Of a DNA stretch of 64,000 nt, positions 1 to 64,000 are shown one piece after another; within the stretch, counting starts at the first letter, position 1; every line of letters begins with the position of its first letter. The notes under the pieces are model-generated. The model saw only the letters and a list, made by a program, of their open reading frames with translations, was not told the origin of the DNA and did not search any database. The stretch is from Polaromonas sp. (GTDB lineage Bacteria; Pseudomonadota; Gammaproteobacteria; Burkholderiales; Burkholderiaceae_C). The stretch spans positions 62,001 to 126,000 of the forward strand of contig NZ_JABBPC010000012.1 of assembly GCF_012927485.1 (NCBI RefSeq), in the 5' to 3' direction. The position numbers and the translations under genes are program-made.

Positions 1-3000
1 GAGGAAATCGATACGAGTTGCGGCAAGGCGGCTGGTTGGATCGGCACCGACCCCCGCGTTGAATGCCGACCCGGTAGCGGTGATGCGGTAGTCGCCGTAG
101 AACACGGAGCCTGGCTTCAGCGGATCGGTCAAAGACAGCGGTCCGTATTTCAGATCGACAAAGTTACCGGCTTCATCAAGCGTGACGCCAGCAACCATGT
201 TGAAGGGGGGCAGGAACGGCTGACCCGGTTCAAACTGAGCGCCAGGATTAGCGCGTGGACCGTTGCAGTAGCTCTTGACCAGCCCCGGATCATTGACCGT
301 GAGGCCTTTGGCTGGGTTATTGCCATAGATCGACCCCGACGGCGAGAGTACCGAGTCGTTAATATCCGCTATGGTAAAACGAGATGCTGCTGCCGAGACA
401 TCACCTACGGTACCGATATCCCAGTAGGCGGGCGCCCCTGTGCAGTCCCCGGCACTGGCTGACGGCGGAAGCGCGACGCAGGTCTTGTTGCCTGCATCGT
501 TGCTGGTGCAGACATTGGTCGCACCAACGCCCCGGCTGGCATCGACGAAGAATGAACGGTTATGCCAGATGATGTCATTGAAGATGACCGGACTGGAGTA
601 GGTGTTGCGCGCTTTTGTAGCCGATACCGGTACGCTTGCCGAAGCCGTGGTTGGTAACACCGCCAGCAGCGCCGGAGACGTCATGGCAGTGCTGATGCCC
701 GCTGGGCTTGGATACGACGTCGTTGGGCCGCGGCCGTTGGTCCCAAAAAGAGCACCGACGATTGCAGTACTGTCGTTGTTGGCGATGGTGTTTTCATGGA
801 TGACGGCATTGAGCGTGTCCACCAGCGAGATGCCTCCGCCCGACCATCCCGCCACGTTGTTCGTGATGATGTTATTGGTGATCGTCGCCCGATACCACTT
901 CGATGGATTGTTGGGATTCTGGACAATGTCGTTGCCATTGACCTGCTGCAAACGGATGCCACCGCCATGTCCGGATTGCGCAAAATTTCCGACAATAAGA
1001 TTGGAGTCTATGGTGACGTTTCCGGTACCGTTCGACAACGTGGTGTTGGTAGTGAGATCGCCTTCTATATCGATGCCGCCGCCATTGACCGTTGCCGTGC
1101 GCTGTGAGCTTTGATTGAACAATATCTGATTGTGGGCGATCACGCCGTTCATGTTGACACCCAATGTGCCGATGCCGCCGCCGCCGCCGTTGCTGTAATT
1201 GCCGCAGATAAAGTTGTAGTTGACCTCATAGTTATCGGTGCCGGTGCAGATCGACACGCCCGCTCCCGCGCCAGTGACGTTCACCCCGCCCGCGCCAGGC
1301 GTTGCTTCAACCGTGCCATTTTTGGTAATCGCATTGTGATGAATTTTTACGCCAACATCGTATCCATAGCCGTTGGTAGGCGGCGTTTCTTCTTCAAAGG
1401 GCGAACCGATACGCAGGCCACCGTGCATCGCACTCGAATTGCCGTAAATGCGGTTATTGGAAATTTCCAGCCCGTGCGTCCAGCCATTCACGAAGATGCC
1501 GCCCCCTGCATCGCTGCCGGTAATGCTCAAGGCGTCGATACGCGACTTGGCGCAGCTGAAATTTGAATCTCCCATGTTCCAGTTGGTTGGCTGTACCGCA
1601 ACTGCGCTTGGAATTCCCTGACTTCTCGCGGTTACCGCGAAGTAATTGCTGGGTCCGTTGTCTGGAGAAAACGTATTAGCGCAATCGCTTTGAGGCAGAT
1701 TCTTTGCAAGCACGACGATACCGGGGCCTTCCTCGGTGGCGAGGATAGTGGGCTCAAGCCGTATCACCCCACCGGTGATGGGCTGCTGCGTTGGCAAAGG
1801 ATCGACTTGCGGTTTGTCGGTCAGATTGCCCGTGATGACATCAACACCAAATAGTTTGTTGATGCGCGGCCGCCAGTCTTCGAGCTTTTGGGTCGGATAT
1901 TTTGCCGCGTTAATCACTACTGAAGCGGCCCCCACGCCTTGAAGCTGTATCGGCTTCCACATGATCACCAGTTCAGGGTAAGTGCCTTCATCGACGATGA
2001 TGAGATCACCTGGCTTGGCACTGTCAATGGCCTCCTGAATCGGATGGGGAAAACCTGCTCCTCGTGCAGTGATGGGCGTCGGGCTTGAAAACGCGGGTTT
2101 GACCACCACCGGCGTAGGGCCACCGACGTTTACCGTCACCGTGTCGACACTCGGCAGTCCGCCGGAGTTCGTAATCTGCAACTCGCCGGTAGTGACGCCG
2201 GCAGGCACCTTCGCGGTAATGACGGCGTCGGACCACGCGACACTGGTCAGTGCAATACCGTTGACACTTATCTTGCCAGGCACCGAACCAAATCCATAAT
2301 GCCGTTTCACGGTGCTTTGGTTAAATGGCGCAGCGGTCCCGCTCGGCCCTTGAAACGCCGGATTGGGCACATCGGTATCGCCCAGGGCGGTAACCTTCAA
2401 AGTGTGCGTTCCATCTGCGGTGGCCACCCAAGGGCCGATTCCATCGCCGTCAACGCGCTTGATAGACGGCGTGTTCTGGGGGTAACTGCAATCGGGCGGA
2501 TTGTAGCCATCAGCGAACGCCGCCACTGGCAGCACGGGTGTATCCAAATAGACTGTTGCGCCTGGCATGAATCCGTTGGTGTAGCAGAAATTACTGAAAG
2601 ACGGGTTAAACAATGGGTCGGAAATTGTTTGTCCGAACGTGGACGAACCGGTCCGCGTGTCGACGATCGGTCCTGGATCGTTCATGCAAGTAATCAGCAT
2701 ATTGGGCGAGTAGCCCGCTGGATTCGGCACATTCACTTGCCAGGTCGAAGGGGCCATGCCGTTGTAGGTACCCCATTGGTCGGAATAGACCCGGGAGATT
2801 TCTACGCCGTTCATGTCACGGATAGAAACAGGGGCGTGGGCGATCGCAAACTTCTCCCCAAAATCGGGCGAGACGGCATTGATTTCAGTGGCTGCGTCGT
2901 CCAGGATCAGCCCGGTGAAATGAGCTGCCACGGGGGTATTACTGAACAGGAAGAAGGTAGCGGTTCCCGTGGCTTGATCGCCGAGCAGCACTTCTTTACG

Positions 3001-6000
3001 ATCGCACAGCGGTTTAAGCACCCCGGCGAATGGCGCTACCTGGCCCGAGTTCGGGAACAGGCTCATGAAATCCGGCACCGTTCGCACGGTCCCGACACAG
3101 CCGGGGTATTTCAACTTCGCCCCCTGGAACCCCAGGCTGGTGGTTGGGTTGTTCGGATTGTTGGGGTTGTAATACGCCGCCACTTGCGCTTGATCCGGCA
3201 GAATAAAGATATTCGAGAGCGCACCGAACTGCTGGGCTGCAGGGGCAACAAAGGCATCGCCAATGAGGATGTTCTTGTCTTCTTCTTTGACAATTTCATA
3301 GCCTGGCGGCGGAATTATTTCGACGACATATCTGCCGGACTCAAGCGGCTTTCCAGCAGCATCCGTGCGGAACGAATAAGCGCCATCGTAGACCGCCGGT
3401 TGCACCTGATTCCACAGGTGGAAGCCGTCGTAGCACTTGAACTGGTCTTTTACGCCCAGGGTGTAGGTCAGGAACGGGTCATTCGCATCCTGCCCTGGGC
3501 ATACCATATTAGGCGTGCCGTCTGCTTTGGCGCCATTGGCGTAATCGTCCCAACTGGTCGTCTTCGTAGAGTTGACCAGCGCCAGAGAGGCGGTACCGTC
3601 GGCATTTATCGATTTCTTGTACAGGTTGACCTTCACGCGCGGCACGCCGGGTTCCCACTTGAACTGAACCTCAAGACTGGGATCGTCAAAGCCACGAGTC
3701 GAGGCGTAGACCACCATGCCCTCGATGCCGCCGTTTTCGCCCACTTTAAAAGGACGCTTGCCCCAGTCGAGAATCTGCGTTTGGTTGATGAACCCCTGCA
3801 GTCCTTCATACAGAACGCTGCCGCTGTCCTTACGGTTCGTCGCATGGCCCATTCCGGTGGGTACTGCCCCGAAATTCTTGCCGGTAAGCGGATCATTCCA
3901 GACGTACGACGAGTTCAGAATGCCGCCGATTCTTGCGCAGGGCATGGCACTATTTTGATTCACCGAGCCAACCGTTCCTTGCCCGGTCGACGCGTTATAG
4001 CTCACACAATCCGGCAGTCCACCGGCATCGACGGTGACGTTCACCCCGGTGCTGGCAAAACGTGTTCGGTCGGATTCCACCACATACCAGTTAAACAGTG
4101 GAAACAGTTCATTGAAAATCGCATTGCCATCGGCGTCGGTGAACAGCACGTTGGAGACTGAGCCGTCGCGGAAACGGATGGTGACCGGCACCTGCGCAAT
4201 ACCGGGCTCGCCCGCGTCACGTGTGCCATTGTTGTTGGCGTCGGTGTAGACACTGGTCTCCACCCGCGTGAACCAGCTGAATACCGGAATGTTGCCCATG
4301 GCGACAGGACCGGTAGGAACAGGATTGCCATTCACGTCAGGCGTTTTTCCCGCTGTCACCTGAACCGACTTAAAGGAAATAATTTGGTCAAGCCAGCGGT
4401 CCCAGATCACCAGCATGTAAGAGCCGACTGGAACATTACTCAACGTGAAATTACCTTGATCATCGCAAGCGGCAAAGCCGATATTCAGGCCAAGTTCACC
4501 ATCCTGATTCAGTCCAACCAGGCAATTGGTGGCAGCCAGTGGCGCGCGAGATCCGGAATCCCATAGGGTTTCCATGATGGGACGCGACATGTGCAGGCTG
4601 GTGACGCGGCCAGACACGGTGGTAGTCGCGAGCGCCACAGGTCCAGTGATCGGCGGCGCCTCGTTGTCGGCTGAAGGCGCCGGTGGTATGCCGCTGACCG
4701 GGACATGCGTGGCAATGACATTTTGTTGGGCGATATGCGCCGGGTTTAAAAAACCGATAAACGTATGGAATCCAGGCGGGCCGTACTCTTGGAAGTAGGC
4801 CGGTTCACCCGCCTTGGAAAAAGCGTCCTGGCCTGGCGTTCCTTCCAGCGTGGACACCTGGTACCAGGTCTCTCCCGCACCCCGGCGCGCCGCACCGGGA
4901 TGGGCGATCACGTCAAAGCGCCCCGGCATGAGATTCTTGATCTGCGCCTGCCCCTGCAAGGCATAGTCGACACCCGGATTATTGGGGTCTACGGGATCGT
5001 CCGGACAGGTAATGATGACCCCCGTAAGGTCCTTGGAAGCGTAGTTTGGATTGGCAAGTCCAGTTGCAGGATCGATCGGGCGCGTCGCCGATGCCGTCGA
5101 GCTGTACACATTCGGGCAGCCTGGCGTGCCCAGCAGCGCGTTCGACAGCGGCATATTGAAGGCGTCGTAGGTGATCTGACCAATCGCGTCGCCGGTGCGG
5201 CCAGCCACATCCCAAACGCGAACTTCGAAACCGCCAAGACCGTGCTCATTCGCATCCGGATCTCCATTGGTCGGACTGCTGTCTTCAAAAATATACACGG
5301 ACAACTGCGCGGGCCGCAACGGACTGGGCTCGACTTTGACGGTTGTGCGCGGATAGGCGCCGCCTGCAAGCGGCGAAATCGGAGCGCCGCTCAGGGTGTG
5401 TCCGCATTTCGCGTCATTCGTCGCCGGCCCACTCGGCTTCAAGCAATCCGGATTAACCAACGGATCACCTGTAAAACCAGCCACGAATGGATTAGCCGAG
5501 TCGCCGGGCAAAATGGAAATGAAATACCACTTTGACGGATCAAGAGCGACTTCGGATGGCAAAGAGCGCGGACCAGGTGACGTCGCAGTACCGCCCGAGG
5601 TCTGCGCGTCCCTGCAACTCAGCCGCCCCGTACAGCCGGACGCGACCACCGGCATATAACTGTGGAAAAAGCTCGTCGCCAGGCTGGGCGTCGGCTTGTC
5701 CTTGTTGATCGGTGGCGTCACACCAGGGTTGGTGTTGTGCCACGTCTGATCCTCTTCAATGATCCAGCTGTAATCGTCAAGCAATGCTGTCCCGCTCTGG
5801 GCATCCACCACGCTTACCGGAAGGCCGCTACCCACAGGGAAAACAACGGTGGCTGTTTGCGGCTGGCTAGGGGTTCCCTGCGAATTAACCGCGACGAACT
5901 GGAACGAACAAGTCGCGGGAGCGGGTGAACAAGGCGTAGCCTGGAACGAGCCGTCGTCGCTCAACGTGACCCAGGTCGGCGCCGTGCCAGAGAATTTCGC

Positions 6001-7962
6001 GGTCAGCGGATATCTATCGGGATCCACCGCGCCTTCAAGAAGGCCAGCGCCGCGCGGTACTTTGATGAGGGAGGCTACGTTGCTCGGATAGGCCGTCGTA
6101 GCGCCGTTGTTATAAACCCGCGCAGCAGCGGCTGGCGCTGCGCCCGTCGCCTCAAATGTGATCGATACCAACGCGCAGACAGTGGCCGAATCATTGCCGC
6201 AGTAAGTAAAGCTTTCAATGAAAGGCGACAGCGTGTTTGCAGGCGGACTGGTCACCTTGTATTGAAACGTGCCATTGGTATTGAGCGTGACGGTGCCACG
6301 TGCCAGCGTTGCCGTGGTCGATGTTGCGCCAGCGGTCAGGGTCTTTCCCTGCAACACGGCGCGCGTGACCCCGATATCGTTGGTAAGTACGTTGTTATTC
6401 AGGATCGTCGCATTAGGCGATATCGTGTAATAGTCCGGATTGGCGGTCGCCGCTACCGCAGCTTTAGCGCTCGCGCCGATTGCCTTGTTCAGACCCGCTG
6501 TCAATGCAGCGGCGCTGAGCGTGGCGGTTCTTGCCGGCGCCACCACGAGATACCCCTGCATGCCGCCTTTGGTGTGGTTGCCAGTCGTGAGGGCAAGCCC
6601 ACGGTCAAAAAATGGGTACACCTCGTCGGCGTAACGTGTGAACGTGCCGGCAGGCGCACCCGCCATGGGACGGATCAACGCATCAATCGTTTTTCCCGCC
6701 GGCATATTGACCTCGTTTTGCAACTTGGTGTTGCCTGGCGCGACGTTGCCATCTTCACCGATCAACGTGAAGGGATGTCCCACCACGGACGGCATATGAG
6801 TACGCAACCCGGCATTCACCATGCGGACCAGAATATTGCCCGTCACGAAGTCACTGCCTTGCAAATCGGGCAATACCAGAGAGGTATCGGCAGGGCTGGT
6901 TTCGTTGTAGGTCTTTCCGTTAACGAGGAAATAGGTCGGTGTGTAGTTCACAGCCGCCGGGTAGCACGGCACCTGCGCTGCGCCGGGGCCGGTCGGTCCC
7001 GGTTTTTGCGATTGACTGCAACGCGCGTCATTCCAGCGAATCGATTCACTCGTACCCGCAACGGCCGCCGCATCAACCGCTGCATTTTGGACGGTATCGA
7101 TCTCAGAAAATAGCAGCGTCGCATCCATGTCGTACGGAACATTAGCCAGCCCCGCAAGAGGCGACGGTGTCTGAGTATTTCTTGCAAAGGCGCCGGGAAA
7201 AGCCTGCCCTGGCGTTTCCAGCGTTTGCGAGGCTTCTGCGGTCCCAGGCTGCTCGATTTCGTACGATGGCCGACGCGTGACAATCAGCACACCATACAAG
7301 CCCATCGGTGCCTGCAGCGAAGGGTGGCTACCTGTTTCATAAAGGTAGGTGCCAGGTTTGAGATAGCTGGCCTGGCTGGCCGAGGGAGCGATATTCGTAT
7401 TCCAGGTGTAGGCGATTGTTCCGTTGAAAGCGGCCTCCTGGGCAAAAGCCCGAGCGCGTAAGGCTTGTTGAGGTGGTGTAAAACTGCCCGCCGAGTTCAC
7501 TGGCCACGTGGTCGAGGTTTGCGCAGGATGATCCACTGGTGCGGCATCCCGCGTTGGGTTGCCCGCGCTGCCGCCGATTTGACCGAGGATCACCAGCGAG
7601 GTCGACGTGCCGGCTGCCAGCTCGTTTTTCAGGTGGATAGTGAGCTGATTGCCGACAGGAAGAACAATCGTTGGACCAGGCGCCCATGTCCTATTGGCAC
7701 CATTCGAAGTGGTGGCGCAGGCATTGACATTAAGCAGCCTGCCACCGTTCAAGGCCGGATTTTGGGCCTTGTCATCACTACAGTAGCCCCACATGGATGT
7801 GTTCGTGCCGTCCGGTAGCGTCAGGCCCATGCGCTGCGCGGTGAGGTTGACCGTGGTTAGCGCGCCCGTTTGAGCCGCCGCGGCCAGTGTCACGATGCCC
7901 AGGGCTGTGGCCACCGAGGCCGATCTGAATGACAGCCATTTTCTTGCAAATGTCTTTTTCAT
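1..7962 (-). CDS. giant secreted multicopper-oxidase-like/beta-helix protein (C-terminus beyond window)
   Basis: The minus frame starting at ATG 7962 is open to base 1, giving at least 2654 residues with the stop outside the window. A GGTGAGGAG ribosome-binding site precedes the start. Residues 1-32 look like a Sec signal peptide. Residues ~45-480 resemble cupredoxin domains of multicopper oxidases (GPTIVLPVGN, then an APMGLYGVLIV segment), but the canonical HxH pairs are mostly missing (GSHPSLQ, GNHTKGGM). Next come an Ig/cadherin-like domain (~490-570), a carboxypeptidase-regulatory-like domain (~1107-1197), an SdrD-B-like domain (~1232-1294, DANNNGTRDAGEPG), an IPT/TIG-like domain (~1890-1960), and from ~1957 a right-handed beta-helix that opens with an IQEAIDSAKPGD/GTYPE motif. 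It is the last visible gene of the copper-oxidase operon, 30 bases after its neighbour. An extracellular scaffold or metal oxidase (MofA/MnxG-like) is possible but unproven. Confidence 0.85.
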   Translation of the reverse strand, partial: MKKTFARKWLSFRSASVATALGIVTLAAAAQTGALTTVNLTAQRMGLTLPDGTNTSMWGYCSDDKAQNPALNGGRLLNVNACATTSNGANRTWAPGPTIVLPVGNQLTIHLKNELAAGTSTSLVILGQIGGSAGNPTRDAAPVDHPAQTSTTWPVNSAGSFTPPQQALRARAFAQEAAFNGTIAYTWNTNIAPSASQASYLKPGTYLYETGSHPSLQAPMGLYGVLIVTRRPSYEIEQPGTAEASQTLETPGQAFPGAFARNTQTPSPLAGLANVPYDMDATLLFSEIDTVQNAAVDAAAVAGTSESIRWNDARCSQSQKPGPTGPGAAQVPCYPAAVNYTPTYFLVNGKTYNETSPADTSLVLPDLQGSDFVTGNILVRMVNAGLRTHMPSVVGHPFTLIGEDGNVAPGNTKLQNEVNMPAGKTIDALIRPMAGAPAGTFTRYADEVYPFFDRGLALTTGNHTKGGMQGYLVVAPARTATLSAAALTAGLNKAIGASAKAAVAATANPDYYTISPNATILNNNVLTNDIGVTRAVLQGKTLTAGATSTTATLARGTVTLNTNGTFQYKVTSPPANTLSPFIESFTYCGNDSATVCALVSITFEATGAAPAAAARVYNNGATTAYPSNVASLIKVPRGAGLLEGAVDPDRYPLTAKFSGTAPTWVTLSDDGSFQATPCSPAPATCSFQFVAVNSQGTPSQPQTATVVFPVGSGLPVSVVDAQSGTALLDDYSWIIEEDQTWHNTNPGVTPPINKDKPTPSLATSFFHSYMPVVASGCTGRLSCRDAQTSGGTATSPGPRSLPSEVALDPSKWYFISILPGDSANPFVAGFTGDPLVNPDCLKPSGPATNDAKCGHTLSGAPISPLAGGAYPRTTVKVEPSPLRPAQLSVYIFEDSSPTNGDPDANEHGLGGFEVRVWDVAGRTGDAIGQITYDAFNMPLSNALLGTPGCPNVYSSTASATRPIDPATGLANPNYASKDLTGVIITCPDDPVDPNNPGVDYALQGQAQIKNLMPGRFDVIAHPGAARRGAGETWYQVSTLEGTPGQDAFSKAGEPAYFQEYGPPGFHTFIGFLNPAHIAQQNVIATHVPVSGIPPAPSADNEAPPITGPVALATTTVSGRVTSLHMSRPIMETLWDSGSRAPLAATNCLVGLNQDGELGLNIGFAACDDQGNFTLSNVPVGSYMLVIWDRWLDQIISFKSVQVTAGKTPDVNGNPVPTGPVAMGNIPVFSWFTRVETSVYTDANNNGTRDAGEPGIAQVPVTIRFRDGSVSNVLFTDADGNAIFNELFPLFNWYVVESDRTRFASTGVNVTVDAGGLPDCVSYNASTGQGTVGSVNQNSAMPCARIGGILNSSYVWNDPLTGKNFGAVPTGMGHATNRKDSGSVLYEGLQGFINQTQILDWGKRPFKVGENGGIEGMVVYASTRGFDDPSLEVQFKWEPGVPRVKVNLYKKSINADGTASLALVNSTKTTSWDDYANGAKADGTPNMVCPGQDANDPFLTYTLGVKDQFKCYDGFHLWNQVQPAVYDGAYSFRTDAAGKPLESGRYVVEIIPPPGYEIVKEEDKNILIGDAFVAPAAQQFGALSNIFILPDQAQVAAYYNPNNPNNPTTSLGFQGAKLKYPGCVGTVRTVPDFMSLFPNSGQVAPFAGVLKPLCDRKEVLLGDQATGTATFFLFSNTPVAAHFTGLILDDAATEINAVSPDFGEKFAIAHAPVSIRDMNGVEISRVYSDQWGTYNGMAPSTWQVNVPNPAGYSPNMLITCMNDPGPIVDTRTGSSTFGQTISDPLFNPSFSNFCYTNGFMPGATVYLDTPVLPVAAFADGYNPPDCSYPQNTPSIKRVDGDGIGPWVATADGTHTLKVTALGDTDVPNPAFQGPSGTAAPFNQSTVKRHYGFGSVPGKISVNGIALTSVAWSDAVITAKVPAGVTTGELQITNSGGLPSVDTVTVNVGGPTPVVVKPAFSSPTPITARGAGFPHPIQEAIDSAKPGDLIIVDEGTYPELVIMWKPIQLQGVGAASVVINAAKYPTQKLEDWRPRINKLFGVDVITGNLTDKPQVDPLPTQQPITGGVIRLEPTILATEEGPGIVVLAKNLPQSDCANTFSPDNGPSNYFAVTARSQGIPSAVAVQPTNWNMGDSNFSCAKSRIDALSITGSDAGGGIFVNGWTHGLEISNNRIYGNSSAMHGGLRIGSPFEEETPPTNGYGYDVGVKIHHNAITKNGTVEATPGAGGVNVTGAGAGVSICTGTDNYEVNYNFICGNYSNGGGGGIGTLGVNMNGVIAHNQILFNQSSQRTATVNGGGIDIEGDLTTNTTLSNGTGNVTIDSNLIVGNFAQSGHGGGIRLQQVNGNDIVQNPNNPSKWYRATITNNIITNNVAGWSGGGISLVDTLNAVIHENTIANNDSTAIVGALFGTNGRGPTTSYPSPAGISTAMTSPALLAVLPTTASASVPVSATKARNTYSSPVIFNDIIWHNRSFFVDASRGVGATNVCTSNDAGNKTCVALPPSASAGDCTGAPAYWDIGTVGDVSAAASRFTIADINDSVLSPSGSIYGNNPAKGLTVNDPGLVKSYCNGPRANPGAQFEPGQPFLPPFNMVAGVTLDEAGNFVDLKYGPLSLTDPLKPGSVFYGDYRITATGSAFNAGVGADPTSRLAATRIDFL

Positions 7963-7992
7963 GTTGTTTTCTCCTCACCTGTACACCAGTGA

Positions 7993-9639
7993 TTACTGCT
8001 TTTCGTCGATTGCGGCACTCGGCGGATCGACGATCATCATCATCATCATCCCGCCAGGAAACACATCGTTTGTCGTTATTTCGCGCTCATCGTGCGAGTG
8101 CCACATGAAGGCATAACCGGCAGTCGTATTTTGTGTAGAGGTAGTGGGGGGCAACGGTCGCGTTATCGGCTGGACTCCTCCGCTGTTGGCGCTTTGCAGT
8201 CCAAGGTAAGGCGTACCGCCATACCAAAAACCGTTAGTCATGACTTGCGGATCCGGCGGGGTAACGGGGATCGGCTTGTTGTGATCGGCGCACCATTCCC
8301 CGTAGTTTTCTGTCACCCCCGGCACCGCTGGAGGAGTGCTGGCATCGGTATAAAAACCTGAGGCATCTGGGTAGCACGGGTGCGGATCCGGGCCACCGGA
8401 TCCCGGTACAAAATTGTGGCCGTACACGTCCCAATTCAGTCCCTTGCCGTTCCACGTGAAAAGAGCGTCAACCGTTTGCCCGGGAACTGTGGGAAAAGTA
8501 AAGATCAGTGGCCCCGCAAGACTCTTTTCGTCCGCAGCAGAAAGAAGCAGGTTGGCGTCACGTGCCAACACACGCGCATGATTGCCATGAATATGCAGCG
8601 GATGCTGCATGCGGCCCTGCCCAATTTCACGAATGAGGATTGACTCGCCTGGATGCAGATGGGGATTGCCGTTGTAAGGCTGACTCGGATAGGCCGGCGA
8701 GAACGCTGAATCCATGTCATCGGGCATGGAACGTCCGTTGATCAGGAAATAGTTCGGGTGATAGGGCTCCGTAACCACCGCTATCGGCGGGCAGCGAGTA
8801 GCCCCGCCGACCAGCGCGGCATCGCATGCCTGCACCTGGTTCAGCGCAGCCAGGTGGATATTGGAGTCCATTTCCGCGAGCTGGAACAGATATTCGCGGT
8901 CATAGCAAGTCTGTGGATGTGCGTAAGCTGCAGTTGCAAGTCGATAATCGACCTGGCGGCCGAGTCCAGACTTGTTGCATTGAGCCGGTGCGACTTTCGG
9001 CACCACGATGATCGCACCGTACAAGCCCATTTCGACTTGCAGTTCGGCCTGTGTCCCACTGTGATATCCATAGGTACCGGGCTTCGTTGCCACGAAAGAA
9101 TAGTGGACCGTTTTGCCGCGCGCCGCTTCGCGCGTCAAGATACCGGCAACGCCGTCGGTCGTGGAGGGGCGGCAAACGCCGCCAGAAATCGCGCCGACGC
9201 ATACTTGAAATCCTGGAAACACGATGGATGTGTTTCCAGCCGCTGCGGGCAACGCGTTAGCCAGTCTGACCGTGACCATATCGCCCTGAGTCACAACGAG
9301 CGTCGGCCCCGGTAGCTGCATCGCAGGGCAGGTACTGACGCCGCTCATCGCTGCGGGCGCGAATCCCGCTGGCGATGCAGGTGCAATGGCGCCCGGAGCG
9401 GCGCCGGCACTGCCGCATCCGTATCCCCATGAATAAACCAGAGCACCGTCCGGCTGTGAAGAATAGCCAGCGCTCGCTACCAGCGAAAAAACAGGTGCCG
9501 AGACGCCTCCGGTAATTCCCGGTACGGCGGCTTGCACCGGCACCCACCCGCACGCATTGGCTGCAAAAGCCGCTACAACAAATTGGAGGGAACGGGCAAC
9601 TACCCGGAGGTGTTTATTGAGTGGATGATTCACGGCCAT
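7993..9639 (-). CDS. secreted multicopper-oxidase-like protein, T2/T3-type half
   Basis: 548 residues with a Sec-type signal ending near VQA-AVP (residue ~37). The N-terminal cupredoxin domain (about 100-215) keeps the fold signature (GPTLVVTQGD, EMGLYGAIIVVP) but lacks an HxH pair; it has only YHSGTQ at 192-197. The C-terminal domain has HPLHIHGNH at 346-354 and MWHSHDERE at 512-520. These look like two copper-binding HxH pairs without the type-1 cysteine that normally sits inside HCH. A run of five methionines follows at ~531-535. The gene starts 4 bases after the upstream oxidase gene stops, so translation is probably coupled. AGGAG lies only 2 bases from ATG 9639, so GTG at codon 3 is an alternative start. 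Inference: it pairs with its neighbour to complete a copper cluster. Confidence 0.85.
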   Translation of the reverse strand: MAVNHPLNKHLRVVARSLQFVVAAFAANACGWVPVQAAVPGITGGVSAPVFSLVASAGYSSQPDGALVYSWGYGCGSAGAAPGAIAPASPAGFAPAAMSGVSTCPAMQLPGPTLVVTQGDMVTVRLANALPAAAGNTSIVFPGFQVCVGAISGGVCRPSTTDGVAGILTREAARGKTVHYSFVATKPGTYGYHSGTQAELQVEMGLYGAIIVVPKVAPAQCNKSGLGRQVDYRLATAAYAHPQTCYDREYLFQLAEMDSNIHLAALNQVQACDAALVGGATRCPPIAVVTEPYHPNYFLINGRSMPDDMDSAFSPAYPSQPYNGNPHLHPGESILIREIGQGRMQHPLHIHGNHARVLARDANLLLSAADEKSLAGPLIFTFPTVPGQTVDALFTWNGKGLNWDVYGHNFVPGSGGPDPHPCYPDASGFYTDASTPPAVPGVTENYGEWCADHNKPIPVTPPDPQVMTNGFWYGGTPYLGLQSANSGGVQPITRPLPPTTSTQNTTAGYAFMWHSHDEREITTNDVFPGGMMMMMIVDPPSAAIDEKQ

Positions 9640-9643
9640 ACTC

Positions 9644-11206
9644 CTAGAGAACGTGAATTTCAGTCATCATGCCGCCGAAATTTTCCGCATCGTTCGACAA
9701 ATGGTCGAGTTGAGTCGTGTAGAGAAAATAGGTCCCCTGGGGAATATTGGTGACGTCGAGAATCACATCGGCAGACTCCCCGCCACCGATCGTCAACGAG
9801 TTGGTGGTGTAGTACAGGTTCTCGCCAGCCATATCTCGCAGCAACCGCGCGTGAAAACCAATCACCAGCATCGGCACACCGACAGTCGCCAGCGTGTGGT
9901 ATTCGGTCACGCTGAGGTTCGAGATGCGCAGCAGTGCACGGGTCTGTCCACTCGTCTTGTCAATGGTGATCAGCGTTGGTTGCACCTGCGACGGTCGCGA
10001 CACCCCGTCGCTGGATGCCGTCGTGATGGCGCCTCCAGGCAACGGGTTGGTCGACGAAACAGGCAGGTTTGCATAGCCCGGTACGCCAATGGTGTCGGGA
10101 TAACTCCGCCCACTCAGGGTGAAATATTTGTCCTTCATATCGACAAATGGCTCGGGATTGAAAGTCATACCGATGAAGTGAAAGTTCGGATCGAACCCCA
10201 TCATCTGTATCGGATGCTCGACGTCATATCGTGTAGAGCCATCGCCGTCGTTGTAGGCGTATTTCGCCCCTGCTATTTGTTTCGCGCCGGTATCTTTTCT
10301 GGGTAGAGGTGCCGAACAAAGTATGTCTTTGCTGCAATCTTCGGGCGGAAATGTCGCGTTTGGATAATGCGCAGAAGCCTGTGTTGAAACTGGCGCGTTC
10401 GGATGAAGATAGTCATGCAGCGCGGTGTACAGGCTTGCGCCTTCCGCCAGGCGGTTCTGACGAGGCCGAACAAAAAGTTGTCCCACCATCCCCATCTGCA
10501 AGTGCTCAGGAGGGGTGATATGGCAATGCCAGAAATAGGTGCCTGCATCGGGTGCGGTGTAGTAATAAGTAAAGCTCCCCGCAATATTGATCGCAACTGA
10601 CGCGTCAGGTACTCCATCGAAAAAAGACGACGCGTTGGGGTAGCCGTGGAAGTGCACGGTGTGCTGCTCGAACAAATCAGGTCGCATGATCATTCCGACG
10701 TTCGACAGCGTGAGAAAGAATTCGTCATCTTCGTCAATGGCCATCATCGGACCGGGGGCCTGGGCGGCCAGTACACCGTTGTTCATCATGAGGGCGGGTT
10801 CCGTGATGGCTGCGTTGTTCGGCGGTGTAGCGTCACCCGGAAATATAGGGCCGACAAATGGGCTGTTAAATACTTCTGCCGACTGAGTGCCCGGAAGACC
10901 CGCGGAGAGATCAGCCAGTCCTGACAACGCCCCAAATCCGAATAGATACATCTGCTGTCCGTCGGCCATCGTGGCAAAGCCGTCGCCGCCCGAGATATGC
11001 TGGCACTTAATCTGCGGATTCGCATTTTCCACGGTCGGCCGCGTCGGGTCTCCGGGGATCATCGAGTCAACCTTGCCGTCAAGCGACTTGTGCAGGGTCG
11101 TACCATTCGGACACTGCACCCGAAAAGCCTGTGCAACGGCTGGTGCGCTGGCTGCGATCAGCAGCAATCCCGACAGGCCGCCGTAAATCAATTTAGTGAT
11201 GGACAT
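9644..11206 (-). CDS. secreted multicopper-oxidase-like protein, T1-type half
   Basis: 520 residues. ATG 11206 was chosen over an in-frame upstream start because AAGGGAGGGTC precedes it and a clean signal peptide follows (residues 1-26, ending AVAQ). HTVHFHGYP at 182-190 and HCHITPPEHLQMGM at 227-240 supply two HxH pairs plus a Cys-His-Met set (C228, H235, M240) expected for a type-1 blue copper. The C-terminal half has cupredoxin texture (TEYHTLATVGVPMLVIGFHARLL) but no second full motif pair. First gene of the three-gene oxidase operon. In ordinary three-domain oxidases the type-1 motif lies at the C-terminus of a protein that also carries the other HxH pairs; here it lies N-terminally and the other pairs are in the next gene. 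Substrate unknown. Confidence 0.87.
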   Translation of the reverse strand: MSITKLIYGGLSGLLLIAASAPAVAQAFRVQCPNGTTLHKSLDGKVDSMIPGDPTRPTVENANPQIKCQHISGGDGFATMADGQQMYLFGFGALSGLADLSAGLPGTQSAEVFNSPFVGPIFPGDATPPNNAAITEPALMMNNGVLAAQAPGPMMAIDEDDEFFLTLSNVGMIMRPDLFEQHTVHFHGYPNASSFFDGVPDASVAINIAGSFTYYYTAPDAGTYFWHCHITPPEHLQMGMVGQLFVRPRQNRLAEGASLYTALHDYLHPNAPVSTQASAHYPNATFPPEDCSKDILCSAPLPRKDTGAKQIAGAKYAYNDGDGSTRYDVEHPIQMMGFDPNFHFIGMTFNPEPFVDMKDKYFTLSGRSYPDTIGVPGYANLPVSSTNPLPGGAITTASSDGVSRPSQVQPTLITIDKTSGQTRALLRISNLSVTEYHTLATVGVPMLVIGFHARLLRDMAGENLYYTTNSLTIGGGESADVILDVTNIPQGTYFLYTTQLDHLSNDAENFGGMMTEIHVL

Positions 11207-11839
11207 CTGACCCTCCCTTTCGTTAGCAGCGTCTGCGCGGCGATGATTTTTTTGTGTCTGAATAATCATCCTCGCGTACGGATTCTTCAGACTGCATCAA
11301 CTCGACAATGCGTTGAATTCGGATTGCGCTATTGAGATGCCGCCGATCCGTTTGCTACACACTGATAATCCGCTGAGTGAAGATTACGTTTGCTTGTAGA
11401 AAATAAGAATGGGGCAGCCCCCCCCAACGCGAGGTAGGGTCTTCACCCGCTTGAGTAGGCGGTCCTTGCTCCCGGTTCGCTGCGAGTCAACCCTCAAATC
11501 TCGCGGTATTGCGCGGAGTCCGCGAGCGCGCGTTCAACGGATTACGGAGTTCACCGAAGGGACGCTGTCAAGAAAGTGCGTTCCGACAGGCTCGTTGATG
11601 AGCATTGGGCCGGCGGTGGCGGATGACGATCAATAAAGAAGGGAGAGCGGACGGTCTCGTCAGCTTAGAAGCACAGGCCTGCTTGAAATGCGGCGAGGCG
11701 TCTTTCAATGGGCAGGTGCCCGGCAGCAAAGTAAGCGCACTCAAAGACAGAACGCGACGTCCATCAGTTGAGCCCTCGTGCAAATGCCGGGCGGGCTGAC
11801 GCTTTCAGCAGCAGGCGCACGGTCCGGGCCAACCGCCGC
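11207..11839 (-). other. intergenic region upstream of copper-oxidase operon
   Basis: No convincing gene is seen on either strand. The region should hold the promoter of the oxidase operon (start 11206) and the 3' end of the nitronate-monooxygenase transcript (stop 11840). The only structured element noticed is the inverted repeat at 11256-11292. Short frames near 11409-11799 lack ribosome-binding sites and recognisable products. Confidence 0.5.
11256..11292. promoter_or_regulatory. inverted repeat upstream of copper-oxidase operon
   Basis: GTCTGAA (11256-11262) and TTCAGAC (11286-11292) are perfect 7-base arms, and pairing continues imperfectly inward (AATC..GGATT). It lies about 50-85 bases upstream of the oxidase start codon, where an operator would be expected. 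No regulator gene is adjacent, so the role is unknown. Confidence 0.3.
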
Positions 11840-13084
11840 TTATTCTGGCAGCGCGACCTGCTGATCGACGCCAAATTGGTAGTCGCGAAAAATATGCTCT
11901 GTGGTCAGTACCTGGTAGCTGCCATCCGGAAGCCGCCGAGTGGTGTCCTTCAGGCGGTAAGTGGTGCTCCCGCAAGTCCAGCAGTTGTAGTTGCGCATGT
12001 GGGTGCATAGACAGGTCTTGTCCATGACCGAGATATTTTTGCCATCCGGGTGCAGCGCTATTTGTTGGTTGTACGCGTTGATATAGGCACAGTTGCCGTT
12101 GCCATCCAACAGGTAGCCGTAAGCTTCGCAATTGGGTCGAATGCCGGATCCAATTGCAGGAGTGCTGCGCAGCATGCGCATGGGGTAGCCAGTGGGTGAA
12201 ATAGTGTTCACCACAATATCTTCTTCGCTCGCCCTGAAGTATTCCTGCTTGACCTTCGCGGGCAGACCGCATTCCTGCGCAACCGTAAAACGCGTTGCCA
12301 CTTGCACGGCGGCCGCGCCATTTTCCAAAAATGCGGTGGCATCACTCCCGGTAAAAATCCCGCCCGCAGCGATCAGGGGAATATCAAGTTTCTCTGTTTT
12401 CAGGTATTGGGAAATTTCGGCCAGGATGGTGGCCAGGTCGTACCGGTCCCAATCCAATCCAAAGCCCAAATGCCCTCCCGCAAGAGGGCCTTCCACCACC
12501 ACGTAATCCGGCAACCGGTTGAGACGGGCATTTTTTCGTAAGAAAATCTGCAGCGCGCGCACCGAAGAAACAATGATTCCCAGTTTGGCATCCCGAAACC
12601 GTGGCTGGTCTGCCATGAGACCGAAGGAGCCCAGGTGCAGACCGGCACTCAAGGTGATGCCGTCGATGCCCGCTTCGAGTGCGGAATTCAACCGCACCTG
12701 CAGCGTGTCGCGCGGCGAGTTCATGGTCAACTTTTCCATGCAGTTGAGAAAGACCAAGCCTTCACCGCGCTTGGCCTCCATGGTTTGACCGACGTGAAGC
12801 TTGGTGGCTTCCGCCAGGCGCGCCAAATCAAACTGAACGACGCTCTTGTCCGAGTTGTCGATGTTGTGCTTGTAGAGTTTGGTCTTTTCCTTGACAAAAC
12901 TCGTGTCGAACCGCCGGTCCGACACATCCTGCACCATCGCGTCCGAAATATGACCAATCCCGCCCAGGCGTGCAGCTTCAATTGCCAGTTCGGCGGTGGA
13001 AATGTCCACGCCCATTCCGCCAACAATGATGGGGACCAGTTCTTTGCGGCCGAATCTCAGGCGAAAATCATCAACTCGTTTCAT
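11840..13084 (-). CDS. nitronate monooxygenase-like FMN protein
   Basis: 414 residues, TIM-barrel flavoprotein of the nitronate monooxygenase/2-nitropropane dioxygenase family, which oxidises alkyl nitronates; many members are of unknown substrate. Seen: N-terminal PIIVGGMGVDIS, central EGPLAGGHLGFG with the family's conserved histidine, and a phosphate-binding AAGGIFTGSDATAFLENGAAAVQVATRF-type stretch. The last ~95 residues form a cysteine-rich tail: C319, C329, then C358-x-C360 and C368-x-x-C371, a spacing that could bind a metal. It stands alone, with ~460 bases upstream and ~630 bases downstream free of genes. An inverted repeat (13169-13188) lies 85 bases upstream and may be its operator. 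The substrate is not evident from context. Confidence 0.85.
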   Translation of the reverse strand: MKRVDDFRLRFGRKELVPIIVGGMGVDISTAELAIEAARLGGIGHISDAMVQDVSDRRFDTSFVKEKTKLYKHNIDNSDKSVVQFDLARLAEATKLHVGQTMEAKRGEGLVFLNCMEKLTMNSPRDTLQVRLNSALEAGIDGITLSAGLHLGSFGLMADQPRFRDAKLGIIVSSVRALQIFLRKNARLNRLPDYVVVEGPLAGGHLGFGLDWDRYDLATILAEISQYLKTEKLDIPLIAAGGIFTGSDATAFLENGAAAVQVATRFTVAQECGLPAKVKQEYFRASEEDIVVNTISPTGYPMRMLRSTPAIGSGIRPNCEAYGYLLDGNGNCAYINAYNQQIALHPDGKNISVMDKTCLCTHMRNYNCWTCGSTTYRLKDTTRRLPDGSYQVLTTEHIFRDYQFGVDQQVALPE

Positions 13085-13543
13085 CGGTGTCCTTGGTGAG
13101 GGTGCTATGGTGCCGTATGGACAGCCCAGCGAGCCCGTAATGGCCTATTGTTCCGGATAAATGAAACTTATTACCGAGAATGGTAATACCTTGAAAGGCG
13201 GCACGAGGTCCAGGGTTGCCTTAAATACGGCTCAGAAAGTGGATAAGTGATCAGAGGTGACTTGAATTTACGGCGGCGGGAGGGGCTTATTGGGCGTGAG
13301 CCTGACCACCCAGTGAGCCTCAAGGCCAGCCCTGAGCCGTTTTAGAGTCGGTAAGCAGGCCTTGCGCGCCGGAAATGAGCAAACCGTCATAGTGTATTAC
13401 GTGTCGGCGCTGCAGCCTCTGAGCGTGTAAGGCTTTGAGACAACCGGAGCTCTCTGCCACGGGCTAACACGCGCCGGACTGGACTATTTGGGCAGACTTG
13501 ACCCGGCCGCTCTCCGCCGACTGAACCGCCTCACCCCGACACC
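13085..13543. other. intergenic region between nitronate monooxygenase and MlrC-like genes
   Basis: About 460 bases without a supportable gene. It contains the inverted repeat at 13169-13188 and must hold the nitronate-monooxygenase promoter and the end of the catabolic operon transcript. No clear GC hairpin with a T-run was seen. Confidence 0.5.
13169..13188. promoter_or_regulatory. TATTACC-N6-GGTAATA inverted repeat
   Basis: Perfect 7-base arms separated by 6 bases, 85 bases upstream of the nitronate-monooxygenase start codon. Arm length and spacing suit a dimeric repressor such as a TetR- or MarR-type protein, but no such gene is adjacent. Candidate operator only. Confidence 0.35.
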
Positions 13544-15043
13544 TTATGGAAAGTCCACAGCACTATCGAGCGGATAAATAGGTCGTCGAATTTTCTTGAA
13601 TGGAAACAGTGAATAATTTGAACTCGTAGGACCACCAGAATCGGAATCGCACTCCACGAGCCCTTTACTGAGGGGCTCAAACACAGGCCGACAGTACATC
13701 CGGGATTTCAACAACAAATAGGCTTTTTCGGCGGGCTCGATCCCCACGCAGGTGTAGACCCCCAGATCAAACGGCTCGACGCGCTCTTCGGTAACGACGA
13801 TTTCCGCAGCCCCGATGTCGAACAGGACAGTACGCCCCATGTTGACTTTTGATCCCGTATAAATGGGGCCGCGAACGCAAAACTCGCCTGAACTGATGAC
13901 GCGCACCACGCCGGTTAGTACCGGTGGCGTCTTGGTCAATCCTTGTGCTTTTAGCAAAGTCTTGTTGCCCAGCGCCAGCGAGACTTTGGCCCCGACGCCC
14001 GCGGCGACCAATTGCGCAACCGACTCCGGATCCCACAGTGGCCCGACCGCAATGCCGGTCAGACCGGCTTGCAACACCGCCTCCAGCACATCCATGGTGT
14101 CGCAACTGCCGCCTGACATGACGTTGTCGCTGTGGTCGAGCAACAGCACCGGTCCGCCGCCCGGGACAGCGGCAAGCGCCTGCGCGCGCTGCAGCGATCG
14201 TGCAAGCGGCTCGCTGGTGTAAATGAATCCCTCGCGGTCTTCCCAGATCTGATGCGAGATGCGTGCGGCAACCACAGCGGCAGAATCAACATGGCGGTCC
14301 GCCACCACCACCACCGACATGCCCGCGCCCTCAAAATCGGCGAGCGAAAATCCGGCCATGATCGACACCGCGAGAATGCCAGGCTCGGTTTCGGCGGCGA
14401 GCGCCGCGTTAACCGCGCGCTGCATTGCAGAAACCGACGTATTACTCATCAGGGTATGCGACAACAAAGGCAACTGGCACCATGCCATGACCGGCTGGAT
14501 ACGCTTCTCGAGCATCTCGACCAGTAAGCCTCCCGCATGAGCCCCGGTTTCGTACATGTCGATATGGGGATAGGTTTTAAAGCTCACAATGATGTCGCAA
14601 TTAGCGACCATCTTCTGCGTCAGGTTGCCATGCAGGTCAAGAGCGACACATACCGGCACACCGGGTGCCATCTGTCTGATTTTTTCCAGTAAGTTACCCT
14701 CCCCGTCCTCGGCCTGTTCCGCCACCATCGCCCCGTGCAAATCCAGCATGATCGCGTCACATCCTTCCGCAATGGCCGCCAGGATGGACCCGCATATCGC
14801 GTCGTACGCGGCTGCCGCAACGATGCCACTGGGATTGGCCGTCGCCGCGACAGGTGTCACCACTGAGGCCCCTAAGACAGATTCCGCAATATCCAAAAAT
14901 GCACCCATGGCGGTTCGAGCACCTTTCTGATCCCGGTAAGCGTCTTCGTTCCACATCGGCGCGAAGGCCCGGAGCGGGGTTTCGATTGGCGAGAACGTAT
15001 TGGTCTCGTGGTTGAAGCGGGCGATCACAATCTTGCGCGACAT
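13544..15043 (-). CDS. M81 family metallopeptidase (MlrC-like)
   Basis: 499 residues, the usual length for the MlrC (microcystinase C) family: a zinc-dependent N-terminal domain (1-~290) and an MlrC C-terminal domain (~300-480). Seen: N-terminal ARFNHETNTFSP, LDLHGAM and ALDLHGN, then PHIDMYETG, rich in likely metal ligands, and LLDHSDNVMSGGSCDT at the start of the C-terminal domain. The founding member degrades linear microcystin products, but most homologues lie in catabolic operons with importers and act on unknown small amides or peptides. It is the distal gene of the amidase/ABC operon, 228 bases after the preceding gene, with an AGGAG ribosome-binding site; that gap could hold an extra promoter. 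The actual substrate is not deducible. Confidence 0.9.
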   Translation of the reverse strand: MSRKIVIARFNHETNTFSPIETPLRAFAPMWNEDAYRDQKGARTAMGAFLDIAESVLGASVVTPVAATANPSGIVAAAAYDAICGSILAAIAEGCDAIMLDLHGAMVAEQAEDGEGNLLEKIRQMAPGVPVCVALDLHGNLTQKMVANCDIIVSFKTYPHIDMYETGAHAGGLLVEMLEKRIQPVMAWCQLPLLSHTLMSNTSVSAMQRAVNAALAAETEPGILAVSIMAGFSLADFEGAGMSVVVVADRHVDSAAVVAARISHQIWEDREGFIYTSEPLARSLQRAQALAAVPGGGPVLLLDHSDNVMSGGSCDTMDVLEAVLQAGLTGIAVGPLWDPESVAQLVAAGVGAKVSLALGNKTLLKAQGLTKTPPVLTGVVRVISSGEFCVRGPIYTGSKVNMGRTVLFDIGAAEIVVTEERVEPFDLGVYTCVGIEPAEKAYLLLKSRMYCRPVFEPLSKGLVECDSDSGGPTSSNYSLFPFKKIRRPIYPLDSAVDFP

Positions 15044-15271
15044 AAGTTCAGCTCCTGCTAAAGGCTAAAGGCTATAAATAAGATAATTTGCGATTGAGCC
15101 AGACTGGCAAAACCGTATGACGCTGCGCCTGACCAACCGCCTTGCTTGCCGGAGAAGCCCGGCGCTGCCCGAATGTGCCAAAAGCTGTCGTCAAGCGCTC
15201 GGCTTTCTCGAGTCCAGAACCACCGGAACCATCCAGTGAAGTCCGACATGGCGCGTGAAAAAATGAGCCGG

Positions 15272-16570
15272 TCATACTGAGGGTCCTGTCAGCAATGCCT
15301 TGTGAGCCCAGTTCGCGAGCTGCAGCACTTTATGGTCGGATCCAAAGCGGCCGATCAGTTGAAGGCCCAACGGCAAACCTTGTTGGCCGCTGGCAAACGG
15401 CAGGTGGATACACGGCAGCCCGAGCAAGGTCCACATTCGGCTGAACACCGGGTCGCCAGTGGCATTCAAACCGGTCGGAGCTTCGCCGATCGCGCTTGGC
15501 GCAAGCAGCACATCGCAGGCATCAAAACACGCATCGATGAGTTGGCGTCCACGCATTGCCGCTGCCAGGTTTTCCTGATGCCGCTGACAGCTGATAGCCA
15601 TACCTGCCGCTAGCAGGGTACTTAGTTCGCGGCTCAATGCCTTTGAATGGCTGATGCGCTCGGCGGCCAGACTGCGCGCCGCCTCGTAGGCCATGATGTC
15701 GGTCTGCACCTGCACCATCGATGCCATCAGGTCTGGCAAAGTCACATCGGTCAGCAAGGCGCCGGCGTGTGCAAGCTTGTCGCGGGCTTGCAGCATGATG
15801 GCCTGGGTATCGGCATCGGCACGCGGCCACTCGTGGGTGCGGCAAATGCCGATTCGAGCGCCGCTCGCGCCCTCAATATCCAGCAAGCGTTTGTCGCCAG
15901 TCAAGGCCGCTACAAAGAGCGCAACGTCTGCGACAGAGCGACCGAACGCGCCGACCGTATCGAGTGATTTCGACAAACTTTTGATGCCTGCCCGAACAAT
16001 CCAGCCGTAGCTGGGTTTATAGCCAACCACGCCACAAAACGCAGCCGGGCGGATCACTGACGCGGCGGTCTGGGTGCCGAATGCGAGTGGCACCATGTAG
16101 TCGGCCACTGCGGCGGCGGACCCACTGGACGATCCACCGGGTGTGCAATCGAGGCGATGGGGGTTATGCGTTTTACCGGCGTGAAACGTCGCGAATTCAG
16201 TGGTTACCGTTTTCCCCAGGATGACCGCGCCCGCTTCGCGGCACAGTGCGACAGCTGCTGCATCGGTAGCGGGTTGGTGTTGCGCATAGATTGGAGAGCC
16301 ATATTCGGTGGGCATATCAGCGCTATCGAAGAGATCCTTCACGCCGATCGGCAGACCATGAAGCAAGCCGCGAATCGGGCCGCGGTCGAGTTCGCGCGCA
16401 TGCGCCAAAGCGCTATCGGCGGCGACGAAAGTCCAGGCCAGCACTGCCGCCTCGCGCGCGTCGATACGGTCGAGACAAGCGCGCACCAGTTGCTCAGCGC
16501 TGATTTCCCTGCGCTGCAGCAGGCGTGCCGCAGCGCTAGCGTCCAGTTCGTTGAGGGGAATCGGGTTCAT
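15272..16570 (-). CDS. amidase-signature family amidase
   Basis: 432 residues from ATG 16570. An in-frame ATG at 16642 would add 24 residues and overlap the previous gene; it has an AAAGG-like site, so the start is uncertain. The Ser-cisSer-Lys triad is readable: K78 in GVKDLFD, S147 in GGSSSGS, and S171 in TQTAASVIRP. The nucleophile loop reads TAAS rather than the usual DTGGS, a mild divergence. The family hydrolyses amide bonds in compounds ranging from allophanate to fatty amides. Co-directional with the AllA-like gene (38-base gap) and the Liv-type importer, so it probably hydrolyses the imported compound or an intermediate. It is the second amidase of the operon; the two are not close copies. 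Confidence 0.9.
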   Translation of the reverse strand: MNPIPLNELDASAAARLLQRREISAEQLVRACLDRIDAREAAVLAWTFVAADSALAHARELDRGPIRGLLHGLPIGVKDLFDSADMPTEYGSPIYAQHQPATDAAAVALCREAGAVILGKTVTTEFATFHAGKTHNPHRLDCTPGGSSSGSAAAVADYMVPLAFGTQTAASVIRPAAFCGVVGYKPSYGWIVRAGIKSLSKSLDTVGAFGRSVADVALFVAALTGDKRLLDIEGASGARIGICRTHEWPRADADTQAIMLQARDKLAHAGALLTDVTLPDLMASMVQVQTDIMAYEAARSLAAERISHSKALSRELSTLLAAGMAISCQRHQENLAAAMRGRQLIDACFDACDVLLAPSAIGEAPTGLNATGDPVFSRMWTLLGLPCIHLPFASGQQGLPLGLQLIGRFGSDHKVLQLANWAHKALLTGPSV

Positions 16571-16608
16571 GCTTTGCACCAGTCGAGGACGATGGGACGG
16601 AACAATTT

Positions 16609-17118
16609 CTAAGGGTGATCCAGAACGGGGGCGTCCAGCCATCGGCCTTTCGCGGCCATGTGTTCTTGCGTGTCCATACGGTAATTTTTGCCCTCGATGA
16701 CGGCAAACCGATCCGCATCATTCAGGGCAATCAGACCATGATGCCAAGTTCCCCGATGCAAACTGATGCCTTGGCCGGGCGACGTCACGAAGGCTGCGGC
16801 GTGCTGCCACTCAGGGCTGGCGCGGCCGGGCGCCACCACCACGACAAAACGGTGCATGCCCATTGGAATAAATACCTGGCTGGCCTGCAGATGGCGTTCG
16901 AGCTTGACAATCCACAGTGGAAAAGTGCGTGCATTTGCAAGATAAATTCCGATCGTCGGCCTCGCAACGTCACCGCTCGAATCAAATTCAGCCAGATCCG
17001 GATAGCGTTTTGTCGTACCCTCGTTAATGAACTCGGCGGTAGCGCGCCTGATGTCGATCACCGCGCCATAGCCAGCAAAGTTTTCCGCTGTGACGTTCCG
17101 GCAGGCAAGCCGCGGCAT
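16609..17118 (-). CDS. ureidoglycolate lyase family protein (AllA-like)
   Basis: 169 residues from ATG 17118, whose first base overlaps the stop of the ABC ATPase gene (TGATG), so translation is probably coupled; a longer start at 17139 would run into that gene. The bicupin-like ureidoglycolate lyase fold is suggested by ERHLQASQVFIPM and RGTWHHGLIAL, which carry the expected histidines. True AllA cleaves ureidoglycolate to glyoxylate and urea in allantoin degradation. No allantoinase, allantoicase or urease lies nearby, so this may be a paralogue acting on another ureido or hydroxyacid amide. It sits between the importer and the second amidase, pointing to a shared nitrogen-compound pathway. 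Confidence 0.85.
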   Translation of the reverse strand: MPRLACRNVTAENFAGYGAVIDIRRATAEFINEGTTKRYPDLAEFDSSGDVARPTIGIYLANARTFPLWIVKLERHLQASQVFIPMGMHRFVVVVAPGRASPEWQHAAAFVTSPGQGISLHRGTWHHGLIALNDADRFAVIEGKNYRMDTQEHMAAKGRWLDAPVLDHP

Positions 17119-17852
17119 CAAAAGTCCAGTCCCAGCCACTGCTTCACCTGTTCATGCAGATCGCCCTGAAATTCTTCTTTCTCGCCTGCCGCTGTGATGC
17201 GGCCAAGGCTAAGCACGTGCACCCGATCAGACATTCGCACAACGCGTCTGACGTTATGGTCGATCAGTAGAATTCCCATGCCCGCCTGGGAAAATTTTTC
17301 GATCCAGGAAAACACCTCTTCAGCCATGATCGGCGACAAGCCGATACTCGGCTCGTCGATCAGGCACATGCGCGGTTGCTGCAGCCACGCTTTTGCGAAC
17401 TCCACCTGTTTCTGTTGCCCGCCGGACAAATCACCGGCCTGCGCCGCGCGCTTCTCGCTAATTGCAGGAAATGCTTCGAGCACCTCTTCATAGCGTTGAG
17501 CAATGACGCCAGAGAATTTCTTCTTGCGTCCCTGCAGCGGCAGCAACAAATTCTCTTCGACGGTCAGATAGGGAAAGAGGCTCGACTCTTGCGGGATGCA
17601 ACAAATGCCGAGATCGATCAACTGATGCGGAGGAACCCCAGAGATCGATTGACCCAGGAAATTGACTTGCCCGGCTTTGGGTCGCAGGAGCCCGCAGATC
17701 GTTTTGACGACCGTGGATTTTCCGGCGCCATTCAGCCCAATCAGACCACTGACCTGGCCGGCGTGGACTTCCAGCGACACATCACGAAGCACGTCGATGT
17801 CTTGCGCATAGCCCGCAGTCACATTCTCGACGCTCAACAACAATTCAGACAT
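17118..17852 (-). CDS. livF: branched-chain-type ABC transporter ATP-binding protein (LivF-like)
   Basis: 244 residues, the second ATPase of a Liv/urea-type importer. Seen: Walker A GLNGAGKST (~39-47), signature LSGGQQKQ, Walker B CLIDEPSIGL, and an HNV switch histidine after LLID. It overlaps livG by 8 bases. With LivG it would drive uptake through LivHM. The family transports branched-chain amino acids, urea and many amide compounds; the adjacent hydrolases favour an amide or ureido substrate. Confidence 0.93.
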   Translation of the reverse strand: MSELLLSVENVTAGYAQDIDVLRDVSLEVHAGQVSGLIGLNGAGKSTVVKTICGLLRPKAGQVNFLGQSISGVPPHQLIDLGICCIPQESSLFPYLTVEENLLLPLQGRKKKFSGVIAQRYEEVLEAFPAISEKRAAQAGDLSGGQQKQVEFAKAWLQQPRMCLIDEPSIGLSPIMAEEVFSWIEKFSQAGMGILLIDHNVRRVVRMSDRVHVLSLGRITAAGEKEEFQGDLHEQVKQWLGLDF

Positions 17853-18567
17853 GACTCGAACTCCCCAGGTAGGCCTCGATCACCGGTGTGCTTTCCAGCA
17901 CGCTACGGGTCGGGCCGACCGCGATGACCTTGCCCGCATTCACGCAGACAGAGCGCTGACATAAATCGACAACGATAGGCATGTCGTGGCTGACCAGCAC
18001 GAAAGTCTGGCCGTCGGCGTTGCGGCGCCGGATGAAGCTGGCCATGGTTTCGCGCATGACCGGATGCACCGCTGCAAAGGGTTCGTCCAGAAGCGCTATC
18101 TTCGGTGGCTCGATGAAGCACATCCCGAACTCCAGCAGCTTGCGTTGCCCGCCCGACAACTGACCGGCATCGAGATACTGTACGGGCGTGAGCGTCAGCT
18201 CTTCAAGGAGCGCTTGGGCGCGATGCCCCGCTTCTTTTTCCGTGAGCCCCATGGCCATTCCAGCCACCAGCAGGTTATCGAGCGTCGTAATCTGAACGAA
18301 TACCCGCGTCATCTGAAACATGCGCAGCAAGCCTCGCCGGGCCAGTTCAACCGTACTCAAGCGCGTCACCTCCTCGCCCGCGAAGTGGACTTCACCAGCG
18401 TCCGGCCGTAAAAACCCGGACAACATATTGAGCACCGTGGTCTTGCCCGACCCGTTGGGTCCGATCAATCCAAGAATCTCGCCTTTTTCGACGGCAAAGC
18501 TCACGTCGTCCACGGCCGCGACGCCACCAAAGCGTTTTGAGAGACCACTGATCGTGAGTAGGCTCAT
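17845..18567 (-). CDS. livG: branched-chain-type ABC transporter ATP-binding protein (LivG-like)
   Basis: 240 residues. Walker A GPNGSGKTT (~36-44), signature LSGGQRKLLEFG, Walker B IALLDEPFAAV, and a VSHD switch are all present. Overlaps livM by 4 bases and livF by 8, so the transporter genes are translationally coupled. It is the partner ATPase of LivF. Confidence 0.93.
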   Translation of the reverse strand: MSLLTISGLSKRFGGVAAVDDVSFAVEKGEILGLIGPNGSGKTTVLNMLSGFLRPDAGEVHFAGEEVTRLSTVELARRGLLRMFQMTRVFVQITTLDNLLVAGMAMGLTEKEAGHRAQALLEELTLTPVQYLDAGQLSGGQRKLLEFGMCFIEPPKIALLDEPFAAVHPVMRETMASFIRRRNADGQTFVLVSHDMPIVVDLCQRSVCVNAGKVIAVGPTRSVLESTPVIEAYLGSSSHV

Positions 18568-19538
18568 GCCGCTTCCTTTCCCGCAGCGGGGACATCACGG
18601 AGGCGCGCTCTCCAGCGCGTCGCCATGCCCCAAAGACCGGTTCGGAAAAAACGCGCAAACAGGATCACAGAGGCTGAAAATACGATCAGCTGGATACCGC
18701 CCAGTTCCCGCAGCCATTCAGACGATAGATAAACAAGAAGCGCGCCGAGAATGGGGCCTGTCAGGGTACCAATACCGCCAATGACGACCATGGAGATCAC
18801 CAAACCGGTCTGCAGCAACAGACCGAGTTCCGGGCTAACCAGCTGGCTGAACGTTCCATACAGCCCGCCGGCAAGGCCACAGATCGCGCATGACAAACCG
18901 AACGCAAGGGTTTTATAACGCACAACATCGATACCGCGGCTTTCGGCACCGGTGGGGTCGTCACGAATCGCGAGCCAGAAACGCCCCGTGCGCGCACGCA
19001 TCAGCAGATAAAGCCCGACCAGCGTGAACAGCAGCACGAAGAGAAAAATATAGTAATACCCGACCCGGCTTTCCATCAAAGTGGGCACATTCAGACCCTG
19101 ATCCCCTCGCGTAAATTCGTTGGAGTTGCTGATGACAACGCGCGCGATCTCCGCGAACGAGAGCGTTGTCAGCGACAGATAGGGGCCGCGCAAACGAAGA
19201 ATCAACCGCCCCAAGACCCACCCGATCAGCGCCGTCCCAAGCACCGCGGCCGGAAGTCCGATTGCAAGCGGCGCTTGCCAGTGATAGTTTAGTAATCCGA
19301 CGGTGTAGGCACCCAACATGGCGAATGCCGCCGGTGCCAGCGAAAACTGTCCGGTAAATCCAGCCAACAGGTTCCAGCCCATCGCCAACATGGCGAAATA
19401 CATGCTGACAATCAGTATCCCGAGCGTATAAGGCGACGTCACGAACAGCGGGATGGCGGCCAGGAGCACCAATAACCCCAGCGCCGCCCGAAAATCCGTA
19501 CGCAGCCGATTGGCCCAGAGGTTGCGCGGGGTACTCAT
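18564..19538 (-). CDS. livM: branched-chain-type ABC transporter permease (LivM-like)
   Basis: 324 residues with about nine hydrophobic segments and the family hallmarks LAGFTGQFSLAPAAF near the N-terminus and GGIGTLTGPILGALL near the C-terminus. Inner-membrane permease subunit pairing with LivH. Overlaps livH and livG by 4 bases each. The charged, basic C-terminus (about 20 residues) is cytoplasmic. Confidence 0.92.
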   Translation of the reverse strand: MSTPRNLWANRLRTDFRAALGLLVLLAAIPLFVTSPYTLGILIVSMYFAMLAMGWNLLAGFTGQFSLAPAAFAMLGAYTVGLLNYHWQAPLAIGLPAAVLGTALIGWVLGRLILRLRGPYLSLTTLSFAEIARVVISNSNEFTRGDQGLNVPTLMESRVGYYYIFLFVLLFTLVGLYLLMRARTGRFWLAIRDDPTGAESRGIDVVRYKTLAFGLSCAICGLAGGLYGTFSQLVSPELGLLLQTGLVISMVVIGGIGTLTGPILGALLVYLSSEWLRELGGIQLIVFSASVILFARFFRTGLWGMATRWRARLRDVPAAGKEAA

Positions 19539-20425
19539 ACTTCACGTCCTTTCTCTCCGAAGAGCCCTTGCGGACGAAATATCAAAACCAGAATCAGCAG
19601 CAGCAATCCAAAGGCGTCGCGGTAGGCATAGGACACATAGACCGCGAAGAATGCCTCAAACACGCCGAGCACCAGGGCGGCCACCATCGCACCCCAAATG
19701 GAACCCATGCCGCCGAGTACGACGATGACATAGGACTTGATCGCCGGAAAAGCCCCGACATCCGGGGTCGGGTTAATCACCGGTGCCAGCAAGGCGCCTG
19801 ACAGTGCCGCCAGCAGACCAGCGATAGAAAAAATCATGCTGGTCGTGCGGGTGGCGTCAATGCCGGCCAGCGAAGCGCCGAGCCGGTTTTGTGCAACCGC
19901 CTGAATCTGACGACCCCACAAGGAGCGCTTGATGAACAAGGCCAAGCCGCTCAGCAGCGCCACCGAAATGCCCGCAGCAATCAGCTTCTGACCATTGAGA
20001 ACAACCGGGCCTAATATAAAACGAGAAGTTTCAATCAGCTCCGGGCCACGGTAGGGGTAGGGGCCGACGACCTTGTCCACGAGATTGATCAGCAGCAGCG
20101 ACAGGCCGAACGTGACGACGACGGCATATTCATCTTTCATGATGCTCCAACTGCCATACCCCGTGTACAGAGGCCGCATTAAGGTGCGCTCGACCAGCCA
20201 CCCGAGCGCTGCGCCTATGGCCGCAGCGGCGGGCAACGCGATCCACGGCGACACCCCCAATTTCAGCGCAATCAGTACATACGCATAAGCCCCCACCATG
20301 TAGAACTCGCCGTGCGCGAAATTCACCACTTTCAGGACGCCAAAAATCATAGCCAGTCCGACCGCCATAAGCGCGTAGAACAAGCCAAAAATTAGCCCGT
20401 TGATGAGAAGGTCAAGTGCCAGCAT
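19535..20425 (-). CDS. livH: branched-chain-type ABC transporter permease (LivH-like)
   Basis: 296 residues and strongly hydrophobic throughout. Family features seen: GLFYALMAVGLAMIFGVLKVVNFAHGEF at the N-terminus (positions ~14-41) and the conserved GGMGSIWGAMVAALVLG near 233. Forms the membrane channel with LivM. Starts 9 bases after the amidase stop, inside the same transcript. Confidence 0.93.
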   Translation of the reverse strand: MLALDLLINGLIFGLFYALMAVGLAMIFGVLKVVNFAHGEFYMVGAYAYVLIALKLGVSPWIALPAAAAIGAALGWLVERTLMRPLYTGYGSWSIMKDEYAVVVTFGLSLLLINLVDKVVGPYPYRGPELIETSRFILGPVVLNGQKLIAAGISVALLSGLALFIKRSLWGRQIQAVAQNRLGASLAGIDATRTTSMIFSIAGLLAALSGALLAPVINPTPDVGAFPAIKSYVIVVLGGMGSIWGAMVAALVLGVFEAFFAVYVSYAYRDAFGLLLLILVLIFRPQGLFGEKGREV

Positions 20426-20433
20426 GAAACTCC

Positions 20434-21942
20434 TTAGGACTGTTGGGCAAGCGGATGCTGATTTCGCCAGGGGGACAAGTGCTCCAGCCGCGCGGCCACG
20501 GCCAGCACCTGCCAGTCACTGCCGCCTTTCCCGATGAGTTGCAGCGCTAGCGGCACACCGTCCGGCGTCAGGTTCCACGGGACGGAAATTGCGGGCAAGC
20601 CGGTCAGATTGAAGGGCATCGTCAGTTGGGTTACTGCGGTGTGAAGCGGATATGACGCCCCTTCGATTTCGACTTGGGCCGCACCAACCGGTGGCGCGGG
20701 TACCCGCATCGTTGGGCAGAGCAGGAAATCGGCCTGACCAAACGCAGCGTTGACGTTTTCGGCCAGTTGGCGCCGCATTTTTTGGGCCTTCACATACCAA
20801 TGGCCAGGCAAAAAATTACCGATTTCGAGTCGCGTCCTGACGTCTTCGCCAAGCGCTTCGCCGCGCTGCTGCAACAGCTCGGAGTAAGTTGCGCTGGCTT
20901 CGGCGCAAATGGTGTTGAATTGAATAGAAGGGGCGGCGTCCATGCCGTCGATCTGCGCCACCGAGCAGTTTGCGCCGTCTTGTGCGAGGGCGCTCATGGC
21001 CTCTGCGACAGCCTGCCGCAAGGTCGGATCGACGGGATGGTCGAAGTATCCGGTCAACCGGGCAATTCTGCGTCCTGCCAGGCTGCGATACTGCCAAGCC
21101 GGGATAGCAGGCAAGTCCAACATGGCGGCAAACACTGCGGCAGTATCGGCAACCGTACGACCCATGGGGCCAACGTGGTCCAGCGAGGGCGAGAGGTCCA
21201 TCACCCCCGCGCGAGGCAGCACATCGTAAGTGGGCTTGAAACCGACGACGCCGCAACAGGCTGCGGGCACCCGGATGGAACCCGCCGTATCGGTTCCGAG
21301 GGCGCCATTGACGATGCCAGCGGAAATAGCGGCAGCGGATCCGCCGCTAGAGCCGCCCGGAATTCGGTCCAGCGCGACCGGGTTCACTACCCGACCAAAG
21401 CGCGGATTGTCGCTGGTGATGCCGTACGCCAGCTCATGCAGATTGGTGGCACCCATAAAAACCGCCCCCGCACGCCGAAGTCTCGCAACGACCTCGGCAT
21501 CCCGCTGCGCCGGCTTGCCATCCACGGCCGCGCTGCCGCCGCTCGTTGGGGCACCGTTGATCGCAATCAGGTCCTTAACCGCAACCGGCATCCCCGCCAA
21601 AAATCCGGGCTCATGCGGCGGCGCCTGGTCGGACAGCCAGGTGAACATTTTCCATCCCTGCAAATCCCTGGCGCGCGCTAACGCATCAAGGACCAATGCA
21701 GGCGAAGTCGCGACAACAGGGTGTGCCAAATCCGGAACGCCGTCTGGCATCGGCATCGGCCCCGGCCGTGCCACATAGGCCGGACAGGCCGGAAGCAAGT
21801 GCGCTCGAAAATAAAGAATCTCCGGACGATTGACCTCAAGGCGCTGTGCCCATCGCGCCGCTCTGTCCGGATGCCCGTAGCCAAGCCAATCGGAATAGCC
21901 GACCAACATTTCACTCAACTTGCTCACAGCAGTACCGATCAA
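20434..21942 (-). CDS. amidase-signature family amidase
   Basis: 502 residues. The triad is complete and canonical: K123 in AVKDL, S198 in GGSSGGSAAA, and nucleophile S222 in GTDTAGSIRVPA. The ~90-residue N-terminal extension before the core is longer than in small amidases and resembles those with an extra helical region. A second in-frame ATG at codon 12 is a possible start. It lies between the substrate-binding protein gene and the permease genes of the importer, an arrangement typical when the hydrolase acts directly on the imported compound. Substrate unknown; GatA function is excluded because no gatB or gatC is adjacent. Confidence 0.9.
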   Translation of the reverse strand: MIGTAVSKLSEMLVGYSDWLGYGHPDRAARWAQRLEVNRPEILYFRAHLLPACPAYVARPGPMPMPDGVPDLAHPVVATSPALVLDALARARDLQGWKMFTWLSDQAPPHEPGFLAGMPVAVKDLIAINGAPTSGGSAAVDGKPAQRDAEVVARLRRAGAVFMGATNLHELAYGITSDNPRFGRVVNPVALDRIPGGSSGGSAAAISAGIVNGALGTDTAGSIRVPAACCGVVGFKPTYDVLPRAGVMDLSPSLDHVGPMGRTVADTAAVFAAMLDLPAIPAWQYRSLAGRRIARLTGYFDHPVDPTLRQAVAEAMSALAQDGANCSVAQIDGMDAAPSIQFNTICAEASATYSELLQQRGEALGEDVRTRLEIGNFLPGHWYVKAQKMRRQLAENVNAAFGQADFLLCPTMRVPAPPVGAAQVEIEGASYPLHTAVTQLTMPFNLTGLPAISVPWNLTPDGVPLALQLIGKGGSDWQVLAVAARLEHLSPWRNQHPLAQQS

Positions 21943-21984
21943 GGAAGACGGCCCAGCCCGCGCAGGCCAGGCCGCAATGAACTT

Positions 21985-23190
21985 TTATTTGACAGGCTTT
22001 TGCAGTTTGCCGACATTCAGCGGCTGACCGGGCCCTTGAATCAGATTAGTTTTCGATACTGGCTGATTGACTTCGGTGAGCTGGTAATTGACATACGGAA
22101 TATCCACCCACTGCTGAAAGGTGATACCCGGTTGGCTGGAAAACTGGAAGGGTCCTCGCACGCCGTCGTATTTCATGGTTTGCAGCGTTTTGATGAGGGT
22201 CGCCGGATCAGTACTCTTGCCTTGCCGGATCGCCTCCACAATCAAAAACAATGAATCGGCAGCCTGGAAAATCAGCCGGTTCGGTTCGCCCTTGGTGCGC
22301 TTTGTATATTCTGCCGAAACCTCCTGCCCTAACTTCGGCATGGGCATTTGGGGGTGGTAAAGACCAAAGGAAAGCATGTACTTGCCGGCATTCTTTACGT
22401 TTTGCCAGAAGTCAGGGTAGTCGGCCAGACCGGCACCGTCATACATCCAGGTTTTAGGGCTGGGCGCCACGCCCTGCTCGTAAAGCTGGTTCATCAGAAT
22501 ATAAGCGGCTGGCGGCAACATGACATTGACCACCATGTCGGGCGGATTTGCACGCAAGGCGAGAATCGCAGGCGTGAAATCCTTGCCGGCGCGATCCAAT
22601 GTCTCGTACTTGTAATCGACCTGCGGCGCTTTGACCTTAATCAGCTCTCCCATCAACTTGGCCTGGCCTATACCGTAATCGGTGTTCTCTGCAAAGGCGA
22701 CCACACGCTTGACGCCCATGGCACTGATTGTTTCGGCCATTGCAGTCGATACCCGGGTGTTGTAATTGCCCGGATTGAAGACTTGGACATACCCCTTTTT
22801 ACGCACATCGTCAGACCAGCAATTGGTGTTGACGTAAGGCACGTTGTAGCGGTGTGCAACTTCGATTTCCGCCAGACACACCGAGCTTTGATGACCGCCC
22901 GTGATCGCGACGACCTTGTCCTTGACGATCAGTTTTTCGGTTGCCGACCTCCCTTTTTCGGGAATCCCCTGATTGTCTTCATAGATCAACTTGATCGGCC
23001 GCCCCAGCACGCCGCCTTTGGCATTGATCATGTCCTTCATGATCTCTACGCCGTCTTTAACCTGCATTCCCTGCACTACCGAACCCGGCGGCGACTGCGC
23101 GATGCTGATCCCGATGGCAATCGGCTCCTGCGCATAAACAGCACTGCCGAGAAAGGCTATCAGCAAGGGAGCCAAGATGTTTCGTTGCAT
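21985..23190 (-). CDS. branched-chain-type ABC transporter substrate-binding protein
   Basis: 401 residues, periplasmic-binding protein of the LivJ/LivK (peripla_BP_6) class. The signal peptide ends near VYA-QEP (residue ~20). Seen: early VVQGMQVKDGVEIMKDMINAKGG region, GGHQSSVCLA, and a C-terminal half with IFQAADSLFLIVEAIRQG. It is the first gene of the nine-gene minus-strand operon and captures the imported ligand. The promoter region (23191-23319) is shared with the divergent regulator and contains the palindromic operator at 23251-23267. The cysteines at the ligand lobe (SSVCLA, NTNCWSDD) are unusual for leucine-binding homologues and fit a different ligand. Confidence 0.92.
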   Translation of the reverse strand: MQRNILAPLLIAFLGSAVYAQEPIAIGISIAQSPPGSVVQGMQVKDGVEIMKDMINAKGGVLGRPIKLIYEDNQGIPEKGRSATEKLIVKDKVVAITGGHQSSVCLAEIEVAHRYNVPYVNTNCWSDDVRKKGYVQVFNPGNYNTRVSTAMAETISAMGVKRVVAFAENTDYGIGQAKLMGELIKVKAPQVDYKYETLDRAGKDFTPAILALRANPPDMVVNVMLPPAAYILMNQLYEQGVAPSPKTWMYDGAGLADYPDFWQNVKNAGKYMLSFGLYHPQMPMPKLGQEVSAEYTKRTKGEPNRLIFQAADSLFLIVEAIRQGKSTDPATLIKTLQTMKYDGVRGPFQFSSQPGITFQQWVDIPYVNYQLTEVNQPVSKTNLIQGPGQPLNVGKLQKPVK

Positions 23191-23241
23191 TGTCGTCCTC
23201 CTAAGGTGGAAAATAGCGTCGTGTTCAGTTACTCTAGTTTT

Positions 23242-23267
23242 GACTGGTCCGACTGGTCTGACCAGTC
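23242..23267. promoter_or_regulatory. probable GntR/FadR-type operator
   Basis: GACTGGTC-T-GACCAGTC (23251-23267) is a perfect 17-base palindrome containing the TGGTnnnACCA core typical of FadR-subfamily operators. A second half-site, GACTGGTC, lies directly upstream at 23242-23249. It sits between the divergent importer operon (start 23190) and the regulator gene (start 23320), so it could control both. Confidence 0.7.
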
Positions 23268-23319
23268 AATATAACCGGGATTTCTTCGGTACACAACAGC
23301 AATCGAAAGACGGGAAAAA

Positions 23320-23994
23320 ATGAAAAAGAGTGCTCCGCAAAGGGCGGCCGAGGCGATCCAGCAGCGCATACGCAGCGGCAAATATCCAGTCGGCGAATCT
23401 TTGCCCGGCCAGCGGCTACTCGCGGAGCAACTGGGCGTAGGAAGGCCGGCGATTCGCGAGGCAGTTTCCGCCCTGGAGGGGCTCGGAATGCTTCAGGTCG
23501 AAGCGGGACGCGGAGTATTTGTACGAGACCCGAACGCTGCACGAGTTGCACGCTGGCGCTTTGCCAAGCAATATTCTTTGGCAGACGTCTACACAGTCAG
23601 GGCCTCCTTGGAATCCCTGTCGGCATTGCTCGCCACGAAACGTTCTACCCCTGCAGCGGTGAAGGTTCTGGATTGTCTGGCGAATAAGCTTGCCGGCGCC
23701 GTCCAATCCGGCGATCTGCTTGCGATGGCAGCCGCCGATCGCGCCTTCCATCGCAAGCTCGCGGAAGTGTCAGGCAATCCACTGCTCATGGAGATCCTCG
23801 ACGTATTCGACGTCGTGATAACCGAAGGAAGAAATCTGGCGTTTCACGATGCGAGTAGCAAACATCGCAATGCGCCCGTTCTCGAACATCGCGAGATCAT
23901 CGAAGCCATCAAATCAGGCGATGCTAACGCTGCCAGCAAAAAAATGACGACTCATATTCTTCACGCTCAAAGTCGGGCTGGGTTAGGGATTTAA
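23320..23994 (+). CDS. FadR-subfamily GntR transcriptional regulator
   Basis: 224 residues. An N-terminal winged helix-turn-helix (~5-75; LPGQRLLAEQLGVGRPAIREAVSALEGLG region) is followed by an all-helical FCD ligand-binding domain (~90-215) whose metal/ligand histidines are readable in FHRKL, EHREI and HILHA. FCD regulators usually sense a carboxylate metabolite of the pathway they control. Divergent from the amide-importer operon with a palindromic operator between them, so it is probably its repressor and autoregulates. Ribosome-binding sequence is weak (GGGAAAAA). Confidence 0.92.
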   Translation: MKKSAPQRAAEAIQQRIRSGKYPVGESLPGQRLLAEQLGVGRPAIREAVSALEGLGMLQVEAGRGVFVRDPNAARVARWRFAKQYSLADVYTVRASLESLSALLATKRSTPAAVKVLDCLANKLAGAVQSGDLLAMAAADRAFHRKLAEVSGNPLLMEILDVFDVVITEGRNLAFHDASSKHRNAPVLEHREIIEAIKSGDANAASKKMTTHILHAQSRAGLGI

Positions 23995-24449
23995 TAAAAC
24001 TTTTTTCCCGAAATACCTTTTTTGGAAAGCCTTCTTTCTTGACACTTTTACCCGATTGAGTGCGCCCTTGCACTTTGTCACCAACGGCGGGACAGCTTCC
24101 CGAATTGGACGCGTAATCATGGGAGGGAATAAGCGGTGGTGTTGATCCCCCGACAAAACTAGGGCGTTTACCTATTCAATCGGTTGCTCGCACTCAGTAG
24201 TATGGGTTTTAAACGGAAAGATTATTACGAAAAGCACCCAGGAAAATACAAACGTTTTTCCATTGCTGCCGGTGTTTTAGAGTTGCGAAGAACTTCATAA
24301 CTTGTAGTTTTTGACGCTTTGCCGGATTCAGTAGTTTTGTGGTTTTTATTTTTTTATATCCGAGACTTTATCGCGCGCCCGACAGGCTTCGACCGGCTTC
24401 TTGCTTCTTGTTTGTATAGCCCATTGGGCCATTTTCACGGAGGTTCATT
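23995..24449. other. intergenic region
   Basis: AT-richer stretch with no supportable gene. It contains T-rich tracts just after the regulator (24001-24030) that may help termination but have no GC stem. A GGAGG ribosome-binding site for the next gene lies at 24439-24443. No promoter could be assigned with confidence. Confidence 0.4.
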
Positions 24450-24728
24450 GTGAGATTCAATCTGTTTGAACGACAAGCGGACGCGCACCTTCGGAAATCC
24501 CGGGAATATCTTGGACAGGCGAATCTCGCCCGAGTTGAGCATCAAGCCGCAGCCGAGCACCATACCGCCTTGGCAAACATGTATGCGGAAAGAATCGCAA
24601 GAATTGAAGGGGAAATTAATAGTGCCCTCCAGCCCCGCTCCTTAGTGACACGTCAGCCCGTAGAGGAGCAGCTGCGCCCGACGGTCGAATCTGTTGTGGT
24701 CTATCCGTCTCGGGGCACACGCGCCTGA
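24450..24728 (+). CDS. small helical protein of unknown function
   Basis: 92 residues from GTG 24450, preceded at 6 bases by GGAGG, a strong site that decides the start. Residues 1-60 are almost entirely helix-forming and rich in Ala, Glu, Arg and His, with no transmembrane segment or signal, and look like a soluble helical hairpin or short coiled coil. The C-terminal 30 residues are Pro/Val/Arg-containing and probably disordered. Not recognised as a named family. It stands alone, ~390 bases before galE, and shows no link to it other than orientation. Confidence 0.65.
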   Translation: MRFNLFERQADAHLRKSREYLGQANLARVEHQAAAEHHTALANMYAERIARIEGEINSALQPRSLVTRQPVEEQLRPTVESVVVYPSRGTRA

Positions 24729-25118
24729 TCGGCCGGGCGGGCGTCGAGGTTTAGACGGAAAATCCGCGCCGCCAGAGCACCGTACGCCGGTGCCGGATGT
24801 GCCTGCGTCTATCGGATTGAGTTTTCTTCGCGCATAACGTGATGCAGTTAGGAAGGCGCCGCAACAAGGTGAGGTGCAAGGACTTGCCGAGCCGCTTTTG
24901 TCCTCGTGGTCGGTAAGCCCTGTTCCGACATACCGAAGCGGCTTGCGCTGACATTTTTTTTCGCCGTGTTTAAGGATACTCAAAGTGTTTTTGAATAACC
25001 AAATAAATGAACCCGGGCAGTTGCGCCCACTTTCGTAAATTTTAAAGTGCGCGTTGCCTGATTTCACCAATATCGTGACCTTTCCTTTCATAATTTACAG
25101 GCTTCTTGGCCTTTTACA
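24729..25118. other. intergenic region upstream of galE
   Basis: About 390 bases with no supportable gene. It should hold the promoter of the galE/EPS arm. A minus-strand frame here runs across the preceding gene and has no recognisable product. Confidence 0.4.
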
Positions 25119-26231
25119 ATGACTGCCTTTAATCAGACCGTACTACTGACCGGTGGCGCTGGCTATATCGGCAGCCATACTTTTATGGCGCTGAGCGATG
25201 CGGGATTTACACCCGTCATCCTCGACGACTTTTCCAACAGCCATCCTGCGGTGCTGGACCGGTTAGCGCACCTGACCGGGCAGCGTGTACTGTGCGAGCG
25301 GGGCAGCGTCATCGACACCGGCTTTGTTGCACAGGTCATTCGCCGCCACCAGTGTGTTGCGGTAATTCACTTCGCCGGTTTCAAGGCGGTGGGAGAAAGC
25401 GTCCAACAACCTCTTAAGTACTATCACAACAATGTCGGCGGCCTCGTCAGCGTACTGCAGGCGATGCAAACAGCCGGTTGCCAGTCAATAGTCTTTTCTT
25501 CCAGCGCTACGGTCTATGGCGATCCGGACAACGTTCCAATCACTGAGCAGTGTCCCTGTGCGCCGGAAAGTCCTTATGCCCATACCAAACTGATGTGCGA
25601 GGATATTTTGACCTCCTTGCGTGCCTCCGATCCGGCTTGGCGCGTCGGCATACTTCGTTACTTCAATCCTGTCGGGGCGCACCCGAGTGGGCTGATCGGT
25701 GAGGATCCGGATGGCATTCCAAACAATCTGATGCCGTATGTGACTCAGGTGGCGGTTGGCAGGCGTGACAAGCTCAATGTGTTTGGCAACGACTACCCGA
25801 CGCCTGATGGAACAGGGATACGCGACTACCTTCATGTGACGGATCTGGCAGAAGGCCATGTGGCCGCTGTCCGCGCATTGCTCGCGCGTCATGACAGCTT
25901 TACAGTCAATCTCGGCACCGGCGAAGGGACCAGTGTGCTCGGCGTATTGCATGCCTTCGAGCGCGCGAGTGGCCGACCCATTCCCTTCGAATTCGCGCCG
26001 CGTCGCGCCGGCGATGTGGCCGAGTATTTCGCCGACGTATCGTTGGCGAAAACCCTGTTGAACTGGCGCGCGCTGCGCACCATTGACGACATGTGCCGCG
26101 ATTCTTGGCATTGGCAGCAAAGTAACCCCGACGGCTACAGGAACATGGCACCTCATGATTTGAATGTTCTCCAGACGAACTCCCTGCTTTCAAATCACGA
26201 CGGATCTCGCCAGCCTGCGGCATCCGCCTAG
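25119..26231 (+). CDS. galE: UDP-glucose 4-epimerase
   Basis: 370 residues. Interconverts UDP-glucose and UDP-galactose to supply sugar nucleotides for the EPS. Seen: Rossmann TGGAGYIGSH (11-20), catalytic SSSATVYG and YAHTK (Y-x-x-x-K), and RYFNPVGAHPSGLIGEDP with IPNNLMPYVTQVAVG, typical of bacterial GalE. About 30 residues longer than E. coli GalE because of a Ser/Asn-rich C-terminal tail that looks disordered. No strong ribosome-binding site is visible before ATG 25119. Opens the plus-strand arm of the EPS locus. Confidence 0.95.
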   Translation: MTAFNQTVLLTGGAGYIGSHTFMALSDAGFTPVILDDFSNSHPAVLDRLAHLTGQRVLCERGSVIDTGFVAQVIRRHQCVAVIHFAGFKAVGESVQQPLKYYHNNVGGLVSVLQAMQTAGCQSIVFSSSATVYGDPDNVPITEQCPCAPESPYAHTKLMCEDILTSLRASDPAWRVGILRYFNPVGAHPSGLIGEDPDGIPNNLMPYVTQVAVGRRDKLNVFGNDYPTPDGTGIRDYLHVTDLAEGHVAAVRALLARHDSFTVNLGTGEGTSVLGVLHAFERASGRPIPFEFAPRRAGDVAEYFADVSLAKTLLNWRALRTIDDMCRDSWHWQQSNPDGYRNMAPHDLNVLQTNSLLSNHDGSRQPAASA

Positions 26232-26375
26232 AAACAATCCAGCCATGCCAACTTTACATAGCATTGCGCAGCTGTCTCCAAATGAGAAAAGCGCGCCTTC
26301 TTGAGCCGTTCGGGCTATTGCTCATTACGACACCGCCCCTCAAACTCCGTCCCTTCAGCAACCGAGGAGAAATCC

Positions 26376-26699
26376 GTGTTTCGCCCCCTGTTATCACTAG
26401 TTCTTGCCGCTGCCGTTGCTACAGCTTCCGCTTCCGCTTCGATCCTGCCTGTCCCGCCTATGACCTCCGGCGCTCCTGCATCTTCCCCGACAGGACAGAT
26501 AAAGCTGCAGTCTCAAGCCAAATCTATAAAGGTCAGCACGATTCCGGTTGCTGGTCAGGGCCGCGGCGTTGCCCCTCATTCTGAGCAAGACCAAGCCAGC
26601 ACCAATGGGTCCGGATGGCGCGCTTACGGCACGCCCCTGTCCGCCCTGGTACTGATGGCAATTATTGCTTTTCGGCGCCGTAAAGCGGACAGGCATTGA
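26376..26699 (+). CDS. small exported protein with C-terminal membrane anchor
   Basis: 107 residues from GTG 26376, chosen because GAGGAGA ends 5 bases upstream and the frame then opens with a clean signal peptide (FRPLLSLVLAAAVATASASA). The middle is Pro/Ser/Gln-rich and probably disordered. The C-terminus (~84-107) is a hydrophobic helix followed by FRRRKADRH. The hydrophobic helix plus basic tail recalls exosortase-sorted proteins, but the PEP motif is absent (GTPLSAL instead). It ends 2 bases before the flippase start codon, so it belongs to the EPS operon. Function unknown. Confidence 0.6.
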   Translation: MFRPLLSLVLAAAVATASASASILPVPPMTSGAPASSPTGQIKLQSQAKSIKVSTIPVAGQGRGVAPHSEQDQASTNGSGWRAYGTPLSALVLMAIIAFRRRKADRH

Positions 26700-26701
26700 G
26701 C

Positions 26702-28219
26702 ATGAGCGGACTTGGCCGATCTGGAGTATCAGCGGTCAAATGGAGTGCAGTCTCGACCGTGGCCCGCTTTGCGCTGCAACTCGTCGCGCAGGTGGTGCTG
26801 GCGCGTACCCTCGGGCCGGATATTTTTGGTGTTTTCGCGATCGGCATGGTGGTACTGACATTCGCAAACTTTGTATCTGGCTTCGGCTTCAGTTGGAGCC
26901 TGCTGCAGCGCCCGACGCTGTGTGAAGAAGACATCCGTTTTGCGTGGACCTGGCAGCTGCTCGTGGGCGTCATAACGATGCTCGCCCTCTACTGGCTGGC
27001 GCCGCTGCTGGCGCAGTATTTCAGGGAGCCTCGGGCACAATCCGTGATCGAATGGCTGTCGTTGGCCTGCCTGCTCACAGCAGCGGCTGCGCCTTCAACT
27101 TACTTGCTGCAGCGCGACCTGAATTTTCGGGGCGTCGGGCTCATACAGGTTGGCAGCTACGCGGCAGGGTACGTTGCCGTCGGCATGCCCATGGCGTTAT
27201 TGGGATGGGGCACCGCCTCGCTGGTTGCGGCCTGGCTGGTTCAGGCGACAGTGCTTCTGGTGGCGAGTTACGCGCTGAAACCCCACGCCCTGCGCCCACT
27301 CTTCTGGTACCACGACGCCGCTTCGGCCGTAGGCACAGGGCGCACCGTGTTTATCACCAACATTGTCAATTGGGTTCTCAACAACCTGGACCGGGTAGTC
27401 ATCGGTCGCCTCCTCAACGCCCAGTCGCTGGGCCTTTACAACGTCGCTTACAACCTGGCCACGATGCCCAACACTTTGTTGCTCGGCGCGCTATCGCCCG
27501 CGTTCCTGGCAGCCGGGGCACAACTTCAAAACGAGCGACAGCGGCTAGGACGCGCCTACCTTCAAATGCTGGCGACCATTTTCGTTCTGGGAATCCCCGC
27601 CTTTGTTTTTCTGGCGCTTATTTCAGCCGATCTCGTACGCCTTCTGTATGGACCTAAATGGAGTGAAGCCGCCTGGGTCTTGGGTATTTTGTTCCTGAGC
27701 ATGCCCGCGTATGTCGTTTGGGGCCTTTCCACTCCTGTGCTCTGGAATACCGGACGCAAGCAGTATGAATACGCGTTGCAGTTGCCACTTGTGGTCTTTG
27801 GTGCGCTGGGCCTTTACTTCTTTGTCGGAAAAGGGATCCGCGCTGCCGCCATCGTCGCCGCCTTGCTGCTGGTGCTGCGTGCAGCCGTGATCGCGACGGC
27901 AGCGCTCCGCGCGTTGGAGCTGCGCTGGACCGCACTACTGCCCCACGCCGCGCGCGGTCTGCTGCTCAGCGCCGTGTGCGCTGCATCCGTGCTGGTCGGC
28001 CAAGAGCTTGTGGCCCGATTTGAGATTCCGCTGCTATCGCTAGTCATCAGCACCCTCCTCGCTTTCTTCCCCGCCGCATTGCTTGTGGCAGTGCGTCCCC
28101 AGGTGCTGGGTGACCAGACGGCGGCCATGGTGTTGAGGTTTTTCCCTTGGCTGGAAAACCTTCTCAGGCGTGCAAGCCCCGTTCCGCTTTCAGAAAAATT
28201 TGGCGAACAACGCCCCTGA
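26702..28219 (+). CDS. polysaccharide flippase (Wzx-type, MOP superfamily)
   Basis: 505 residues from ATG 26702 (a TTG two codons earlier overlaps the upstream stop). About 12-14 hydrophobic helices; N-terminal layout resembles WzxC/AmsL-type flippases (ARTLGPDIFGVFAIG, TYLLQRDLNFRGVGLIQ, FITNIVNWVLNNLDRVVIGRLL). It would move undecaprenyl-linked repeat units across the inner membrane. The last ~20 residues are polar. Followed after 12 bases by the polymerase gene, as expected for a Wzx/Wzy pathway. Confidence 0.9.
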   Translation: MSGLGRSGVSAVKWSAVSTVARFALQLVAQVVLARTLGPDIFGVFAIGMVVLTFANFVSGFGFSWSLLQRPTLCEEDIRFAWTWQLLVGVITMLALYWLAPLLAQYFREPRAQSVIEWLSLACLLTAAAAPSTYLLQRDLNFRGVGLIQVGSYAAGYVAVGMPMALLGWGTASLVAAWLVQATVLLVASYALKPHALRPLFWYHDAASAVGTGRTVFITNIVNWVLNNLDRVVIGRLLNAQSLGLYNVAYNLATMPNTLLLGALSPAFLAAGAQLQNERQRLGRAYLQMLATIFVLGIPAFVFLALISADLVRLLYGPKWSEAAWVLGILFLSMPAYVVWGLSTPVLWNTGRKQYEYALQLPLVVFGALGLYFFVGKGIRAAAIVAALLLVLRAAVIATAALRALELRWTALLPHAARGLLLSAVCAASVLVGQELVARFEIPLLSLVISTLLAFFPAALLVAVRPQVLGDQTAAMVLRFFPWLENLLRRASPVPLSEKFGEQRP

Positions 28220-28231
28220 CGCGATCCCACT

Positions 28232-29710
28232 ATGCAACAGACTGTCACACTCTTCATTCTCGTAGCGGGTGCCGTACTTGCGGCACTCCTGGCGACGGTC
28301 GGCATGGCCGGTGCCGTCCACCTGACATCCCGTCGCACCCATGGCTACCTGCATTTTATTTTCTATGCCATGTTGCTGATGACGGCATTAACCAACCTGC
28401 TATCCGGGCGCGACCTTGCGACTACTGCGCTTAGCTTTGATGAGCCTGCGGCAGCGCTGCGCAATCCTTTAATCGCATTGGCCCAGCCCCTTATTTCGCT
28501 ATTGATCCTGGCCGTCGCTGGCGAACGCCTCATTACGCACTGGCTGCAAAGAGAAAAGGCCGCGCCTGCGCCTTTGCTGTTACTGGTGACTTTTATTCTT
28601 TTCTGGGTAGGCACGGTGGCCGCTCCGGCGCTGCTCGGTGCGCACCCATTCCTGACCCATGATTATGTCTATCCGCTGATCATAGGGAGTGCAGCCGTGC
28701 TGTCCACCGGCACTGAACGTGACCTTGCCATCCGGGCTGCACGCAACGCGCTGGTGTTGTTTATGGTCGCGGGACTTCTCGTGATTCCATTCAAAACAGG
28801 GCTGGTGCTTGACACCTCCTACACGCAAGGGTTGCTGCCAGGAGTACCGCGTCTTGCAGGCCTTGCCGCGCACGCGGTGTCACTGGGAATACTGGCGCAG
28901 CTCGGCTTGCTGTGCCTGCTGGCGCGGCCTTACCGGAATCCCTGGCTTAACCGTTTTGCGTGGGTGATAGGACTTTTGGTTCTCTTTCTGGCGCAATCCA
29001 AGACCTCCTGGATTTCTTTTGTTTTATGTTCAGCCTGCATCATCGGCGTGCGAGGGGGCCCGACTTTCTGGCGCCGCTTTAGCGATCCGCTACGGCCTGA
29101 ATTGGGCATCGTTTCTGTTTTGGTATTTATGTTCTCGGTAGCGGCTGTCGCCCTGGTTTTGATGTTTGGAAACGTGGACGCCAGATTGAGCAACTTCTTT
29201 AACAGCGCAGAAGGTGCGCAGCTCGCCTCGTTGACGGGTCGCGACAAGATTTGGGCTATCGCCTACGACGAATGGCAGCGCAATCCCGTATTCGGCTACG
29301 GACCTACGTTGTGGGACGCCAGCTTCCGGGCCAGTATCGGTATGCCTAACGCCACCCATGCGCACAATCAATTCATGGACACGCTGTCGCGTTCCGGCGC
29401 CGTGGGCGCAACGGATCTGGTGCTTTATGCGCTGGTGCTGCTGGTGCTCTCAGTCCGTTACGCCCGCGCCACCGCTGGGCTTTCACTGGCGCTGTTCATG
29501 GCACTGGCACTGCGTTCATTGAGCGAAGTGCCGCTCCTCCTCTTCGGCTACGGCCCCGAACTGGTCACCCATGTGTTGTTGCTCATAACCCTGGCAGCTG
29601 CCGCCAGCCATGCGCGGGTGCGCAAAGACCACAAAGCGGGTTCTAAAACACGCGCAGAGTTTCCCATCCCCGCCAAGGACCCGTTACTGGCCGCCAGGTT
29701 CGGTCTATGA
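28232..29710 (+). CDS. O-antigen polymerase/ligase family protein (Wzy-type)
   Basis: 492 residues with about 11 membrane segments. The Wzy_C signature lies near 325-395: TGRDKIWAIAYDEWQRNPVFG, then HAHNQFMDTLSRSGAVG, with the HNxF motif of the periplasmic loop. It would polymerise lipid-linked repeats in the periplasm. The ~30-residue C-terminal tail is soluble. Overlaps the next glycosyltransferase by 4 bases (ATGA). Confidence 0.87.
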   Translation: MQQTVTLFILVAGAVLAALLATVGMAGAVHLTSRRTHGYLHFIFYAMLLMTALTNLLSGRDLATTALSFDEPAAALRNPLIALAQPLISLLILAVAGERLITHWLQREKAAPAPLLLLVTFILFWVGTVAAPALLGAHPFLTHDYVYPLIIGSAAVLSTGTERDLAIRAARNALVLFMVAGLLVIPFKTGLVLDTSYTQGLLPGVPRLAGLAAHAVSLGILAQLGLLCLLARPYRNPWLNRFAWVIGLLVLFLAQSKTSWISFVLCSACIIGVRGGPTFWRRFSDPLRPELGIVSVLVFMFSVAAVALVLMFGNVDARLSNFFNSAEGAQLASLTGRDKIWAIAYDEWQRNPVFGYGPTLWDASFRASIGMPNATHAHNQFMDTLSRSGAVGATDLVLYALVLLVLSVRYARATAGLSLALFMALALRSLSEVPLLLFGYGPELVTHVLLLITLAAAASHARVRKDHKAGSKTRAEFPIPAKDPLLAARFGL

Positions 29711-30678
29711 AATTCTCCGTCGTCATTCCGCTTTATAACAAAGCCCCTTACATCAATTGCACGATTGAGTCCGCTCTGGCGCAAACTTTCAAGGACTTCG
29801 AGGTGATCGTCGTGGACGATGGTTCCAGCGACGGCAGCGCTGAACTGGTCGCCTTAATAACAGACCCGCGTTTACGTTTGATTCGGCAGACTAACGCGGG
29901 TGTTTCCGCCGCCCGCAACAGGGGGATTGCATTGGCGCGGGGAGACTGGGTAGCTTTTCTTGACGGTGACGACTGGCATTACCCACGCTACCTGGAAACA
30001 TTGGTGGCGGCCCAAAACGCCTACCCCGACGCGGACACCGTCGCCACCGAATTTTTGCCTGTGCCCGATTCTGATGGCGCATGGCCTCCGCGCTGGTTGG
30101 TTTCAGCAGAAGCTCCCGATGTGGAACTCATCAAGGACTTGCCCTTGCGATGGATGGCTGGCCCGTCGGTCTGCACCAGCGCACTGGCGGTGCGCGCTAC
30201 TTTGCTAAGGCAGATGCAGCCTTGCTTCGCAATCGGTGAATCGTGTGGCGAAGACCTCGACCTGTGGTTCCGCCTGGCCGAGAAGACACCTATTGCATTG
30301 GCGCGAACGCCGATGGTCGCCTACCGCGTCGCGGTGAAAGGCAGCCTGACGACGCACCATATTCCCTTGACGATGCCGCCGTTTCTCCAACGCATGCGCC
30401 GCCGCGCCGATTCGGGCGCCATGACCGCACCGCAACGTCGCTCTGCCCTGCGGCTGGTGGCACAGCAAGAAGTCACTTTTGCGCGTCAGGCAGTGGTGTC
30501 TGGCAAACGTCTCCAAAGCCTGCTTTGGTTGCTGCGCGGACGCCGCGCAGCAACCAGCAGACGCTGGTGGCTGACTGCAGCCATGACGCTTTTCCTGCCA
30601 GGTCAGCTGGTCAAAAAATGGCAACACTGGCGTGTGCGGCGGGCCGTTCAATCAGTCGATGTCGTCGATGCGGGATAG
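29707..30678 (+). CDS. family 2 glycosyltransferase
   Basis: 323 residues, GT-A fold. FSVVIPLYNKAPYI at the N-terminus, VVDDGSSDGS (35-44), QTNAGVSAARNRG and FLDGDDW (the DxD-type metal site) are all present. The C-terminal third is Arg-rich without a clear membrane segment, so the enzyme is probably cytoplasmic or peripheral. Adds one sugar to the EPS repeat unit; donor and acceptor cannot be told. Confidence 0.9.
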   Translation: MKFSVVIPLYNKAPYINCTIESALAQTFKDFEVIVVDDGSSDGSAELVALITDPRLRLIRQTNAGVSAARNRGIALARGDWVAFLDGDDWHYPRYLETLVAAQNAYPDADTVATEFLPVPDSDGAWPPRWLVSAEAPDVELIKDLPLRWMAGPSVCTSALAVRATLLRQMQPCFAIGESCGEDLDLWFRLAEKTPIALARTPMVAYRVAVKGSLTTHHIPLTMPPFLQRMRRRADSGAMTAPQRRSALRLVAQQEVTFARQAVVSGKRLQSLLWLLRGRRAATSRRWWLTAAMTLFLPGQLVKKWQHWRVRRAVQSVDVVDAG

Positions 30679-30682
30679 AAAA

Positions 30683-31798
30683 ATGAATTCAATAATTCGT
30701 GGCGAATCGCCCCGGCCCCTTCCCTCCAACTGCCACGTGTCGATCATCATCAAAGCACTTAACGAGGAAAAGCGTATCGCCGCGACGATAGAGAGCGCGT
30801 TGCGCGCGGTTTCCAGAGTGGGTGGTGAGGTGATTCTTGCAGACTCCTATTCCACGGACCGCACGGTCGAGTTAGCAAGGGCTTACCCGATCCGCATCGT
30901 ACAACTTATGCATGCCCACGAACGCTGCTGCGGCGCCGGCCCGCAATTGGGCTACCAGCATTCGCGCGGTGAATTTGTCTACATCCTCGACGGCGACATG
31001 CAGATGCTCGAAGGTTTTCTTGAGCAAGCTTTGATTTTTCTGGAAGCGCATGTAGACGTGGCGGGTGTCGGCGGCCGCGTGGTGGAGCAGAACACCGAGA
31101 GCCTCGAATACCTTTCGCGCGGGGAGCGCACCTTGGCCCACCAGTCGCCCGGCAGTGTGGACCGGCTCGATGGTGGCGGCCTTTACCGACGCAGCGCCAT
31201 CGCAGCGGCAGGGTATTTTTCCGACCGCAACTTGCACAGCTACGAGGAGTACGACCTGGCAGTACGGCTACGCGCGTTGGGCTGGGGCTTGTGGCGACTT
31301 CCGGTCGACGTCGCCCATCATCATGGCCACGACGCGCCGCCCTACCAATTGCTGATGCGGCGTTGGCGCACTCGCTACATTTGCGGACTGGGAGAACTGG
31401 TTCGCGCCGCAGCGGGCCAGCCGCGTTTGAATCTGGTGCTGAGGGGTTTGCGCGAGTTACGCCTTTACCTCGCCGTTCTGCTGTGGTGGAGCGTATTAAT
31501 TAGCGTGCCGTTCTGGCCGCTGGCGGCGTCTTCGCGCCTGGCCTGGTTTTGTGCCTTGGTCACGGCGCCCGTTCTGTTGATGACCTGGCGCAAGCGATCC
31601 GTCATCAAAGCCCTTTATTCAGTGGTGTCGTGGTGCTTCAACGCGGCGGGTCTGGTGCGTGGACTACTGCACAAACAGCAGCCCGCGCGCGAAGCCATTT
31701 CCAGTCGCGTCCTGAAGGAGCTGTCGGCTTTTTCCTCACAGTCGACTGAAGCGACTTCGGTCAGGGCGCCATCGGTGTCTTACAGAGAGAAGCTATGA
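30683..31798 (+). CDS. family 2 glycosyltransferase with C-terminal membrane segments
   Basis: 371 residues from ATG 30683; longer in-frame starts overlap the preceding gene and lack a ribosome-binding site. GT2 core: VSIIIKALNEEKRI, ADSYSTDRT, and the metal site LDGDMQM; the acceptor region holds YEEYDLAVRLRALGW. Two or three hydrophobic helices (~245-310) anchor it at the inner membrane. It overlaps the downstream acyltransferase gene by 4 bases. Confidence 0.88.
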   Translation: MNSIIRGESPRPLPSNCHVSIIIKALNEEKRIAATIESALRAVSRVGGEVILADSYSTDRTVELARAYPIRIVQLMHAHERCCGAGPQLGYQHSRGEFVYILDGDMQMLEGFLEQALIFLEAHVDVAGVGGRVVEQNTESLEYLSRGERTLAHQSPGSVDRLDGGGLYRRSAIAAAGYFSDRNLHSYEEYDLAVRLRALGWGLWRLPVDVAHHHGHDAPPYQLLMRRWRTRYICGLGELVRAAAGQPRLNLVLRGLRELRLYLAVLLWWSVLISVPFWPLAASSRLAWFCALVTAPVLLMTWRKRSVIKALYSVVSWCFNAAGLVRGLLHKQQPAREAISSRVLKELSAFSSQSTEATSVRAPSVSYREKL

Positions 31799-32862
31799 CC
31801 CGGCAGTTCACCGGGGTTCAAATTCTCAGATTTGTGGCGGCCATGCTGGTCGTGGTGATGCACACGACCCAAGCTATATCGATTCACATCACGGGAACCG
31901 GACCCGACCATTACTGGGCAGACGGCTCGGCCGGGGTAGATATCTTCTTTGTCATAAGCGGTTTTGTGATGGCGATGTCGACGCCCACGCCTCCGGCGGA
32001 TGGACCCTCGCGCCTCCATGCTGCATGGATTTTCATGAAACGCCGCCTGCTGCGGATCGTGCCCCTGTATTGGTTTTACACCCTGCTTAAAGCGGCTTTG
32101 TTGCTGGCCTTGCCTGCCCTGGCGGTGCGCTCTTCATTAACGCCCGGGCACTTCGCAGCCTCTTTGATGTTCATTCCCGCCATGAGTCCGTGGGGTCTCA
32201 TCGAGCCAACACTTCCCGTCGGTTGGACGTTAAATTTTGAAATGCTTTTTTATGCGATATTTGCACTTGCGTTGGCGCTAGGGGCAGCGCGAATCAAGTT
32301 TTGTCTGCTGATTTTTGCGCTGCTTTTTCTCTCCGCGCGTTATTTCCCGGACTCTGTGGCGTTGACTTTTTATGGGCGTTCCATCGTTTTCGAATTTATT
32401 CTGGGTGCCTGCATCGCCCACTTGTTTTTGCATTACCGCACGATGGCGCCGCCAGTGGGGCTACTCGCCGTGATGGCGGGAATGGTCTTCATGTTTGGCA
32501 TTGATTGGGGCGTCGGGGCTGATCGCCTTGTCACTTGGGGCGGCGGGGCAGCTGTCGCGGTGCTTGGAGCAGTCTGGCTGGAACCGTGGACAGCGCGGGT
32601 TCAAGCGGCGGCGCGGCTCTCATTTCTCGGAGACGCGTCTTATTCCATTTATCTCTCCCACACCTTTGTGGTGCCCGCGGTCGTTCTGATGCTTAAAAAG
32701 CTAGGCGTGCTGGACAGTCTCGTCATTGTGCTTACCGTGGCCCTGACGGTGATTGTTTCGGGCTGCCTCTCGTATGTATGGCTTGAGCGACCCATGACGA
32801 CCTACCTTAAACGCACCCTGTTCAAGAAGCGCGAACTCTCTTACCAAAGTCTCGGAAAATAA
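31795..32862 (+). CDS. acyltransferase 3 family membrane protein (OafA/YrhL-like)
   Basis: 355 residues, about 10 transmembrane helices. FTGVQILRFVAAMLVVVMHTTQ carries the conserved first-helix histidine; SAGVDIFFVISGFVM and RRLLRIVPLYW are the standard family motifs. These integral enzymes O-acylate sugars or peptidoglycan from cytoplasmic acyl donors. No periplasmic SGNH domain is fused. In this operon it would acetylate or otherwise acylate the repeat unit; it is also a conceivable acceptor-side partner for the aminoacyl-carrier system at 48238-56597 (speculative). Confidence 0.9.
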   Translation: MTRQFTGVQILRFVAAMLVVVMHTTQAISIHITGTGPDHYWADGSAGVDIFFVISGFVMAMSTPTPPADGPSRLHAAWIFMKRRLLRIVPLYWFYTLLKAALLLALPALAVRSSLTPGHFAASLMFIPAMSPWGLIEPTLPVGWTLNFEMLFYAIFALALALGAARIKFCLLIFALLFLSARYFPDSVALTFYGRSIVFEFILGACIAHLFLHYRTMAPPVGLLAVMAGMVFMFGIDWGVGADRLVTWGGGAAVAVLGAVWLEPWTARVQAAARLSFLGDASYSIYLSHTFVVPAVVLMLKKLGVLDSLVIVLTVALTVIVSGCLSYVWLERPMTTYLKRTLFKKRELSYQSLGK

Positions 32863-32864
32863 CC

Positions 32865-34040
32865 ATGCCAAGTCAAACGATGCCACGTAGCGCTGCGCGC
32901 GAGCGCAAGGGCCGCTACATCCTTATTGCATGCCCGTGGACGCCCAAAGGCGGCGGCATGTTCAAGGTGGCCGACTACCTCATCCAGGCGCAGGCTTTCT
33001 CCACGCCAGTCGAGGCGGCCGAGTTGCGACCGCTCGATACTCGCGGCGGTGCCAATGCGCTTTACTCGTTTTGGGTGCTTACCACCGCGTTGGCCGGGCT
33101 GGTGCGCGGTCGACTGAACGGCCGACTTGCCGGCGTACACGTGAATATGGCCGAGCGCTTGAGTCTGTTTCGAAAGGCTGCCGTGGTGATCACGAGCCGA
33201 GCGCTAGGCGTGCCAGTGGTGCTGCATCTGCATGCGGCCCAACTCCACCATTTCTACCACACGCTGCCCCGACCGCTGCAAGCCCTGACACGCTGGGTAT
33301 TTTCCCTACCCGCCAGCTGCGTGGTGCTGGGGACCGCCGCTCGGCGCTTCGTCACGGAGGATCTGCGGGTACCGGCAAGTCGCGTCGAGATCGTCATCAA
33401 CGGCGTTCCTGAACCCACCCATGCGCGGCGCAAAGTGGTCACTAACGCCGTGCAGCGGGTGCTTTTCCTGGGTAACCTATCCGAGCGCAAAGGTGTGTCT
33501 GATCTTTTGCAGGCCTTGGCCTTGCCAGGATTTGATCGGTTCCGCCTGGAGGTGTCCCTCGCCGGCGGAGGAGATCTGGAAGCCTATCGCGCGAAAGCAC
33601 GACAGTTGGGCGTGGAGGGTTTTGTGCGCTTTGAAGGTTGGTCGGATCAACAACAAGTTGCCCGTTTGATGGCGCGTGCCGATGTGCTGGTGCTTCCCTC
33701 GTACGACGAAGGCCTGCCCCTGGTCATTTTGGAAGCTTTGGCCAATGGGGTAGCGGTGGTTTGCAGCCCGGTCGGCGAAATACCTTCCGTGCTGACCGAC
33801 GGCGTCAACGCCTGCTTTGTCGCACCAGGCGATGTGGCCGGAATCGCCGCCGGCTTGCAGCGGGTGCTGCAGCAACCCGGTTTTAGAGAGCTCCTTGAGC
33901 GCAATGGGCGTGCACTTTACGAGCAGCACTTTTCATTGACCCGGTTTTTCGCCAGCGTTGCCAGAATCCACCAGCGGCATTTCGGAATTTCAGGCCACCC
34001 ATCGGTGGGCAGCGTTGCCACGCAGGAAGGCTCGCCATGA
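32865..34040 (+). CDS. family 4 glycosyltransferase
   Basis: 391 residues, GT-B fold. The N-terminal domain starts with CPWTPKGGGMFKVADYL; the C-terminal domain has RVLFLGNLSERKGVSDLL and the nucleotide-sugar site PSYDEGLPLVILEALANG, with the E-x7-E pair. Retaining enzyme that adds a sugar to the growing lipid-linked chain. Overlaps the GMC gene by 4 bases. Confidence 0.9.
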   Translation: MPSQTMPRSAARERKGRYILIACPWTPKGGGMFKVADYLIQAQAFSTPVEAAELRPLDTRGGANALYSFWVLTTALAGLVRGRLNGRLAGVHVNMAERLSLFRKAAVVITSRALGVPVVLHLHAAQLHHFYHTLPRPLQALTRWVFSLPASCVVLGTAARRFVTEDLRVPASRVEIVINGVPEPTHARRKVVTNAVQRVLFLGNLSERKGVSDLLQALALPGFDRFRLEVSLAGGGDLEAYRAKARQLGVEGFVRFEGWSDQQQVARLMARADVLVLPSYDEGLPLVILEALANGVAVVCSPVGEIPSVLTDGVNACFVAPGDVAGIAAGLQRVLQQPGFRELLERNGRALYEQHFSLTRFFASVARIHQRHFGISGHPSVGSVATQEGSP

Positions 34041-35728
34041 TTGCCGACGCTAACAGCCTCCCAAACGGAGTCCAGCTGAAAGCCGATGTCTGCGTGGTGG
34101 GAGGTGGCCCTGCGGGAATCGCCCTGACGCTGGCTCTTTCAGAACGTGGTTTTTCGGTCATTCTGTTGGAGTCGGGACAGCTGGAGGCGGATGAAAAAAC
34201 ACAGTCGCTGTATGAGGGCGAAGTCGCCGACGAGCGCCTACACAGCCCGCCTGATAAATATCGGCAGCGGCGCCTGGGCGGGTCCACGGCGATTTGGGGC
34301 GGTCGTTGCATGCCGCTGGATCCGATTGATTTTGAAACGCGAAGCCAGGTTCCGGACAGCGGATGGCCGATTTCTTATGCAGATCTGCTTCCCTACTACC
34401 CCCAAGCCAACGCGTTGGCAGAAGCCGGGCGTTTCAGCTATGACGCGGACGATGCGCTCGATCCGCAGGTCGGGCCCATGATTCGCGGCTTCAAAAGCAT
34501 GCGCGTAAGCACCAATGGGCTGGAACGCTTTTCGTGCCCCACCCACTTTGGGAGCCGCTACGCCAAGCGGCTACAACTGGCGCCCGATGTCAAGGTCTTG
34601 CTCGGCGCCAACTGCACCGCTGTCCAGCTCCAACCCGACGGCCGGGCGGTGAGCTCGCTGGAGGTGACTACGTTGCAAGGGATCCGGTTTTCAGTGACGC
34701 CCCGGGCGGCGGTACTCGCTACCGGCGGCCTCGAAACCGCCCGCTTGCTGCTCGCTTCGCGCAACGTGACGCCTGCCGGAGTGGGAAACTCCCACGACGT
34801 GGTCGGACGCTACTACATGTGCCACATTGCCGGGAACGTCGGCACGCTGACGGTCCACGGGCCTACAAATTCCGTACGGCACGGTTACGAAGTAGCCCCG
34901 GAGGGCATTTACTGTCGCCGGCGACTATCGGCTACTGCCAGCGAGCAGCGACGCCTGGGGCTGGCCAACGCAGTGGCGCGCCTGCACTTTCCGCGTATCA
35001 CCGATCCGGCGCACCGTAACGGGGTGTTGTCGGGTCTGTTCCTGGCGCGAAAACTGATCAGCTACGAGTACAGCAAACGTCTTAACGATGGCCATGCCAC
35101 CACGCTCGGGACCTATGGCCGCCATCTTCTCAATCTCGCCACCGACTCGCTCGACACGACCGCTTTTCTGGCTCACTGGCTAAGCCACCGCACTTTCGCC
35201 GAGCGCAAATTCCCTTCCGTCATTTTGCGCAACCGCACCAATCGCTTCAGCCTGGAAGTGCATGGCGAGCAGCGGCCTCTCGCCAGCAGTCGCGTCACGC
35301 TTACCGACAAAGTCGACGTTCTCGGCATGCCCAAGCTGCGGGTCGACTGGCGCTACAGCAGCGCTGATATCGATTCGGTGCAGCGCACGCTGGAGCTGCT
35401 AGCCACCGAGTTTGAGCTAAGCGGTACAGCCCACCTTGACTACAACCGGGACACCCTTGAGGAGGACCTCATGCGTTTCGGTGCGTACGGTGGCCACCAC
35501 ATCGGCACTGCCCGCATGGGCCGGGATGTCCGTACCAGCGTCGTCAATGCAGACTGCCAGGTGCATTCAGTGCCCAATCTATTTATAGCAGGCAGCGCCG
35601 TATTTCCCACGTCGAGTCAAGCCAATCCAACCCTGACGCTCATTGCAATGTCCCTCAGGCTGGGTAGTCATTTGGCACGGCGACTCGGCACCAGTCAGGC
35701 GGCTGCGTCACTCGGAGAAAGTGCATGA
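34037..35728 (+). CDS. GMC-type FAD-dependent oxidoreductase
   Basis: 563 residues. FAD-binding VCVVGGGPAGIALTLAL (~17-33), LGGSTAIWGGRCMPLDP, VLATGGLETARLLLAS, and the C-terminal AYGGHHIGTARMG plus NLFIAGSAVFPTSSQANPT of the glucose-methanol-choline family. The HH pair in GGHHIG is the likely active-site base region. Members oxidise sugar or alcohol hydroxyls. Located inside the EPS operon, between a glycosyltransferase and an epimerase, with 4-base overlaps on both sides, so it probably oxidises a sugar of the repeat unit or its precursor. No signal peptide; cytoplasmic. Confidence 0.9.
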   Translation: MIADANSLPNGVQLKADVCVVGGGPAGIALTLALSERGFSVILLESGQLEADEKTQSLYEGEVADERLHSPPDKYRQRRLGGSTAIWGGRCMPLDPIDFETRSQVPDSGWPISYADLLPYYPQANALAEAGRFSYDADDALDPQVGPMIRGFKSMRVSTNGLERFSCPTHFGSRYAKRLQLAPDVKVLLGANCTAVQLQPDGRAVSSLEVTTLQGIRFSVTPRAAVLATGGLETARLLLASRNVTPAGVGNSHDVVGRYYMCHIAGNVGTLTVHGPTNSVRHGYEVAPEGIYCRRRLSATASEQRRLGLANAVARLHFPRITDPAHRNGVLSGLFLARKLISYEYSKRLNDGHATTLGTYGRHLLNLATDSLDTTAFLAHWLSHRTFAERKFPSVILRNRTNRFSLEVHGEQRPLASSRVTLTDKVDVLGMPKLRVDWRYSSADIDSVQRTLELLATEFELSGTAHLDYNRDTLEEDLMRFGAYGGHHIGTARMGRDVRTSVVNADCQVHSVPNLFIAGSAVFPTSSQANPTLTLIAMSLRLGSHLARRLGTSQAAASLGESA

Positions 35729-36744
35729 AAGTACTCGTATTGGGAGCCTCCGGTCACATCGGGAAAAGGTTGTTGAACACCTTGAGAAGCACCTCTTGGG
35801 CCTTGCCTTTGGGCGCCTCGAGAAAACGCGAGCAAGACACCAGCGCGAACGCAAACTGGATTCAGGTCGATACCCGGGATGTCATGGCGCTGACCAGTGC
35901 ACTGAAAGGTTTTGACGCCGTCGTCAATTGTGTCGCGGGCGATGCACGATCGATTTCCGAAGGCGCACGTGGCTTGGTACAGGCTGCGTTGGCGGCACAA
36001 TGCCGGCGTATTATTCATTTGAGCACCATGGCCGTCTACGGTTCCGCAGAGGGCATCGTCCACGAAGACGCACTCCTCAAACCCGACCTTGGATGGTACG
36101 GCCAGGCTAAATGCGAAGCCGAAATCCATATTGGCAACTTCGTCCGTCAAGGGGGAGAAGCGGTGGTATTACGGCCTGGCTGCGTATTTGGGCCCGGTAG
36201 TCACCTATGGGTTGAACGGGTCGCCAGATGGCTGCAAGCGGGACGTCTTGGTGATCTGGGTTTGGCCGGCGATGGCTGGTCCAACCTGGTTCACATCAAC
36301 GATGTTTGTCAGGCCGCTGTGGCCGCGCTAAAGATTCCGGTTCTGCCCGACAAATTCCCAGTCTTCAACTTGGCGGCGCCCGACAGTCCGCGTTGGAACG
36401 ATTACTTCGTAGACCTCGCTCTCGAGATCAAGGCCACGCCGGTGCGGCGCATAGGCCCGCGTCAACTCCAGCTCGACGCCTGGCTCGCCGGTCCACCCCT
36501 TAAAGTGGCGCAACGTGCCTTCAAGTATCTGGGAAATCAACAGGCCAGATTGCCGGAGCCGATGCCCCCGGGGCTGCTTCGCTTGTGGAAGCAAGCTATT
36601 TTTCTTGATTCGATGTCAGCGACGCAACAACTCGGTCTTGGCTGGACGCCGTATACAGTCGGCCTGAAGAGCTCCGCCGCCTGGTTTTGCGAAAAAAAGG
36701 CGCCACACGAACAGGTGTGTGGCGAGGGTGAATGCACGCATTAA
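35725..36744 (+). CDS. NAD-dependent epimerase/dehydratase family protein
   Basis: 339 residues, extended short-chain dehydrogenase. Seen: VLVLGASGHIGKRL (N-terminal NAD site), STMAVYGSAEG, the Y-x-x-x-K pair in WYGQAKCEAE, and RPGCVFGPGS. Reaction not predictable: sugar-nucleotide epimerase, dehydratase or reductase. Translationally coupled to the GMC oxidoreductase, so the two may carry out consecutive steps (oxidation, then epimerisation or reduction). The C-terminus overlaps the following acetyltransferase gene by 13 bases. Confidence 0.88.
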   Translation: MKVLVLGASGHIGKRLLNTLRSTSWALPLGASRKREQDTSANANWIQVDTRDVMALTSALKGFDAVVNCVAGDARSISEGARGLVQAALAAQCRRIIHLSTMAVYGSAEGIVHEDALLKPDLGWYGQAKCEAEIHIGNFVRQGGEAVVLRPGCVFGPGSHLWVERVARWLQAGRLGDLGLAGDGWSNLVHINDVCQAAVAALKIPVLPDKFPVFNLAAPDSPRWNDYFVDLALEIKATPVRRIGPRQLQLDAWLAGPPLKVAQRAFKYLGNQQARLPEPMPPGLLRLWKQAIFLDSMSATQQLGLGWTPYTVGLKSSAAWFCEKKAPHEQVCGEGECTH

Positions 36745-37331
36745 AAGCCGACACCTACCGTCAATTCGGGCGCTTCAGCTGGTGGCTGGTCGCCAAGGGA
36801 ATCGCAGTGAACGGCGCGTTTCGCGTAGTCGTCACCATGCGCTGGTGCCAAGCCGCACAACACAGCCTCCCGGCCTTGCGCTGGCTTCTTCTAACGCCTG
36901 CCAAAGTGCTGCACCGGCTGGCCAGCCAATGGGGGGGAATTGAGCTTCCCTGGCGAACTTCGATCGCACCCGGACTGGCCTTGACGCATGGTCGAGGAAT
37001 CGTAGTCGGCGCCAAAGTCCGAATAGGCGGCAACGTGACCATTTTCCATGGGGTCACGCTGGGGCAAAGCGACCATATTGACGACGAAGGGCGCCGGTTC
37101 TCAAGGTATCCGGTGATCGAGGACGACGTGTGGATCGGGCCTCATGCGATCGTGGTGGGGGGCGTCACTATCGGTAAAGGCAGCCGTATCGTTGGTGGCG
37201 CCTATGTCTGCGAAAGTGTTCCGCCGTACTGCATGGTGCTGGGAAACCCGGGCAAAATCGTCAAAAGCAACTGCACACCCGACGTCGAAAATCGTTACGA
37301 CTTCCCTGACCTAGCGCCACCGACCGAATGA
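36732..37331 (+). CDS. left-handed beta-helix acetyltransferase (serine acetyltransferase-like)
   Basis: 199 residues. The hexapeptide-repeat domain (~85-180) includes ALTHGRGIVVGAKVRIGGNV, FHGVTLGQ, DDVWIGPHAIVVGGVTIGKG and VPPYCMVLGNPGKIV, most like CysE-type serine or colanic-acid acetyltransferases. The N-terminal ~60 residues are helical and basic. It would O-acetylate a sugar of the EPS repeat using acetyl-CoA. Last gene of the plus-strand EPS arm; the minus-strand arm ends 52 bases further on. Confidence 0.88.
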   Translation: MHALKADTYRQFGRFSWWLVAKGIAVNGAFRVVVTMRWCQAAQHSLPALRWLLLTPAKVLHRLASQWGGIELPWRTSIAPGLALTHGRGIVVGAKVRIGGNVTIFHGVTLGQSDHIDDEGRRFSRYPVIEDDVWIGPHAIVVGGVTIGKGSRIVGGAYVCESVPPYCMVLGNPGKIVKSNCTPDVENRYDFPDLAPPTE

Positions 37332-37383
37332 AATTCAGCGCTGTGATGAACGCAGGCGGTGGGGATCCATTTTCAGGTAGCTG

Positions 37384-38148
37384 TCAACGGCGGCTCACCG
37401 ACGCCAGCCGCAGCGCCCGCATTAAAAACAGCGGGTTGCCCACCACGTAACGTTGGAAAAGCCGACGCGGTTCCAGCGCCAACCGAAATACCCACTCCAG
37501 GCCGATGTGACGCATCCACACGGGAGCTCGCGGCGTTTTTCCGCCCAGAAAATCGATGATGGCACCGCCGCAAATGATGAGACACGGAAGAATTAACACG
37601 GTTCGCAACGCGGCCGCCACTTCCTCCTGCCGCGGCATTCCCATGCCAAGCACAATGAGCGCGGGCTGATGCTTGGATGCCAGAGCGATATAAGCGGCCA
37701 CATCGAGATAGCCATGCGCGCTGACATACGCACTCCGGGGTGCAAAATCCTGCACAACGACTTGCAAGCCCCTCTGCAAATAGGGGTCACGAGTTCCGAA
37801 AAGCGCTATGCGCCGGCCGTTGAACTGGCGGAGCAACTTCGGTATCAGGTCGGTACCGTTGAGATTAATTCCCGGCGGCATCTTCAGCAGTTTGAAAAGA
37901 ATTTCCATTCCCGAGCCGTCTCTAAGCACCATATCAGCCGAGCGCAAGGCATCAAAAAAAGGGGTGGATTCTGCAAGGGAATTCATCGCATGCGCATTGG
38001 CAAAAGCCAGCACAAAAGGCCTGTCAGGGCACGCGAGGTGCACCAGTAACTGCTGCTCGTCGGCAACGGTTTGGACTCGCTCTATCTTGTCTACCAGCTG
38101 CAACCACCGTTGCCGCCAGTCCAGGCAGGGTGCCGGGTACGCACTCAT
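37384..38148 (-). CDS. WecG/TagA/CpsF family glycosyltransferase
   Basis: 254 residues from ATG 38148, which matches the usual GT26 length; a longer frame to 38307 adds 53 residues without family character. Seen: FANAHAMNSL, DGSGMEI, NLNGTDLIPKLL, IALFGTRDPYL, and VLGMGMPRQEEV, all typical of the family that transfers ManNAc(A) or related sugars to lipid-linked acceptors. Cytoplasmic, membrane-associated. It is separated from epsG by 276 bases, an unusual gap for this otherwise compact operon; no convincing gene was found in that gap. Confidence 0.88.
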   Translation of the reverse strand: MSAYPAPCLDWRQRWLQLVDKIERVQTVADEQQLLVHLACPDRPFVLAFANAHAMNSLAESTPFFDALRSADMVLRDGSGMEILFKLLKMPPGINLNGTDLIPKLLRQFNGRRIALFGTRDPYLQRGLQVVVQDFAPRSAYVSAHGYLDVAAYIALASKHQPALIVLGMGMPRQEEVAAALRTVLILPCLIICGGAIIDFLGGKTPRAPVWMRHIGLEWVFRLALEPRRLFQRYVVGNPLFLMRALRLASVSRR

Positions 38149-38424
38149 GGCACAAAGAACCCCGGGAGCTGCGCCGGGAAGACGTGAATCGGTCCGGGCT
38201 CGGTGCAGAACCCAGCCGAGAAAGGCGCTTGCCGTCGCCGTCGACAGCGCAGGAATCCAGCGCCAAATTTGCGTTGACTGGCATGACCACCAATTGCGCC
38301 AACGCACCGCACGACTGGCACCGGATTTGGCACTGCCGAGTCGGCGCCGTCGCGAGTGACGTTCTGAAAGCTGACGCGCTTGACGAGTGGTTTGGCGAGG
38401 GCAACGGACTGAGGCGCCGGCGCA

Positions 38425-39324
38425 CTAGGCATCGTTGAGTACCGAACCCACCAAGGTCACGCCAAATTCACGCAAGCCCTGGGTGAACTGGGACATTTGC
38501 CGCAGGGAGCTCGTATTTTGCCGAGCGACCACCAGCGCGGCGCCTGCACGAACCGCTACCGTATGCGCATCAGCGCATTCGCTGGCGGCCGGCGTGTCAA
38601 TAATAATGATGTCGAATTCCTCGCCGAGCGACTTTAACAATGCGGAGAAGGTCGGACGGCCGAGCAGCTCCTGCGGATTCGGCGGGATGGCGCCAGCAGG
38701 CAATACGGACAGGTCCTGCAGCGCCGCAATACCGACGACCGCTTCTGGTCCGGCACGACCGGCGAGCATGTCTGAAAGGCCGACGTTCTTGCCAAGATTG
38801 AAGAGCTGGTGCTGACGCGGAGACCGCATATCCGCGTCGATCAACAAAGTGCGCTCGCAAAGCTGCGAGAACACGATTGCCAAGTTCGCGGCAATATAAC
38901 TGCGACCTTCTTTGGGACCCGCACTGACAATGGCCAGCTCCTTTCGGTCGGCCCCGCTGTCGAACCAGCGCAGCATCAGTTGGCTGCGCAACGCGCGGAG
39001 CTGCTCGACAGGACGACTGCCCGGCTGGTACGCTGCCACCAGCTCGCGGCTCAAGTTGCTGTCGCGACCAAGATACGGGTAGTCGAACTGAACCGACAAT
39101 GCAAATCGAATATCGTCGTCAGTCAGCAGACCCAACGCCATGCCGGAATCACCAAAACGCGCGCCGCGTTCCCGCTGAAACTGCAAAATTCGCTCTGCAT
39201 CGGCAGCCGAGAGCCGTCCCGCATCTATCAGAATCGCACCCATGGACCGGGTTGCACCAGTCGCTGGCCTGCTACGCACGGTCAGGGGAACCGATCTGAT
39301 AATCTGAGTACTATTTTTGTTCAT
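38425..39324 (-). CDS. epsG: EpsG-type chain-length determinant tyrosine kinase
   Basis: 299 residues. An N-terminal MshEN-like helical region (~25-105) is followed by a BY-kinase-type ATPase: Walker A in AGPKEGRSYIAANLA, A' motif TLLIDADMRSP, and Walker B IIIIDTPA. The Walker A Lys is Arg (GRS), which I recall as usual for EpsG proteins, so it is not evidence of inactivity. No tyrosine-rich tail is visible. With EpsF it would regulate polymer length and export. Starts 8 bases after the epsF stop. Confidence 0.9.
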   Translation of the reverse strand: MNKNSTQIIRSVPLTVRSRPATGATRSMGAILIDAGRLSAADAERILQFQRERGARFGDSGMALGLLTDDDIRFALSVQFDYPYLGRDSNLSRELVAAYQPGSRPVEQLRALRSQLMLRWFDSGADRKELAIVSAGPKEGRSYIAANLAIVFSQLCERTLLIDADMRSPRQHQLFNLGKNVGLSDMLAGRAGPEAVVGIAALQDLSVLPAGAIPPNPQELLGRPTFSALLKSLGEEFDIIIIDTPAASECADAHTVAVRAGAALVVARQNTSSLRQMSQFTQGLREFGVTLVGSVLNDA

Positions 39325-39332
39325 ATCAGCTT

Positions 39333-40715
39333 TCAGTTGCCAAGCGCCAGTCGGCGCGAACCTGGGAGACTGCCTCGCGGCCCCGAGCTTGAGGCGAGGC
39401 TGGCCAAAACGGGCAGATCAAGCATCTGCACCAAGTCTGCAGCGGACCGTACCCGACGGTTTGCCAGTTCCAGCATCAATGCGCAGGCCACGCCCAGCAA
39501 CGTCCCACCAAAAGCAGCGATCAGCAGGTTGAGCATTATTTTCGGGCTTGACGGATCGAGCGGCGCCGTCGCGGTGTTGAGGCGCACCACATTGGTCTGG
39601 TTGGTCAGGCTCTGGAGACGTGTCTGTGAAGCACTCTGGCTGACCGCTTCGTAAGCACGCTGAGCCGACTCGACATCGCGACGATACACATTGAGTTCGT
39701 CACGCTGCTTGTTGAGCATAAGAAGCCGCGTTTTCTGCGCACCGACTGCCCCCTGCAATTCGCGTTCGCGGTCTTTGCTCACGCGATAGGCCGTATCGAT
39801 CGAGGCGGTGATACGCGCTGTTTCGCTGCCCAGTTGTTTCTTGAGGGATGCCAGTTCCGACTCAGCCCGCTTGCGCAGCGGATGATTCTCACCGAGATTC
39901 ACGCTCGTCTCCTGTACTTTGGCCTCCTGCCGCGCAATATCGGCTTTCAGCCCATTGATCAACGGGCTTTGCATGACTTCAGCAACCGTGTCGCCGCGGC
40001 CATTGCGCTTGCTTTGGCTGTCTGTGCCTTCCCCCTGCACCGTTGTGAGCTGCGACGAGATTTGTCCCAGTTTCGCAGTTTCGTAGTCCAAGCGTTCATC
40101 CGCGGTGACGATGCCGGCTTTTTGCTGGTAGTCTGACAAACGGGACTGCGCCTCTTCAAGTTTGGCGCGTAAACTTTTGGTTTGCCCGTCAAACCATTCT
40201 GCGTAGAGGCGAGCAGGCTCGGTTTTCAATGCCAGATTAATATCCAGATAGGCTTGGGCGAAGGCATTAACTATCGTCGCCGCCGACTCCGGGTCAGTGT
40301 CCTTGTACGCAATGTTAATGACGTTGCTTTCTCGGGCAGGCCGCACATCCAGTTTCTTCTGCAACGATTCCGCCAGCCAGACGTCCATACTGCCCCGGCC
40401 ATTCGTCGCCTCAAGCCATCTCGTTTTAGTAAGCGGGTCCTGGTCCAGTTTCAGCACTTTCACGACGCGCTGTGCAACCCGGTCGCCGCTGATAATGTCC
40501 ACCTGAGTCGCCATGTAGCTTGGCGCAGTCGGACCGGACAGCGCGGCGGCCACCGGATCAGGCGAGTGCATGTCGACCAATACGGCGGTTTGTGCAATGT
40601 ATTTTTTCGGCAACAGCAAGCTGACTGCCAGTGCGGACAAGATCGCGACAACAAAGATTGAAACGGCCACGCGGTAGCGGGCTTTCAGAATTAGCAGGAA
40701 TTGATGGAGTGTCAT
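39333..40715 (-). CDS. epsF: EpsF-type chain-length determinant (Wzz/GumC family)
   Basis: 460 residues. One N-terminal membrane helix (~15-35), a Wzz domain, a long periplasmic coiled coil (~165-350, rich in Lys/Glu/Gln), the tyrosine-kinase-interacting GNVR-like region, and a second membrane helix (~400-420; LLIAAFGGTLLGVACALML). Inner-membrane polysaccharide co-polymerase that pairs with EpsG and the EpsE export pore. Its spacing of 8-9 bases to both neighbours supports one operon. Confidence 0.92.
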   Translation of the reverse strand: MTLHQFLLILKARYRVAVSIFVVAILSALAVSLLLPKKYIAQTAVLVDMHSPDPVAAALSGPTAPSYMATQVDIISGDRVAQRVVKVLKLDQDPLTKTRWLEATNGRGSMDVWLAESLQKKLDVRPARESNVINIAYKDTDPESAATIVNAFAQAYLDINLALKTEPARLYAEWFDGQTKSLRAKLEEAQSRLSDYQQKAGIVTADERLDYETAKLGQISSQLTTVQGEGTDSQSKRNGRGDTVAEVMQSPLINGLKADIARQEAKVQETSVNLGENHPLRKRAESELASLKKQLGSETARITASIDTAYRVSKDRERELQGAVGAQKTRLLMLNKQRDELNVYRRDVESAQRAYEAVSQSASQTRLQSLTNQTNVVRLNTATAPLDPSSPKIMLNLLIAAFGGTLLGVACALMLELANRRVRSAADLVQMLDLPVLASLASSSGPRGSLPGSRRLALGN

Positions 40716-40724
40716 GGCGGCTAC

Positions 40725-41567
40725 TTAAAAGAGGCTTTCACGGACATACAGCACATCTTCGGCTCGCACCGGATCTGTGAGCTTGGGTACTGTTTCAACG
40801 ACATTCCCGGTGGCATCGCGGCGGTTCAGGATAAGGCGGTTCTGGCTTCCGCGCACCGTCGGCCCACCACCCTGCGCCAGCGCCTGCATCACCGTCATAC
40901 CGCGCTCAATGCGGTAGGGACCGGGACGCTGGGCCTCGCCATAGATATAAAACATCGGTGCCTTGTTGACAAAGAGCGTGTCTCCGCCGGCCAGGAGGAT
41001 GTCATCCTCTGATTTCGCGTTCAAGAAAAGCCCTGGAATATCAATCACTTTGCGGAACGGCTTACCTTCACGCTCCCCGGTAACGATGAGCACATCATCC
41101 CCGGTTGCCGTGGCGCCGCCGGCGGCCGCAAGCATATCGCTGACACGGGTGTTGAAGGTTTCAAGCGGGAATCGCCCAGGCCGGCTGACCTGCCCCAATA
41201 CAGCCACCTGGTTGCCGCGTACTTGCCGCAGAACGATGTTGACTTGGGGCATCTTTATAAACCCCCCCGTTCGCAACGCGTCACCAATTTTTTTCTCGGC
41301 CTCGGAGATCGTCAGGCCGCCCACCTGCACGCTGCCCACCAGAGGGTAACTGATCACTCCGCTTTCAGAAACGCGGGCATCGACCGAAAGATCCGGACTC
41401 TGGTAGACCTGCACACCGATGGCGTCTCCTGCGCCGAGTCGGTAGTCCTGGTTGCGTGGCACTGAAGCCGCGGCTGAGGGTTGAGGCGACGAAACCGTCT
41501 GCGCAAATGCAGTCGCGGTGAGAAGGAAAAGAAATGTCGTGGCGAAGCAGCGAGCGAGGAGTTTCAT
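40725..41567 (-). CDS. epsE: EpsE-type polysaccharide export protein (Wza family)
   Basis: 280 residues. The signal peptide ends near AFA-QTV (residue ~23). A poly-export domain (YRLGAGDAIGVQVYQSPDLS, then ISYPLVGSVQVGGLT) is followed by two SLBB domains: VAVLGQVSRPGRFPLE and IYGEAQRPGPYRIERG. No lipobox cysteine is seen, unlike E. coli Wza, so outer-membrane anchoring may differ or depend on EpsL. Forms the periplasmic/outer-membrane export conduit. Confidence 0.92.
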   Translation of the reverse strand: MKLLARCFATTFLFLLTATAFAQTVSSPQPSAAASVPRNQDYRLGAGDAIGVQVYQSPDLSVDARVSESGVISYPLVGSVQVGGLTISEAEKKIGDALRTGGFIKMPQVNIVLRQVRGNQVAVLGQVSRPGRFPLETFNTRVSDMLAAAGGATATGDDVLIVTGEREGKPFRKVIDIPGLFLNAKSEDDILLAGGDTLFVNKAPMFYIYGEAQRPGPYRIERGMTVMQALAQGGGPTVRGSQNRLILNRRDATGNVVETVPKLTDPVRAEDVLYVRESLF

Positions 41568-41648
41568 CTTGGCACCTTTAGAAGGGGTGGATTTTTGAAG
41601 AGTTGGCCGAAAGTAAACCTGGGGAGAAACGGGATGGTCATGGCGGCC

Positions 41649-42953
41649 TCAGAAACTTGCCAAAGCGGTCAGCCCGACCGAGTTGCTCACATAGTCGAAA
41701 CCAGGCAGATTGGACTGGCGCTTGTCGCGCTGAATCGACGCAGTCAACTTCAGTGCGCGGAGCGGTTGCCAGTCGAGCGCCAGGGTGGCCAGATCGGTGG
41801 TGTCTTGGCGGCCACTGCTGGCAAACCCAGCAAGAGGACCTTTGTAATCCCGGACACCGTGGTCATATCGAGCCCGTAGTGCAATTTTTTCCGTGGCTTT
41901 CCAGGTCGGCGCGACAAAGAGTCGATAGCCTTGGTAGTAACTATCCGTCGAGGTCTGATAACTACCCAAATCCCTCGCCAGGCCTCCCGTTATGGAAGTT
42001 TTCCCAGTGACCGCCCAGGAGCCGTTCAGTTCGCCGATGACGCCCGAGAAATTCCGCGCGGAAAATCCGTCGTAGGTCCGGTCAAATTGCGACATCCGGG
42101 CCTGAACCGTGGTCTTTCCGGTGGGTGCCCAGTCGAGCCTGAACTCATGCTCCTTGTCCTTGAAGTTGCCTGCGAACCCCGACGAAGGGGGGAGGCCGGC
42201 GTTCTCACCAGAGCCGTTCCTGAAGCGATAAGCCACTGAGGTGTCCGACGGAAAAACGTAACGCACACCGGCTTCCGCACCGACCACCTTGGAGTCACCT
42301 TCAAAAGTGAACGGTTGACTATTGGTATTGCTGCGCCGGAATACGCCGCCTACCAAGCGCCATGCACCGCCTAGCTCGTACTCTGCATCGAGCACCGTAG
42401 AGCGACTGGTTCGACGATTGAGCGCGCCCGTGTTTTGGACATCCGCGTAGTTATCGACAGTTTCCTGTCGGTCAGTCGTTAGATTACCGTGCAGTGCGGG
42501 CGTAAAGCTCCATCGCCACGCGGCGGCGTAATTAACCGCTGTGAAATTCAAATTGGAAAACCGCCGGTACCGATGGTCCTCGGCGTTGACCGCCAACTCG
42601 AAGCGCTGCAAGCTATAAGGCTTGTTCAACTTCAAGCCCACCGTGGTCACTGCAATGGTGTCGGAGCGGGTCGGCGTGCCAATCAGCGCCTGGGCATCGG
42701 CTGAGTCGGACAATCGATATACGTTGCTGTCATGCTGCACGCTTTCACTCGCTTGAAATTGGAGCGTATCAAGTTCGTCTGCCTGCGCGGCCAGGGCAAG
42801 GAGCCCCAACATGGCAAGCGGAAGTTGAATCAGGGTGCGGGAAGACAACAACGATAAGTTAATTCGCCGACTACGGCATATCGTGGTGTCATCGCACGCC
42901 CCTCCCGGTTGAGCAAGACCAGAGGGAACAAGAGAGTAGGTTTTTAAGTTCAT
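41649..42953 (-). CDS. epsL: EpsL-type outer-membrane beta-barrel protein
   Basis: 434 residues. The ~58 N-terminal residues include a hydrophobic signal (LPLAMLGLLALAAQADE); the mature protein has alternating beta-strand pattern and ends in aromatic Phe (LTALASF), as outer-membrane barrels do. It matches the EpsL proteins associated with XrtB/PEP-CTERM EPS loci. Likely outer-membrane exit channel or accessory. The start is uncertain; an internal ATG at codon 48 would leave a shortened signal. Confidence 0.85.
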   Translation of the reverse strand: MNLKTYSLVPSGLAQPGGACDDTTICRSRRINLSLLSSRTLIQLPLAMLGLLALAAQADELDTLQFQASESVQHDSNVYRLSDSADAQALIGTPTRSDTIAVTTVGLKLNKPYSLQRFELAVNAEDHRYRRFSNLNFTAVNYAAAWRWSFTPALHGNLTTDRQETVDNYADVQNTGALNRRTSRSTVLDAEYELGGAWRLVGGVFRRSNTNSQPFTFEGDSKVVGAEAGVRYVFPSDTSVAYRFRNGSGENAGLPPSSGFAGNFKDKEHEFRLDWAPTGKTTVQARMSQFDRTYDGFSARNFSGVIGELNGSWAVTGKTSITGGLARDLGSYQTSTDSYYQGYRLFVAPTWKATEKIALRARYDHGVRDYKGPLAGFASSGRQDTTDLATLALDWQPLRALKLTASIQRDKRQSNLPGFDYVSNSVGLTALASF

Positions 42954-42993
42954 GAATATAACTATATCAATAGTTCTTATTTGTATTGAACTT

Positions 42994-44421
42994 TTAATAC
43001 GCCGAACTGTCTTTAAATACCAGGCGAACGGTCCTCACGATGATCAAAAGGTCCAGAGCCAACGACCAATTTCGCAGGTAAGCCAGATCGAAATCAATCC
43101 GTGATTGCATCTTGTCCAGCGTATCGGTTTCGCCACGTTGTCCGTTAACCTGAGCCCAACCAGTGATGCCCGGACGGACTTTGTGGCGAACCATGTAGCC
43201 CTTGATGAGTGCGCGATAGGTTTCGTTGTGCGCCACCGCATGCGGACGAGGGCCGACGATGCTCATCCGACCCTGCAATACATTAATAAACTGGGGTAAC
43301 TCATCCAGCGACGTCTTGCGCAGAAAGGCGCCGAGCCGGGTAACCCGCAAGTCATTTTTTCGTGCCTGTTGAATCGTGCCGCCGTCTTCGGTCACGGCCA
43401 TGGAGCGGAATTTATAAACCAGTATCTGCTCGCCATCCAGACCGTAGCGCCGCTGCTTAAAAATAATCGGCCCTGGAGAGTCGAGCTTTACCAATAGCCC
43501 CAACACAAGCAGGATGGGAGAAATCAACACCAGGATGAGCAGGGCCAGCAGCATGTCGCTGACCCACTTTAACGCCCCATTGAAACCCCGAAATGGCGTA
43601 TCGCAAACTGATATCACAGTGACGCCGCAGACCGAATCACTGCGCCCCTGAATCAGATCGGTGACAAACATATCCGGAACAAAATAGATCGAGGCCGTGG
43701 TGTCTTTCAGACCGTCCAGGATCTCCAAAATACGGGGTCGAGAAGCCATGGGTAGGGATAAATAGATGAATTGGACCCGGTTCTTTTTGACGTAATCTGA
43801 CAGCCCTTCTATTTTTCCCACCAGCTTGTACTCATCCTGCCTCACCCTGCGCTCTTCGCTGCGGTCATCAAAAAACCCCAACAGTTCAATACCCGAGTAG
43901 GCCGAGCCCGCGATGTTCCTGGCGAGACAAACCCCCTGGTCGTTCATGCCGACAATGACGCCCCTGCGCAGGGGGCCCTGCAACTTCAACAACTGGGGCG
44001 CTGCGGCTCGAAGCGCCAAATGAGCCCCCACTTGGGCGAGTGGTGCAACCCACAACCAGGTGCCCACTACCGCCATCGGAAATTTGTAGATATATTCCGT
44101 CGCGAAACCCATTAGCAGCAACAGGCCCGCAACCCATAACCATTGAAATGCGATGTTGAGCATCATTTTCCACACCGGAACCAGGAGCTTGGACGTACCT
44201 GGGAAAGTCAGGGAAAACACCATCACGGAGAGAATCAAATAGGCAGGGCGTACCGAACCTTCAAAGCGGAATGCCAGCGCCCAAAGAGAAAGGACAAACA
44301 CCATAGGATCAAGCGCCGATCCCAAAACGCTAAAAAGCTGGCTTCGGCCAAGCTCCACGGAGCCGGAATCAGCGCGGTTGGGCCATGCAGAAGTCGCTTT
44401 GACGTGGTTGGCTTCAGCCAT
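42994..44421 (-). CDS. epsB: undecaprenyl-phosphate hexose-1-phosphate transferase (EpsB/WcaJ type)
   Basis: 475 residues. Polyisoprenyl-phosphate sugar transferase: four or five N-terminal membrane helices, a CoA-binding-like cytosolic domain (~145-260), one further helix (~282-310), and the catalytic domain with [45 protein letters not shown] and [12 protein letters not shown]. Starts each EPS repeat by adding a hexose phosphate to the lipid carrier. Overlaps epsA by 8 bases. Confidence 0.94.
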
Positions 44422-45202
44422 ACGGTGTCACCCGAGTAACTTTAGAAACCGCCTGCGCGCGATTGAACACGTTCAATTTGCGAAAAATGCGCTGCATGTG
44501 ATTTTTCACAGTACACCCGCTGATATTCAAAATATCCCCGATTTCAGAATTCGTTTTTCCCATCGCCACCCAGGCCATGACCTGGACTTCGCGCTCACTC
44601 AGGCCCAAGAGTTCTTCATGCGCAGTTTGTAAGGACAACGAAGTCTGCGTGTGTTGTTGCGGTAGCTGCGTAATGCGCCGTAACGCGGAATCAACGAAGG
44701 GAATCAGCACCTTCATCGCGGTCCCCGCCGGTTCAGCGGGAATCTCAGCGGCGCTCATCACGACGTAGAGGCATTCATGGCCACTTCTCTCGTCTCTGAG
44801 GCCGTGAACCAATACGGTGCGCATATTTTGCAATGCACTGCGAAACGATGCCTCCGGGCGAGAACTGCCGCGCAAATATTCAGACTCTCGAAAGTTGAGT
44901 CGACAAGGTTGCCGCTGCGCGCCTACCCAAAGCGTATGAAATTTTCGCAACAGAAACGCCAGGCTTTCGGTACCTGCAGCGTAAGAGCGCACGCCAGGCA
45001 ATTTGGAGAGGAGGTCGTGCGCGATAGGCCCCTCGCGGAAATCACCCCAACCTGCCAGCAAGATATCGTGGGGCAGATGGTGCTGCACGTCACCCTGCAG
45101 CCAGTGCAGCAGATCGACGTGCCGTTCGAGCGCCAAGCCCTGCTCGATCACCGGCAAGAAACGATTGCGTTCTTCGCCGAGAGATAGCGCGTGAAAGTTC
45201 AT
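44414..45202 (-). CDS. epsA: EpsA-type LuxR-family transcriptional regulator
   Basis: 262 residues from ATG 45202, selected because GGAGGGAAAC lies directly upstream (an ATG four codons earlier lacks such a site). The C-terminal ~65 residues form a LuxR helix-turn-helix: LSEREVQVMAWVAMGKTNSEIG and SGCTVKNHMQRIFRKL. The N-terminal ~180 residues match the EpsA regulator that heads XrtB-type EPS operons; no known ligand. First gene of the minus-strand EPS arm, divergent from the GH5 gene across ~600 bases, so it may control both directions. Confidence 0.9.
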   Translation of the reverse strand: MNFHALSLGEERNRFLPVIEQGLALERHVDLLHWLQGDVQHHLPHDILLAGWGDFREGPIAHDLLSKLPGVRSYAAGTESLAFLLRKFHTLWVGAQRQPCRLNFRESEYLRGSSRPEASFRSALQNMRTVLVHGLRDERSGHECLYVVMSAAEIPAEPAGTAMKVLIPFVDSALRRITQLPQQHTQTSLSLQTAHEELLGLSEREVQVMAWVAMGKTNSEIGDILNISGCTVKNHMQRIFRKLNVFNRAQAVSKVTRVTPYG

Positions 45203-45810
45203 GTTTCCCTCCAATTCCCTGGTTGTTTTTTGTTGGTGGCACTGCGTTGCGTTGTCGCCTCAAGTGCTAACTAAGAATCCAACATACCGCCACGCGCGGC
45301 AATTGGATTGGCCGCACATTTGACGTAGGAAAATAGATCATCCGCACGTAGGCAACCTCCAGTGCGCGCGTCAGATCTCACCTTGCGGTCGAATTTTCAG
45401 CATCAACAACCAGATCTGCAGGGGATGCCGCAGCCGTTGCAAAAGGTTGAACCAACGGCCCGTCGCCGTTTGTTACCATAATTCAAGCGCACCGCCAGGT
45501 TGCTAATGTCGTTTGCGTAAAGTGCATTCTTGGCCATGGAGAACACTGCACTGGCATTGGCCAATACAAGTCGCAACAAGGCGGGCGGGCGATCGATGAG
45601 CGGACGGCGTGCATGAAAGCATGGCCAGAAGGCCGCATGATCCAGGGGCCTTATTGCACTGCACACTCAAAGACCTGTCGGCAGTCAGTTTGTCAACACG
45701 TGCTTCCTGCAATACCCTTGAGGCAAGGCAAGAGCGGGGACACCTTTTCACGTCAACCCACGGTAGATTCAAGATCTGCCTGTCACTCTAAATAATCAGG
45801 AATGCCCTCC
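45203..45810. other. divergent intergenic region between epsA and GH5 gene
   Basis: About 600 bases with no supportable gene; the short frames at 45403-45795 have no ribosome-binding site or family. It should hold divergent promoters for the eps arm and the glycosidase gene. No clear palindrome was found. Confidence 0.45.
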
Positions 45811-48225
45811 ATGCATAGACGTAAATTTTCTCAAGCTGCGGTGGCTCTCGGTGGGCTGGTTTTTGTGCCAAAAAGCGGCTGCACGCCACAGCAACTTCCA
45901 GGCTCAAATTCCTCCGCCAGGGCCGGAGCGACCGCGATGGGCACCAACCTGTCCGGTATGGAGTGGGCCGCGCCCGGACTGCGATTTGGCATGAGCACTA
46001 TGCCCAACCTTGATTTCACCGTGCCACGCAAAGCGGACGTTGCTTATCTGGCGGCCTGCGGCTATGGCAAAAACCGTTTACCCATTCAATGGGAGCTTTT
46101 GCAGCCGATGCTGCACGATACGCTCGCCAATGCAGCGGCCAAATCGATGATCGGCAACCCGGGCGTATTCCATGCGGGCTACGAGTCCTACATCACCGGA
46201 GTGCTCGACGCCCACGCCGCCGCCGGGACCAAGTGCATCATTGACTGCCACAACTACTGCCGCTATCAGGACTTCACCTTTCAGGCTGATGGTTCGGTTA
46301 TTGGCCTGACAGCACCCGCAGACCCATTGCGCCGGCCGTACACCACCGATAACAAGCAGGTCCAAGTTCGGATTTTTGCATTGGCTGCGGGCGCGACGCT
46401 CAAGCAGTCCAACTTCAGGGATTTTTGGACCCGTGTGGCAACGAAATGGCAGAGTCACCCTGGCCTGGGCGGTTATGGCCTGATGAATGAGCCCCATGAC
46501 CTGCCGCAACCCGGTAGCGTCATTGCCTCGAACGGAGGGGAAGACTTGACGATCTGGCCGACCTTTGCTCAAGGGGCGATCAAGGCCATTCGCGCAGTGG
46601 ACGCAAGCACCCCGATCTATGTAGCCGGCAACGGCTGGGATTCGGCGATGGCGATTAGCACGCAAAACCCGGGCTTCCCGCTTTCGGGCGCCCACCTGAT
46701 CTATGAGGTCCATATGTACCTGGACGCGTTCAGCAACGGCGCTGCCTTTGACTATGACACCGAGGTGGCCAAGAACTTCAGCGCCGGTTTCGGCTCGGGT
46801 GCTATTGGGCCGTCCACGGGACTGGACCGTATCAAGCTTGCTACCGACTGGGCCAAAGCCAAAGGCGTCAAACTGGCGTTGACCGAGGTGGGGATGCCGA
46901 TCGACGACCCGCGCTGGCAAGAGATGTTCAAAAAGGCCGTCACCTATGCCCACAGCGTCGGCTGCGAGATCTATAGCTGGATGGGGGGCAGTCACTGGCC
47001 TATCCGCAACTACGCCATCAACCATGCACCGGGCTGGCACCAGAACAAGACGCTGGAGCCTTTGGTCTCCGGCGTGCTCGAGACTTCTGCGGGCAGAGCG
47101 CATGCGACGCTGTTCGACGACGGCCCGGGTTACGCGCCTGCCGGCACGCCCGTCACGATCACGGTGTACGCCCGCGGTAACTTGGCTGCACCGGTCACCC
47201 TGACGGTCGCATCGAACAACGGCGGTACGCTGAGCAAGTCATCGCTTACCATCCCGGCCGGTCCCAACGGGAAGGACACTTATACCTACACGTCTGCGTT
47301 CAACCGCGTCGCCACACTGAGCTACGCCAGCGATGGCCAATTGGCAGGCCAGGTCCCGCCGCCGCGCAAAATCTTCTCGCTCAGCGACCCGGTGGCCTAC
47401 GCCGCCACCAGCGTACCTGACGCGGCGCTGGCGATCATCGCTAAATACAGTGCCTGCAAATGGGAGCTGGCCGACGGCTACACCGACTTCATGCAGGGCG
47501 CGCCTGCTGCGGCCGGTCAAGTGGTCCGTGCGATCAGCGATTCGGGCTATGGCTCCAGCCCGGGCAACGCCATGGAGATGGTCAACTGGACCAACAAAGA
47601 CAGTGCTGCCATGGGCACGATGGCGATGCCGGTCATGCGCGTGACGAATGGCAAAAAGAATTCGGACCATACGCTTGATAACACGTTCGGATTCTGGTGC
47701 AAGAAGTCCACCCCGGCAGCTGGCACCGAGCCCAACCCGACCAACCGGGTGCCCTACAACCTTGAAGACGCGCACTTCGCCATCGCTGCCGTGAGCGTTC
47801 CTTCCGCGAACAACACGGGCGTGGTGTTCCAAGCCTCACAGGCAGAGCAGCTGTACACCTCTGAACTCGGTTTCACCAACAGCCAGCCCCAAGCCAGCTG
47901 GGTCGATGCAAAGGGGAAGACCGTGCAACTGACCAGCCCAACCAGACTGCCGATTCGTACCCCCTCAGTGCTTGCGTTCACGTCGGTGCCAGGCGCGCAA
48001 ACGCTGCGGGTCAATTCTGCCGTGGTCGCGAAGAGTAGCGCAACTTTCGCGCCCAGCGCCTGCAATCAAATGCTGATCGGTTGGGGTTACCGCAGTTATT
48101 ACCCGCGCGATGGCTTCAGAGGGTCTATTTATGCAGTCATCACCGGCAAAGGGAAACCCAGCGCGGACGAGCTAGCGGTGCTGGAACAGTTTTTAGGAAC
48201 TACCGCTGGCCTCACCCTGAAATAA
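45811..48225 (+). CDS. exported GH5-like glycoside hydrolase
   Basis: 804 residues from ATG 45811 (codon 4 of the longest frame), because AGGA then lies 8-9 bases upstream. N-terminal HRRKFSQAAVALGGLVF resembles a Tat signal. The catalytic TIM barrel (~40-420) has the acid/base in LMNEP (E227) and the nucleophile in LALTEVGMP (E359), as in GH5 cellulase-type enzymes. Residues ~440-520 are Ig-like; the remaining ~280 residues are beta-rich and unassigned, perhaps carbohydrate-binding. Likely cleaves a beta-glycan; beside an EPS locus it may process or depolymerise the product. It ends 12 bases from a convergent gene. Confidence 0.87.
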   Translation: MHRRKFSQAAVALGGLVFVPKSGCTPQQLPGSNSSARAGATAMGTNLSGMEWAAPGLRFGMSTMPNLDFTVPRKADVAYLAACGYGKNRLPIQWELLQPMLHDTLANAAAKSMIGNPGVFHAGYESYITGVLDAHAAAGTKCIIDCHNYCRYQDFTFQADGSVIGLTAPADPLRRPYTTDNKQVQVRIFALAAGATLKQSNFRDFWTRVATKWQSHPGLGGYGLMNEPHDLPQPGSVIASNGGEDLTIWPTFAQGAIKAIRAVDASTPIYVAGNGWDSAMAISTQNPGFPLSGAHLIYEVHMYLDAFSNGAAFDYDTEVAKNFSAGFGSGAIGPSTGLDRIKLATDWAKAKGVKLALTEVGMPIDDPRWQEMFKKAVTYAHSVGCEIYSWMGGSHWPIRNYAINHAPGWHQNKTLEPLVSGVLETSAGRAHATLFDDGPGYAPAGTPVTITVYARGNLAAPVTLTVASNNGGTLSKSSLTIPAGPNGKDTYTYTSAFNRVATLSYASDGQLAGQVPPPRKIFSLSDPVAYAATSVPDAALAIIAKYSACKWELADGYTDFMQGAPAAAGQVVRAISDSGYGSSPGNAMEMVNWTNKDSAAMGTMAMPVMRVTNGKKNSDHTLDNTFGFWCKKSTPAAGTEPNPTNRVPYNLEDAHFAIAAVSVPSANNTGVVFQASQAEQLYTSELGFTNSQPQASWVDAKGKTVQLTSPTRLPIRTPSVLAFTSVPGAQTLRVNSAVVAKSSATFAPSACNQMLIGWGYRSYYPRDGFRGSIYAVITGKGKPSADELAVLEQFLGTTAGLTLK

Positions 48226-48233
48226 ACCCAATA

Positions 48234-48245
48234 GAGGTTAACCTC
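48234..48245. other. 12-base palindrome between convergent stop codons
   Basis: GAGGTTAACCTC is a perfect palindrome covering the stop codon of the minus-strand DUF1839 gene, 9 bases after the GH5 stop. It is too short and too AT-centred for an obvious terminator. May be chance. Confidence 0.25.
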
Positions 48246-49230
48246 GCCGGGACAGGCATTCAGACAATAACGCCATGCCGCGGTCCCAAGCCTGTGCCAT
48301 CTCGGAAACTATCAGGGTAGCGTCGAGTGGCCGGCCGGAATTAACCGCTCTGGCGCCTTTGAGAATGAGCGCCTTGTTGCTTTGGGAAATGGCATCGAAG
48401 CAATCGGCAACGGCAACCAGGCCCGGATGGTCAAACCCGGCCTGCCAACGGAGGTTGGCGGCAGCGAGTTCAAAAGCCGCCCCCGCCTGCCGAACCGAGG
48501 CAAAGGCCCAGGCATGGTAGTGCGGCAAGCCCTTTGCCTGCAATTCAAGAATATCCTCTGCAAAACGGCGTCCAAACCGGCGGAAAGGGTTGCTCAGAGG
48601 CCGCCGGTCAAAGTGCCGCCGGAGTAACTCAAAGGAAGAAGCCGCTAATTCGTCCTGTGGCCGCCTGACTACTCGGTCGATGCGAATAATCTCCGCAAAA
48701 AGTGGGAGGAATTCAGGGTCGGCGGGCGCCTCCAGGCGGAACAATTGGGAGAAGTCTTCGCCGCAGAGCTCAAAATAACCTGCGTTGTGAAAATAGCCAA
48801 GCCGTCGTGGTTCCCGATCCAGATTTGCCAACAAAATGGACGTCTTGGAGTGCTTGATGCGATAGTCGGTGCCCGCCGTATCAGGTAGCCAGAATGCATC
48901 AACTTCGGTATTGATAAGTTTACCGGCACTCAAATGCTCGACCGCATGCTCAATCAAGGGGCGCCAGACCGTCAACTCCTGAACATCGATGCCGTACAGG
49001 TCACGCAATTCTTCCAGGGATGGCTTGAAAAAAGTCCACTGATCACCCTCAAAATCCACCGCGAGCGTGAAAGGGAGCAAGGCTAGCGGTTCAAGCCTGA
49101 GCGTGTGCAGCAGCTCTATCCATAGATCGACGTAACAGTTCTTTTCGACCCAAACCATCGCTTCGCCATGCACCAGGTGGCGCCGGTAAGTACCCGGGCT
49201 CAGATCCGGCAACACCTCCATGGAGCTCAT
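48238..49230 (-). CDS. DUF1839 family protein
   Basis: 330 residues, no signal peptide or membrane helix. Recognised as DUF1839 from overall sequence and from its place next to an amino-acid:carrier-protein ligase, the typical setting of this family. Motifs: N-terminal YRRHLVHGEAMVWVEKNCYVD, central KHSKTSILLANLD and GYFHNAGYFELCGEDFSQLF. The function is unknown. It overlaps the ligase gene by 4 bases, so stoichiometric co-expression is likely. Candidate roles are aminoacyl transfer, acceptor recognition or editing (inference). Confidence 0.8.
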   Translation of the reverse strand: MSSMEVLPDLSPGTYRRHLVHGEAMVWVEKNCYVDLWIELLHTLRLEPLALLPFTLAVDFEGDQWTFFKPSLEELRDLYGIDVQELTVWRPLIEHAVEHLSAGKLINTEVDAFWLPDTAGTDYRIKHSKTSILLANLDREPRRLGYFHNAGYFELCGEDFSQLFRLEAPADPEFLPLFAEIIRIDRVVRRPQDELAASSFELLRRHFDRRPLSNPFRRFGRRFAEDILELQAKGLPHYHAWAFASVRQAGAAFELAAANLRWQAGFDHPGLVAVADCFDAISQSNKALILKGARAVNSGRPLDATLIVSEMAQAWDRGMALLSECLSRRG

Positions 49231-50138
49231 GTCCAGAGTTGTGCTCGAACAGCATCGGGCCAGGTTTCAGGGTTAAAGCCATGCGCCTTGATTAACGCCA
49301 ACGTAACGCGTTCAAGGCCAAAGCCCAAACAGGCCGTGTGGGCGACTGATTCGTCCGCGTTGCGAATGCCGAACTTGGCGCTGAAATGGTCCTGGTGCCA
49401 GTTGAATGAACAGATCGCAGTCGGTTTTTCAAGGGAAATCACCGGCACCAGAATTTCAAACTTCAAGCGCTGGTCCATCTGGTTGGCAGCCATCATCTTC
49501 CCGACCCGGCCAAAAAACGGATCGGAGGCCACGTCGCTTTCTGCCGGCAAACCAAGACCGCGCAACAAGTCAAGGCCGCGCTGCAGCCAGGCGTCGCGCC
49601 AAGCCACAACGACGTCCGGCTTGCCCACCCGGATGAACTCGCGCATGCGGAAGGACTGCAGGCGAGTCGGCTCGTCGGATGGCTCGTGGCGATAGACCCA
49701 ACCGAGCACCGTAACGAGTCGTCCGCCGTTGGGCAACAAACCGCTGAAAGTTGGATAGACCGGATAGCAGGCAGCCGGCGTCAACATGACTTCAGTTGGA
49801 TTCAACAGCGCTTCCCAGCGTTCACCCCCGTGAATGCGGGCGGACAATTCCCGCGCCTTGGCGTCGTTACCGGAAAAGCTGTGTACCGAACCCGCCAATT
49901 GCGGGAAGTTGTCCATGTAGCCCACTTTTTCCACCAGCGCGCGCGGCAGGATAGGGGGGAACGTCATTTCTTCGGCATTATCAGGTTCGGCTGTGCGGCT
50001 GACCAGATCATTGAAACGCTGCAAAATATCTTCAAACACGCGGCTTCTTCCGTACGCGCCCTTCACCTCGCCGGGGATGATCAAGCCATGCTCGACCAAG
50101 CCACTATAGAAACTCTCGCTATCGTATGAAACTGTCAA
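49227..50138 (-). CDS. amino acid--[acyl-carrier-protein] ligase (SerRS-like)
   Basis: 303 residues, about the catalytic core of an atypical class II seryl-tRNA synthetase without a tRNA-binding arm. Family members activate an amino acid with ATP and load it on the phosphopantetheine of a carrier protein instead of tRNA. Motif 2 is RHEPSDEPTRLQSFRMREF (150-168) and motif 3 is LGFGLERVTLALI (271-283). C124, E167 and C270 sit where the family's zinc ligands are expected. The matching carrier protein gene lies 1.8 kb away on the other strand. Which amino acid is used is not visible; characterised homologues from Bradyrhizobium and Agrobacterium use small ones such as glycine or alanine. Confidence 0.9.
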   Translation of the reverse strand: MTVSYDSESFYSGLVEHGLIIPGEVKGAYGRSRVFEDILQRFNDLVSRTAEPDNAEEMTFPPILPRALVEKVGYMDNFPQLAGSVHSFSGNDAKARELSARIHGGERWEALLNPTEVMLTPAACYPVYPTFSGLLPNGGRLVTVLGWVYRHEPSDEPTRLQSFRMREFIRVGKPDVVVAWRDAWLQRGLDLLRGLGLPAESDVASDPFFGRVGKMMAANQMDQRLKFEILVPVISLEKPTAICSFNWHQDHFSAKFGIRNADESVAHTACLGFGLERVTLALIKAHGFNPETWPDAVRAQLWT

Positions 50139-51325
50139 GGCGCATCCTTGAAGACGAGCAGCATGGACGCGTTTTTGGCGAAGATTCGATCATTTGAAAT
50201 CATCAGCGATGCCGACAGCGCATCACGGTATTGCCGGCCCAGGCTGAAGGGACTGTCGTTTTTGTAGCCCAGAATGCCCACGATCTGCAAGGCGCGGTGC
50301 ACGATCTGTGGAGCCGCTTCCGAACACGATATTTTTAAATTGTTGAGTCGCAGCGCCCAACCCATACTCGACAACTCTTCCTGAGCTGCGGCGTCCGGGG
50401 CAATGGCATCGAACGCCTGAGCGGCACACTGCCAGTTCTGCTTCATCGTTTGCAGCTGCATGGACACCTCTGCCAAACGGGAGGCCGTGGGAGGCACCGT
50501 GCCGGGTGTCTGTCGGGCCTGACCGCGTACAAAATTGGCCGACTTCCCAACAGCGTCGGCTGCAATTCCCCACCAAAGCGCACCCCACAGGATATGGGAA
50601 TAAGGCACCATGGTTTGGGCAGAACTGTCCGCATACGAACCGGGAACAATCTGATGATCGGAACCCGAAGATTCGAGCCGGAATCCCGGGCTGCAAGTGC
50701 CGCGCAAACCCATCGTGTCCCAGCTGGTCGTCTGAGTGAGCGTGCAGTCTTCACGTCTGACAAGTACCAGCACCTGGTCGCTGGCGGGCGCACTCGCCTC
50801 GCGGCGACAAGTTACCAAAATAGCGTCTGCATAAGCGCAATAGGAACCAGTAGTCGCGTCCTTGTTCAAGACAAACCGCCCACCTTGGCGCTCAACGGCA
50901 CAGATACTTGAGCGGGTATCTCCATAGGTGCCCACCTCGGAAGTCATCGATGCCAATAAATACTGGTGCTTCACAACATCGCGCAAGTAGCCCTGGAAGA
51001 AATCGCTGTTCAACCCGTGGCGAGCAATGCAGCCCAGCTGAATGTAGTGCATGGCAAGCACCATGCCGCTGGAGCCGCAGGATTGAGACAACGTCGAGCA
51101 CAGCTGGGCCAACTCCAACAGCGTGCATCCGGCACCTCCAAAGTCGCGGGGTACGGCGGCAGACAGAACGCCCGCCTCGCGCAGGGCCTCCAGGGTTTCC
51201 GCCGGAAAGCGGCCTTTTTTGTCTACGTCGGCAGCGTGTAGCGCCGCTACGTCTGCGCCGACCCGACGCGTTGCTTCGAGCAAGAACCCAAAACTTTGAT
51301 TAACCTGTGTTGATTGAAGACTCAT
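50135..51325 (-). CDS. acyl-CoA dehydrogenase family flavoprotein (aminoacyl-carrier cluster)
   Basis: 396 residues from ATG 51325; TTG 51346 would add 7 residues. Acyl-CoA dehydrogenase fold: N-terminal helical domain with FPAETLEALREAGVLSAAVP, middle domain with LASMTSEVGTYGDTRSS, and C-terminal helices with SLGRQYRDALSASLMISNDRI. Relatives in secondary metabolism (for example those acting on prolyl-carrier proteins) oxidise aminoacyl groups bound to carriers, so an alpha,beta-oxidation of the aminoacyl-carrier thioester is plausible here. Overlaps the ligase by 4 bases and is the first gene of the leftward operon. Confidence 0.88.
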   Translation of the reverse strand: MSLQSTQVNQSFGFLLEATRRVGADVAALHAADVDKKGRFPAETLEALREAGVLSAAVPRDFGGAGCTLLELAQLCSTLSQSCGSSGMVLAMHYIQLGCIARHGLNSDFFQGYLRDVVKHQYLLASMTSEVGTYGDTRSSICAVERQGGRFVLNKDATTGSYCAYADAILVTCRREASAPASDQVLVLVRREDCTLTQTTSWDTMGLRGTCSPGFRLESSGSDHQIVPGSYADSSAQTMVPYSHILWGALWWGIAADAVGKSANFVRGQARQTPGTVPPTASRLAEVSMQLQTMKQNWQCAAQAFDAIAPDAAAQEELSSMGWALRLNNLKISCSEAAPQIVHRALQIVGILGYKNDSPFSLGRQYRDALSASLMISNDRIFAKNASMLLVFKDAP

Positions 51326-51566
51326 ATTGATAGATGCCAATGTCAAACATTCGATTTCAGATTGGGCTTGAAAGCCCGGCTACTGCCGCTCAAAAAAAAG
51401 GGATCTTGTCTTACATTTCCCGTAACCAGTTACAGCCTATTATCCGTTTGCCAAGCGATAGCGTGTACAGATAAACCCTCAAGGTGCGTAGCATGAAAGC
51501 AAAATCCTGATGTTCAGATTAACACCTAATGAAAATATTTGTGCAAGCCTCTTACCGGGATTTCGC

Positions 51567-51977
51567 ATGGGTTTCGACTTGGTAAAAATTAGCGAGCTAG
51601 CAAACTCGATCCACCATTTCGGCGACGTTTTCAAGCGCAAGTTATTTACCAAGAATGAGCTCAATTACGCGCACAGCGGAAGTGGATTGTGCGAGGAACG
51701 ATTGGCAACTCGATTTGCTGCCAAAGAGGCTGTCATCAAGGCTCTCAAGCTCAGCGAAGCGGGAATCGGCTGGCGTGAAATTGAGGTGCTGAAGTTACCG
51801 GACGGAAACTGCGAAGTTGCCTTGCACGGCCGCGTTGCGGAGTTGGCGAAAAGTATGGGCGTTGCCGACATCTCGTTGAGTTTGAGCCACGACGGTGATT
51901 ACGCAGGCGCCGTGGTGGCACTGCGCTGTTCACAACCTGAAGTTAACAACTCTCTTTATGACCGGCATTCACTATGA
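51567..51977 (+). CDS. 4'-phosphopantetheinyl transferase (AcpS-like)
   Basis: 136 residues from ATG 51567, which puts the family's first motif at the N-terminus (GFDLVKI, with metal ligand D4). The second motif, RLATRFAAKEAVIKAL, carries E54, the other magnesium ligand. It would convert the adjacent apo-carrier protein to holo form by attaching phosphopantetheine from CoA. It overlaps the carrier gene by 4 bases, which makes a dedicated role likely. The housekeeping AcpS is expected elsewhere in the genome. Confidence 0.88.
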   Translation: MGFDLVKISELANSIHHFGDVFKRKLFTKNELNYAHSGSGLCEERLATRFAAKEAVIKALKLSEAGIGWREIEVLKLPDGNCEVALHGRVAELAKSMGVADISLSLSHDGDYAGAVVALRCSQPEVNNSLYDRHSL

Positions 51978-52231
51978 GAAATTTAGAACAGGTTGAAGCC
52001 CAAATCCGCAGCGTGTTACTGGCCCATGGTCGTCTGAATCGGGAAGTGAGTTCGCTGGACGTTTCCACGGACCTTTACCAATCGGGAATGACCTCCCATG
52101 CGAGCGTCAATGTCATGTTGGCACTCGAAGGGGCTTTTGACGTGGAGTTTCCAGACCATCTCCTGAAACGCAGCGTTTTCGGCAGCATTGAATCCATACA
52201 CCATGCCTTGAACCAGCTGGCTACCACCTGA
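51974..52231 (+). CDS. acyl/aminoacyl carrier protein
   Basis: 85 residues, a four-helix carrier protein. The modification site reads SGMTSHASVNVMLALE (37-52), so S41 is the likely phosphopantetheine serine, and the usual DSL is replaced by TSH. This matches the carriers encoded beside amino-acid:carrier ligases rather than fatty-acid ACP. Coupled to the AcpS-like gene by ATGA overlap; followed 8 bases later by the GH2 gene. It is the expected substrate of the ligase at 49227-50138. Confidence 0.9.
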   Translation: MRNLEQVEAQIRSVLLAHGRLNREVSSLDVSTDLYQSGMTSHASVNVMLALEGAFDVEFPDHLLKRSVFGSIESIHHALNQLATT

Positions 52232-52239
52232 GCGTAGAC

Positions 52240-54810
52240 ATGAGTAAGCCAAGGACGCGCCACCACATGCGAGAGCTGCTGCTGGTGAACTGGCTTATCT
52301 GCGCTACGCCTCCAGGAGATGCCGGGCAATGCACTCCGCCTGAGGGATCTTGCTGGACCCGCATACGACAGCTGATGCCGGCCGCAGCCGCCTTGCGTGA
52401 ACTGAAGGAATGGTCGCTCGACGAACCTGCCCGACGCTTTGATGCCCAGGACTGGTGGTACAAATTGACATTTGACGCCTCCCCCAGGAATTTTGCAGAA
52501 CCAGCTGTCCTGGGGTTTGACGGGTTGGCGACGATTGCACAGGTCTGGTTAAACGGAAAGCTGCTGCTGGCCAGTACCAATATGTTCGTGGAGCACGAAT
52601 GCGACGTCAGCAGCGTCCTCAAGGACAACGACAACGAGCTGTTGATTTGCTTTAGAGCGCTCGACGCGAAACTGGCCATGCCGCGCAAAAGACCGCGGTG
52701 GCGCGCTCCGATGGTTGCGCATCAGCAATTGCGCTGGTTTCGCACGACATTGCTGGGGCGCACTCCGGGTTGGTCGCCCCCTGCTGCTGTGGTGGGACCG
52801 TGGAAAGACATCTGGCTGGAGCAGCGCAGACAGTTTCACATCAAGGATCTTTGTGTCGAAGTCAGCGTCGATGACACGACCGGGACGGTCAAGTGCCGTT
52901 TGGCGTGTGAACCTCTAGGTGGCCAGACTATCGACGCCGTTACGCTGCAACTCGAGCGCTGCGGACGTGTCGATGTGCAGCGCCTTTCGGGCAGAGTTGG
53001 TACGATTTTCTTTGCAGGACAACTGCAGCTAGGCAACGTCGACTTGTGGTGGCCCCACACCCACGGGGAACCCTCGCTGTACTCGGCTTCCTTGAGAATC
53101 CGCATTGCGGGTATCCTGGATGAAACTGTCATTGCAATTGGCCGAGTGGGATTTCGCACGATCACGCTGGATACCGCTAACGGAAATTTCTCGTTGAACG
53201 TCAACGGCGTGTCTATTTTTTGCCGCGGCGCCTGCTGGACCCCTCTGGATCCGGTCACTTTGCGCGCTTGTCCCGAAGCGTCCCAAGCGGCTGTCGCACA
53301 GGCGCGATCGGCTGGCATGAACATGCTGCGCGTAGCCGGAACCATGGTCTACGAAGAACACCATTTTTTTGATGCCTGCGACGAACAGGGCATGCTTGTC
53401 TGGCAGGACCTTATGTTTGCCAACATGGATTATCCCGGCGACGACTCGGAATTCATGGCGTCCGTGGTGCTTGAAGTAAGCCAGCAGCTCCGGGGCCTTC
53501 AGGCAACCGCCTGCCTGGCATTGCTTTGCGGTAACAGCGAAGTGGAGCAGCAGGCCGCTATGTGGGGAGCGCCACGCGAGCTCTGGCAACCGGCGCTGTT
53601 TGAAGACACCTTGGCCCAACTCTGTGCGGATCATGCACCGGGCACGCCGTACTGGCCTTCCAGTGCGCACGGCGGATCGTTCCCGCACCAGGCAAGCACC
53701 GGCACAAGCTCCTACTACGGCGTCGGTGCCTACCTTCGTCCGCTGGACGATGCGAGGCGGGCAGACGTGAAGTTCGCAACCGAATGCCTGGCGTTTGCCA
53801 ACATTCCCGCTGCCGCGACCATTGGCCGGATGCCCGGGGGGTTGGCCATCCGGGTGCATCACCCGGAGTGGAAAGCCCGCTCTCCGCGTGACCTTGGCGC
53901 AGGCTGGGACTTTGACGATGTGCGCGACCACTACCTGGGAACGCTGTTCCACACCGATCCGCAAAAACTGCGCTACACGGATCACGACCATTACCTTACA
54001 TTGGGCCGCATGGCGACAGGCGAAGTGATGGCGGCCAGCTTTGCCGAATGGAGGCGCCCGGCTTCACCTTGCGGAGGCGCAATGGTGCTATTTTTACGCG
54101 ATCTGTGGGCCGGGGCCGGCTGGGGATTGATCGATGACTCCGGTGTGCCAAAGGCCTGTTATCACTACCTCAAACGAGCACTACAACCGCTTACGGTGCT
54201 CCTGTCCGACGAAGGCGTTAACGGGTTGTTCGCGCATGTCATCAACGAGCGTAATGAAGACCGACCACTTGAACTTGAACTCACTGCCTGGCGGGAGGGT
54301 GATGTTTTGGTTGCGAGCGGGAGAAAACTCCTGACGCTGCCTGCGCGAAGTGCCCAGAGCTTTGCGGGCGTGGAGTTGCTCGGGCAGTTCATGGATCTGA
54401 CGTATGCGTACAAATTCGGACCCATGACGTGTGACGCCGTCGTGCTGACGCTTCGAGACCAATTGGGAAATCAACTGGCTCAGGCATTTCATTTTCCCGG
54501 GGGTCTCGGCGTTCGATCAGAAATTGATATCGGGTTGACGGCACGGGCCACCATGGTAGACGCTCAAACCGCCGAGCTGACCGTTCATACCAAGCGTTTC
54601 GCGCAGGGCGTTCACTTTGCCGTACCGGGATTTCATGCGGACGATGACTATTTTCATTTGCCACCCAACTCGGAGGCTCGGGTCACACTTCGGGGGGCGG
54701 GGTCTGGTCCGTTGATGGGCTCTGTTCATGCGATCAACTCGATCAAAAGTGCGCGTGTTGACTTCGCAGCATCAGCGATTGGTGATCCGCATCGGGAAAA
54801 GACCAAATGA
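52240..54810 (+). CDS. GH2-like glycoside hydrolase (beta-mannosidase type)
   Basis: 856 residues, no clear signal peptide, so probably cytoplasmic. Domain order is that of family 2: jelly-roll sugar-binding domain (~20-190), Ig-like domain (~200-310), TIM barrel (~320-650), C-terminal beta domains. The acid/base motif is LCGNSEVEQ (E434; usually CGNNE) and the nucleophile is likely E515 in KFATECLAFANIP. The N-terminal domain is beta-mannosidase-like. Its place between the carrier protein and the tandem hydrolase is odd for an ordinary glycosidase and suggests a task in glycan modification, or a repurposed role. Confidence 0.85.
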   Translation: MSKPRTRHHMRELLLVNWLICATPPGDAGQCTPPEGSCWTRIRQLMPAAAALRELKEWSLDEPARRFDAQDWWYKLTFDASPRNFAEPAVLGFDGLATIAQVWLNGKLLLASTNMFVEHECDVSSVLKDNDNELLICFRALDAKLAMPRKRPRWRAPMVAHQQLRWFRTTLLGRTPGWSPPAAVVGPWKDIWLEQRRQFHIKDLCVEVSVDDTTGTVKCRLACEPLGGQTIDAVTLQLERCGRVDVQRLSGRVGTIFFAGQLQLGNVDLWWPHTHGEPSLYSASLRIRIAGILDETVIAIGRVGFRTITLDTANGNFSLNVNGVSIFCRGACWTPLDPVTLRACPEASQAAVAQARSAGMNMLRVAGTMVYEEHHFFDACDEQGMLVWQDLMFANMDYPGDDSEFMASVVLEVSQQLRGLQATACLALLCGNSEVEQQAAMWGAPRELWQPALFEDTLAQLCADHAPGTPYWPSSAHGGSFPHQASTGTSSYYGVGAYLRPLDDARRADVKFATECLAFANIPAAATIGRMPGGLAIRVHHPEWKARSPRDLGAGWDFDDVRDHYLGTLFHTDPQKLRYTDHDHYLTLGRMATGEVMAASFAEWRRPASPCGGAMVLFLRDLWAGAGWGLIDDSGVPKACYHYLKRALQPLTVLLSDEGVNGLFAHVINERNEDRPLELELTAWREGDVLVASGRKLLTLPARSAQSFAGVELLGQFMDLTYAYKFGPMTCDAVVLTLRDQLGNQLAQAFHFPGGLGVRSEIDIGLTARATMVDAQTAELTVHTKRFAQGVHFAVPGFHADDDYFHLPPNSEARVTLRGAGSGPLMGSVHAINSIKSARVDFAASAIGDPHREKTK

Positions 54811-56597
54811 CCGCTTTTTCCGCCCCCGAGGTTGCCACAGGCGCAGTACCGATTGCGTTCATGGCCGCAGGAGCGTGGTGTTTTGGATGGTTTCATCCGG
54901 CACGACTCCCGGCACGAAAAGTTGGCGTCGTCTTGTGTTCTCCGATTGGCTATGAAGCTATTTGCGCGCACCAAACTTATACCCAGCTGGCGGATGCTCT
55001 GGCGGAGGCCGGGTTTGCGGTCGTTCGATTCGACTATCACGGAACCGGTGACTCTTCCGGAGGAGATGCCGATCCTGATCGCGTGCGCGCCTGGATGGAC
55101 AGCATCACGTCAGCCATCAATGAATTGAAGCGGCTAGGCGATGTTTCACACGTCGCCTTGTTCGGTGTACGCCTGGGTGCGACGCTTGCAGCGCACGCCG
55201 CGTCGCAGCTCGGCGGAATCGAAAGCCTGGTGATGTGGGCGCCCTGCATTACGGGCCGTTCTTTTGCGCGGGAATTACGCGCCGCCAGCGGAAATCGCCC
55301 TATGTCGGCTCGGCCTGCGGCGCCAGGCGATATTGAGGCGCTTGGCTATCTTTACACCGCCCAAACGCTTCAAGACCTCCAAGCTCTGGACTGTCAATGT
55401 TTGGATAGGCCGCTAGCGCAACGCGTGTTGATTCTCGGCCGCGACGATATGCCCGGGGAGGGGCCGTTGCCCGCGAAGTACCGCGAGATAGGGATGGACA
55501 CCAGCTACGCTGTGATGCGTGGCTACTCTGGAATGATGACCGAGCCTCATGAGGCGGTACCCGAGCCTGCGACTCTTAATTTGATCACGGACTGGCTGTC
55601 TGCAGTGCACCCGCTGCCGGACACCTTGCAAGAGGCAACCAGCACAGCGGCCCCCGGCCCGATCGACTACCTGGTCGACGGCATCCGCGAGACACCTCAG
55701 CTGTTTGGCCTCGACCGATCACTGTTTGGGATATTGTCCGAGTCGGCCGAACTAAAGTCTTCCGACAGCCGCCTGGAAACGGCCATTTTGATGCTGAACG
55801 TCGGCAGGAATCATCACATCGGACCCAACAGAATGTACGTCAAGACGGCACGCTCATTGGCTGCGTCGGGGTATCGTACGTTTCGCTTCGACCTGGCCGG
55901 TATAGGAGACAGTCGCCCCCGGGCAGGCCTCTCGAGCGGAGGGATCTATTCAAAAGACTCGATTGCAGATGTTCAGGCGGCAATCGACAGCCTGGTGGCC
56001 CAAGGCTGCAAGAAGTTTTACCTCATGGGCATCTGCTCTGGCTCCTATGTTGCGTTCCAGACGGCACTTGTCGACCCACGGGTCACCGGACAAATCCTGA
56101 TGAATTCCCGGCTGCTGGAATGGCATGATGGGAAGGCGGGCGGCACATGGCAAAGTTCCATGCAGATGTATTACAAGTCCTCTGATTTTTACCGACGCGC
56201 ACTGTTGCGTCCGGATCTCTACCGACGAATCCTACGCGGTGAAGTTGATGTGAACGGCATCGCAAGGCGTCTAAGAACGGTTTTCAAGGCCCGGTTGGCA
56301 CGCGCATTCAACCGTTTCCTCCATCGCACTCCGGCTGAAGAAGGCGTGCTGGATAAAGTCAAGAATTTGAGTGCCCGCGGCACGGATACGGTGCTGATCA
56401 TGTCTGCTGACGACGATGGGCGTGACTACGTTGAGTTCCAGTTTGGAAGGTTGGGTAGTCGCATGCAGGGCAATCCCAATTTTCGTATGGTTCTGGTTGA
56501 GGAATCCGACCACACTTTTTCCGACTCGGAGAGTCAACGGTTCGTCATTGACACCGTCCAGGAACACCTGAAAAAAAGAGTCTCGAAGATGGGCTAG
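54807..56597 (+). CDS. tandem alpha/beta-hydrolase protein
   Basis: 596 residues with two alpha/beta-hydrolase domains (~1-265 and ~285-596). In domain 1 the nucleophile elbow reads G120-V-R-L-G124, with Arg replacing Ser. In domain 2 it reads G408-I-C-S-G412, with Cys410 as possible nucleophile, followed by a late EESDHTF (candidate Asp/His). The elbows recall, from memory, the two hydrolases of exosortase-A-type EPS loci, here fused into one chain. Domain 2 may act as a thioesterase or acyltransferase on the aminoacyl-carrier; domain 1 may be structural. 4-base overlap with the GH2 gene; no signal peptide. Confidence 0.82.
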   Translation: MTAFSAPEVATGAVPIAFMAAGAWCFGWFHPARLPARKVGVVLCSPIGYEAICAHQTYTQLADALAEAGFAVVRFDYHGTGDSSGGDADPDRVRAWMDSITSAINELKRLGDVSHVALFGVRLGATLAAHAASQLGGIESLVMWAPCITGRSFARELRAASGNRPMSARPAAPGDIEALGYLYTAQTLQDLQALDCQCLDRPLAQRVLILGRDDMPGEGPLPAKYREIGMDTSYAVMRGYSGMMTEPHEAVPEPATLNLITDWLSAVHPLPDTLQEATSTAAPGPIDYLVDGIRETPQLFGLDRSLFGILSESAELKSSDSRLETAILMLNVGRNHHIGPNRMYVKTARSLAASGYRTFRFDLAGIGDSRPRAGLSSGGIYSKDSIADVQAAIDSLVAQGCKKFYLMGICSGSYVAFQTALVDPRVTGQILMNSRLLEWHDGKAGGTWQSSMQMYYKSSDFYRRALLRPDLYRRILRGEVDVNGIARRLRTVFKARLARAFNRFLHRTPAEEGVLDKVKNLSARGTDTVLIMSADDDGRDYVEFQFGRLGSRMQGNPNFRMVLVEESDHTFSDSESQRFVIDTVQEHLKKRVSKMG

Positions 56598-57127
56598 ATC
56601 TGATGACTCATAGGTAGCGATGGGGGCCAGCACAAAAGCACTCGAGCGTTCTACGTAAAAGGTCCGGAGTTTTTTGAAACACCACTCCGACTCCGACTTC
56701 GACGCGGCATCCACCGTGTCATGCCAGTTAGGTACCGCAGGATCGGTCAACGCTCTACATGACCGCCAACTTTTTCTCAAGTTAATAGACGGGACAAGCG
56801 AGTAGCGCATCCCGACCCACGCAAAAGTAGGGTAGTCACCCATTGGCCTGAGGGCCCGGCCTCCTTACTATCGATTTATTTTCGGGGCAGCCAGAGAGAA
56901 GTAGAAGTAGAGTGCCCCCGCCCAAACGTTTGATGAATACGGAATTTAACCGTAAAGAAAGGAATGCAGTGCAGTGCAGTGGTGTTGCCCAATGTGAAAG
57001 GGCTTCATCCGATTGAAAAGTTAGCAAGCCCTATTTCCCCTGCAAACCGGCTCGACTATGGGGCCAAAACAGGACGGACTTTGCTGTGAAATGAACCCCA
57101 AGTACAACCTAAAACGACTCTAAACTT
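56598..57127. other. intergenic region upstream of polysaccharide deacetylase
   Basis: 530 bases without a supportable gene. A short tandem repeat (GCAGT three times, 56966-56980) is the only pattern noted. It should hold the promoter for the deacetylase gene. Confidence 0.4.
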
Positions 57128-57937
57128 ATGGCGCCTAACGTGACAGCCAACCGTCGACCGATTCCCATTCTGATGTATCACCAGATTGCCGTAGCGCCCC
57201 CCGAAGCGGGTCTCTACCGCAGCTTGTATGTGCCTCCAACTGAGTTTTCGCGACAGATGACTTTTTTGCGCTACATGGGCTACCGGGGTTTGTCGATGAC
57301 GGCGTTGCAGCCGTATCTTCGGGGAGAAAAACAAGGGCGCGTGGTCGGCATCACGCTGGACGATGGCTATCTCAACAACCTCACTCATGCGCTGCCGGTT
57401 TTAGAACGCAATGGATTTTCGTCCACTTGTTATGTCGTCAGCCAACTGATCGGCAAGACCAACGCGTGGGACCGCGAGGCCGGCATACCGCAAACTCTTT
57501 TGATGGATGCCCCGCAACTGCGTCAATGGGTGGCAGCAGGCCAGGACGTGGGCGCACACACTCGGCATCATGTGCGACTTAAGAATATTGATGTTGACCG
57601 CAGCCTTGAAGAGATTGCACTGTGCAAATCTGACCTGGAGGAGGCAACCGACGCGCCCGTCCATCATTTCTGCTATCCCTACGGCGGATACGAGTCGCAG
57701 CATAGGGACATCGCGCAAGAGGCAGGTTATCAAACTGCGACCAACTCACGGCGTTCCCGCTGTCATTTAAACGAAGACATGATGCAACTGCCCCGCTTAC
57801 CGGTCGTGCATTCAACCAACCTGCCGTCCTTTTTGCTCAAGGTGGCGACTCCCCACGAGGATCCTCGCAGGACTCTGTCCTTGTGGCTCAAGGCGACAAA
57901 CGCCATCAAGGGATTGCGCCAAACCGAAGAGGTCTAG
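57128..57937 (+). CDS. polysaccharide deacetylase (NodB/CE4 family)
   Basis: 269 residues. ILMYHQI near the N-terminus, GITLDDGY (TFDDG-type motif with the catalytic Asp pair), GAHTRHH (metal-binding His pair), and HFCYPYGGY. No obvious signal peptide, so cytoplasmic or non-classically located. Removes N- or O-acetyl groups from a glycan; related proteins occur in XrtA/XrtB EPS loci. The ribosome-binding site before ATG 57128 is weak. Ends the island of carbohydrate genes. Confidence 0.88.
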   Translation: MAPNVTANRRPIPILMYHQIAVAPPEAGLYRSLYVPPTEFSRQMTFLRYMGYRGLSMTALQPYLRGEKQGRVVGITLDDGYLNNLTHALPVLERNGFSSTCYVVSQLIGKTNAWDREAGIPQTLLMDAPQLRQWVAAGQDVGAHTRHHVRLKNIDVDRSLEEIALCKSDLEEATDAPVHHFCYPYGGYESQHRDIAQEAGYQTATNSRRSRCHLNEDMMQLPRLPVVHSTNLPSFLLKVATPHEDPRRTLSLWLKATNAIKGLRQTEEV

Positions 57938-58070
57938 TCTAGCTTTGCGAGCCAGCTAGCAGAGCGGGCAATAGGATGTACGCCCCAGCCTGAACAACGT
58001 TGAGATGTGCCAAAGTGGAGGTAGGTAGTCATCATTTAAATGAGATCAGCTTCCCTTGATTTTCCGAGTT

Positions 58071-58094
58071 TTAAGCGGCTGATCAGTCGCTTAA
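58071..58094. terminator. 24-base near-perfect palindrome between convergent genes
   Basis: TTAAGCG-G-CTGA/TCAG-T-CGCTTAA has one mismatched pair and no loop. It sits 134 bases after the deacetylase stop and 32 bases after (in its own direction) the stop of the minus-strand gene at 58126. Position suits a bidirectional terminator, but T-runs are poor, so a protein-binding site is an alternative. Confidence 0.4.
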
Positions 58095-58125
58095 TTCGCT
58101 ATAGCGATTCAAGTTGCAGGCGTTT

Positions 58126-58737
58126 CTACCGAATCAATGCTTTGAGGGGTTTGGCGTTGTCTGGATTTTCTGTTTGAGTTCCATTCATGATGATTGCCAG
58201 ATAGGTGTAGTAGCCATTGAGACCAAGCATATCTACTACTCCTTTCTCCCCAAAGCGCTTTTTTGCCAGCGCATAGGTGGTATCAGACACGGAATGATTG
58301 ACGTTCATCTCGCTTGAAAAAGCGTAAACGATCTGTTCGTCAGCTGTCAGATCGTCAGGCCGGCGACCTTCAGAGATGGCTTTGACAACGTCCGGTTTGA
58401 TACCCACTTTCAACGCAATGGACTCGTGCAGATACCACTCTACTTGCTGCGACCATTGACGCGCAACAATCAAAATGACGAGCTCACTGAGCCGGTTGCC
58501 GATTGCGCTATGGTAGCGCAGATATTCGCCCATTTTTGACGAACGATCCATCAGCTCCGGGCTTCGAATCAACGGCAAAAACGGACCGTATAGAGCACCC
58601 CGCGGGCCTTTAATAATTTCTTCAGCCGGGCCTCGTTGATCGGGTGTCATTTTGTCAAGTGGGATTGGCGGCATGCGGTCTTCCGCAACTGCAGAGAGTG
58701 CCACTAGGGCAGTCAAGATACCGAATAGCTTTTTCAT
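58126..58737 (-). CDS. exported carboxymuconolactone decarboxylase family protein
   Basis: 203 residues from ATG 58737, selected because GGGGAA precedes it and a signal peptide follows (MKKLFGILTALVALSAVA). The mature part is an AhpD/CMD-like helical domain: LSELVILIVARQWSQQVEWYLHE carries the family's His, but the CxxC of AhpD-type peroxidase reductases is absent. Periplasmic members of this family are poorly characterised. No operon partner. Confidence 0.83.
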   Translation of the reverse strand: MKKLFGILTALVALSAVAEDRMPPIPLDKMTPDQRGPAEEIIKGPRGALYGPFLPLIRSPELMDRSSKMGEYLRYHSAIGNRLSELVILIVARQWSQQVEWYLHESIALKVGIKPDVVKAISEGRRPDDLTADEQIVYAFSSEMNVNHSVSDTTYALAKKRFGEKGVVDMLGLNGYYTYLAIIMNGTQTENPDNAKPLKALIR

Positions 58738-58928
58738 AAATTCCCCGTTAAAAAAATTAGAGCCCATTAATTAAAACATGCGACTGCACCCGTTGTCTTT
58801 TGATTTTCTAATTGAAAACCCGACTTCACCCGCTTCAATAGAAGGGAATTAGTCTCCAGTTGTACGCGGCCCCAAGCCAGCAAACCTATCTGATCAAAAA
58901 GACGATACCTGGGAATTCGATAGTAGGT
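58738..58928. other. intergenic region left of transposase remnant
   Basis: No gene or intact terminal inverted repeat was recognised. The N-terminal third of the IS6 transposase that should lie here is not visible. Confidence 0.35.
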
Positions 58929-59454
58929 TACCAAGAGCGCGTTGTTTTCGGTGACCACGCCACGGTTCATCACTGGGCGATCAAGATGGTGCCGGTGCTG
59001 GCGGCCGTATTTCGTTGGCGAAAGCACTCAGTGGGCAAGCGCTGGCGAATGGAAATACCTGTATCGCACCGTTGATCGTGAGGGCGACACGGTCGACTTC
59101 CTTCTCGCGGCCAAACGGAATCTAGCTGCGGCTCGGCGCTTTCTGGAGCGGGCCATCAATCTGCATGACTTGCCAGCGAAGATCACCATCGACAAAAACG
59201 GCGTCAACACGGCAGCCATTGAAAGCGTCAATGTTGCACTACGCCAATGCGAATACTTGAACAACATTGTCGAGCAGGACCATCGGGCCATCAAACGCAT
59301 TAGGCACCCGGTGATGGGCTTCAAGACATTCCGGTGCGCGCGAATCACAATTACAAGTATCGAGACGATGCACATGATTCGCAAACGGCAGCTTGACTGC
59401 CCAGTTGGCCAAGCCATGTTTTCAGCCGGTCAGTTCTACACCCTGGCGATCTGA
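58929..59454 (+). pseudogene. decayed IS6-family transposase
   Basis: Two frames give consecutive parts of an IS6-type DDE transposase. 58929-59053 reads YQERVVFGDHATVHHWAIK and on to SVGKRWRM; from 59044 the next frame reads GEWKYLYRTVDREGDTVDF through ITIDKNGVNTAAI (second Asp) and NNIVEQDHRAIKRI (Glu), to the normal C-terminus at 59454. The segment with the first catalytic Asp (normally DETY after WRM) is missing, as is the N-terminal part. The frame break falls on GGCGAATGGA (59044-59053). Not functional; no flanking terminal repeats were recognised. Confidence 0.85.
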
Positions 59455-59546
59455 TCGCCACCCAACAGTTCACCTTTTCTCGGCCTTTCATCCTTATCGC
59501 GCCAGAACCGTTAATAAGGCGCCTACGTTTGAAATGCCCGTAATCG

Positions 59547-60401
59547 CTAGCGCCGCTGCACCGCGTCAATGCCGAGCACGCTGCAGTCTTCGGAGCCGCG
59601 CCCGGCCGCGATGAGCTGATCCATGCGGGCCGCCACCGAGGGCAGCGCTGCCATTGGACGATCGCCAGTGGTCTCGAGCATCAGCCGCACGTCTTTACGC
59701 GCCATTGCCAGCTCAAAACTCGGGGTGAAAATTCCTTTCGCCATATTCATGCCGCGTCCGGCCAGAATCGCATTTAAGTCAATAAAACCGAACAGCTTGA
59801 CAGCGTCTTCGGCACTCACATTGCTGGCTTGCGCCATCGTGAATACGTCAGCCATCACCGCCGAGAGGCCGATGATTAGGGCGTTGCCGAACAGTTTGTT
59901 GACAGCGGCCAAATCGGTGCGCGCACCCATGTACACCAGCCGGCCGGTCATTTTCTCCAGTTCAGCCCTGACGCTTTCGAAAAGCTCCTTGGGTCCGGCG
60001 GCCATCATCGTACCCTGTGCGTTGCGCGCCGCTGGCGGGCCCATAAAGACGGGACAGTGCAGATACTTCACCCCCTCAGCATTGAGCCGTTCTGCACGCG
60101 CCGCGGTGAGTGTCGGCAGCGTGGTCGAATGATCAATAATGATTGCATCGGGCAAAAGCCCGGAGCGCGCTGCGACCAGCACCTCTTCAACCACGGCATC
60201 GTCCTTGAGCACAAGGTGAACGCGTGACGCGTTGCGCACCGCCTCGGCCGGGCTCGCTGCTGCGATCACTCCAAACTGCTTGAGCGCAAGAACCTTATTG
60301 GGCGAGCGGTTCCACGCGGTGACCGTGTCTCCGCGTTTGGCCGCCGCTTCAGCGAAAGCGGCGCCGAGCAGGCCGGTGCCGAGAAAAGCGATGTTTGACA
60401 T
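59547..60401 (-). CDS. 3-hydroxyisobutyrate dehydrogenase family NAD(P) oxidoreductase
   Basis: 284 residues. N-terminal Rossmann motif IAFLGTGLLGAAFA, then HCPVFMGPPAARNAQGTMMAAG (substrate region) and the catalytic Lys in DLAAVNKLFGNALIIG. The family oxidises beta-hydroxyacids; related imine reductases and glyoxylate/succinic-semialdehyde reductases cannot be excluded. Stands alone on the minus strand beside the transposase remnant. Confidence 0.88.
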   Translation of the reverse strand: MSNIAFLGTGLLGAAFAEAAAKRGDTVTAWNRSPNKVLALKQFGVIAAASPAEAVRNASRVHLVLKDDAVVEEVLVAARSGLLPDAIIIDHSTTLPTLTAARAERLNAEGVKYLHCPVFMGPPAARNAQGTMMAAGPKELFESVRAELEKMTGRLVYMGARTDLAAVNKLFGNALIIGLSAVMADVFTMAQASNVSAEDAVKLFGFIDLNAILAGRGMNMAKGIFTPSFELAMARKDVRLMLETTGDRPMAALPSVAARMDQLIAAGRGSEDCSVLGIDAVQRR

Positions 60402-60779
60402 AGGCTTGATCCAGGAGAAATGCTATTTGGAGACGCGTGCGAGCAAAGCATAGGGAATTGATCTCGCGACTGACTATCTTATCGGAGTCAGCCATTAAGA
60501 GGGCGAGGTCGCATCCATTGCCAGCGAGTCCAGCTTTTCCGGTATGGTTCCGTGCCCAAGTTCAGTCTGCAACACCGTTGACGCCGCGACACGCGGAGAG
60601 GGCCACGCCATCCTGATAAAACCCGTTCCTGACGAGCGCGAGGATCTCGTTTTCCGCGCACAGTAGTGTCTGCGCGTATCAGCAGCTCGGTAGCACTTCA
60701 GAAATCGCCCCAATGCTCGCAATTGGTTTGTCTTGCTTTTTGTTGGGCACAGTTTGAGCACAACGAGAGCGCAAAAGCG
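60402..60779. other. intergenic region downstream of tRNA-fMet
   Basis: Holds the promoter region of the dehydrogenase gene and the downstream flank of the tRNA terminator. No gene supported; a minus-strand frame at 60495-60845 overlaps the tRNA and terminator and is rejected. Confidence 0.4.
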
Positions 60780-60804
60780 AAACGCCCACATGAAGTGGGC
60801 GTTT
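60780..60804 (-). terminator. Rho-independent terminator
   Basis: AAACGCCCAC (60780-60789) and GTGGGCGTTT (60795-60804) form a 10-base-pair stem with a 5-base loop. Read on the minus strand it is followed by CGCTTTTG. It lies 26 bases after the tRNA 3' end and would end the alpha-operon/tRNA transcript. Confidence 0.85.
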
Positions 60805-60830
60805 GCTACCAGCCCAGAGGGCTTGGATAT

Positions 60831-60907
<77 letters not shown>

Positions 60908-60917
60908 ATATTCCTTA

Positions 60918-60948
60918 ATTATAGCCTACTTTTCGTCACTCGCGGCAA
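60918..60948 (-). promoter_or_regulatory. possible sigma-70 promoter for tRNA-fMet
   Basis: Perfect TATAAT on the minus strand (60923 to 60918), 10 bases before the tRNA 5' end, with TTGCCG (60948 to 60943) 19 bases upstream inside the 3' end of rplQ. The -35 and spacing are suboptimal, so read-through from the alpha operon may also supply the tRNA. Confidence 0.45.
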
Positions 60949-61327
60949 CTGAATTACCTTCCGAGACGTCAGGTCGGTCAACCAACTCAACTAGCGCCAT
61001 GGGCGCGTTGTCGCCAACACGAAAACCCATCTTGAGGATTCGCGTGTAACCACCGGGACGGGCCTCGTAACGCGGGCCTAATTCTCCGAACAGCTTAACC
61101 ACCATATCGCGATCACGTAAGCGGTCAAATGCCAAACGCTTGTTGGCCAACGTGGGTTCCTTACTGAGCGTAATCATCGGCTCCACCACCCGGCGCAATT
61201 CCTTGGCCTTGGGCAGTGTGGTCTTAATGACTTCATGCTGAATCAATGAATTCATCATGTTACGCAACATAGCAAGTCGGTGCGAGCTTGTGCGGTTTAA
61301 TTTACGTAGTCCATGTCCGTGTCGCAT
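60926..61327 (-). CDS. rplQ: 50S ribosomal protein L17
   Basis: 133 residues. [24 protein letters not shown] and LVDRPDVS mark L17; binds 23S rRNA domain III near the exit tunnel. Last protein gene of the alpha operon, 86 bases after rpoA. Acidic/Ser-rich C-terminus as in other betaproteobacteria. Confidence 0.98.
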
Positions 61328-61413
61328 AGTGCTTCCTTTATGTAATATTCAAGCAGCCGTATCAGGTACTGCCCGTGCACTGCCTCATCTACGATGAGAT
61401 TCTTTTAAATCAA

Positions 61414-62403
61414 TTAACGCTTGTCCAGGCCCGCAGGAGGCCAACTTTCAAGTCGCATCCCGAGTGTCAGGCCGCGAGAAGCAAGCACCTCTTTAATCTC
61501 GTTAAGAGATTTCCGACCCAGATTGGGAGTCTTCAACAGCTCATTTTCAGTGCGTTGAATCAGATCGCCAATGTAATAAATATTTTCTGCTTTCAGGCAG
61601 TTCGCGGAGCGCACCGTGAGTTCCAGTTCGTCCACCGGCCGCAGCAAAATCGGATCGAACTGCTGCGAACTACGCGGGGCAGGAGCATCAAAAGCGGCCA
61701 GCTCATTCCCTTCCAACTGGGCGAAAACAGCCAACTGCTCCACCAAAATCTTCGCCGACGCGCGAACAGCATCTTCTGCGGTTACTGCACCATTCGTCTC
61801 AATCTCAAGCACCAGCTTATCCAGATCGGTGCGCTGCTCGACGCGGGCACTTTCAACAATATAGCTCACACGCTTGACAGGAGAAAACGACGCGTCAAGC
61901 ACGATGCGACCAATCGACTTTGGCGATTCGTCACCATACCGGCGCATGTTGCCTGGCACATACCCGCGGCCATTTTCGATCTTGATCTGCATGTCGATCT
62001 TGCCACCGTGCGACAGATTCACGATCACATGATCAGGGTTGACAATTTCAACGTCATGCGGCGTTTGTATGTCGGCAGCCGTAACTGGACCCTCTCCCTC
62101 CTTACGCAGGCTTAAGGTAACTTCGTCGCGATTGTGCAGTTTAAAAACCACCCCTTTGAGGTTCAAAAGAATATTTACAACATCCTCTTGGACTCCATCA
62201 ATCGAAGAATACTCGTGCAGAACACCGGCAATGGTTACCTCGGTCGCCGCGTGACCGACCATCGATGACAACAGTACCCGGCGCAACGCATTGCCCAGCG
62301 TGTGACCATAGCCACGTTCAAATGGCTCCAGAGTAACCTTGGCACGATTGGCGCCAAGCTGCTCAACATTGATAGTTTTTGGTTTTAACAAATTAGTCTG
62401 CAT
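61414..62403 (-). CDS. rpoA: RNA polymerase alpha subunit
   Basis: 329 residues, full length. N-terminal assembly domain with [24 protein letters not shown], linker (~235-250), and C-terminal UP-element/activator-binding domain with [17 protein letters not shown] and [19 protein letters not shown]. Between rpsD and rplQ as in the standard alpha operon. Confidence 0.99.
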
Positions 62404-62496
62404 GCAGTCTTCCTCTCAATACCCTCGGTCCATTACACCGATAAGGCTGGCGAAGCACACCTGGCGATACGGTCACCCGTGTCGCAGGAACGAAAA

Positions 62497-63120
62497 TTAA
62501 CGCGAATACAGCTCGACGATCAACGATTCGTTGATATCGGCGGCAAACTCATCGCGGTCGGGGACTTTCTTGAACGTGCCCTCACCTTTGTCAGAATTCA
62601 CGTCCACCCAAGCGGGCAAACCAACCTGCTTCGCAAGCTCCAGGGCTTCGGTAATCCGAGTCTGCTTTTTGGACTTCTCACGAACTGCGATCACATCACC
62701 CGTCTTGACCATATAAGAAGGGATGTTGACAGAGCTACCGTTCACCGTCATAGCCTTGTGTGACACCAGTTGACGCGCTTCGGCACGCGTGGAGCCGAAC
62801 CCCATACGGTAAACCACATTATCAAGGCGTGATTCCAGGACGAACAGCAAGTTGGCGCCGGTGTTGCCCTTACGGCGATCCGCTTCTTCAAAGTAACGCC
62901 GAAACTGCTTTTCTAGAACTCCATACATCCGCTTTACCTTCTGCTTTTCACGCAGCTGGAGGCCGTAATCGGAAGTCCGGGTACCGGACGTACGACCGTG
63001 TTGTCCTGGCTTGGAATCGAACTTCGCCTTGTCGCTGATTGAACGACGTGCGCTCTTCAGGAAAAGGTCGGTGCCTTCACGGCGGGAGAGTTTGGCCTTG
63101 GGGCCGAGATAACGTGCCAC
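62497..63120 (-). CDS. rpsD: 30S ribosomal protein S4
   Basis: 207 residues. [15 protein letters not shown] at the N-terminus and an S4 RNA-binding domain with [21 protein letters not shown]. Early-assembly 16S binder; in relatives S4 represses the alpha operon by binding its leader, which lies outside this window. No zinc-finger cysteines (C- form). Confidence 0.99.
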
Positions 63121-63250
63121 TTGAATATCCTTTTATCAACTGCTGCAATTAATGCAGGAGCCTTCGGTGTCAACCTAACGGCGGTGGGCTTGATTAAATA
63201 TGCGTGCACCTGGAAAATTGCATAGCAAATAGCCAGGCTCAGCAAGGCGA

Positions 63251-63655
63251 TTAAATACGACGACGCTTCTGAGGACGACAGCCGTTATGCGGAACTGGGG
63301 TCACGTCCGCAATCGAATTAATTCGAATTCCCAGTGCGCCCAAGGCGCGTACGGACGACTCCCGCCCAGGACCAGGTCCCTTAATTTCGACGTCGAGATT
63401 CTTGATTCCCTGCTCAATAGCAGCGCGACCGGCGACTTCAGAAGCTACCTGAGCTGCAAACGGAGTTGACTTGCGCGAACCTTTGAAGCCCTGCCCACCG
63501 GAAGAAGCCCAAGACAACGCGTTGCCTTGACGATCCGTGATCGTGATGATCGTATTATTGAAAGATGCGTGAACGTGCGCGATGCCGTCCGCAACATTCT
63601 TACGTACTTTTTTGCGAACGCGCTGTGCTGCGCTATTAGTTGGTGATTTAGCCAT
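63251..63655 (-). CDS. rpsK: 30S ribosomal protein S11
   Basis: 134 residues. [18 protein letters not shown] and [37 protein letters not shown]-type ending (short form here: [13 protein letters not shown]). Located between rpsM and rpsD; part of the mRNA exit-channel platform of the 30S subunit. Confidence 0.99.
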
Positions 63656-63668
63656 AACGACCTCTTAA

Positions 63669-64000
63669 TTATTTCTTCAAAGCAGCAGCGGCCTTACGCG
63701 GACCCTTGCGAGTACGAGCGTTCGTCCGAGTGCGCTGGCCGCGCATCGGCAACCCACGACGATGACGGAAACCCCGATAGCAGCCGATATCCATCAAGCG
63801 TTTGATATTCATCGTGGTCTCACGACGCAAATCACCTTCGATGGTGAAGAGCGCAATCTGATCCCGGATTTTTTCTAAGTCACCATCAGTCAAATCTTTG
63901 ATTTTTTTTGCATAAGCAATATCACACGCATCGCAAATTTTTCGTGCGCGCGTGCGACCTATGCCAAAGATTGCAGTCAAGCCGATTTCGGCGTGTTTCT
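63669..64000 (-). CDS. rpsM: 30S ribosomal protein S13 (N-terminus beyond window)
   Basis: The C-terminal ~109 residues are present. The frame continues to the right edge ([15 protein letters not shown]), so the first ~12 residues lie outside. [28 protein letters not shown] is the diagnostic C-terminal region (quoted positions ~85-112). Starts the visible part of the alpha operon, 13 bases before rpsK. Confidence 0.98.

What the first reader, a model, noticed from the sequence alone, without database searches (positions are those of the whole stretch)
48238..56597. Aminoacyl-carrier-protein system embedded in a polysaccharide island
Seen: divergent operons encode a SerRS-like amino-acid:carrier-protein ligase, an acyl-CoA-dehydrogenase-like flavoprotein and a DUF1839 protein (leftward), and an AcpS-type transferase, a carrier protein, a GH2-like enzyme and a tandem alpha/beta hydrolase (rightward), nearly all with 4-base overlaps. 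Established: such ligases load amino acids on carrier proteins instead of tRNA, and the fate of the aminoacyl group is generally unknown. Inference: activation, loading, flavin-dependent oxidation and transfer of an amino-acid-derived acyl group to a glycan, giving an aminoacylated (or dehydro-aminoacyl/heteroaromatic acyl) polysaccharide.
Basis: partly seen in the sequence, partly recalled or inferred. Interest (0 to 1): 0.85.

Follow-up and report, generated by a model that had tools for sequence, protein, structure and literature searches.

The report
Portable aminoacyl-carrier gene cassette
Seven neighbouring genes look like a small assembly line that picks up an amino acid on a carrier protein, probably oxidises it, and hands it to another molecule, perhaps a sugar; much the same set recurs in unrelated bacteria and its product is unknown.

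Summary
In detail: all seven genes lie at the stated coordinates, have the stated families, and sit in an exopolysaccharide (EPS) island. They are one case of a conserved cassette (carrier protein, ACAD-like flavoprotein, SerRS-like ligase, DUF1839, GH2, fused alpha/beta-hydrolase, often a PPTase) seen, by record titles, in seven phyla. In one 398-genome sample DUF1839 occurs in 16 genomes, all 16 with the ligase; three genomes outside that sample keep it without a ligase. The AlphaFold model of DUF1839 matches, over nearly its whole length, AziU3, CtaG and CcbD; CcbD joins a carrier-bound amino acid to an amino-sugar. So transfer has structural support. The flavoprotein lacks the usual catalytic Glu, which speaks against plain dehydrogenation. 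The hydrolase resembles a fused exosortase-A 'hydrolase 2 + hydrolase 1', with the same odd Arg and Cys at the nucleophile positions. EPS genes are enriched beside cassettes (32 of 96 versus 2 of 40 controls) but not found beside two thirds of them, nor beside the three congeners' cassettes. A glycan acceptor is plausible, not shown. The central idea was printed as a prediction in 2010 (PMC2922099); my searches found no test of it.

The parts
48238..49230 (-). DUF1839 protein, predicted carrier-protein-dependent aminoacyl transferase (papain-like; Cys32, His148)
   Evidence: PF08893 E 1.3e-99; AF2 model pLDDT 95.8; Foldseek to AziU2-U3 complex, CtaG, CcbD; best copy per locus: Cys32 in 106 of 107, His148 in 108 of 108 rows
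49227..50138 (-). SerRS-like amino acid:carrier-protein ligase
   Evidence: NF005479 405.7 bits over cut-off 357; nearest solved relative Bll0957 (4h2w E 8.5e-75); C124, E167, C270 conserved
50135..51346 (-). ACAD-fold flavoprotein without the canonical catalytic Glu
   Evidence: (Glu positions replaced); AF2 model pLDDT 94.8; fold matches
51510..51977 (+). second AcpS-type phosphopantetheinyl transferase, presumably dedicated to the cassette
   Evidence: PF01648, TIGR00556 over cut-off; a better scoring AcpS lies on contig C9
51974..52231 (+). carrier protein, attachment Ser41
   Evidence: PF00550, NF005480 over cut-off; Ser41 column 1.00 in 108 rows
52240..54810 (+). GH2 glycosidase, beta-mannosidase-like, no signal peptide seen by eye
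   Evidence: nearest solved: beta-mannosidases 5n6u, 2je8; E434 (E 90, D 4 of 94) and E515 (94 of 94); N-terminus
54807..56597 (+). fused alpha/beta-hydrolase: N-half with Arg at the nucleophile position, C-half with Cys410 and His569
   Evidence: hydr2_PEP and hydr1_PEP halves, both below curated cut-offs; columns; same residues, column-aligned, in four hydr2/hydr1 pairs
57128..57937 (+). polysaccharide deacetylase next to the cassette; not a conserved member
   Evidence: PF01522 E 1.7e-24; 7 of 96 cassette loci versus 2 of 40 controls
45802..48225 (+). GH5 glycosidase with a Tat/lipoprotein-like N-terminus (by eye); not a conserved member
   Evidence: PF00150; 2 of 96 cassette loci versus 0 of 40 controls
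25119..44421 (.). EPS island beside the cassette (galE, Wzx, polymerase-like protein with weak matches, glycosyltransferases, WecG, Wzz, Wza, sugar-phosphate transferase)

Best explanation
A self-contained pathway that travels as a cassette. The ligase adenylates a small amino acid (glycine-like, inferred) and loads it on the dedicated carrier protein, primed by its own AcpS. The ACAD-fold flavoprotein oxidises the carrier-bound aminoacyl group, more likely by N- or C-oxygenation than by classical alpha,beta-dehydrogenation (inferred). DUF1839 takes the group onto Cys32 and passes it to an amine, most likely on a sugar, forming an amide, as CcbD does in celesticetin synthesis (inferred from fold). 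The Cys-type half of the alpha/beta-hydrolase then moves, releases or proof-reads a carrier- or ester-bound acyl group, and the GH2 enzyme acts on the glycoside part of the acceptor or product (inferred). In this genome the product is probably made for, or attached to, the EPS encoded next to it; in many others it is made with no EPS gene nearby. Shown here: gene content, conservation, predicted fold, active-site residues, co-occurrence. Not shown: any reaction, the amino acid, the acceptor.
For: Ligase over its curated cut-off, with the Zn-ligand triad of Bll0957 (ligand numbers recalled; they map to C124, E167, C270) and no tRNA-binding domain. DUF1839 in 16 of 398 genomes, 16 of 16 with the ligase, which is over cut-off in 28 of 398. 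Distance matrices of the five core proteins correlate, r 0.56-0.86, largest permuted value 0.16, 83 loci. DUF1839 model matches a chain of the AziU2-U3 complex (E 1.3e-7), CtaG (1.5e-7) and CcbD (2.2e-4) over 324-379 alignment columns, TM 0.51-0.64; the next hit has E 0.17. [quoted passage not shown] In L059 and L164 the cassette's DUF1839 has lost the Cys and a second copy about 3.8 kb away keeps it. EPS enrichment. Kinship of the hydrolase with exosortase-A hydrolases, Cys and Arg in the same columns in 4 of 4 pairs.
Against: 64 of 96 cassette loci have no EPS marker in the stretch read, nor have 3 of 3 same-genus cassettes. Polysaccharide deacetylase is not enriched (7 of 96 versus 2 of 40; p 1.0). 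DUF1839 has no detectable sequence similarity to any solved chain, so kinship with CcbD rests on predicted fold alone. AziU3 and CtaG, which match better than CcbD, do not have sugar acceptors as far as I recall, so the fold does not fix a sugar. The flavoprotein's best matches, by profile and by fold, are ordinary short-chain ACADs, so the oxygenase reading rests on lost residues. Three genomes keep the rest of the cassette with no ligase found. The published triad for DUF1839 (C-T/S-H, PMC10318531, passages) differs from a CcbD-like C-H-acid order, and I could not measure geometry.
Confidence: 0.5

Rival explanations
1. The product is a free small molecule (an aminoacyl amide or glycoside used as metabolite, signal or toxin) and the EPS neighbourhood is incidental; the acceptor need not be a sugar.
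For: Cassettes stand alone on plasmids: in 11 of the 12 annotated plasmid regions opened, CP-ACAD-ligase-DUF1839-GH2 sit together (the twelfth, L182, has DUF1839 alone), mostly among transporter, nif or housekeeping genes; EPS markers in 2 of 13 plasmid loci. No flank family is shared by more than 15 of 127 loci. AziU3 and CtaG, the best fold matches, serve small-molecule pathways (pathway roles recalled).
Against: EPS markers are six to seven times more frequent near cassettes than in control regions, also when both come from the same genomes (8 of 16 versus 2 of 36). The hydrolase is kin to EPS-locus hydrolases. No transporter family is in more than 10 of 127 loci among the families looked at. 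The plasmid region L162 has an LTA-synthase-like and an aminoarabinose-transferase-like gene, outside my marker set.
Confidence: 0.32
2. One reading: alpha,beta-oxidation gives a dehydro-aminoacyl or heteroaromatic acyl group that is put on the EPS polymer.
For: ACAD fold, with ordinary short-chain ACADs as best matches; prolyl-ACP dehydrogenase 4irn is among the profile matches, E 1.2e-14; EPS location here.
Against: The MCAD-type Glu is I or V in 112 of 112 rows; the IVD-type position is S, A, T or C (the second by hand alignment). A glycyl group, if that is the substrate, has no beta-carbon. N-oxygenating relatives (3mxl, DnmZ 4zxv, KijD3 3m9v/4kcf; functions of DnmZ and KijD3 recalled) score better than 4irn, DszC about equally.
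Confidence: 0.08
3. A minimal nonribosomal peptide system, as the discoverers of the ligase proposed (proposal as reported in PMC2922099).
For: Carrier loading of amino acids; a condensing enzyme of CcbD/CtaG-like fold; an AMP-binding enzyme family lies near 10 of 127 loci.
Against: That AMP-binding family was not found in the other 117 loci read; GH2 in 108 of 116 DUF1839 loci points elsewhere; the 2010 note argued against it.
Confidence: 0.05
4. A degradative set: GH2 and hydrolase break a glycoconjugate and the carrier system disposes of the amino acid.
For: Both Glu of GH2 retained in most rows; beta-mannosidase kinship.
Against: ATP-costly carrier loading is unusual for catabolism; none of the 20 flank families annotated is a sugar-uptake set.
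Confidence: 0.05

Closest known systems
SerRS-paralogue aminoacyl-carrier system predicted by Iyer and colleagues 2010 (PMC2922099, note added in proofs)
   Same: Ligase, carrier protein, redox enzyme, conserved uncharacterised protein (their Atu2574), glycosidase and sugar genes; predicted amide bond to an amino group of a cell-surface sugar; redox enzyme predicted to oxygenate.
   Different: They argued from gene neighbourhoods. Added here: fold match of DUF1839 to CcbD/CtaG/AziU3, a counted control for EPS linkage, many cassettes without EPS markers, the Cys/Arg hydrolase fusion, the second AcpS, ligase-free variants. That Atu2574 is DUF1839 is inferred from their description, not checked.
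Lincosamide synthetase (CcbD/LmbD with carrier protein)
   Same: Carrier-bound amino acid passed through a papain-like Cys enzyme of similar overall fold to an amine; the CcbD acceptor is an amino-sugar (PMC12945683, passages).
   Different: Activation there is by an NRPS-type adenylation protein (recalled); no flavoprotein, GH2 or Cys hydrolase is known to me as part of that condensing unit; no sequence similarity found.
Bll0957-type amino acid:carrier-protein ligases
   Same: Same family, E 8.5e-75 to 4h2w; bll0958 beside bll0957 is an acyl-CoA dehydrogenase (table passage in PMC10888616).
   Different: Twelve loci with ligase and ACAD (10 with CP) lack DUF1839, GH2 and hydrolase, and their genomes gave no DUF1839 match. 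Bll0957's own genome was not searched.
Exosortase-A (XrtA/PEP-CTERM) EPS hydrolase 1 and 2
   Same: C-half is nearest to hydrolase 1 (E 1e-17), N-half nearest to hydrolase 2 (E 4e-15; narrow margin over hydrolase 1 in two of four); Cys and Arg in the same columns in 4 of 4 pairs.
   Different: Fused in one chain here; both halves score below the curated cut-offs. The hydrolase 1 genes were picked by TIGR03100, hydrolase 2 as the adjacent ORF; the presence of an exosortase was not checked.
DltA/DltC D-alanylation
   Same: Carrier-bound amino acid destined for a surface glycan polymer (DltA listed in PMC11253843, passage).
   Different: Different ligase, no flavoprotein, membrane O-acyltransferase instead of a papain-like enzyme (recalled).

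Membership tests
amino acid--[acyl-carrier-protein] ligase | score over the curated NCBIfam cut-off | tested here: met
   405.7 against 357 bits
amino acid--[acyl-carrier-protein] ligase | SerRS core without tRNA-binding domain, Zn triad Cys-Glu-Cys | tested here: met
   303 aa; aligns to residues 54-328 of 4h2w and only to 296-506 of a 527-aa SerRS; C124 1.00, E167 0.98, C270 1.00 in 119 rows; ligand numbers recalled
amino acid--[acyl-carrier-protein] ligase | loads an amino acid on the adjacent carrier | not testable with these tools
   needs an enzyme assay
acyl-CoA dehydrogenase | overall fold and domains | tested here: met
   PF02771, PF00441 over cut-off, PF02770 below it; Foldseek E 1.1e-19 to human SCAD
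acyl-CoA dehydrogenase | catalytic Glu at the MCAD or IVD position | tested here: not met
   I/V383 where ACADs have the Glu of YEGT, by gapless HMMER alignment, 112 of 112 rows; S/A/T/C at the IVD position by hand alignment from memory of IVD
carrier-protein-dependent papain-like transferase (CcbD, CtaG, BtrH) | whole-length fold match | tested here: met
   TM 0.51-0.64 over 324-379 columns, rmsd 5.5-7.0
carrier-protein-dependent papain-like transferase (CcbD, CtaG, BtrH) | Cys and His of the triad | tested here: met
   Cys32 and His148, spacing 116; C11 and H128 in CtaG entry titles (117), C19 in a CcbD entry title and His131 in the review (112); His127 is equally conserved
carrier-protein-dependent papain-like transferase (CcbD, CtaG, BtrH) | acid of the triad | tested here: inconclusive
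   D159 and E180 conserved, geometry not measured; PMC10318531 proposes C-T/S-H
carrier-protein-dependent papain-like transferase (CcbD, CtaG, BtrH) | sequence similarity to a solved member | tested here: not met
   0 hits at E up to 5 and up to 10
GH2 beta-mannosidase | catalytic acid/base and nucleophile Glu | tested here: met
   E434 (90 of 94, D in 4), E515 (94 of 94); positions assigned by recalled motif
XrtA hydrolase 1 / hydrolase 2 | curated NCBIfam cut-off | tested here: not met
   133.1 against 168.45 and 96.7 against 202.75 bits
EPS modification system | conserved linkage to EPS genes | tested here: inconclusive
   32 of 96 loci versus 2 of 40 controls; 0 of 3 congeners

The most novel reading that the evidence does not exclude
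A general, portable bacterial route, seen in seven phyla, in which a tRNA-synthetase relative charges a carrier with a small amino acid, an ACAD-fold oxygenase turns it into an unusual oxidised aminoacyl group, and DUF1839 amidates sugars with it; exosortase-A EPS loci would use a parallel carrier route ending in the same Cys/Arg hydrolase pair. It would make carrier-borne aminoacylation a common, overlooked decoration of bacterial glycoconjugates.
Probability: 0.28. Interest if true: 0.82.

Novelty: new variant of a known kind. Interest (0 to 1): 0.6.

Why it matters
What becomes of the aminoacyl group loaded by SerRS-like ligases has been open since 2010. A fold-based assignment of DUF1839 as the transferase, with a named Cys to mutate, and a defined small gene set that can be moved into a laboratory host, makes the question directly testable. 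If the acceptor is a sugar, it adds a carrier-borne route to aminoacylated glycans in plant-associated and environmental bacteria.

Tried and rejected
Dedicated exporter or shared flank gene: none found; the most widespread flank family is in 15 of 127 loci (representative: a histidine kinase); only 20 of the 60 families printed were annotated. Polysaccharide deacetylase as supplier of the acceptor amine: not enriched (7 of 96 versus 2 of 40). GH5 as a member: 2 of 96. Sequence-level link of DUF1839 to solved structures: none. Promoters in the divergent gap: no consensus site. That count has limits: marker profiles were seeded from this window's EPS genes and do not cover all surface-glycan genes; all controls come from the unnamed sample genomes (36 of 40 from genomes with DUF1839, 4 from ligase genomes without it), none from the named, congener or plasmid loci; loci are not phylogenetically independent. 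Of 115 DUF1839 loci besides the window, 8 without GH2 and 11 shorter than 12 kb were dropped before the count. The CpsD, BBP2, GMC and AcylT3 markers were dropped for (CpsD profiles, I think, also catch ParA-type ATPases). Literature: 'DUF1839' gives one paper; ligase and locus-tag searches list no experiment on the cassette; the 2010 PNAS paper is not held.
Full report
WHAT IS THERE. The seven genes of the finding are present at the given coordinates and belong to the named families. Two divergent operons are separated by 163 bases; four of five within-operon junctions overlap by four bases and CP/GH2 has an 8-base gap. The window beside them is an EPS island. The genome holds another, better scoring AcpS on a different contig, so the one in the cassette is an extra, presumably dedicated enzyme.

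DISTRIBUTION. In a sample of 398 genomes of the phylum the ligase model rings in 44, over its cut-off in 28; DUF1839 rings in 16 of the same 398, and all 16 are among the 28. The other 12 ligase genomes gave no DUF1839, and again (0 of 13 searched, G051 included). In the class sample DUF1839 is in 4 of 369. Among 61 genomes (own, 36 congeners, 24 others of the order) the ligase is over cut-off in 4, the window's genome and three congeners, with one more weak match. On plasmids DUF1839 is in 59 of 72,556 records.

CASSETTE. Of 116 loci with DUF1839 that I read (window included), 108 hold the ACAD-like gene, 108 the ligase, 108 GH2, 101 the carrier protein, 76 the fused hydrolase and 50 the PPTase; some misses are contig ends. 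In the 65 named loci of 12 kb or more the figures are 62, 61, 62, 61, 51 and 42. The commonest orders are CP-ACAD-ligase-DUF1839-GH2-hydrolase (24 of 108 loci with DUF1839 and GH2) and the divergent order of this window (19 of 108), among 30 arrangements. Distance matrices of CP, ACAD, ligase, DUF1839 and GH2 in 83 loci correlate at r 0.56 to 0.86, against at most 0.16 in 500 permutations per pair; species relatedness also feeds these values. A smaller set, ligase with ACAD and in 10 of 12 loci CP, without DUF1839, GH2 and hydrolase nearby, is found in L060-L065 and L067-L072. Three genomes keep CP, ACAD, DUF1839, GH2 and hydrolase with no ligase found in the genome (two of the three are of unknown completeness), which no explanation here accounts for.

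LIGASE. It is closest to Bll0957, a solved amino acid:carrier-protein ligase (E 8.5e-75 to 4h2w). The three zinc ligands that I recall for Bll0957 map to C124, E167 and C270, conserved in 1.00, 0.98 and 1.00 of 119 rows. A review table lists Gly, Ala and Ser for such ligases (PMC9437257, passages). The amino acid used here is not known.

DUF1839 IS THE LIKELY TRANSFERASE. The model from 37 sequences has mean pLDDT 95.8. Foldseek against the PDB gives a chain of the AziU2-U3 complex (taken as AziU3), CtaG and CcbD over nearly the whole length, TM 0.51-0.64, and then nothing below E 0.1. CcbD takes a carrier-tethered proline onto its Cys and the amino group of a thiooctose attacks it (PMC12945683, passages). 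BtrH, another carrier-to-aminoglycoside acyltransferase, is placed in the papain-like superfamily by PMC10318531 (passages). With the best copy per locus, Cys32 is kept in 106 of 107 rows and His148, His127 and D159 in 108 of 108. Counting all 119 copies, three have Arg or Gln instead of the Cys (L050, L059, L164; eight more were not caught by the simple pattern, five of which show the Cys in the printed text). In L059 and L164 a second copy about 3.8 kb away keeps the Cys; the genome of L050 has a second copy that I did not read. PMC10318531 gives DUF1839 a C-T/S-H triad and guesses glycan processing from context (passages). No sequence similarity to solved chains was found.

FLAVOPROTEIN. 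The fold is that of acyl-CoA dehydrogenases, and the best matches by profile and fold are ordinary short-chain ACADs. The MCAD-type Glu aligns with I/V383, near an invariant N385; the IVD-type position, by hand alignment, is S, A, T or C; the RKQFG and GGxGY stretches seen in aligned ACADs are also changed. The nitrososynthase 3mxl, DnmZ, KijD3 and DszC are among the profile matches, as is a prolyl-ACP dehydrogenase. I read this as an oxygenase or oxidase on a carrier-bound aminoacyl group; the 2010 note also guessed oxygenation. This is inference; an unrecognised base cannot be excluded.

HYDROLASE. In 70 aligned rows (loci with a chain of 500 aa or more) the C-half has Cys at the nucleophile position in 70 of 70 and His569 in 68 of 68 read; the N-half has Arg there in 59 of 68 read, Gly in 8 and Asp in 1, and so looks inactive. 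In four relatives with a hydrolase 1 over the TIGR03100 cut-off (4 of 61 genomes), hydrolase 1 has Cys and the adjacent hydrolase 2 has Arg in the same alignment columns. C-half and N-half are each nearest to the corresponding partner, narrowly so for the N-half in two of four. This is a link to EPS biochemistry that does not depend on neighbourhood, though it rests on the published names of those families.

GH2. Nearest to beta-mannosidases, both Glu kept but for four Asp, no signal peptide seen by eye in the four sequences looked at. Its substrate is unknown.

GLYCAN LINK. With profiles seeded from the window's own EPS genes, 32 of 96 cassette loci (12 kb or more, window not counted) have at least one marker, against 2 of 40 control 20-kb regions (Fisher p 3.6e-4); two or more marker types in 19 of 96 against 0 of 40; unnamed sample plus congeners 10 of 21 against 2 of 40 (p 1.7e-4). 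Restricting loci and controls to the same genomes gives 8 of 16 against 2 of 36 (p 5.4e-4). By group: congeners 0 of 3, unnamed sample 10 of 18, named 20 of 62, plasmids 2 of 13; ligase-without-DUF1839 loci 3 of 19, all Wzz-like. So the link shows in the statistics and is missing in most single cases. Fourteen plasmid regions were opened, two of them without annotation: in 11 of the 12 annotated the cassette lies mostly among unrelated genes, once directly beside nif genes; the twelfth has DUF1839 alone.

PRIOR ART. [quoted passage not shown] My searches list no test of it; subscription papers are mostly not in that library. The present evidence adds structure, counts and active-site facts to that prediction.

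VERDICT. The locus is a new variant of a predicted but uncharacterised kind.

Noticed in passing
L186, plasmid NZ_CP092345.1 region 421760-442707: In Rhizobium gallicum the cassette lies directly downstream of nifD-nifK-nifN-nifX-fdxB on a conjugative plasmid, next to an annotated exopolysaccharide production repressor.
   Followed up: no
literature: Bradyrhizobium diazoefficiens bll0957/bll0958: Ligase and neighbouring acyl-CoA dehydrogenase are both 3.0-fold up in a phaR mutant under microaerobic conditions (table passage in PMC10888616): a lead to a low-oxygen role.
   Followed up: no
L044, L126, L157: Cassettes with CP, ACAD, DUF1839, GH2 and hydrolase but no amino-acid ligase found in the genome; another loading enzyme must exist or the system is decaying.
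   Followed up: partly
L059 10500-11480 and 15331-16551; L164 10898-11881 and 15656-16852: Paired DUF1839 copies: the cassette copy lacks the catalytic Cys, the nearby second copy keeps it.
   Followed up: partly
L168-L171: Exosortase-A 'hydrolase 1' and the adjacent 'hydrolase 2' have Cys and Arg where a Ser nucleophile is expected, so neither looks like an ordinary serine hydrolase.
   Followed up: partly
near 10 of 127 loci, e.g. L080 9495-11171: An AMP-binding (acyl-adenylating) enzyme family recurs within 10 kb of some ligase or cassette loci.
   Followed up: no
window 13544-23190: Leftward set of an M81/MlrC metallopeptidase-like protein, two amidases and a branched-chain amino-acid-type ABC transporter with a divergent GntR regulator: looks like a small peptide or amide uptake and breakdown operon.
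   Followed up: no
window 34037-35728: GMC-type oxidoreductase, with weak similarity to pyranose oxidase and mycofactocin-associated MftG, inside the EPS gene run.
   Followed up: no

Follow-up and report, generated by a model that had tools for sequence, protein, structure and literature searches.

Which molecule receives the amino acid that a SerRS-like ligase is predicted to load on a carrier protein? Amino acid:[carrier protein] ligases, the subject of work in 2010 and 2013, are reviewed in PMC9437257 (accessible text), and one of them is encoded in a 64,000-nucleotide stretch of Polaromonas sp. DNA, hereafter the window. The overall idea, an aminoacyl group joined to an amino sugar as an amide, dates back in print to 2010: a note appended at the proof stage, in the accessible part of PMC2922099, describes a neighbourhood of a SerRS paralogue, an ACP, a redox enzyme, the conserved ORF Atu2574, a glycosidase and liposaccharide genes, and predicts amide formation with an amino sugar. 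Assuming that Atu2574 is a DUF1839 protein, the present analysis adds to the available portion of that note a fold for the conserved ORF, counts, split systems and loader replacement. The main new result is the fold match of DUF1839 to carrier-dependent transferases. The reading preferred here, with a probability of about 0.55, is that the cassette encodes an aminoacyl-transfer pathway in which DUF1839 forms an amide with an amine.

Organization of the cassette

Seven cassette ORFs occupy positions 48238–56597, and both their coordinates and their family matches agree with the original prediction. Leftward and rightward arms diverge from a gap of 163 bases. The 4-base overlaps reported for nearly all junctions are found at four of the five same-strand junctions, the exception being carrier/GH2, where 8 bases intervene.

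48238..49230, minus strand: DUF1839 protein (PF08893, 333.8 bits, cut-off 22.5; AlphaFold model, pLDDT 96.5; Foldseek)
49227..50138, minus strand: SerRS-like amino acid:[carrier protein] ligase, TTG start (NF005479, 405.7 bits, cut-off 357; PDB 4h2w, E 8.6e-75, and 3mey, E 4e-73)
50135..51346, minus strand: acyl-CoA-dehydrogenase-fold flavoprotein (Pfam Acyl-CoA_dh_N 50.6, cut-off 22.9; Acyl-CoA_dh_1 38, cut-off 22.4; Acyl-CoA_dh_M 20, under its cut-off of 33.3; AlphaFold model, pLDDT 94.5; column counts)
51347..51509, no strand: divergent intergenic region between the two arms (sequence itself)
51510..51977, plus strand: AcpS-type phosphopantetheinyl transferase, PPTase (TIGR00556, 87.2 bits, cut-off 45.35; TIGR00516 acpS 58.3, just under 59.8)
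51974..52231, plus strand: carrier protein, attachment serine at residue 41 (NF005480, 91.6 bits, cut-off 72; column counts)
52240..54810, plus strand: GH2 protein, beta-mannosidase-like (PF22666, 80.7 bits, cut-off 27; PDB 5n6u and 2je8; column counts)
54807..56597, plus strand: tandem alpha/beta hydrolase (Hydrolase_4, 76, cut-off 27, in two stretches; TIGR03100 and TIGR03101 under cut-off; column counts)
57128..57937, plus strand: polysaccharide-deacetylase-family protein, loosely linked (PF01522; homologues in 6 of 58 cassette loci)
25119..45214, no strand: neighbouring eps locus, context outside the cassette (family matches)

The polysaccharide island claimed around the cassette is real and comprises EpsE, EpsF, EpsG, WcaJ, Wzx-like and Wzy-like proteins and glycosyltransferases. 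A free amino group might possibly arise through the polysaccharide deacetylase. For the flavoprotein, an ATG lying seven codons downstream of the given TTG may be the true start.

Conservation of the gene set

Partners were counted at the 59 of 97 DUF1839 loci whose flanks reach 7 kb or more in each direction (the other 38 have shorter flanks); the 80 named loci are those, out of 562, whose protein is most similar to the window DUF1839 protein. The ligase is present at 56 of the 59, the flavoprotein at 56, the carrier at 58, GH2 at 58 and the tandem hydrolase at 45, in sets of 59 and 58 loci that are phylogenetically non-independent (several Undibacterium, several of one family) and with gene calling that is approximate in GC-rich flanks. 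With its partners recurring in these numbers, the DUF1839 gene set is a real unit, and it is spread over nine named phyla. The association of DUF1839 with the ligase is beyond chance: within the phylum, 16 of 398 genomes encode DUF1839, and each of these 16 carries a ligase above the family cut-off, compared with 28 of the 398 overall (ligases under the cut-off, in 16 of the 44 genomes with a match, are excluded from these counts). Six loci with under-cut-off ligases (L141–L146) were inspected, and neither the flavoprotein nor DUF1839 was found at any of them. The order carrier–flavoprotein–ligase–DUF1839–GH2–tandem hydrolase is displayed by 24 of the 97 loci, with the PPTase placed first in 11 more, and the divergent arrangement by 10, the window included. 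Antisense artefacts aside, every other cluster of called neighbouring genes is confined to 10 loci or fewer.

Ligase and carrier

The ligase, of 303 residues, is devoid of the tRNA-binding N-terminal domain and aligns only to residues 296–506 of a 527-residue type-2 SerRS. The attachment serine of the carrier is conserved in 86 of 86 rows. Membership of the ligase family supports the prediction that the neighbouring carrier is charged with an amino acid. The cassette ligase resembles Bll0957-type ligases (NF005479; 3mey, 4h2w) in its over-cut-off score, length, core and adjacent carrier gene. In contrast, in a tree of 86 rows, built without the ligases of split loci L216, L218 and L219, a single branch parts the ligases beside DUF1839 from 12 ligases that have no DUF1839; this branch has a support of 93/95, under the star threshold, and is recovered in 95% of 200 bootstrap trees.

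At four loci the SerRS-like ligase is missing, and it is absent genome-wide as well (0/4). One of these, L108, has an amino-acid adenylation enzyme nearby (TIGR01733, 350 bits, cut-off 317.4), consistent with loading of an amino acid being the step that stays constant. In the stretches seen, no replacement loader was noticed at L084 or L118, and L120 displays an AMP-forming ligase under its cut-offs and no clear replacement loader. An AMP-ligase-type loader as the rule was rejected on the presence of the SerRS-like ligase at 56 of 59 loci. NRPS-like peptide assembly was also rejected: a scan of 40 of the 59 genes called in the window finds no multidomain synthetase, and the carrier is single.

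DUF1839 displays the fold of carrier-dependent transferases

DUF1839 had been given no role in the original prediction. In the Foldseek search with its model, ranks 1–18 are all occupied by AziU3/U2, CtaG and CcbD, matched over nearly the full length (E 1.1e-7 to 4.3e-3, TM 0.51–0.62, 5.7–7.9 Å rmsd), and phytochelatin synthase and peptidases are only partial matches. Against PDB sequences the DUF1839 profile gives nothing significant (best E 0.56). In an alignment of 99 rows, Cys32 is nearly invariant (0.98 of rows with a residue) and His148 invariant (1.0); L075, which contains a stop codon, was left out of the alignment, L099 also from one later alignment, and L083, L075, L074 and L099 from the further reference set. 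The cysteine is absent from two in-cassette copies, L017 and L018. The window DUF1839 was also run once against viral contigs, a search sensitive to close relatives only, and no match was obtained. DUF1839 is predicted to be a papain-like, carrier-protein-dependent acyl (amide) transferase in which Cys32 and His148 would have putative catalytic roles. In CcbD, a catalytic cysteine mediates the transfer of a carrier-bound amino acid to an amino sugar (accessible text of PMC12945683); since DUF1839 resembles CcbD over nearly its full length, it is probably an amide-forming transferase, a modelled likeness that lends support to the transfer step of the original prediction.

DUF1839 shares with CcbD/LmbD, CtaG and AziU3/U2, the BtrH-like papain-fold transferases, a near-full-length fold, a conserved Cys and His and a carrier partner, but has no detectable sequence similarity to the solved members. 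As its loader the cassette has a homologue of class II aaRSs, in contrast to the NRPS A domain of CcbD-type systems, and the GH2 and tandem hydrolase partners further set DUF1839 apart from them. Mycothiol, butirosin and DltA-C/AlmEFG likewise pass an activated aminoacyl group to a sugar or envelope component, as described in part in the accessible portions of PMC10318531, PMC12930378 and PMC4351081, but their loaders and transferases differ from those of the cassette, butirosin BtrH being related in fold class. Among the accessible papers, DUF1839 is named in one, PMC10318531, where acyl-CoA-dependent processing of glycans is suggested. Experiments on the cassette were not found in the accessible text of PMC2922099, PMC4351081, PMC12945683, PMC10318531 or PMC12930378, within a search that lay mostly in the open literature.

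Glycan context

A core glycan homologue lies near the cassette at 22 of 58 loci, compared with 0 of 13 regions chosen at random (from the 165 control genes, 15 had been removed by random choice), as counted with single window proteins as queries, which will miss distant families. The proposed glycan link therefore holds as an enrichment but not as a general rule, since 36 of the 58 loci have no core glycan match within about 10 kb. The original prediction named homologous clusters consistently without glycan genes as evidence against itself, and the neighbourhood survey found this in part, at those 36 loci. Ligase loci without DUF1839 have glycan matches in 3 of 18 cases, no significant difference (p 0.15). 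A second flank scan covered 13 of 15 prepared loci, all 13 from the 36, with L056, L069 and four long ORFs left out; among its 133 flank genes, Pfam detected no glycosyltransferase in the 25 commonest families.

The cassette could alternatively be a self-contained small-molecule pathway whose product is a soluble sugar carrying an aminoacyl group, similar to lincosamides, butirosin or mycothiol, with GH2 as a processing glycosidase and the eps location incidental or historical. This less probable reading would accommodate the many loci without glycan genes and the fold relatives CcbD, CtaG and AziU3, all natural-product enzymes. It is reinforced by L127, whose set lies among mostly housekeeping genes (DsbA, Dus, aminotransferase V, an FAD protein, RecO and one undecaprenyl diphosphate synthase, with no glycosyltransferase among 10 neighbours scanned). 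By eye, the N-termini look cytoplasmic and GH2 displays no signal peptide, though the hydrophobic stretch of the tandem hydrolase (1.69) resembles that of an exported-looking GH5 (1.63). The glycan enrichment at the cassette argues against such a pathway, as does the lack of any widely recurring extra gene family where tailoring or export genes might be expected.

GH2, the tandem hydrolase and split systems

GH2 retains its catalytic glutamate pair, 434 and 515: the acid/base column holds Glu in 80 of 86 rows (5 Asp, 1 Gln) and the nucleophile column in 86 of 86. In the tandem hydrolase the N-half elbow carries Arg122 in place of serine (Arg in 59 of 66 rows with a residue), the C-half elbow Cys410 (64 of 64), and His569 is conserved (62 of 62). 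The elbows of exosortase-A-associated hydrolases 1 and 2 follow this pattern too: in all 7 sampled pairs hydrolase 1 has Cys and hydrolase 2 has Arg, and 4 of the pairs exceed the TIGR03100 cut-off. Unlike these, the cassette hydrolase is fused and scores under both cut-offs (TIGR03100, 133.1 against 168.45; TIGR03101, 96.7 against 202.75). Membership of an exosortase-A system was rejected on these scores and on the lack of an exosortase (PF09721) in the window genome (0/1).

In three genomes the flavoprotein and tandem hydrolase lie apart from the DUF1839–GH2 part (L219 and L218 against L049 and L050 in G449 and G450; L216 against L127 in G455). Two separable transfers from one aminoacyl-carrier, one by flavoprotein and tandem hydrolase to a glycan-linked acceptor and another by DUF1839 and GH2, would explain this separation, the WcaJ homologues near L216 and L219, and the ligase and carrier that each set has of its own in G455. 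This reading is unlikely, as the parts stand together in the three orders of 24, 11 and 10 among the 97 loci and L051 keeps the tandem hydrolase without the flavoprotein.

Flavoprotein

Two cassettes, those at L051 and L127, lack the flavoprotein. Its sequence and fold searches rank both dehydrogenases and monooxygenases. The sites matching MCAD Glu376 and IVD Glu254 were placed by hand from the sequences of these enzymes and from PDB and profile alignments. Neither displays glutamate: the first is Val/Ile in 88 of 88 rows and the second Ser in 75, Ala in 14, Cys in 1 and Pro in 1 of 91. Flavin-dependent alpha,beta-desaturation, as originally predicted, is therefore not favoured. That the protein is a true dehydrogenase giving dehydro-aminoacyl or heteroaromatic acyl groups is accordingly doubtful, with the ACAD fold, SCAD as best fold match, the acyl-ACP dehydrogenase TcsD within the first 50 and a weak profile match to the prolyl-ACP dehydrogenase 4irn (44.8 bits) on one side, and the two base positions (Ser/Ala in 89 of 91 at the second) and the monooxygenases TdsC, DszC and KijD3, likewise within the first 50, on the other.

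Proposed pathway

The preferred aminoacyl-transfer reading builds on the observed gene set, its order and conservation, the DUF1839 fold class and the catalytic-residue patterns. We infer as follows which amino acid is used and how it is oxidised, what acceptor and product are involved, where in the cell this takes place, and what GH2 and the tandem hydrolase do. In the cytoplasm, the PPTase would arm the carrier, and the SerRS-like ligase would adenylate a small amino acid and load it on the adjacent phosphopantetheinylated carrier. Where present, the flavoprotein may oxidise or oxygenate the carrier-bound aminoacyl group. DUF1839 would then accept this group at its cysteine and, by analogy with CcbD, build an amide whose amine most likely belongs to an amino sugar; an alcohol, or a lipid or protein amine, could serve instead. 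GH2 may make, trim or release the glycoside. A second acyl transfer, or a release, could be catalysed by the Cys-type half of the tandem hydrolase. In the Polaromonas genome the acceptor would probably be an eps-related sugar.

A broader proposal is tentative: DUF1839 proteins might be widespread carrier-dependent amide synthases which, together with the SerRS-like loader, an unusual ACAD-fold oxygenase and the beta-mannosidase-like enzyme, produce one common class of oxidised aminoacyl-amino-sugars in at least nine phyla. The Cys/Arg tandem hydrolase, a type also present in exosortase-A loci, would then be a second acyltransferase. For the fate of aminoacyl groups on such carriers, a named transferase and a proposed mechanism are now available. 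If the transferase reading is right, a function is assigned to DUF1839, which these data place in nine named phyla, and a common aminoacyl-sugar chemistry would come to light.

Organization of the cassette and its surroundings

The seven ORFs of the cassette (48238–56597) were confirmed at their predicted coordinates, with family matches in agreement: DUF1839, a SerRS-like amino-acid:carrier-protein ligase (LIG) and an acyl-CoA-dehydrogenase (ACAD)-fold flavoprotein leftward, and PPTase, carrier (CP), GH2 and tandem alpha/beta hydrolase (HYD12) rightward. The near-universal 4-base overlaps of the original prediction are present at four of the five same-strand junctions and absent from one. The polysaccharide setting was also borne out on the left side, which encodes EpsE, EpsF, EpsG, WcaJ, Wzx-like and Wzy-like proteins and glycosyltransferases (the eps locus), while a deacetylase-family gene, an IS240-type transposase fragment and rpoA lie to the right. 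Two features adjoin the cassette:

45802–48225, GH5 protein separating the eps locus from the cassette, its N-terminus Tat- or lipoprotein-like as judged by eye
58942–59454, IS240-type transposase fragment, just past the cassette

With N-termini judged by eye, no clear signal peptide was seen in any cassette protein; the tandem hydrolase displays a hydrophobic stretch close to its N-terminus. The genome comprises 37 contigs (3.5 Mb), and the closest DUF1839 relatives among those found belong to Ramlibacter and other Burkholderiales bins. The nearly all leftward genes at 13544–23190 encode a MlrC-like protein, two amidases and a branched-chain amino-acid/urea-type ABC transporter.

Conservation of the gene set

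The cassette is a real, conserved and mechanistically interpretable unit. DUF1839 occurs in 16 of 398 genomes of the phylum, all 16 with a ligase above its cut-off. Neighbourhoods were compared for the 80 best named DUF1839 relatives, out of 562, and for further genomes. Fifty-nine DUF1839 loci, the window among them, had flanks of 7 kb or more to left and right; carrier and GH2 are present at 58 each of these, ligase and flavoprotein at 56 each, tandem hydrolase at 45 and PPTase at 28. Antisense artefacts aside, no other cluster of called neighbour genes occurred in more than 10 loci. Of 97 loci, 24 share the most frequent order, CP-ACAD-LIG-DUF1839-GH2-HYD12, and 11 more show it with the PPTase placed first; the divergent arrangement seen here occurs at 10, including the window itself.

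In the ligase tree DUF1839-adjacent ligases fall on one side of a single branch (support 93/95), and 12 ligases without DUF1839 form a separate group, adjoined by the flavoprotein in 12/12 loci and the carrier in 10/12. The DUF1839 tree spans nine named phyla, only some forming single clades, a split that may reflect transfer between lineages but does not prove it.

Several genomes with split or missing parts are bins, possibly incomplete. Two Ramlibacter loci (L049, L050) keep DUF1839-GH2 together, with ligase, flavoprotein, carrier, PPTase and tandem hydrolase on a different contig of the same genome. A Salinibacterium bin carries CP-LIG-DUF1839-GH2 at one site (L127), where 10 scanned neighbours included no glycosyltransferase and one undecaprenyl diphosphate synthase, and PPTase-CP-ACAD-LIG-HYD12 at a second, amid glycosyltransferase and WcaJ homologues. 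The L051 cassette lacks the flavoprotein, the nearest homologue elsewhere in its genome having 47% identity. The SerRS-like ligase had no match in the genomes of four loci (L084, L108, L118, L120); near the L108 cassette an amino-acid adenylation enzyme scores above cut-off (L108:10216–11745), and L120 has a nearby AMP-forming ligase of less clear type.

Association with glycan genes

When 14 proteins of the window were each used as a single-sequence query, 22 of 58 cassette loci gave a core glycan homologue, and 13 random regions drawn from 13 of these genomes gave none (p 0.0066); ligase loci without DUF1839 gave 3/18 (p 0.15 versus cassette loci). When 132 flank genes from 13 loci were scanned with Pfam, 10 genes had group-1 glycosyltransferase domains; in 150 control genes no such domain appeared in the list of the 25 most frequent families. 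However, 36 of the 58 loci had no match, and for 13 of these a scan of 133 flank genes showed no glycosyltransferase in the 25 most frequent families. Thus the glycan link holds for a share of the loci and not as a general rule. A polysaccharide product is only one of two live options. In the flanks of 13 loci (L148–L155, L157–L159, L161, L162) EF-P (3), class II tRNA-synthetase (4) and radical SAM (4) genes recur, which may be lineage synteny.

Predicted catalytic features

The DUF1839 model, built from 69 sequences, has a mean pLDDT of 96.5. In a Foldseek search of the PDB, AziU2-U3, CtaG and CcbD fill the first 18 ranks, with alignments that span almost the whole protein (E 1.1e-7 to 4.3e-3, TM 0.51–0.62, rmsd 5.7–7.9 Å), while phytochelatin synthase and other papain-like proteins matched in part only. 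A 2023 paper already assigns DUF1839 a papain-like fold and a C(T/S)H triad (PMC10318531), and CcbD, according to a review, takes carrier-bound proline on a cysteine and gives it to a thiooctose amino group (PMC12945683). Of the predicted catalytic pair, His148 is invariant and Cys32 nearly so. Two in-cassette copies lack the Cys (L017 and L018, in genomes G255 and G328); L003 is listed beside them under copies without it. A Cys-bearing paralogue lies ~4 kb from the Cys-less copy in G328, and the two might form a heteromeric pair.

The flavoprotein model adopts the ACAD fold (pLDDT 94.5), with dehydrogenases and monooxygenases intermixed in the fold-search ranking. In columns matched by hand, with the help of alignments, to the reference base positions, Val or Ile occupies the MCAD position in 88/88 rows and Ser or Ala the IVD position in 89/91. 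Conserved residues are His100, His251, Trp254, Trp258, Met382, Asn385 and Arg387, and the 12 loci that lack DUF1839 keep them too. A monooxygenase is weakly favoured.

The GH2 protein, whose nearest relatives are beta-mannosidases, retains both catalytic Glu. In the tandem hydrolase Arg occupies the first elbow in 59/66 rows, with Gly in 6 and Asp in 1, while the second displays Cys in 64/64 and His is kept in 62/62; such a Cys nucleophile would fit acyl transfer. Similarly, exosortase-A-type pairs (L171–L175, L177, L178) place Arg at the elbow of hydrolase 2 and Cys at that of hydrolase 1 in 7/7 sampled, 4/7 being above the TIGR03100 cut-off. Because of this pattern, such pairs may comprise one Cys-acyltransferase and a non-catalytic partner.

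Relation to earlier work

A literature search that covered few subscription papers found no experimental test of the cassette. Atu2574, the conserved ORF of a 2010 note added in proof, is presumably DUF1839. That note (PMC2922099) reports a neighbourhood of this kind and predicts that an amino acid is joined by an amide to a cell-surface sugar through the sugar's amino group; the conserved ORF would be the ligase, and the redox enzyme would carry out a monooxygenation. To this the present analysis adds counts, patterns of conserved residues, split systems, loader replacement and, if Atu2574 is DUF1839, a fold-based mechanism. The cassette likely performs amide transfer, for which an amino sugar is a plausible acceptor.
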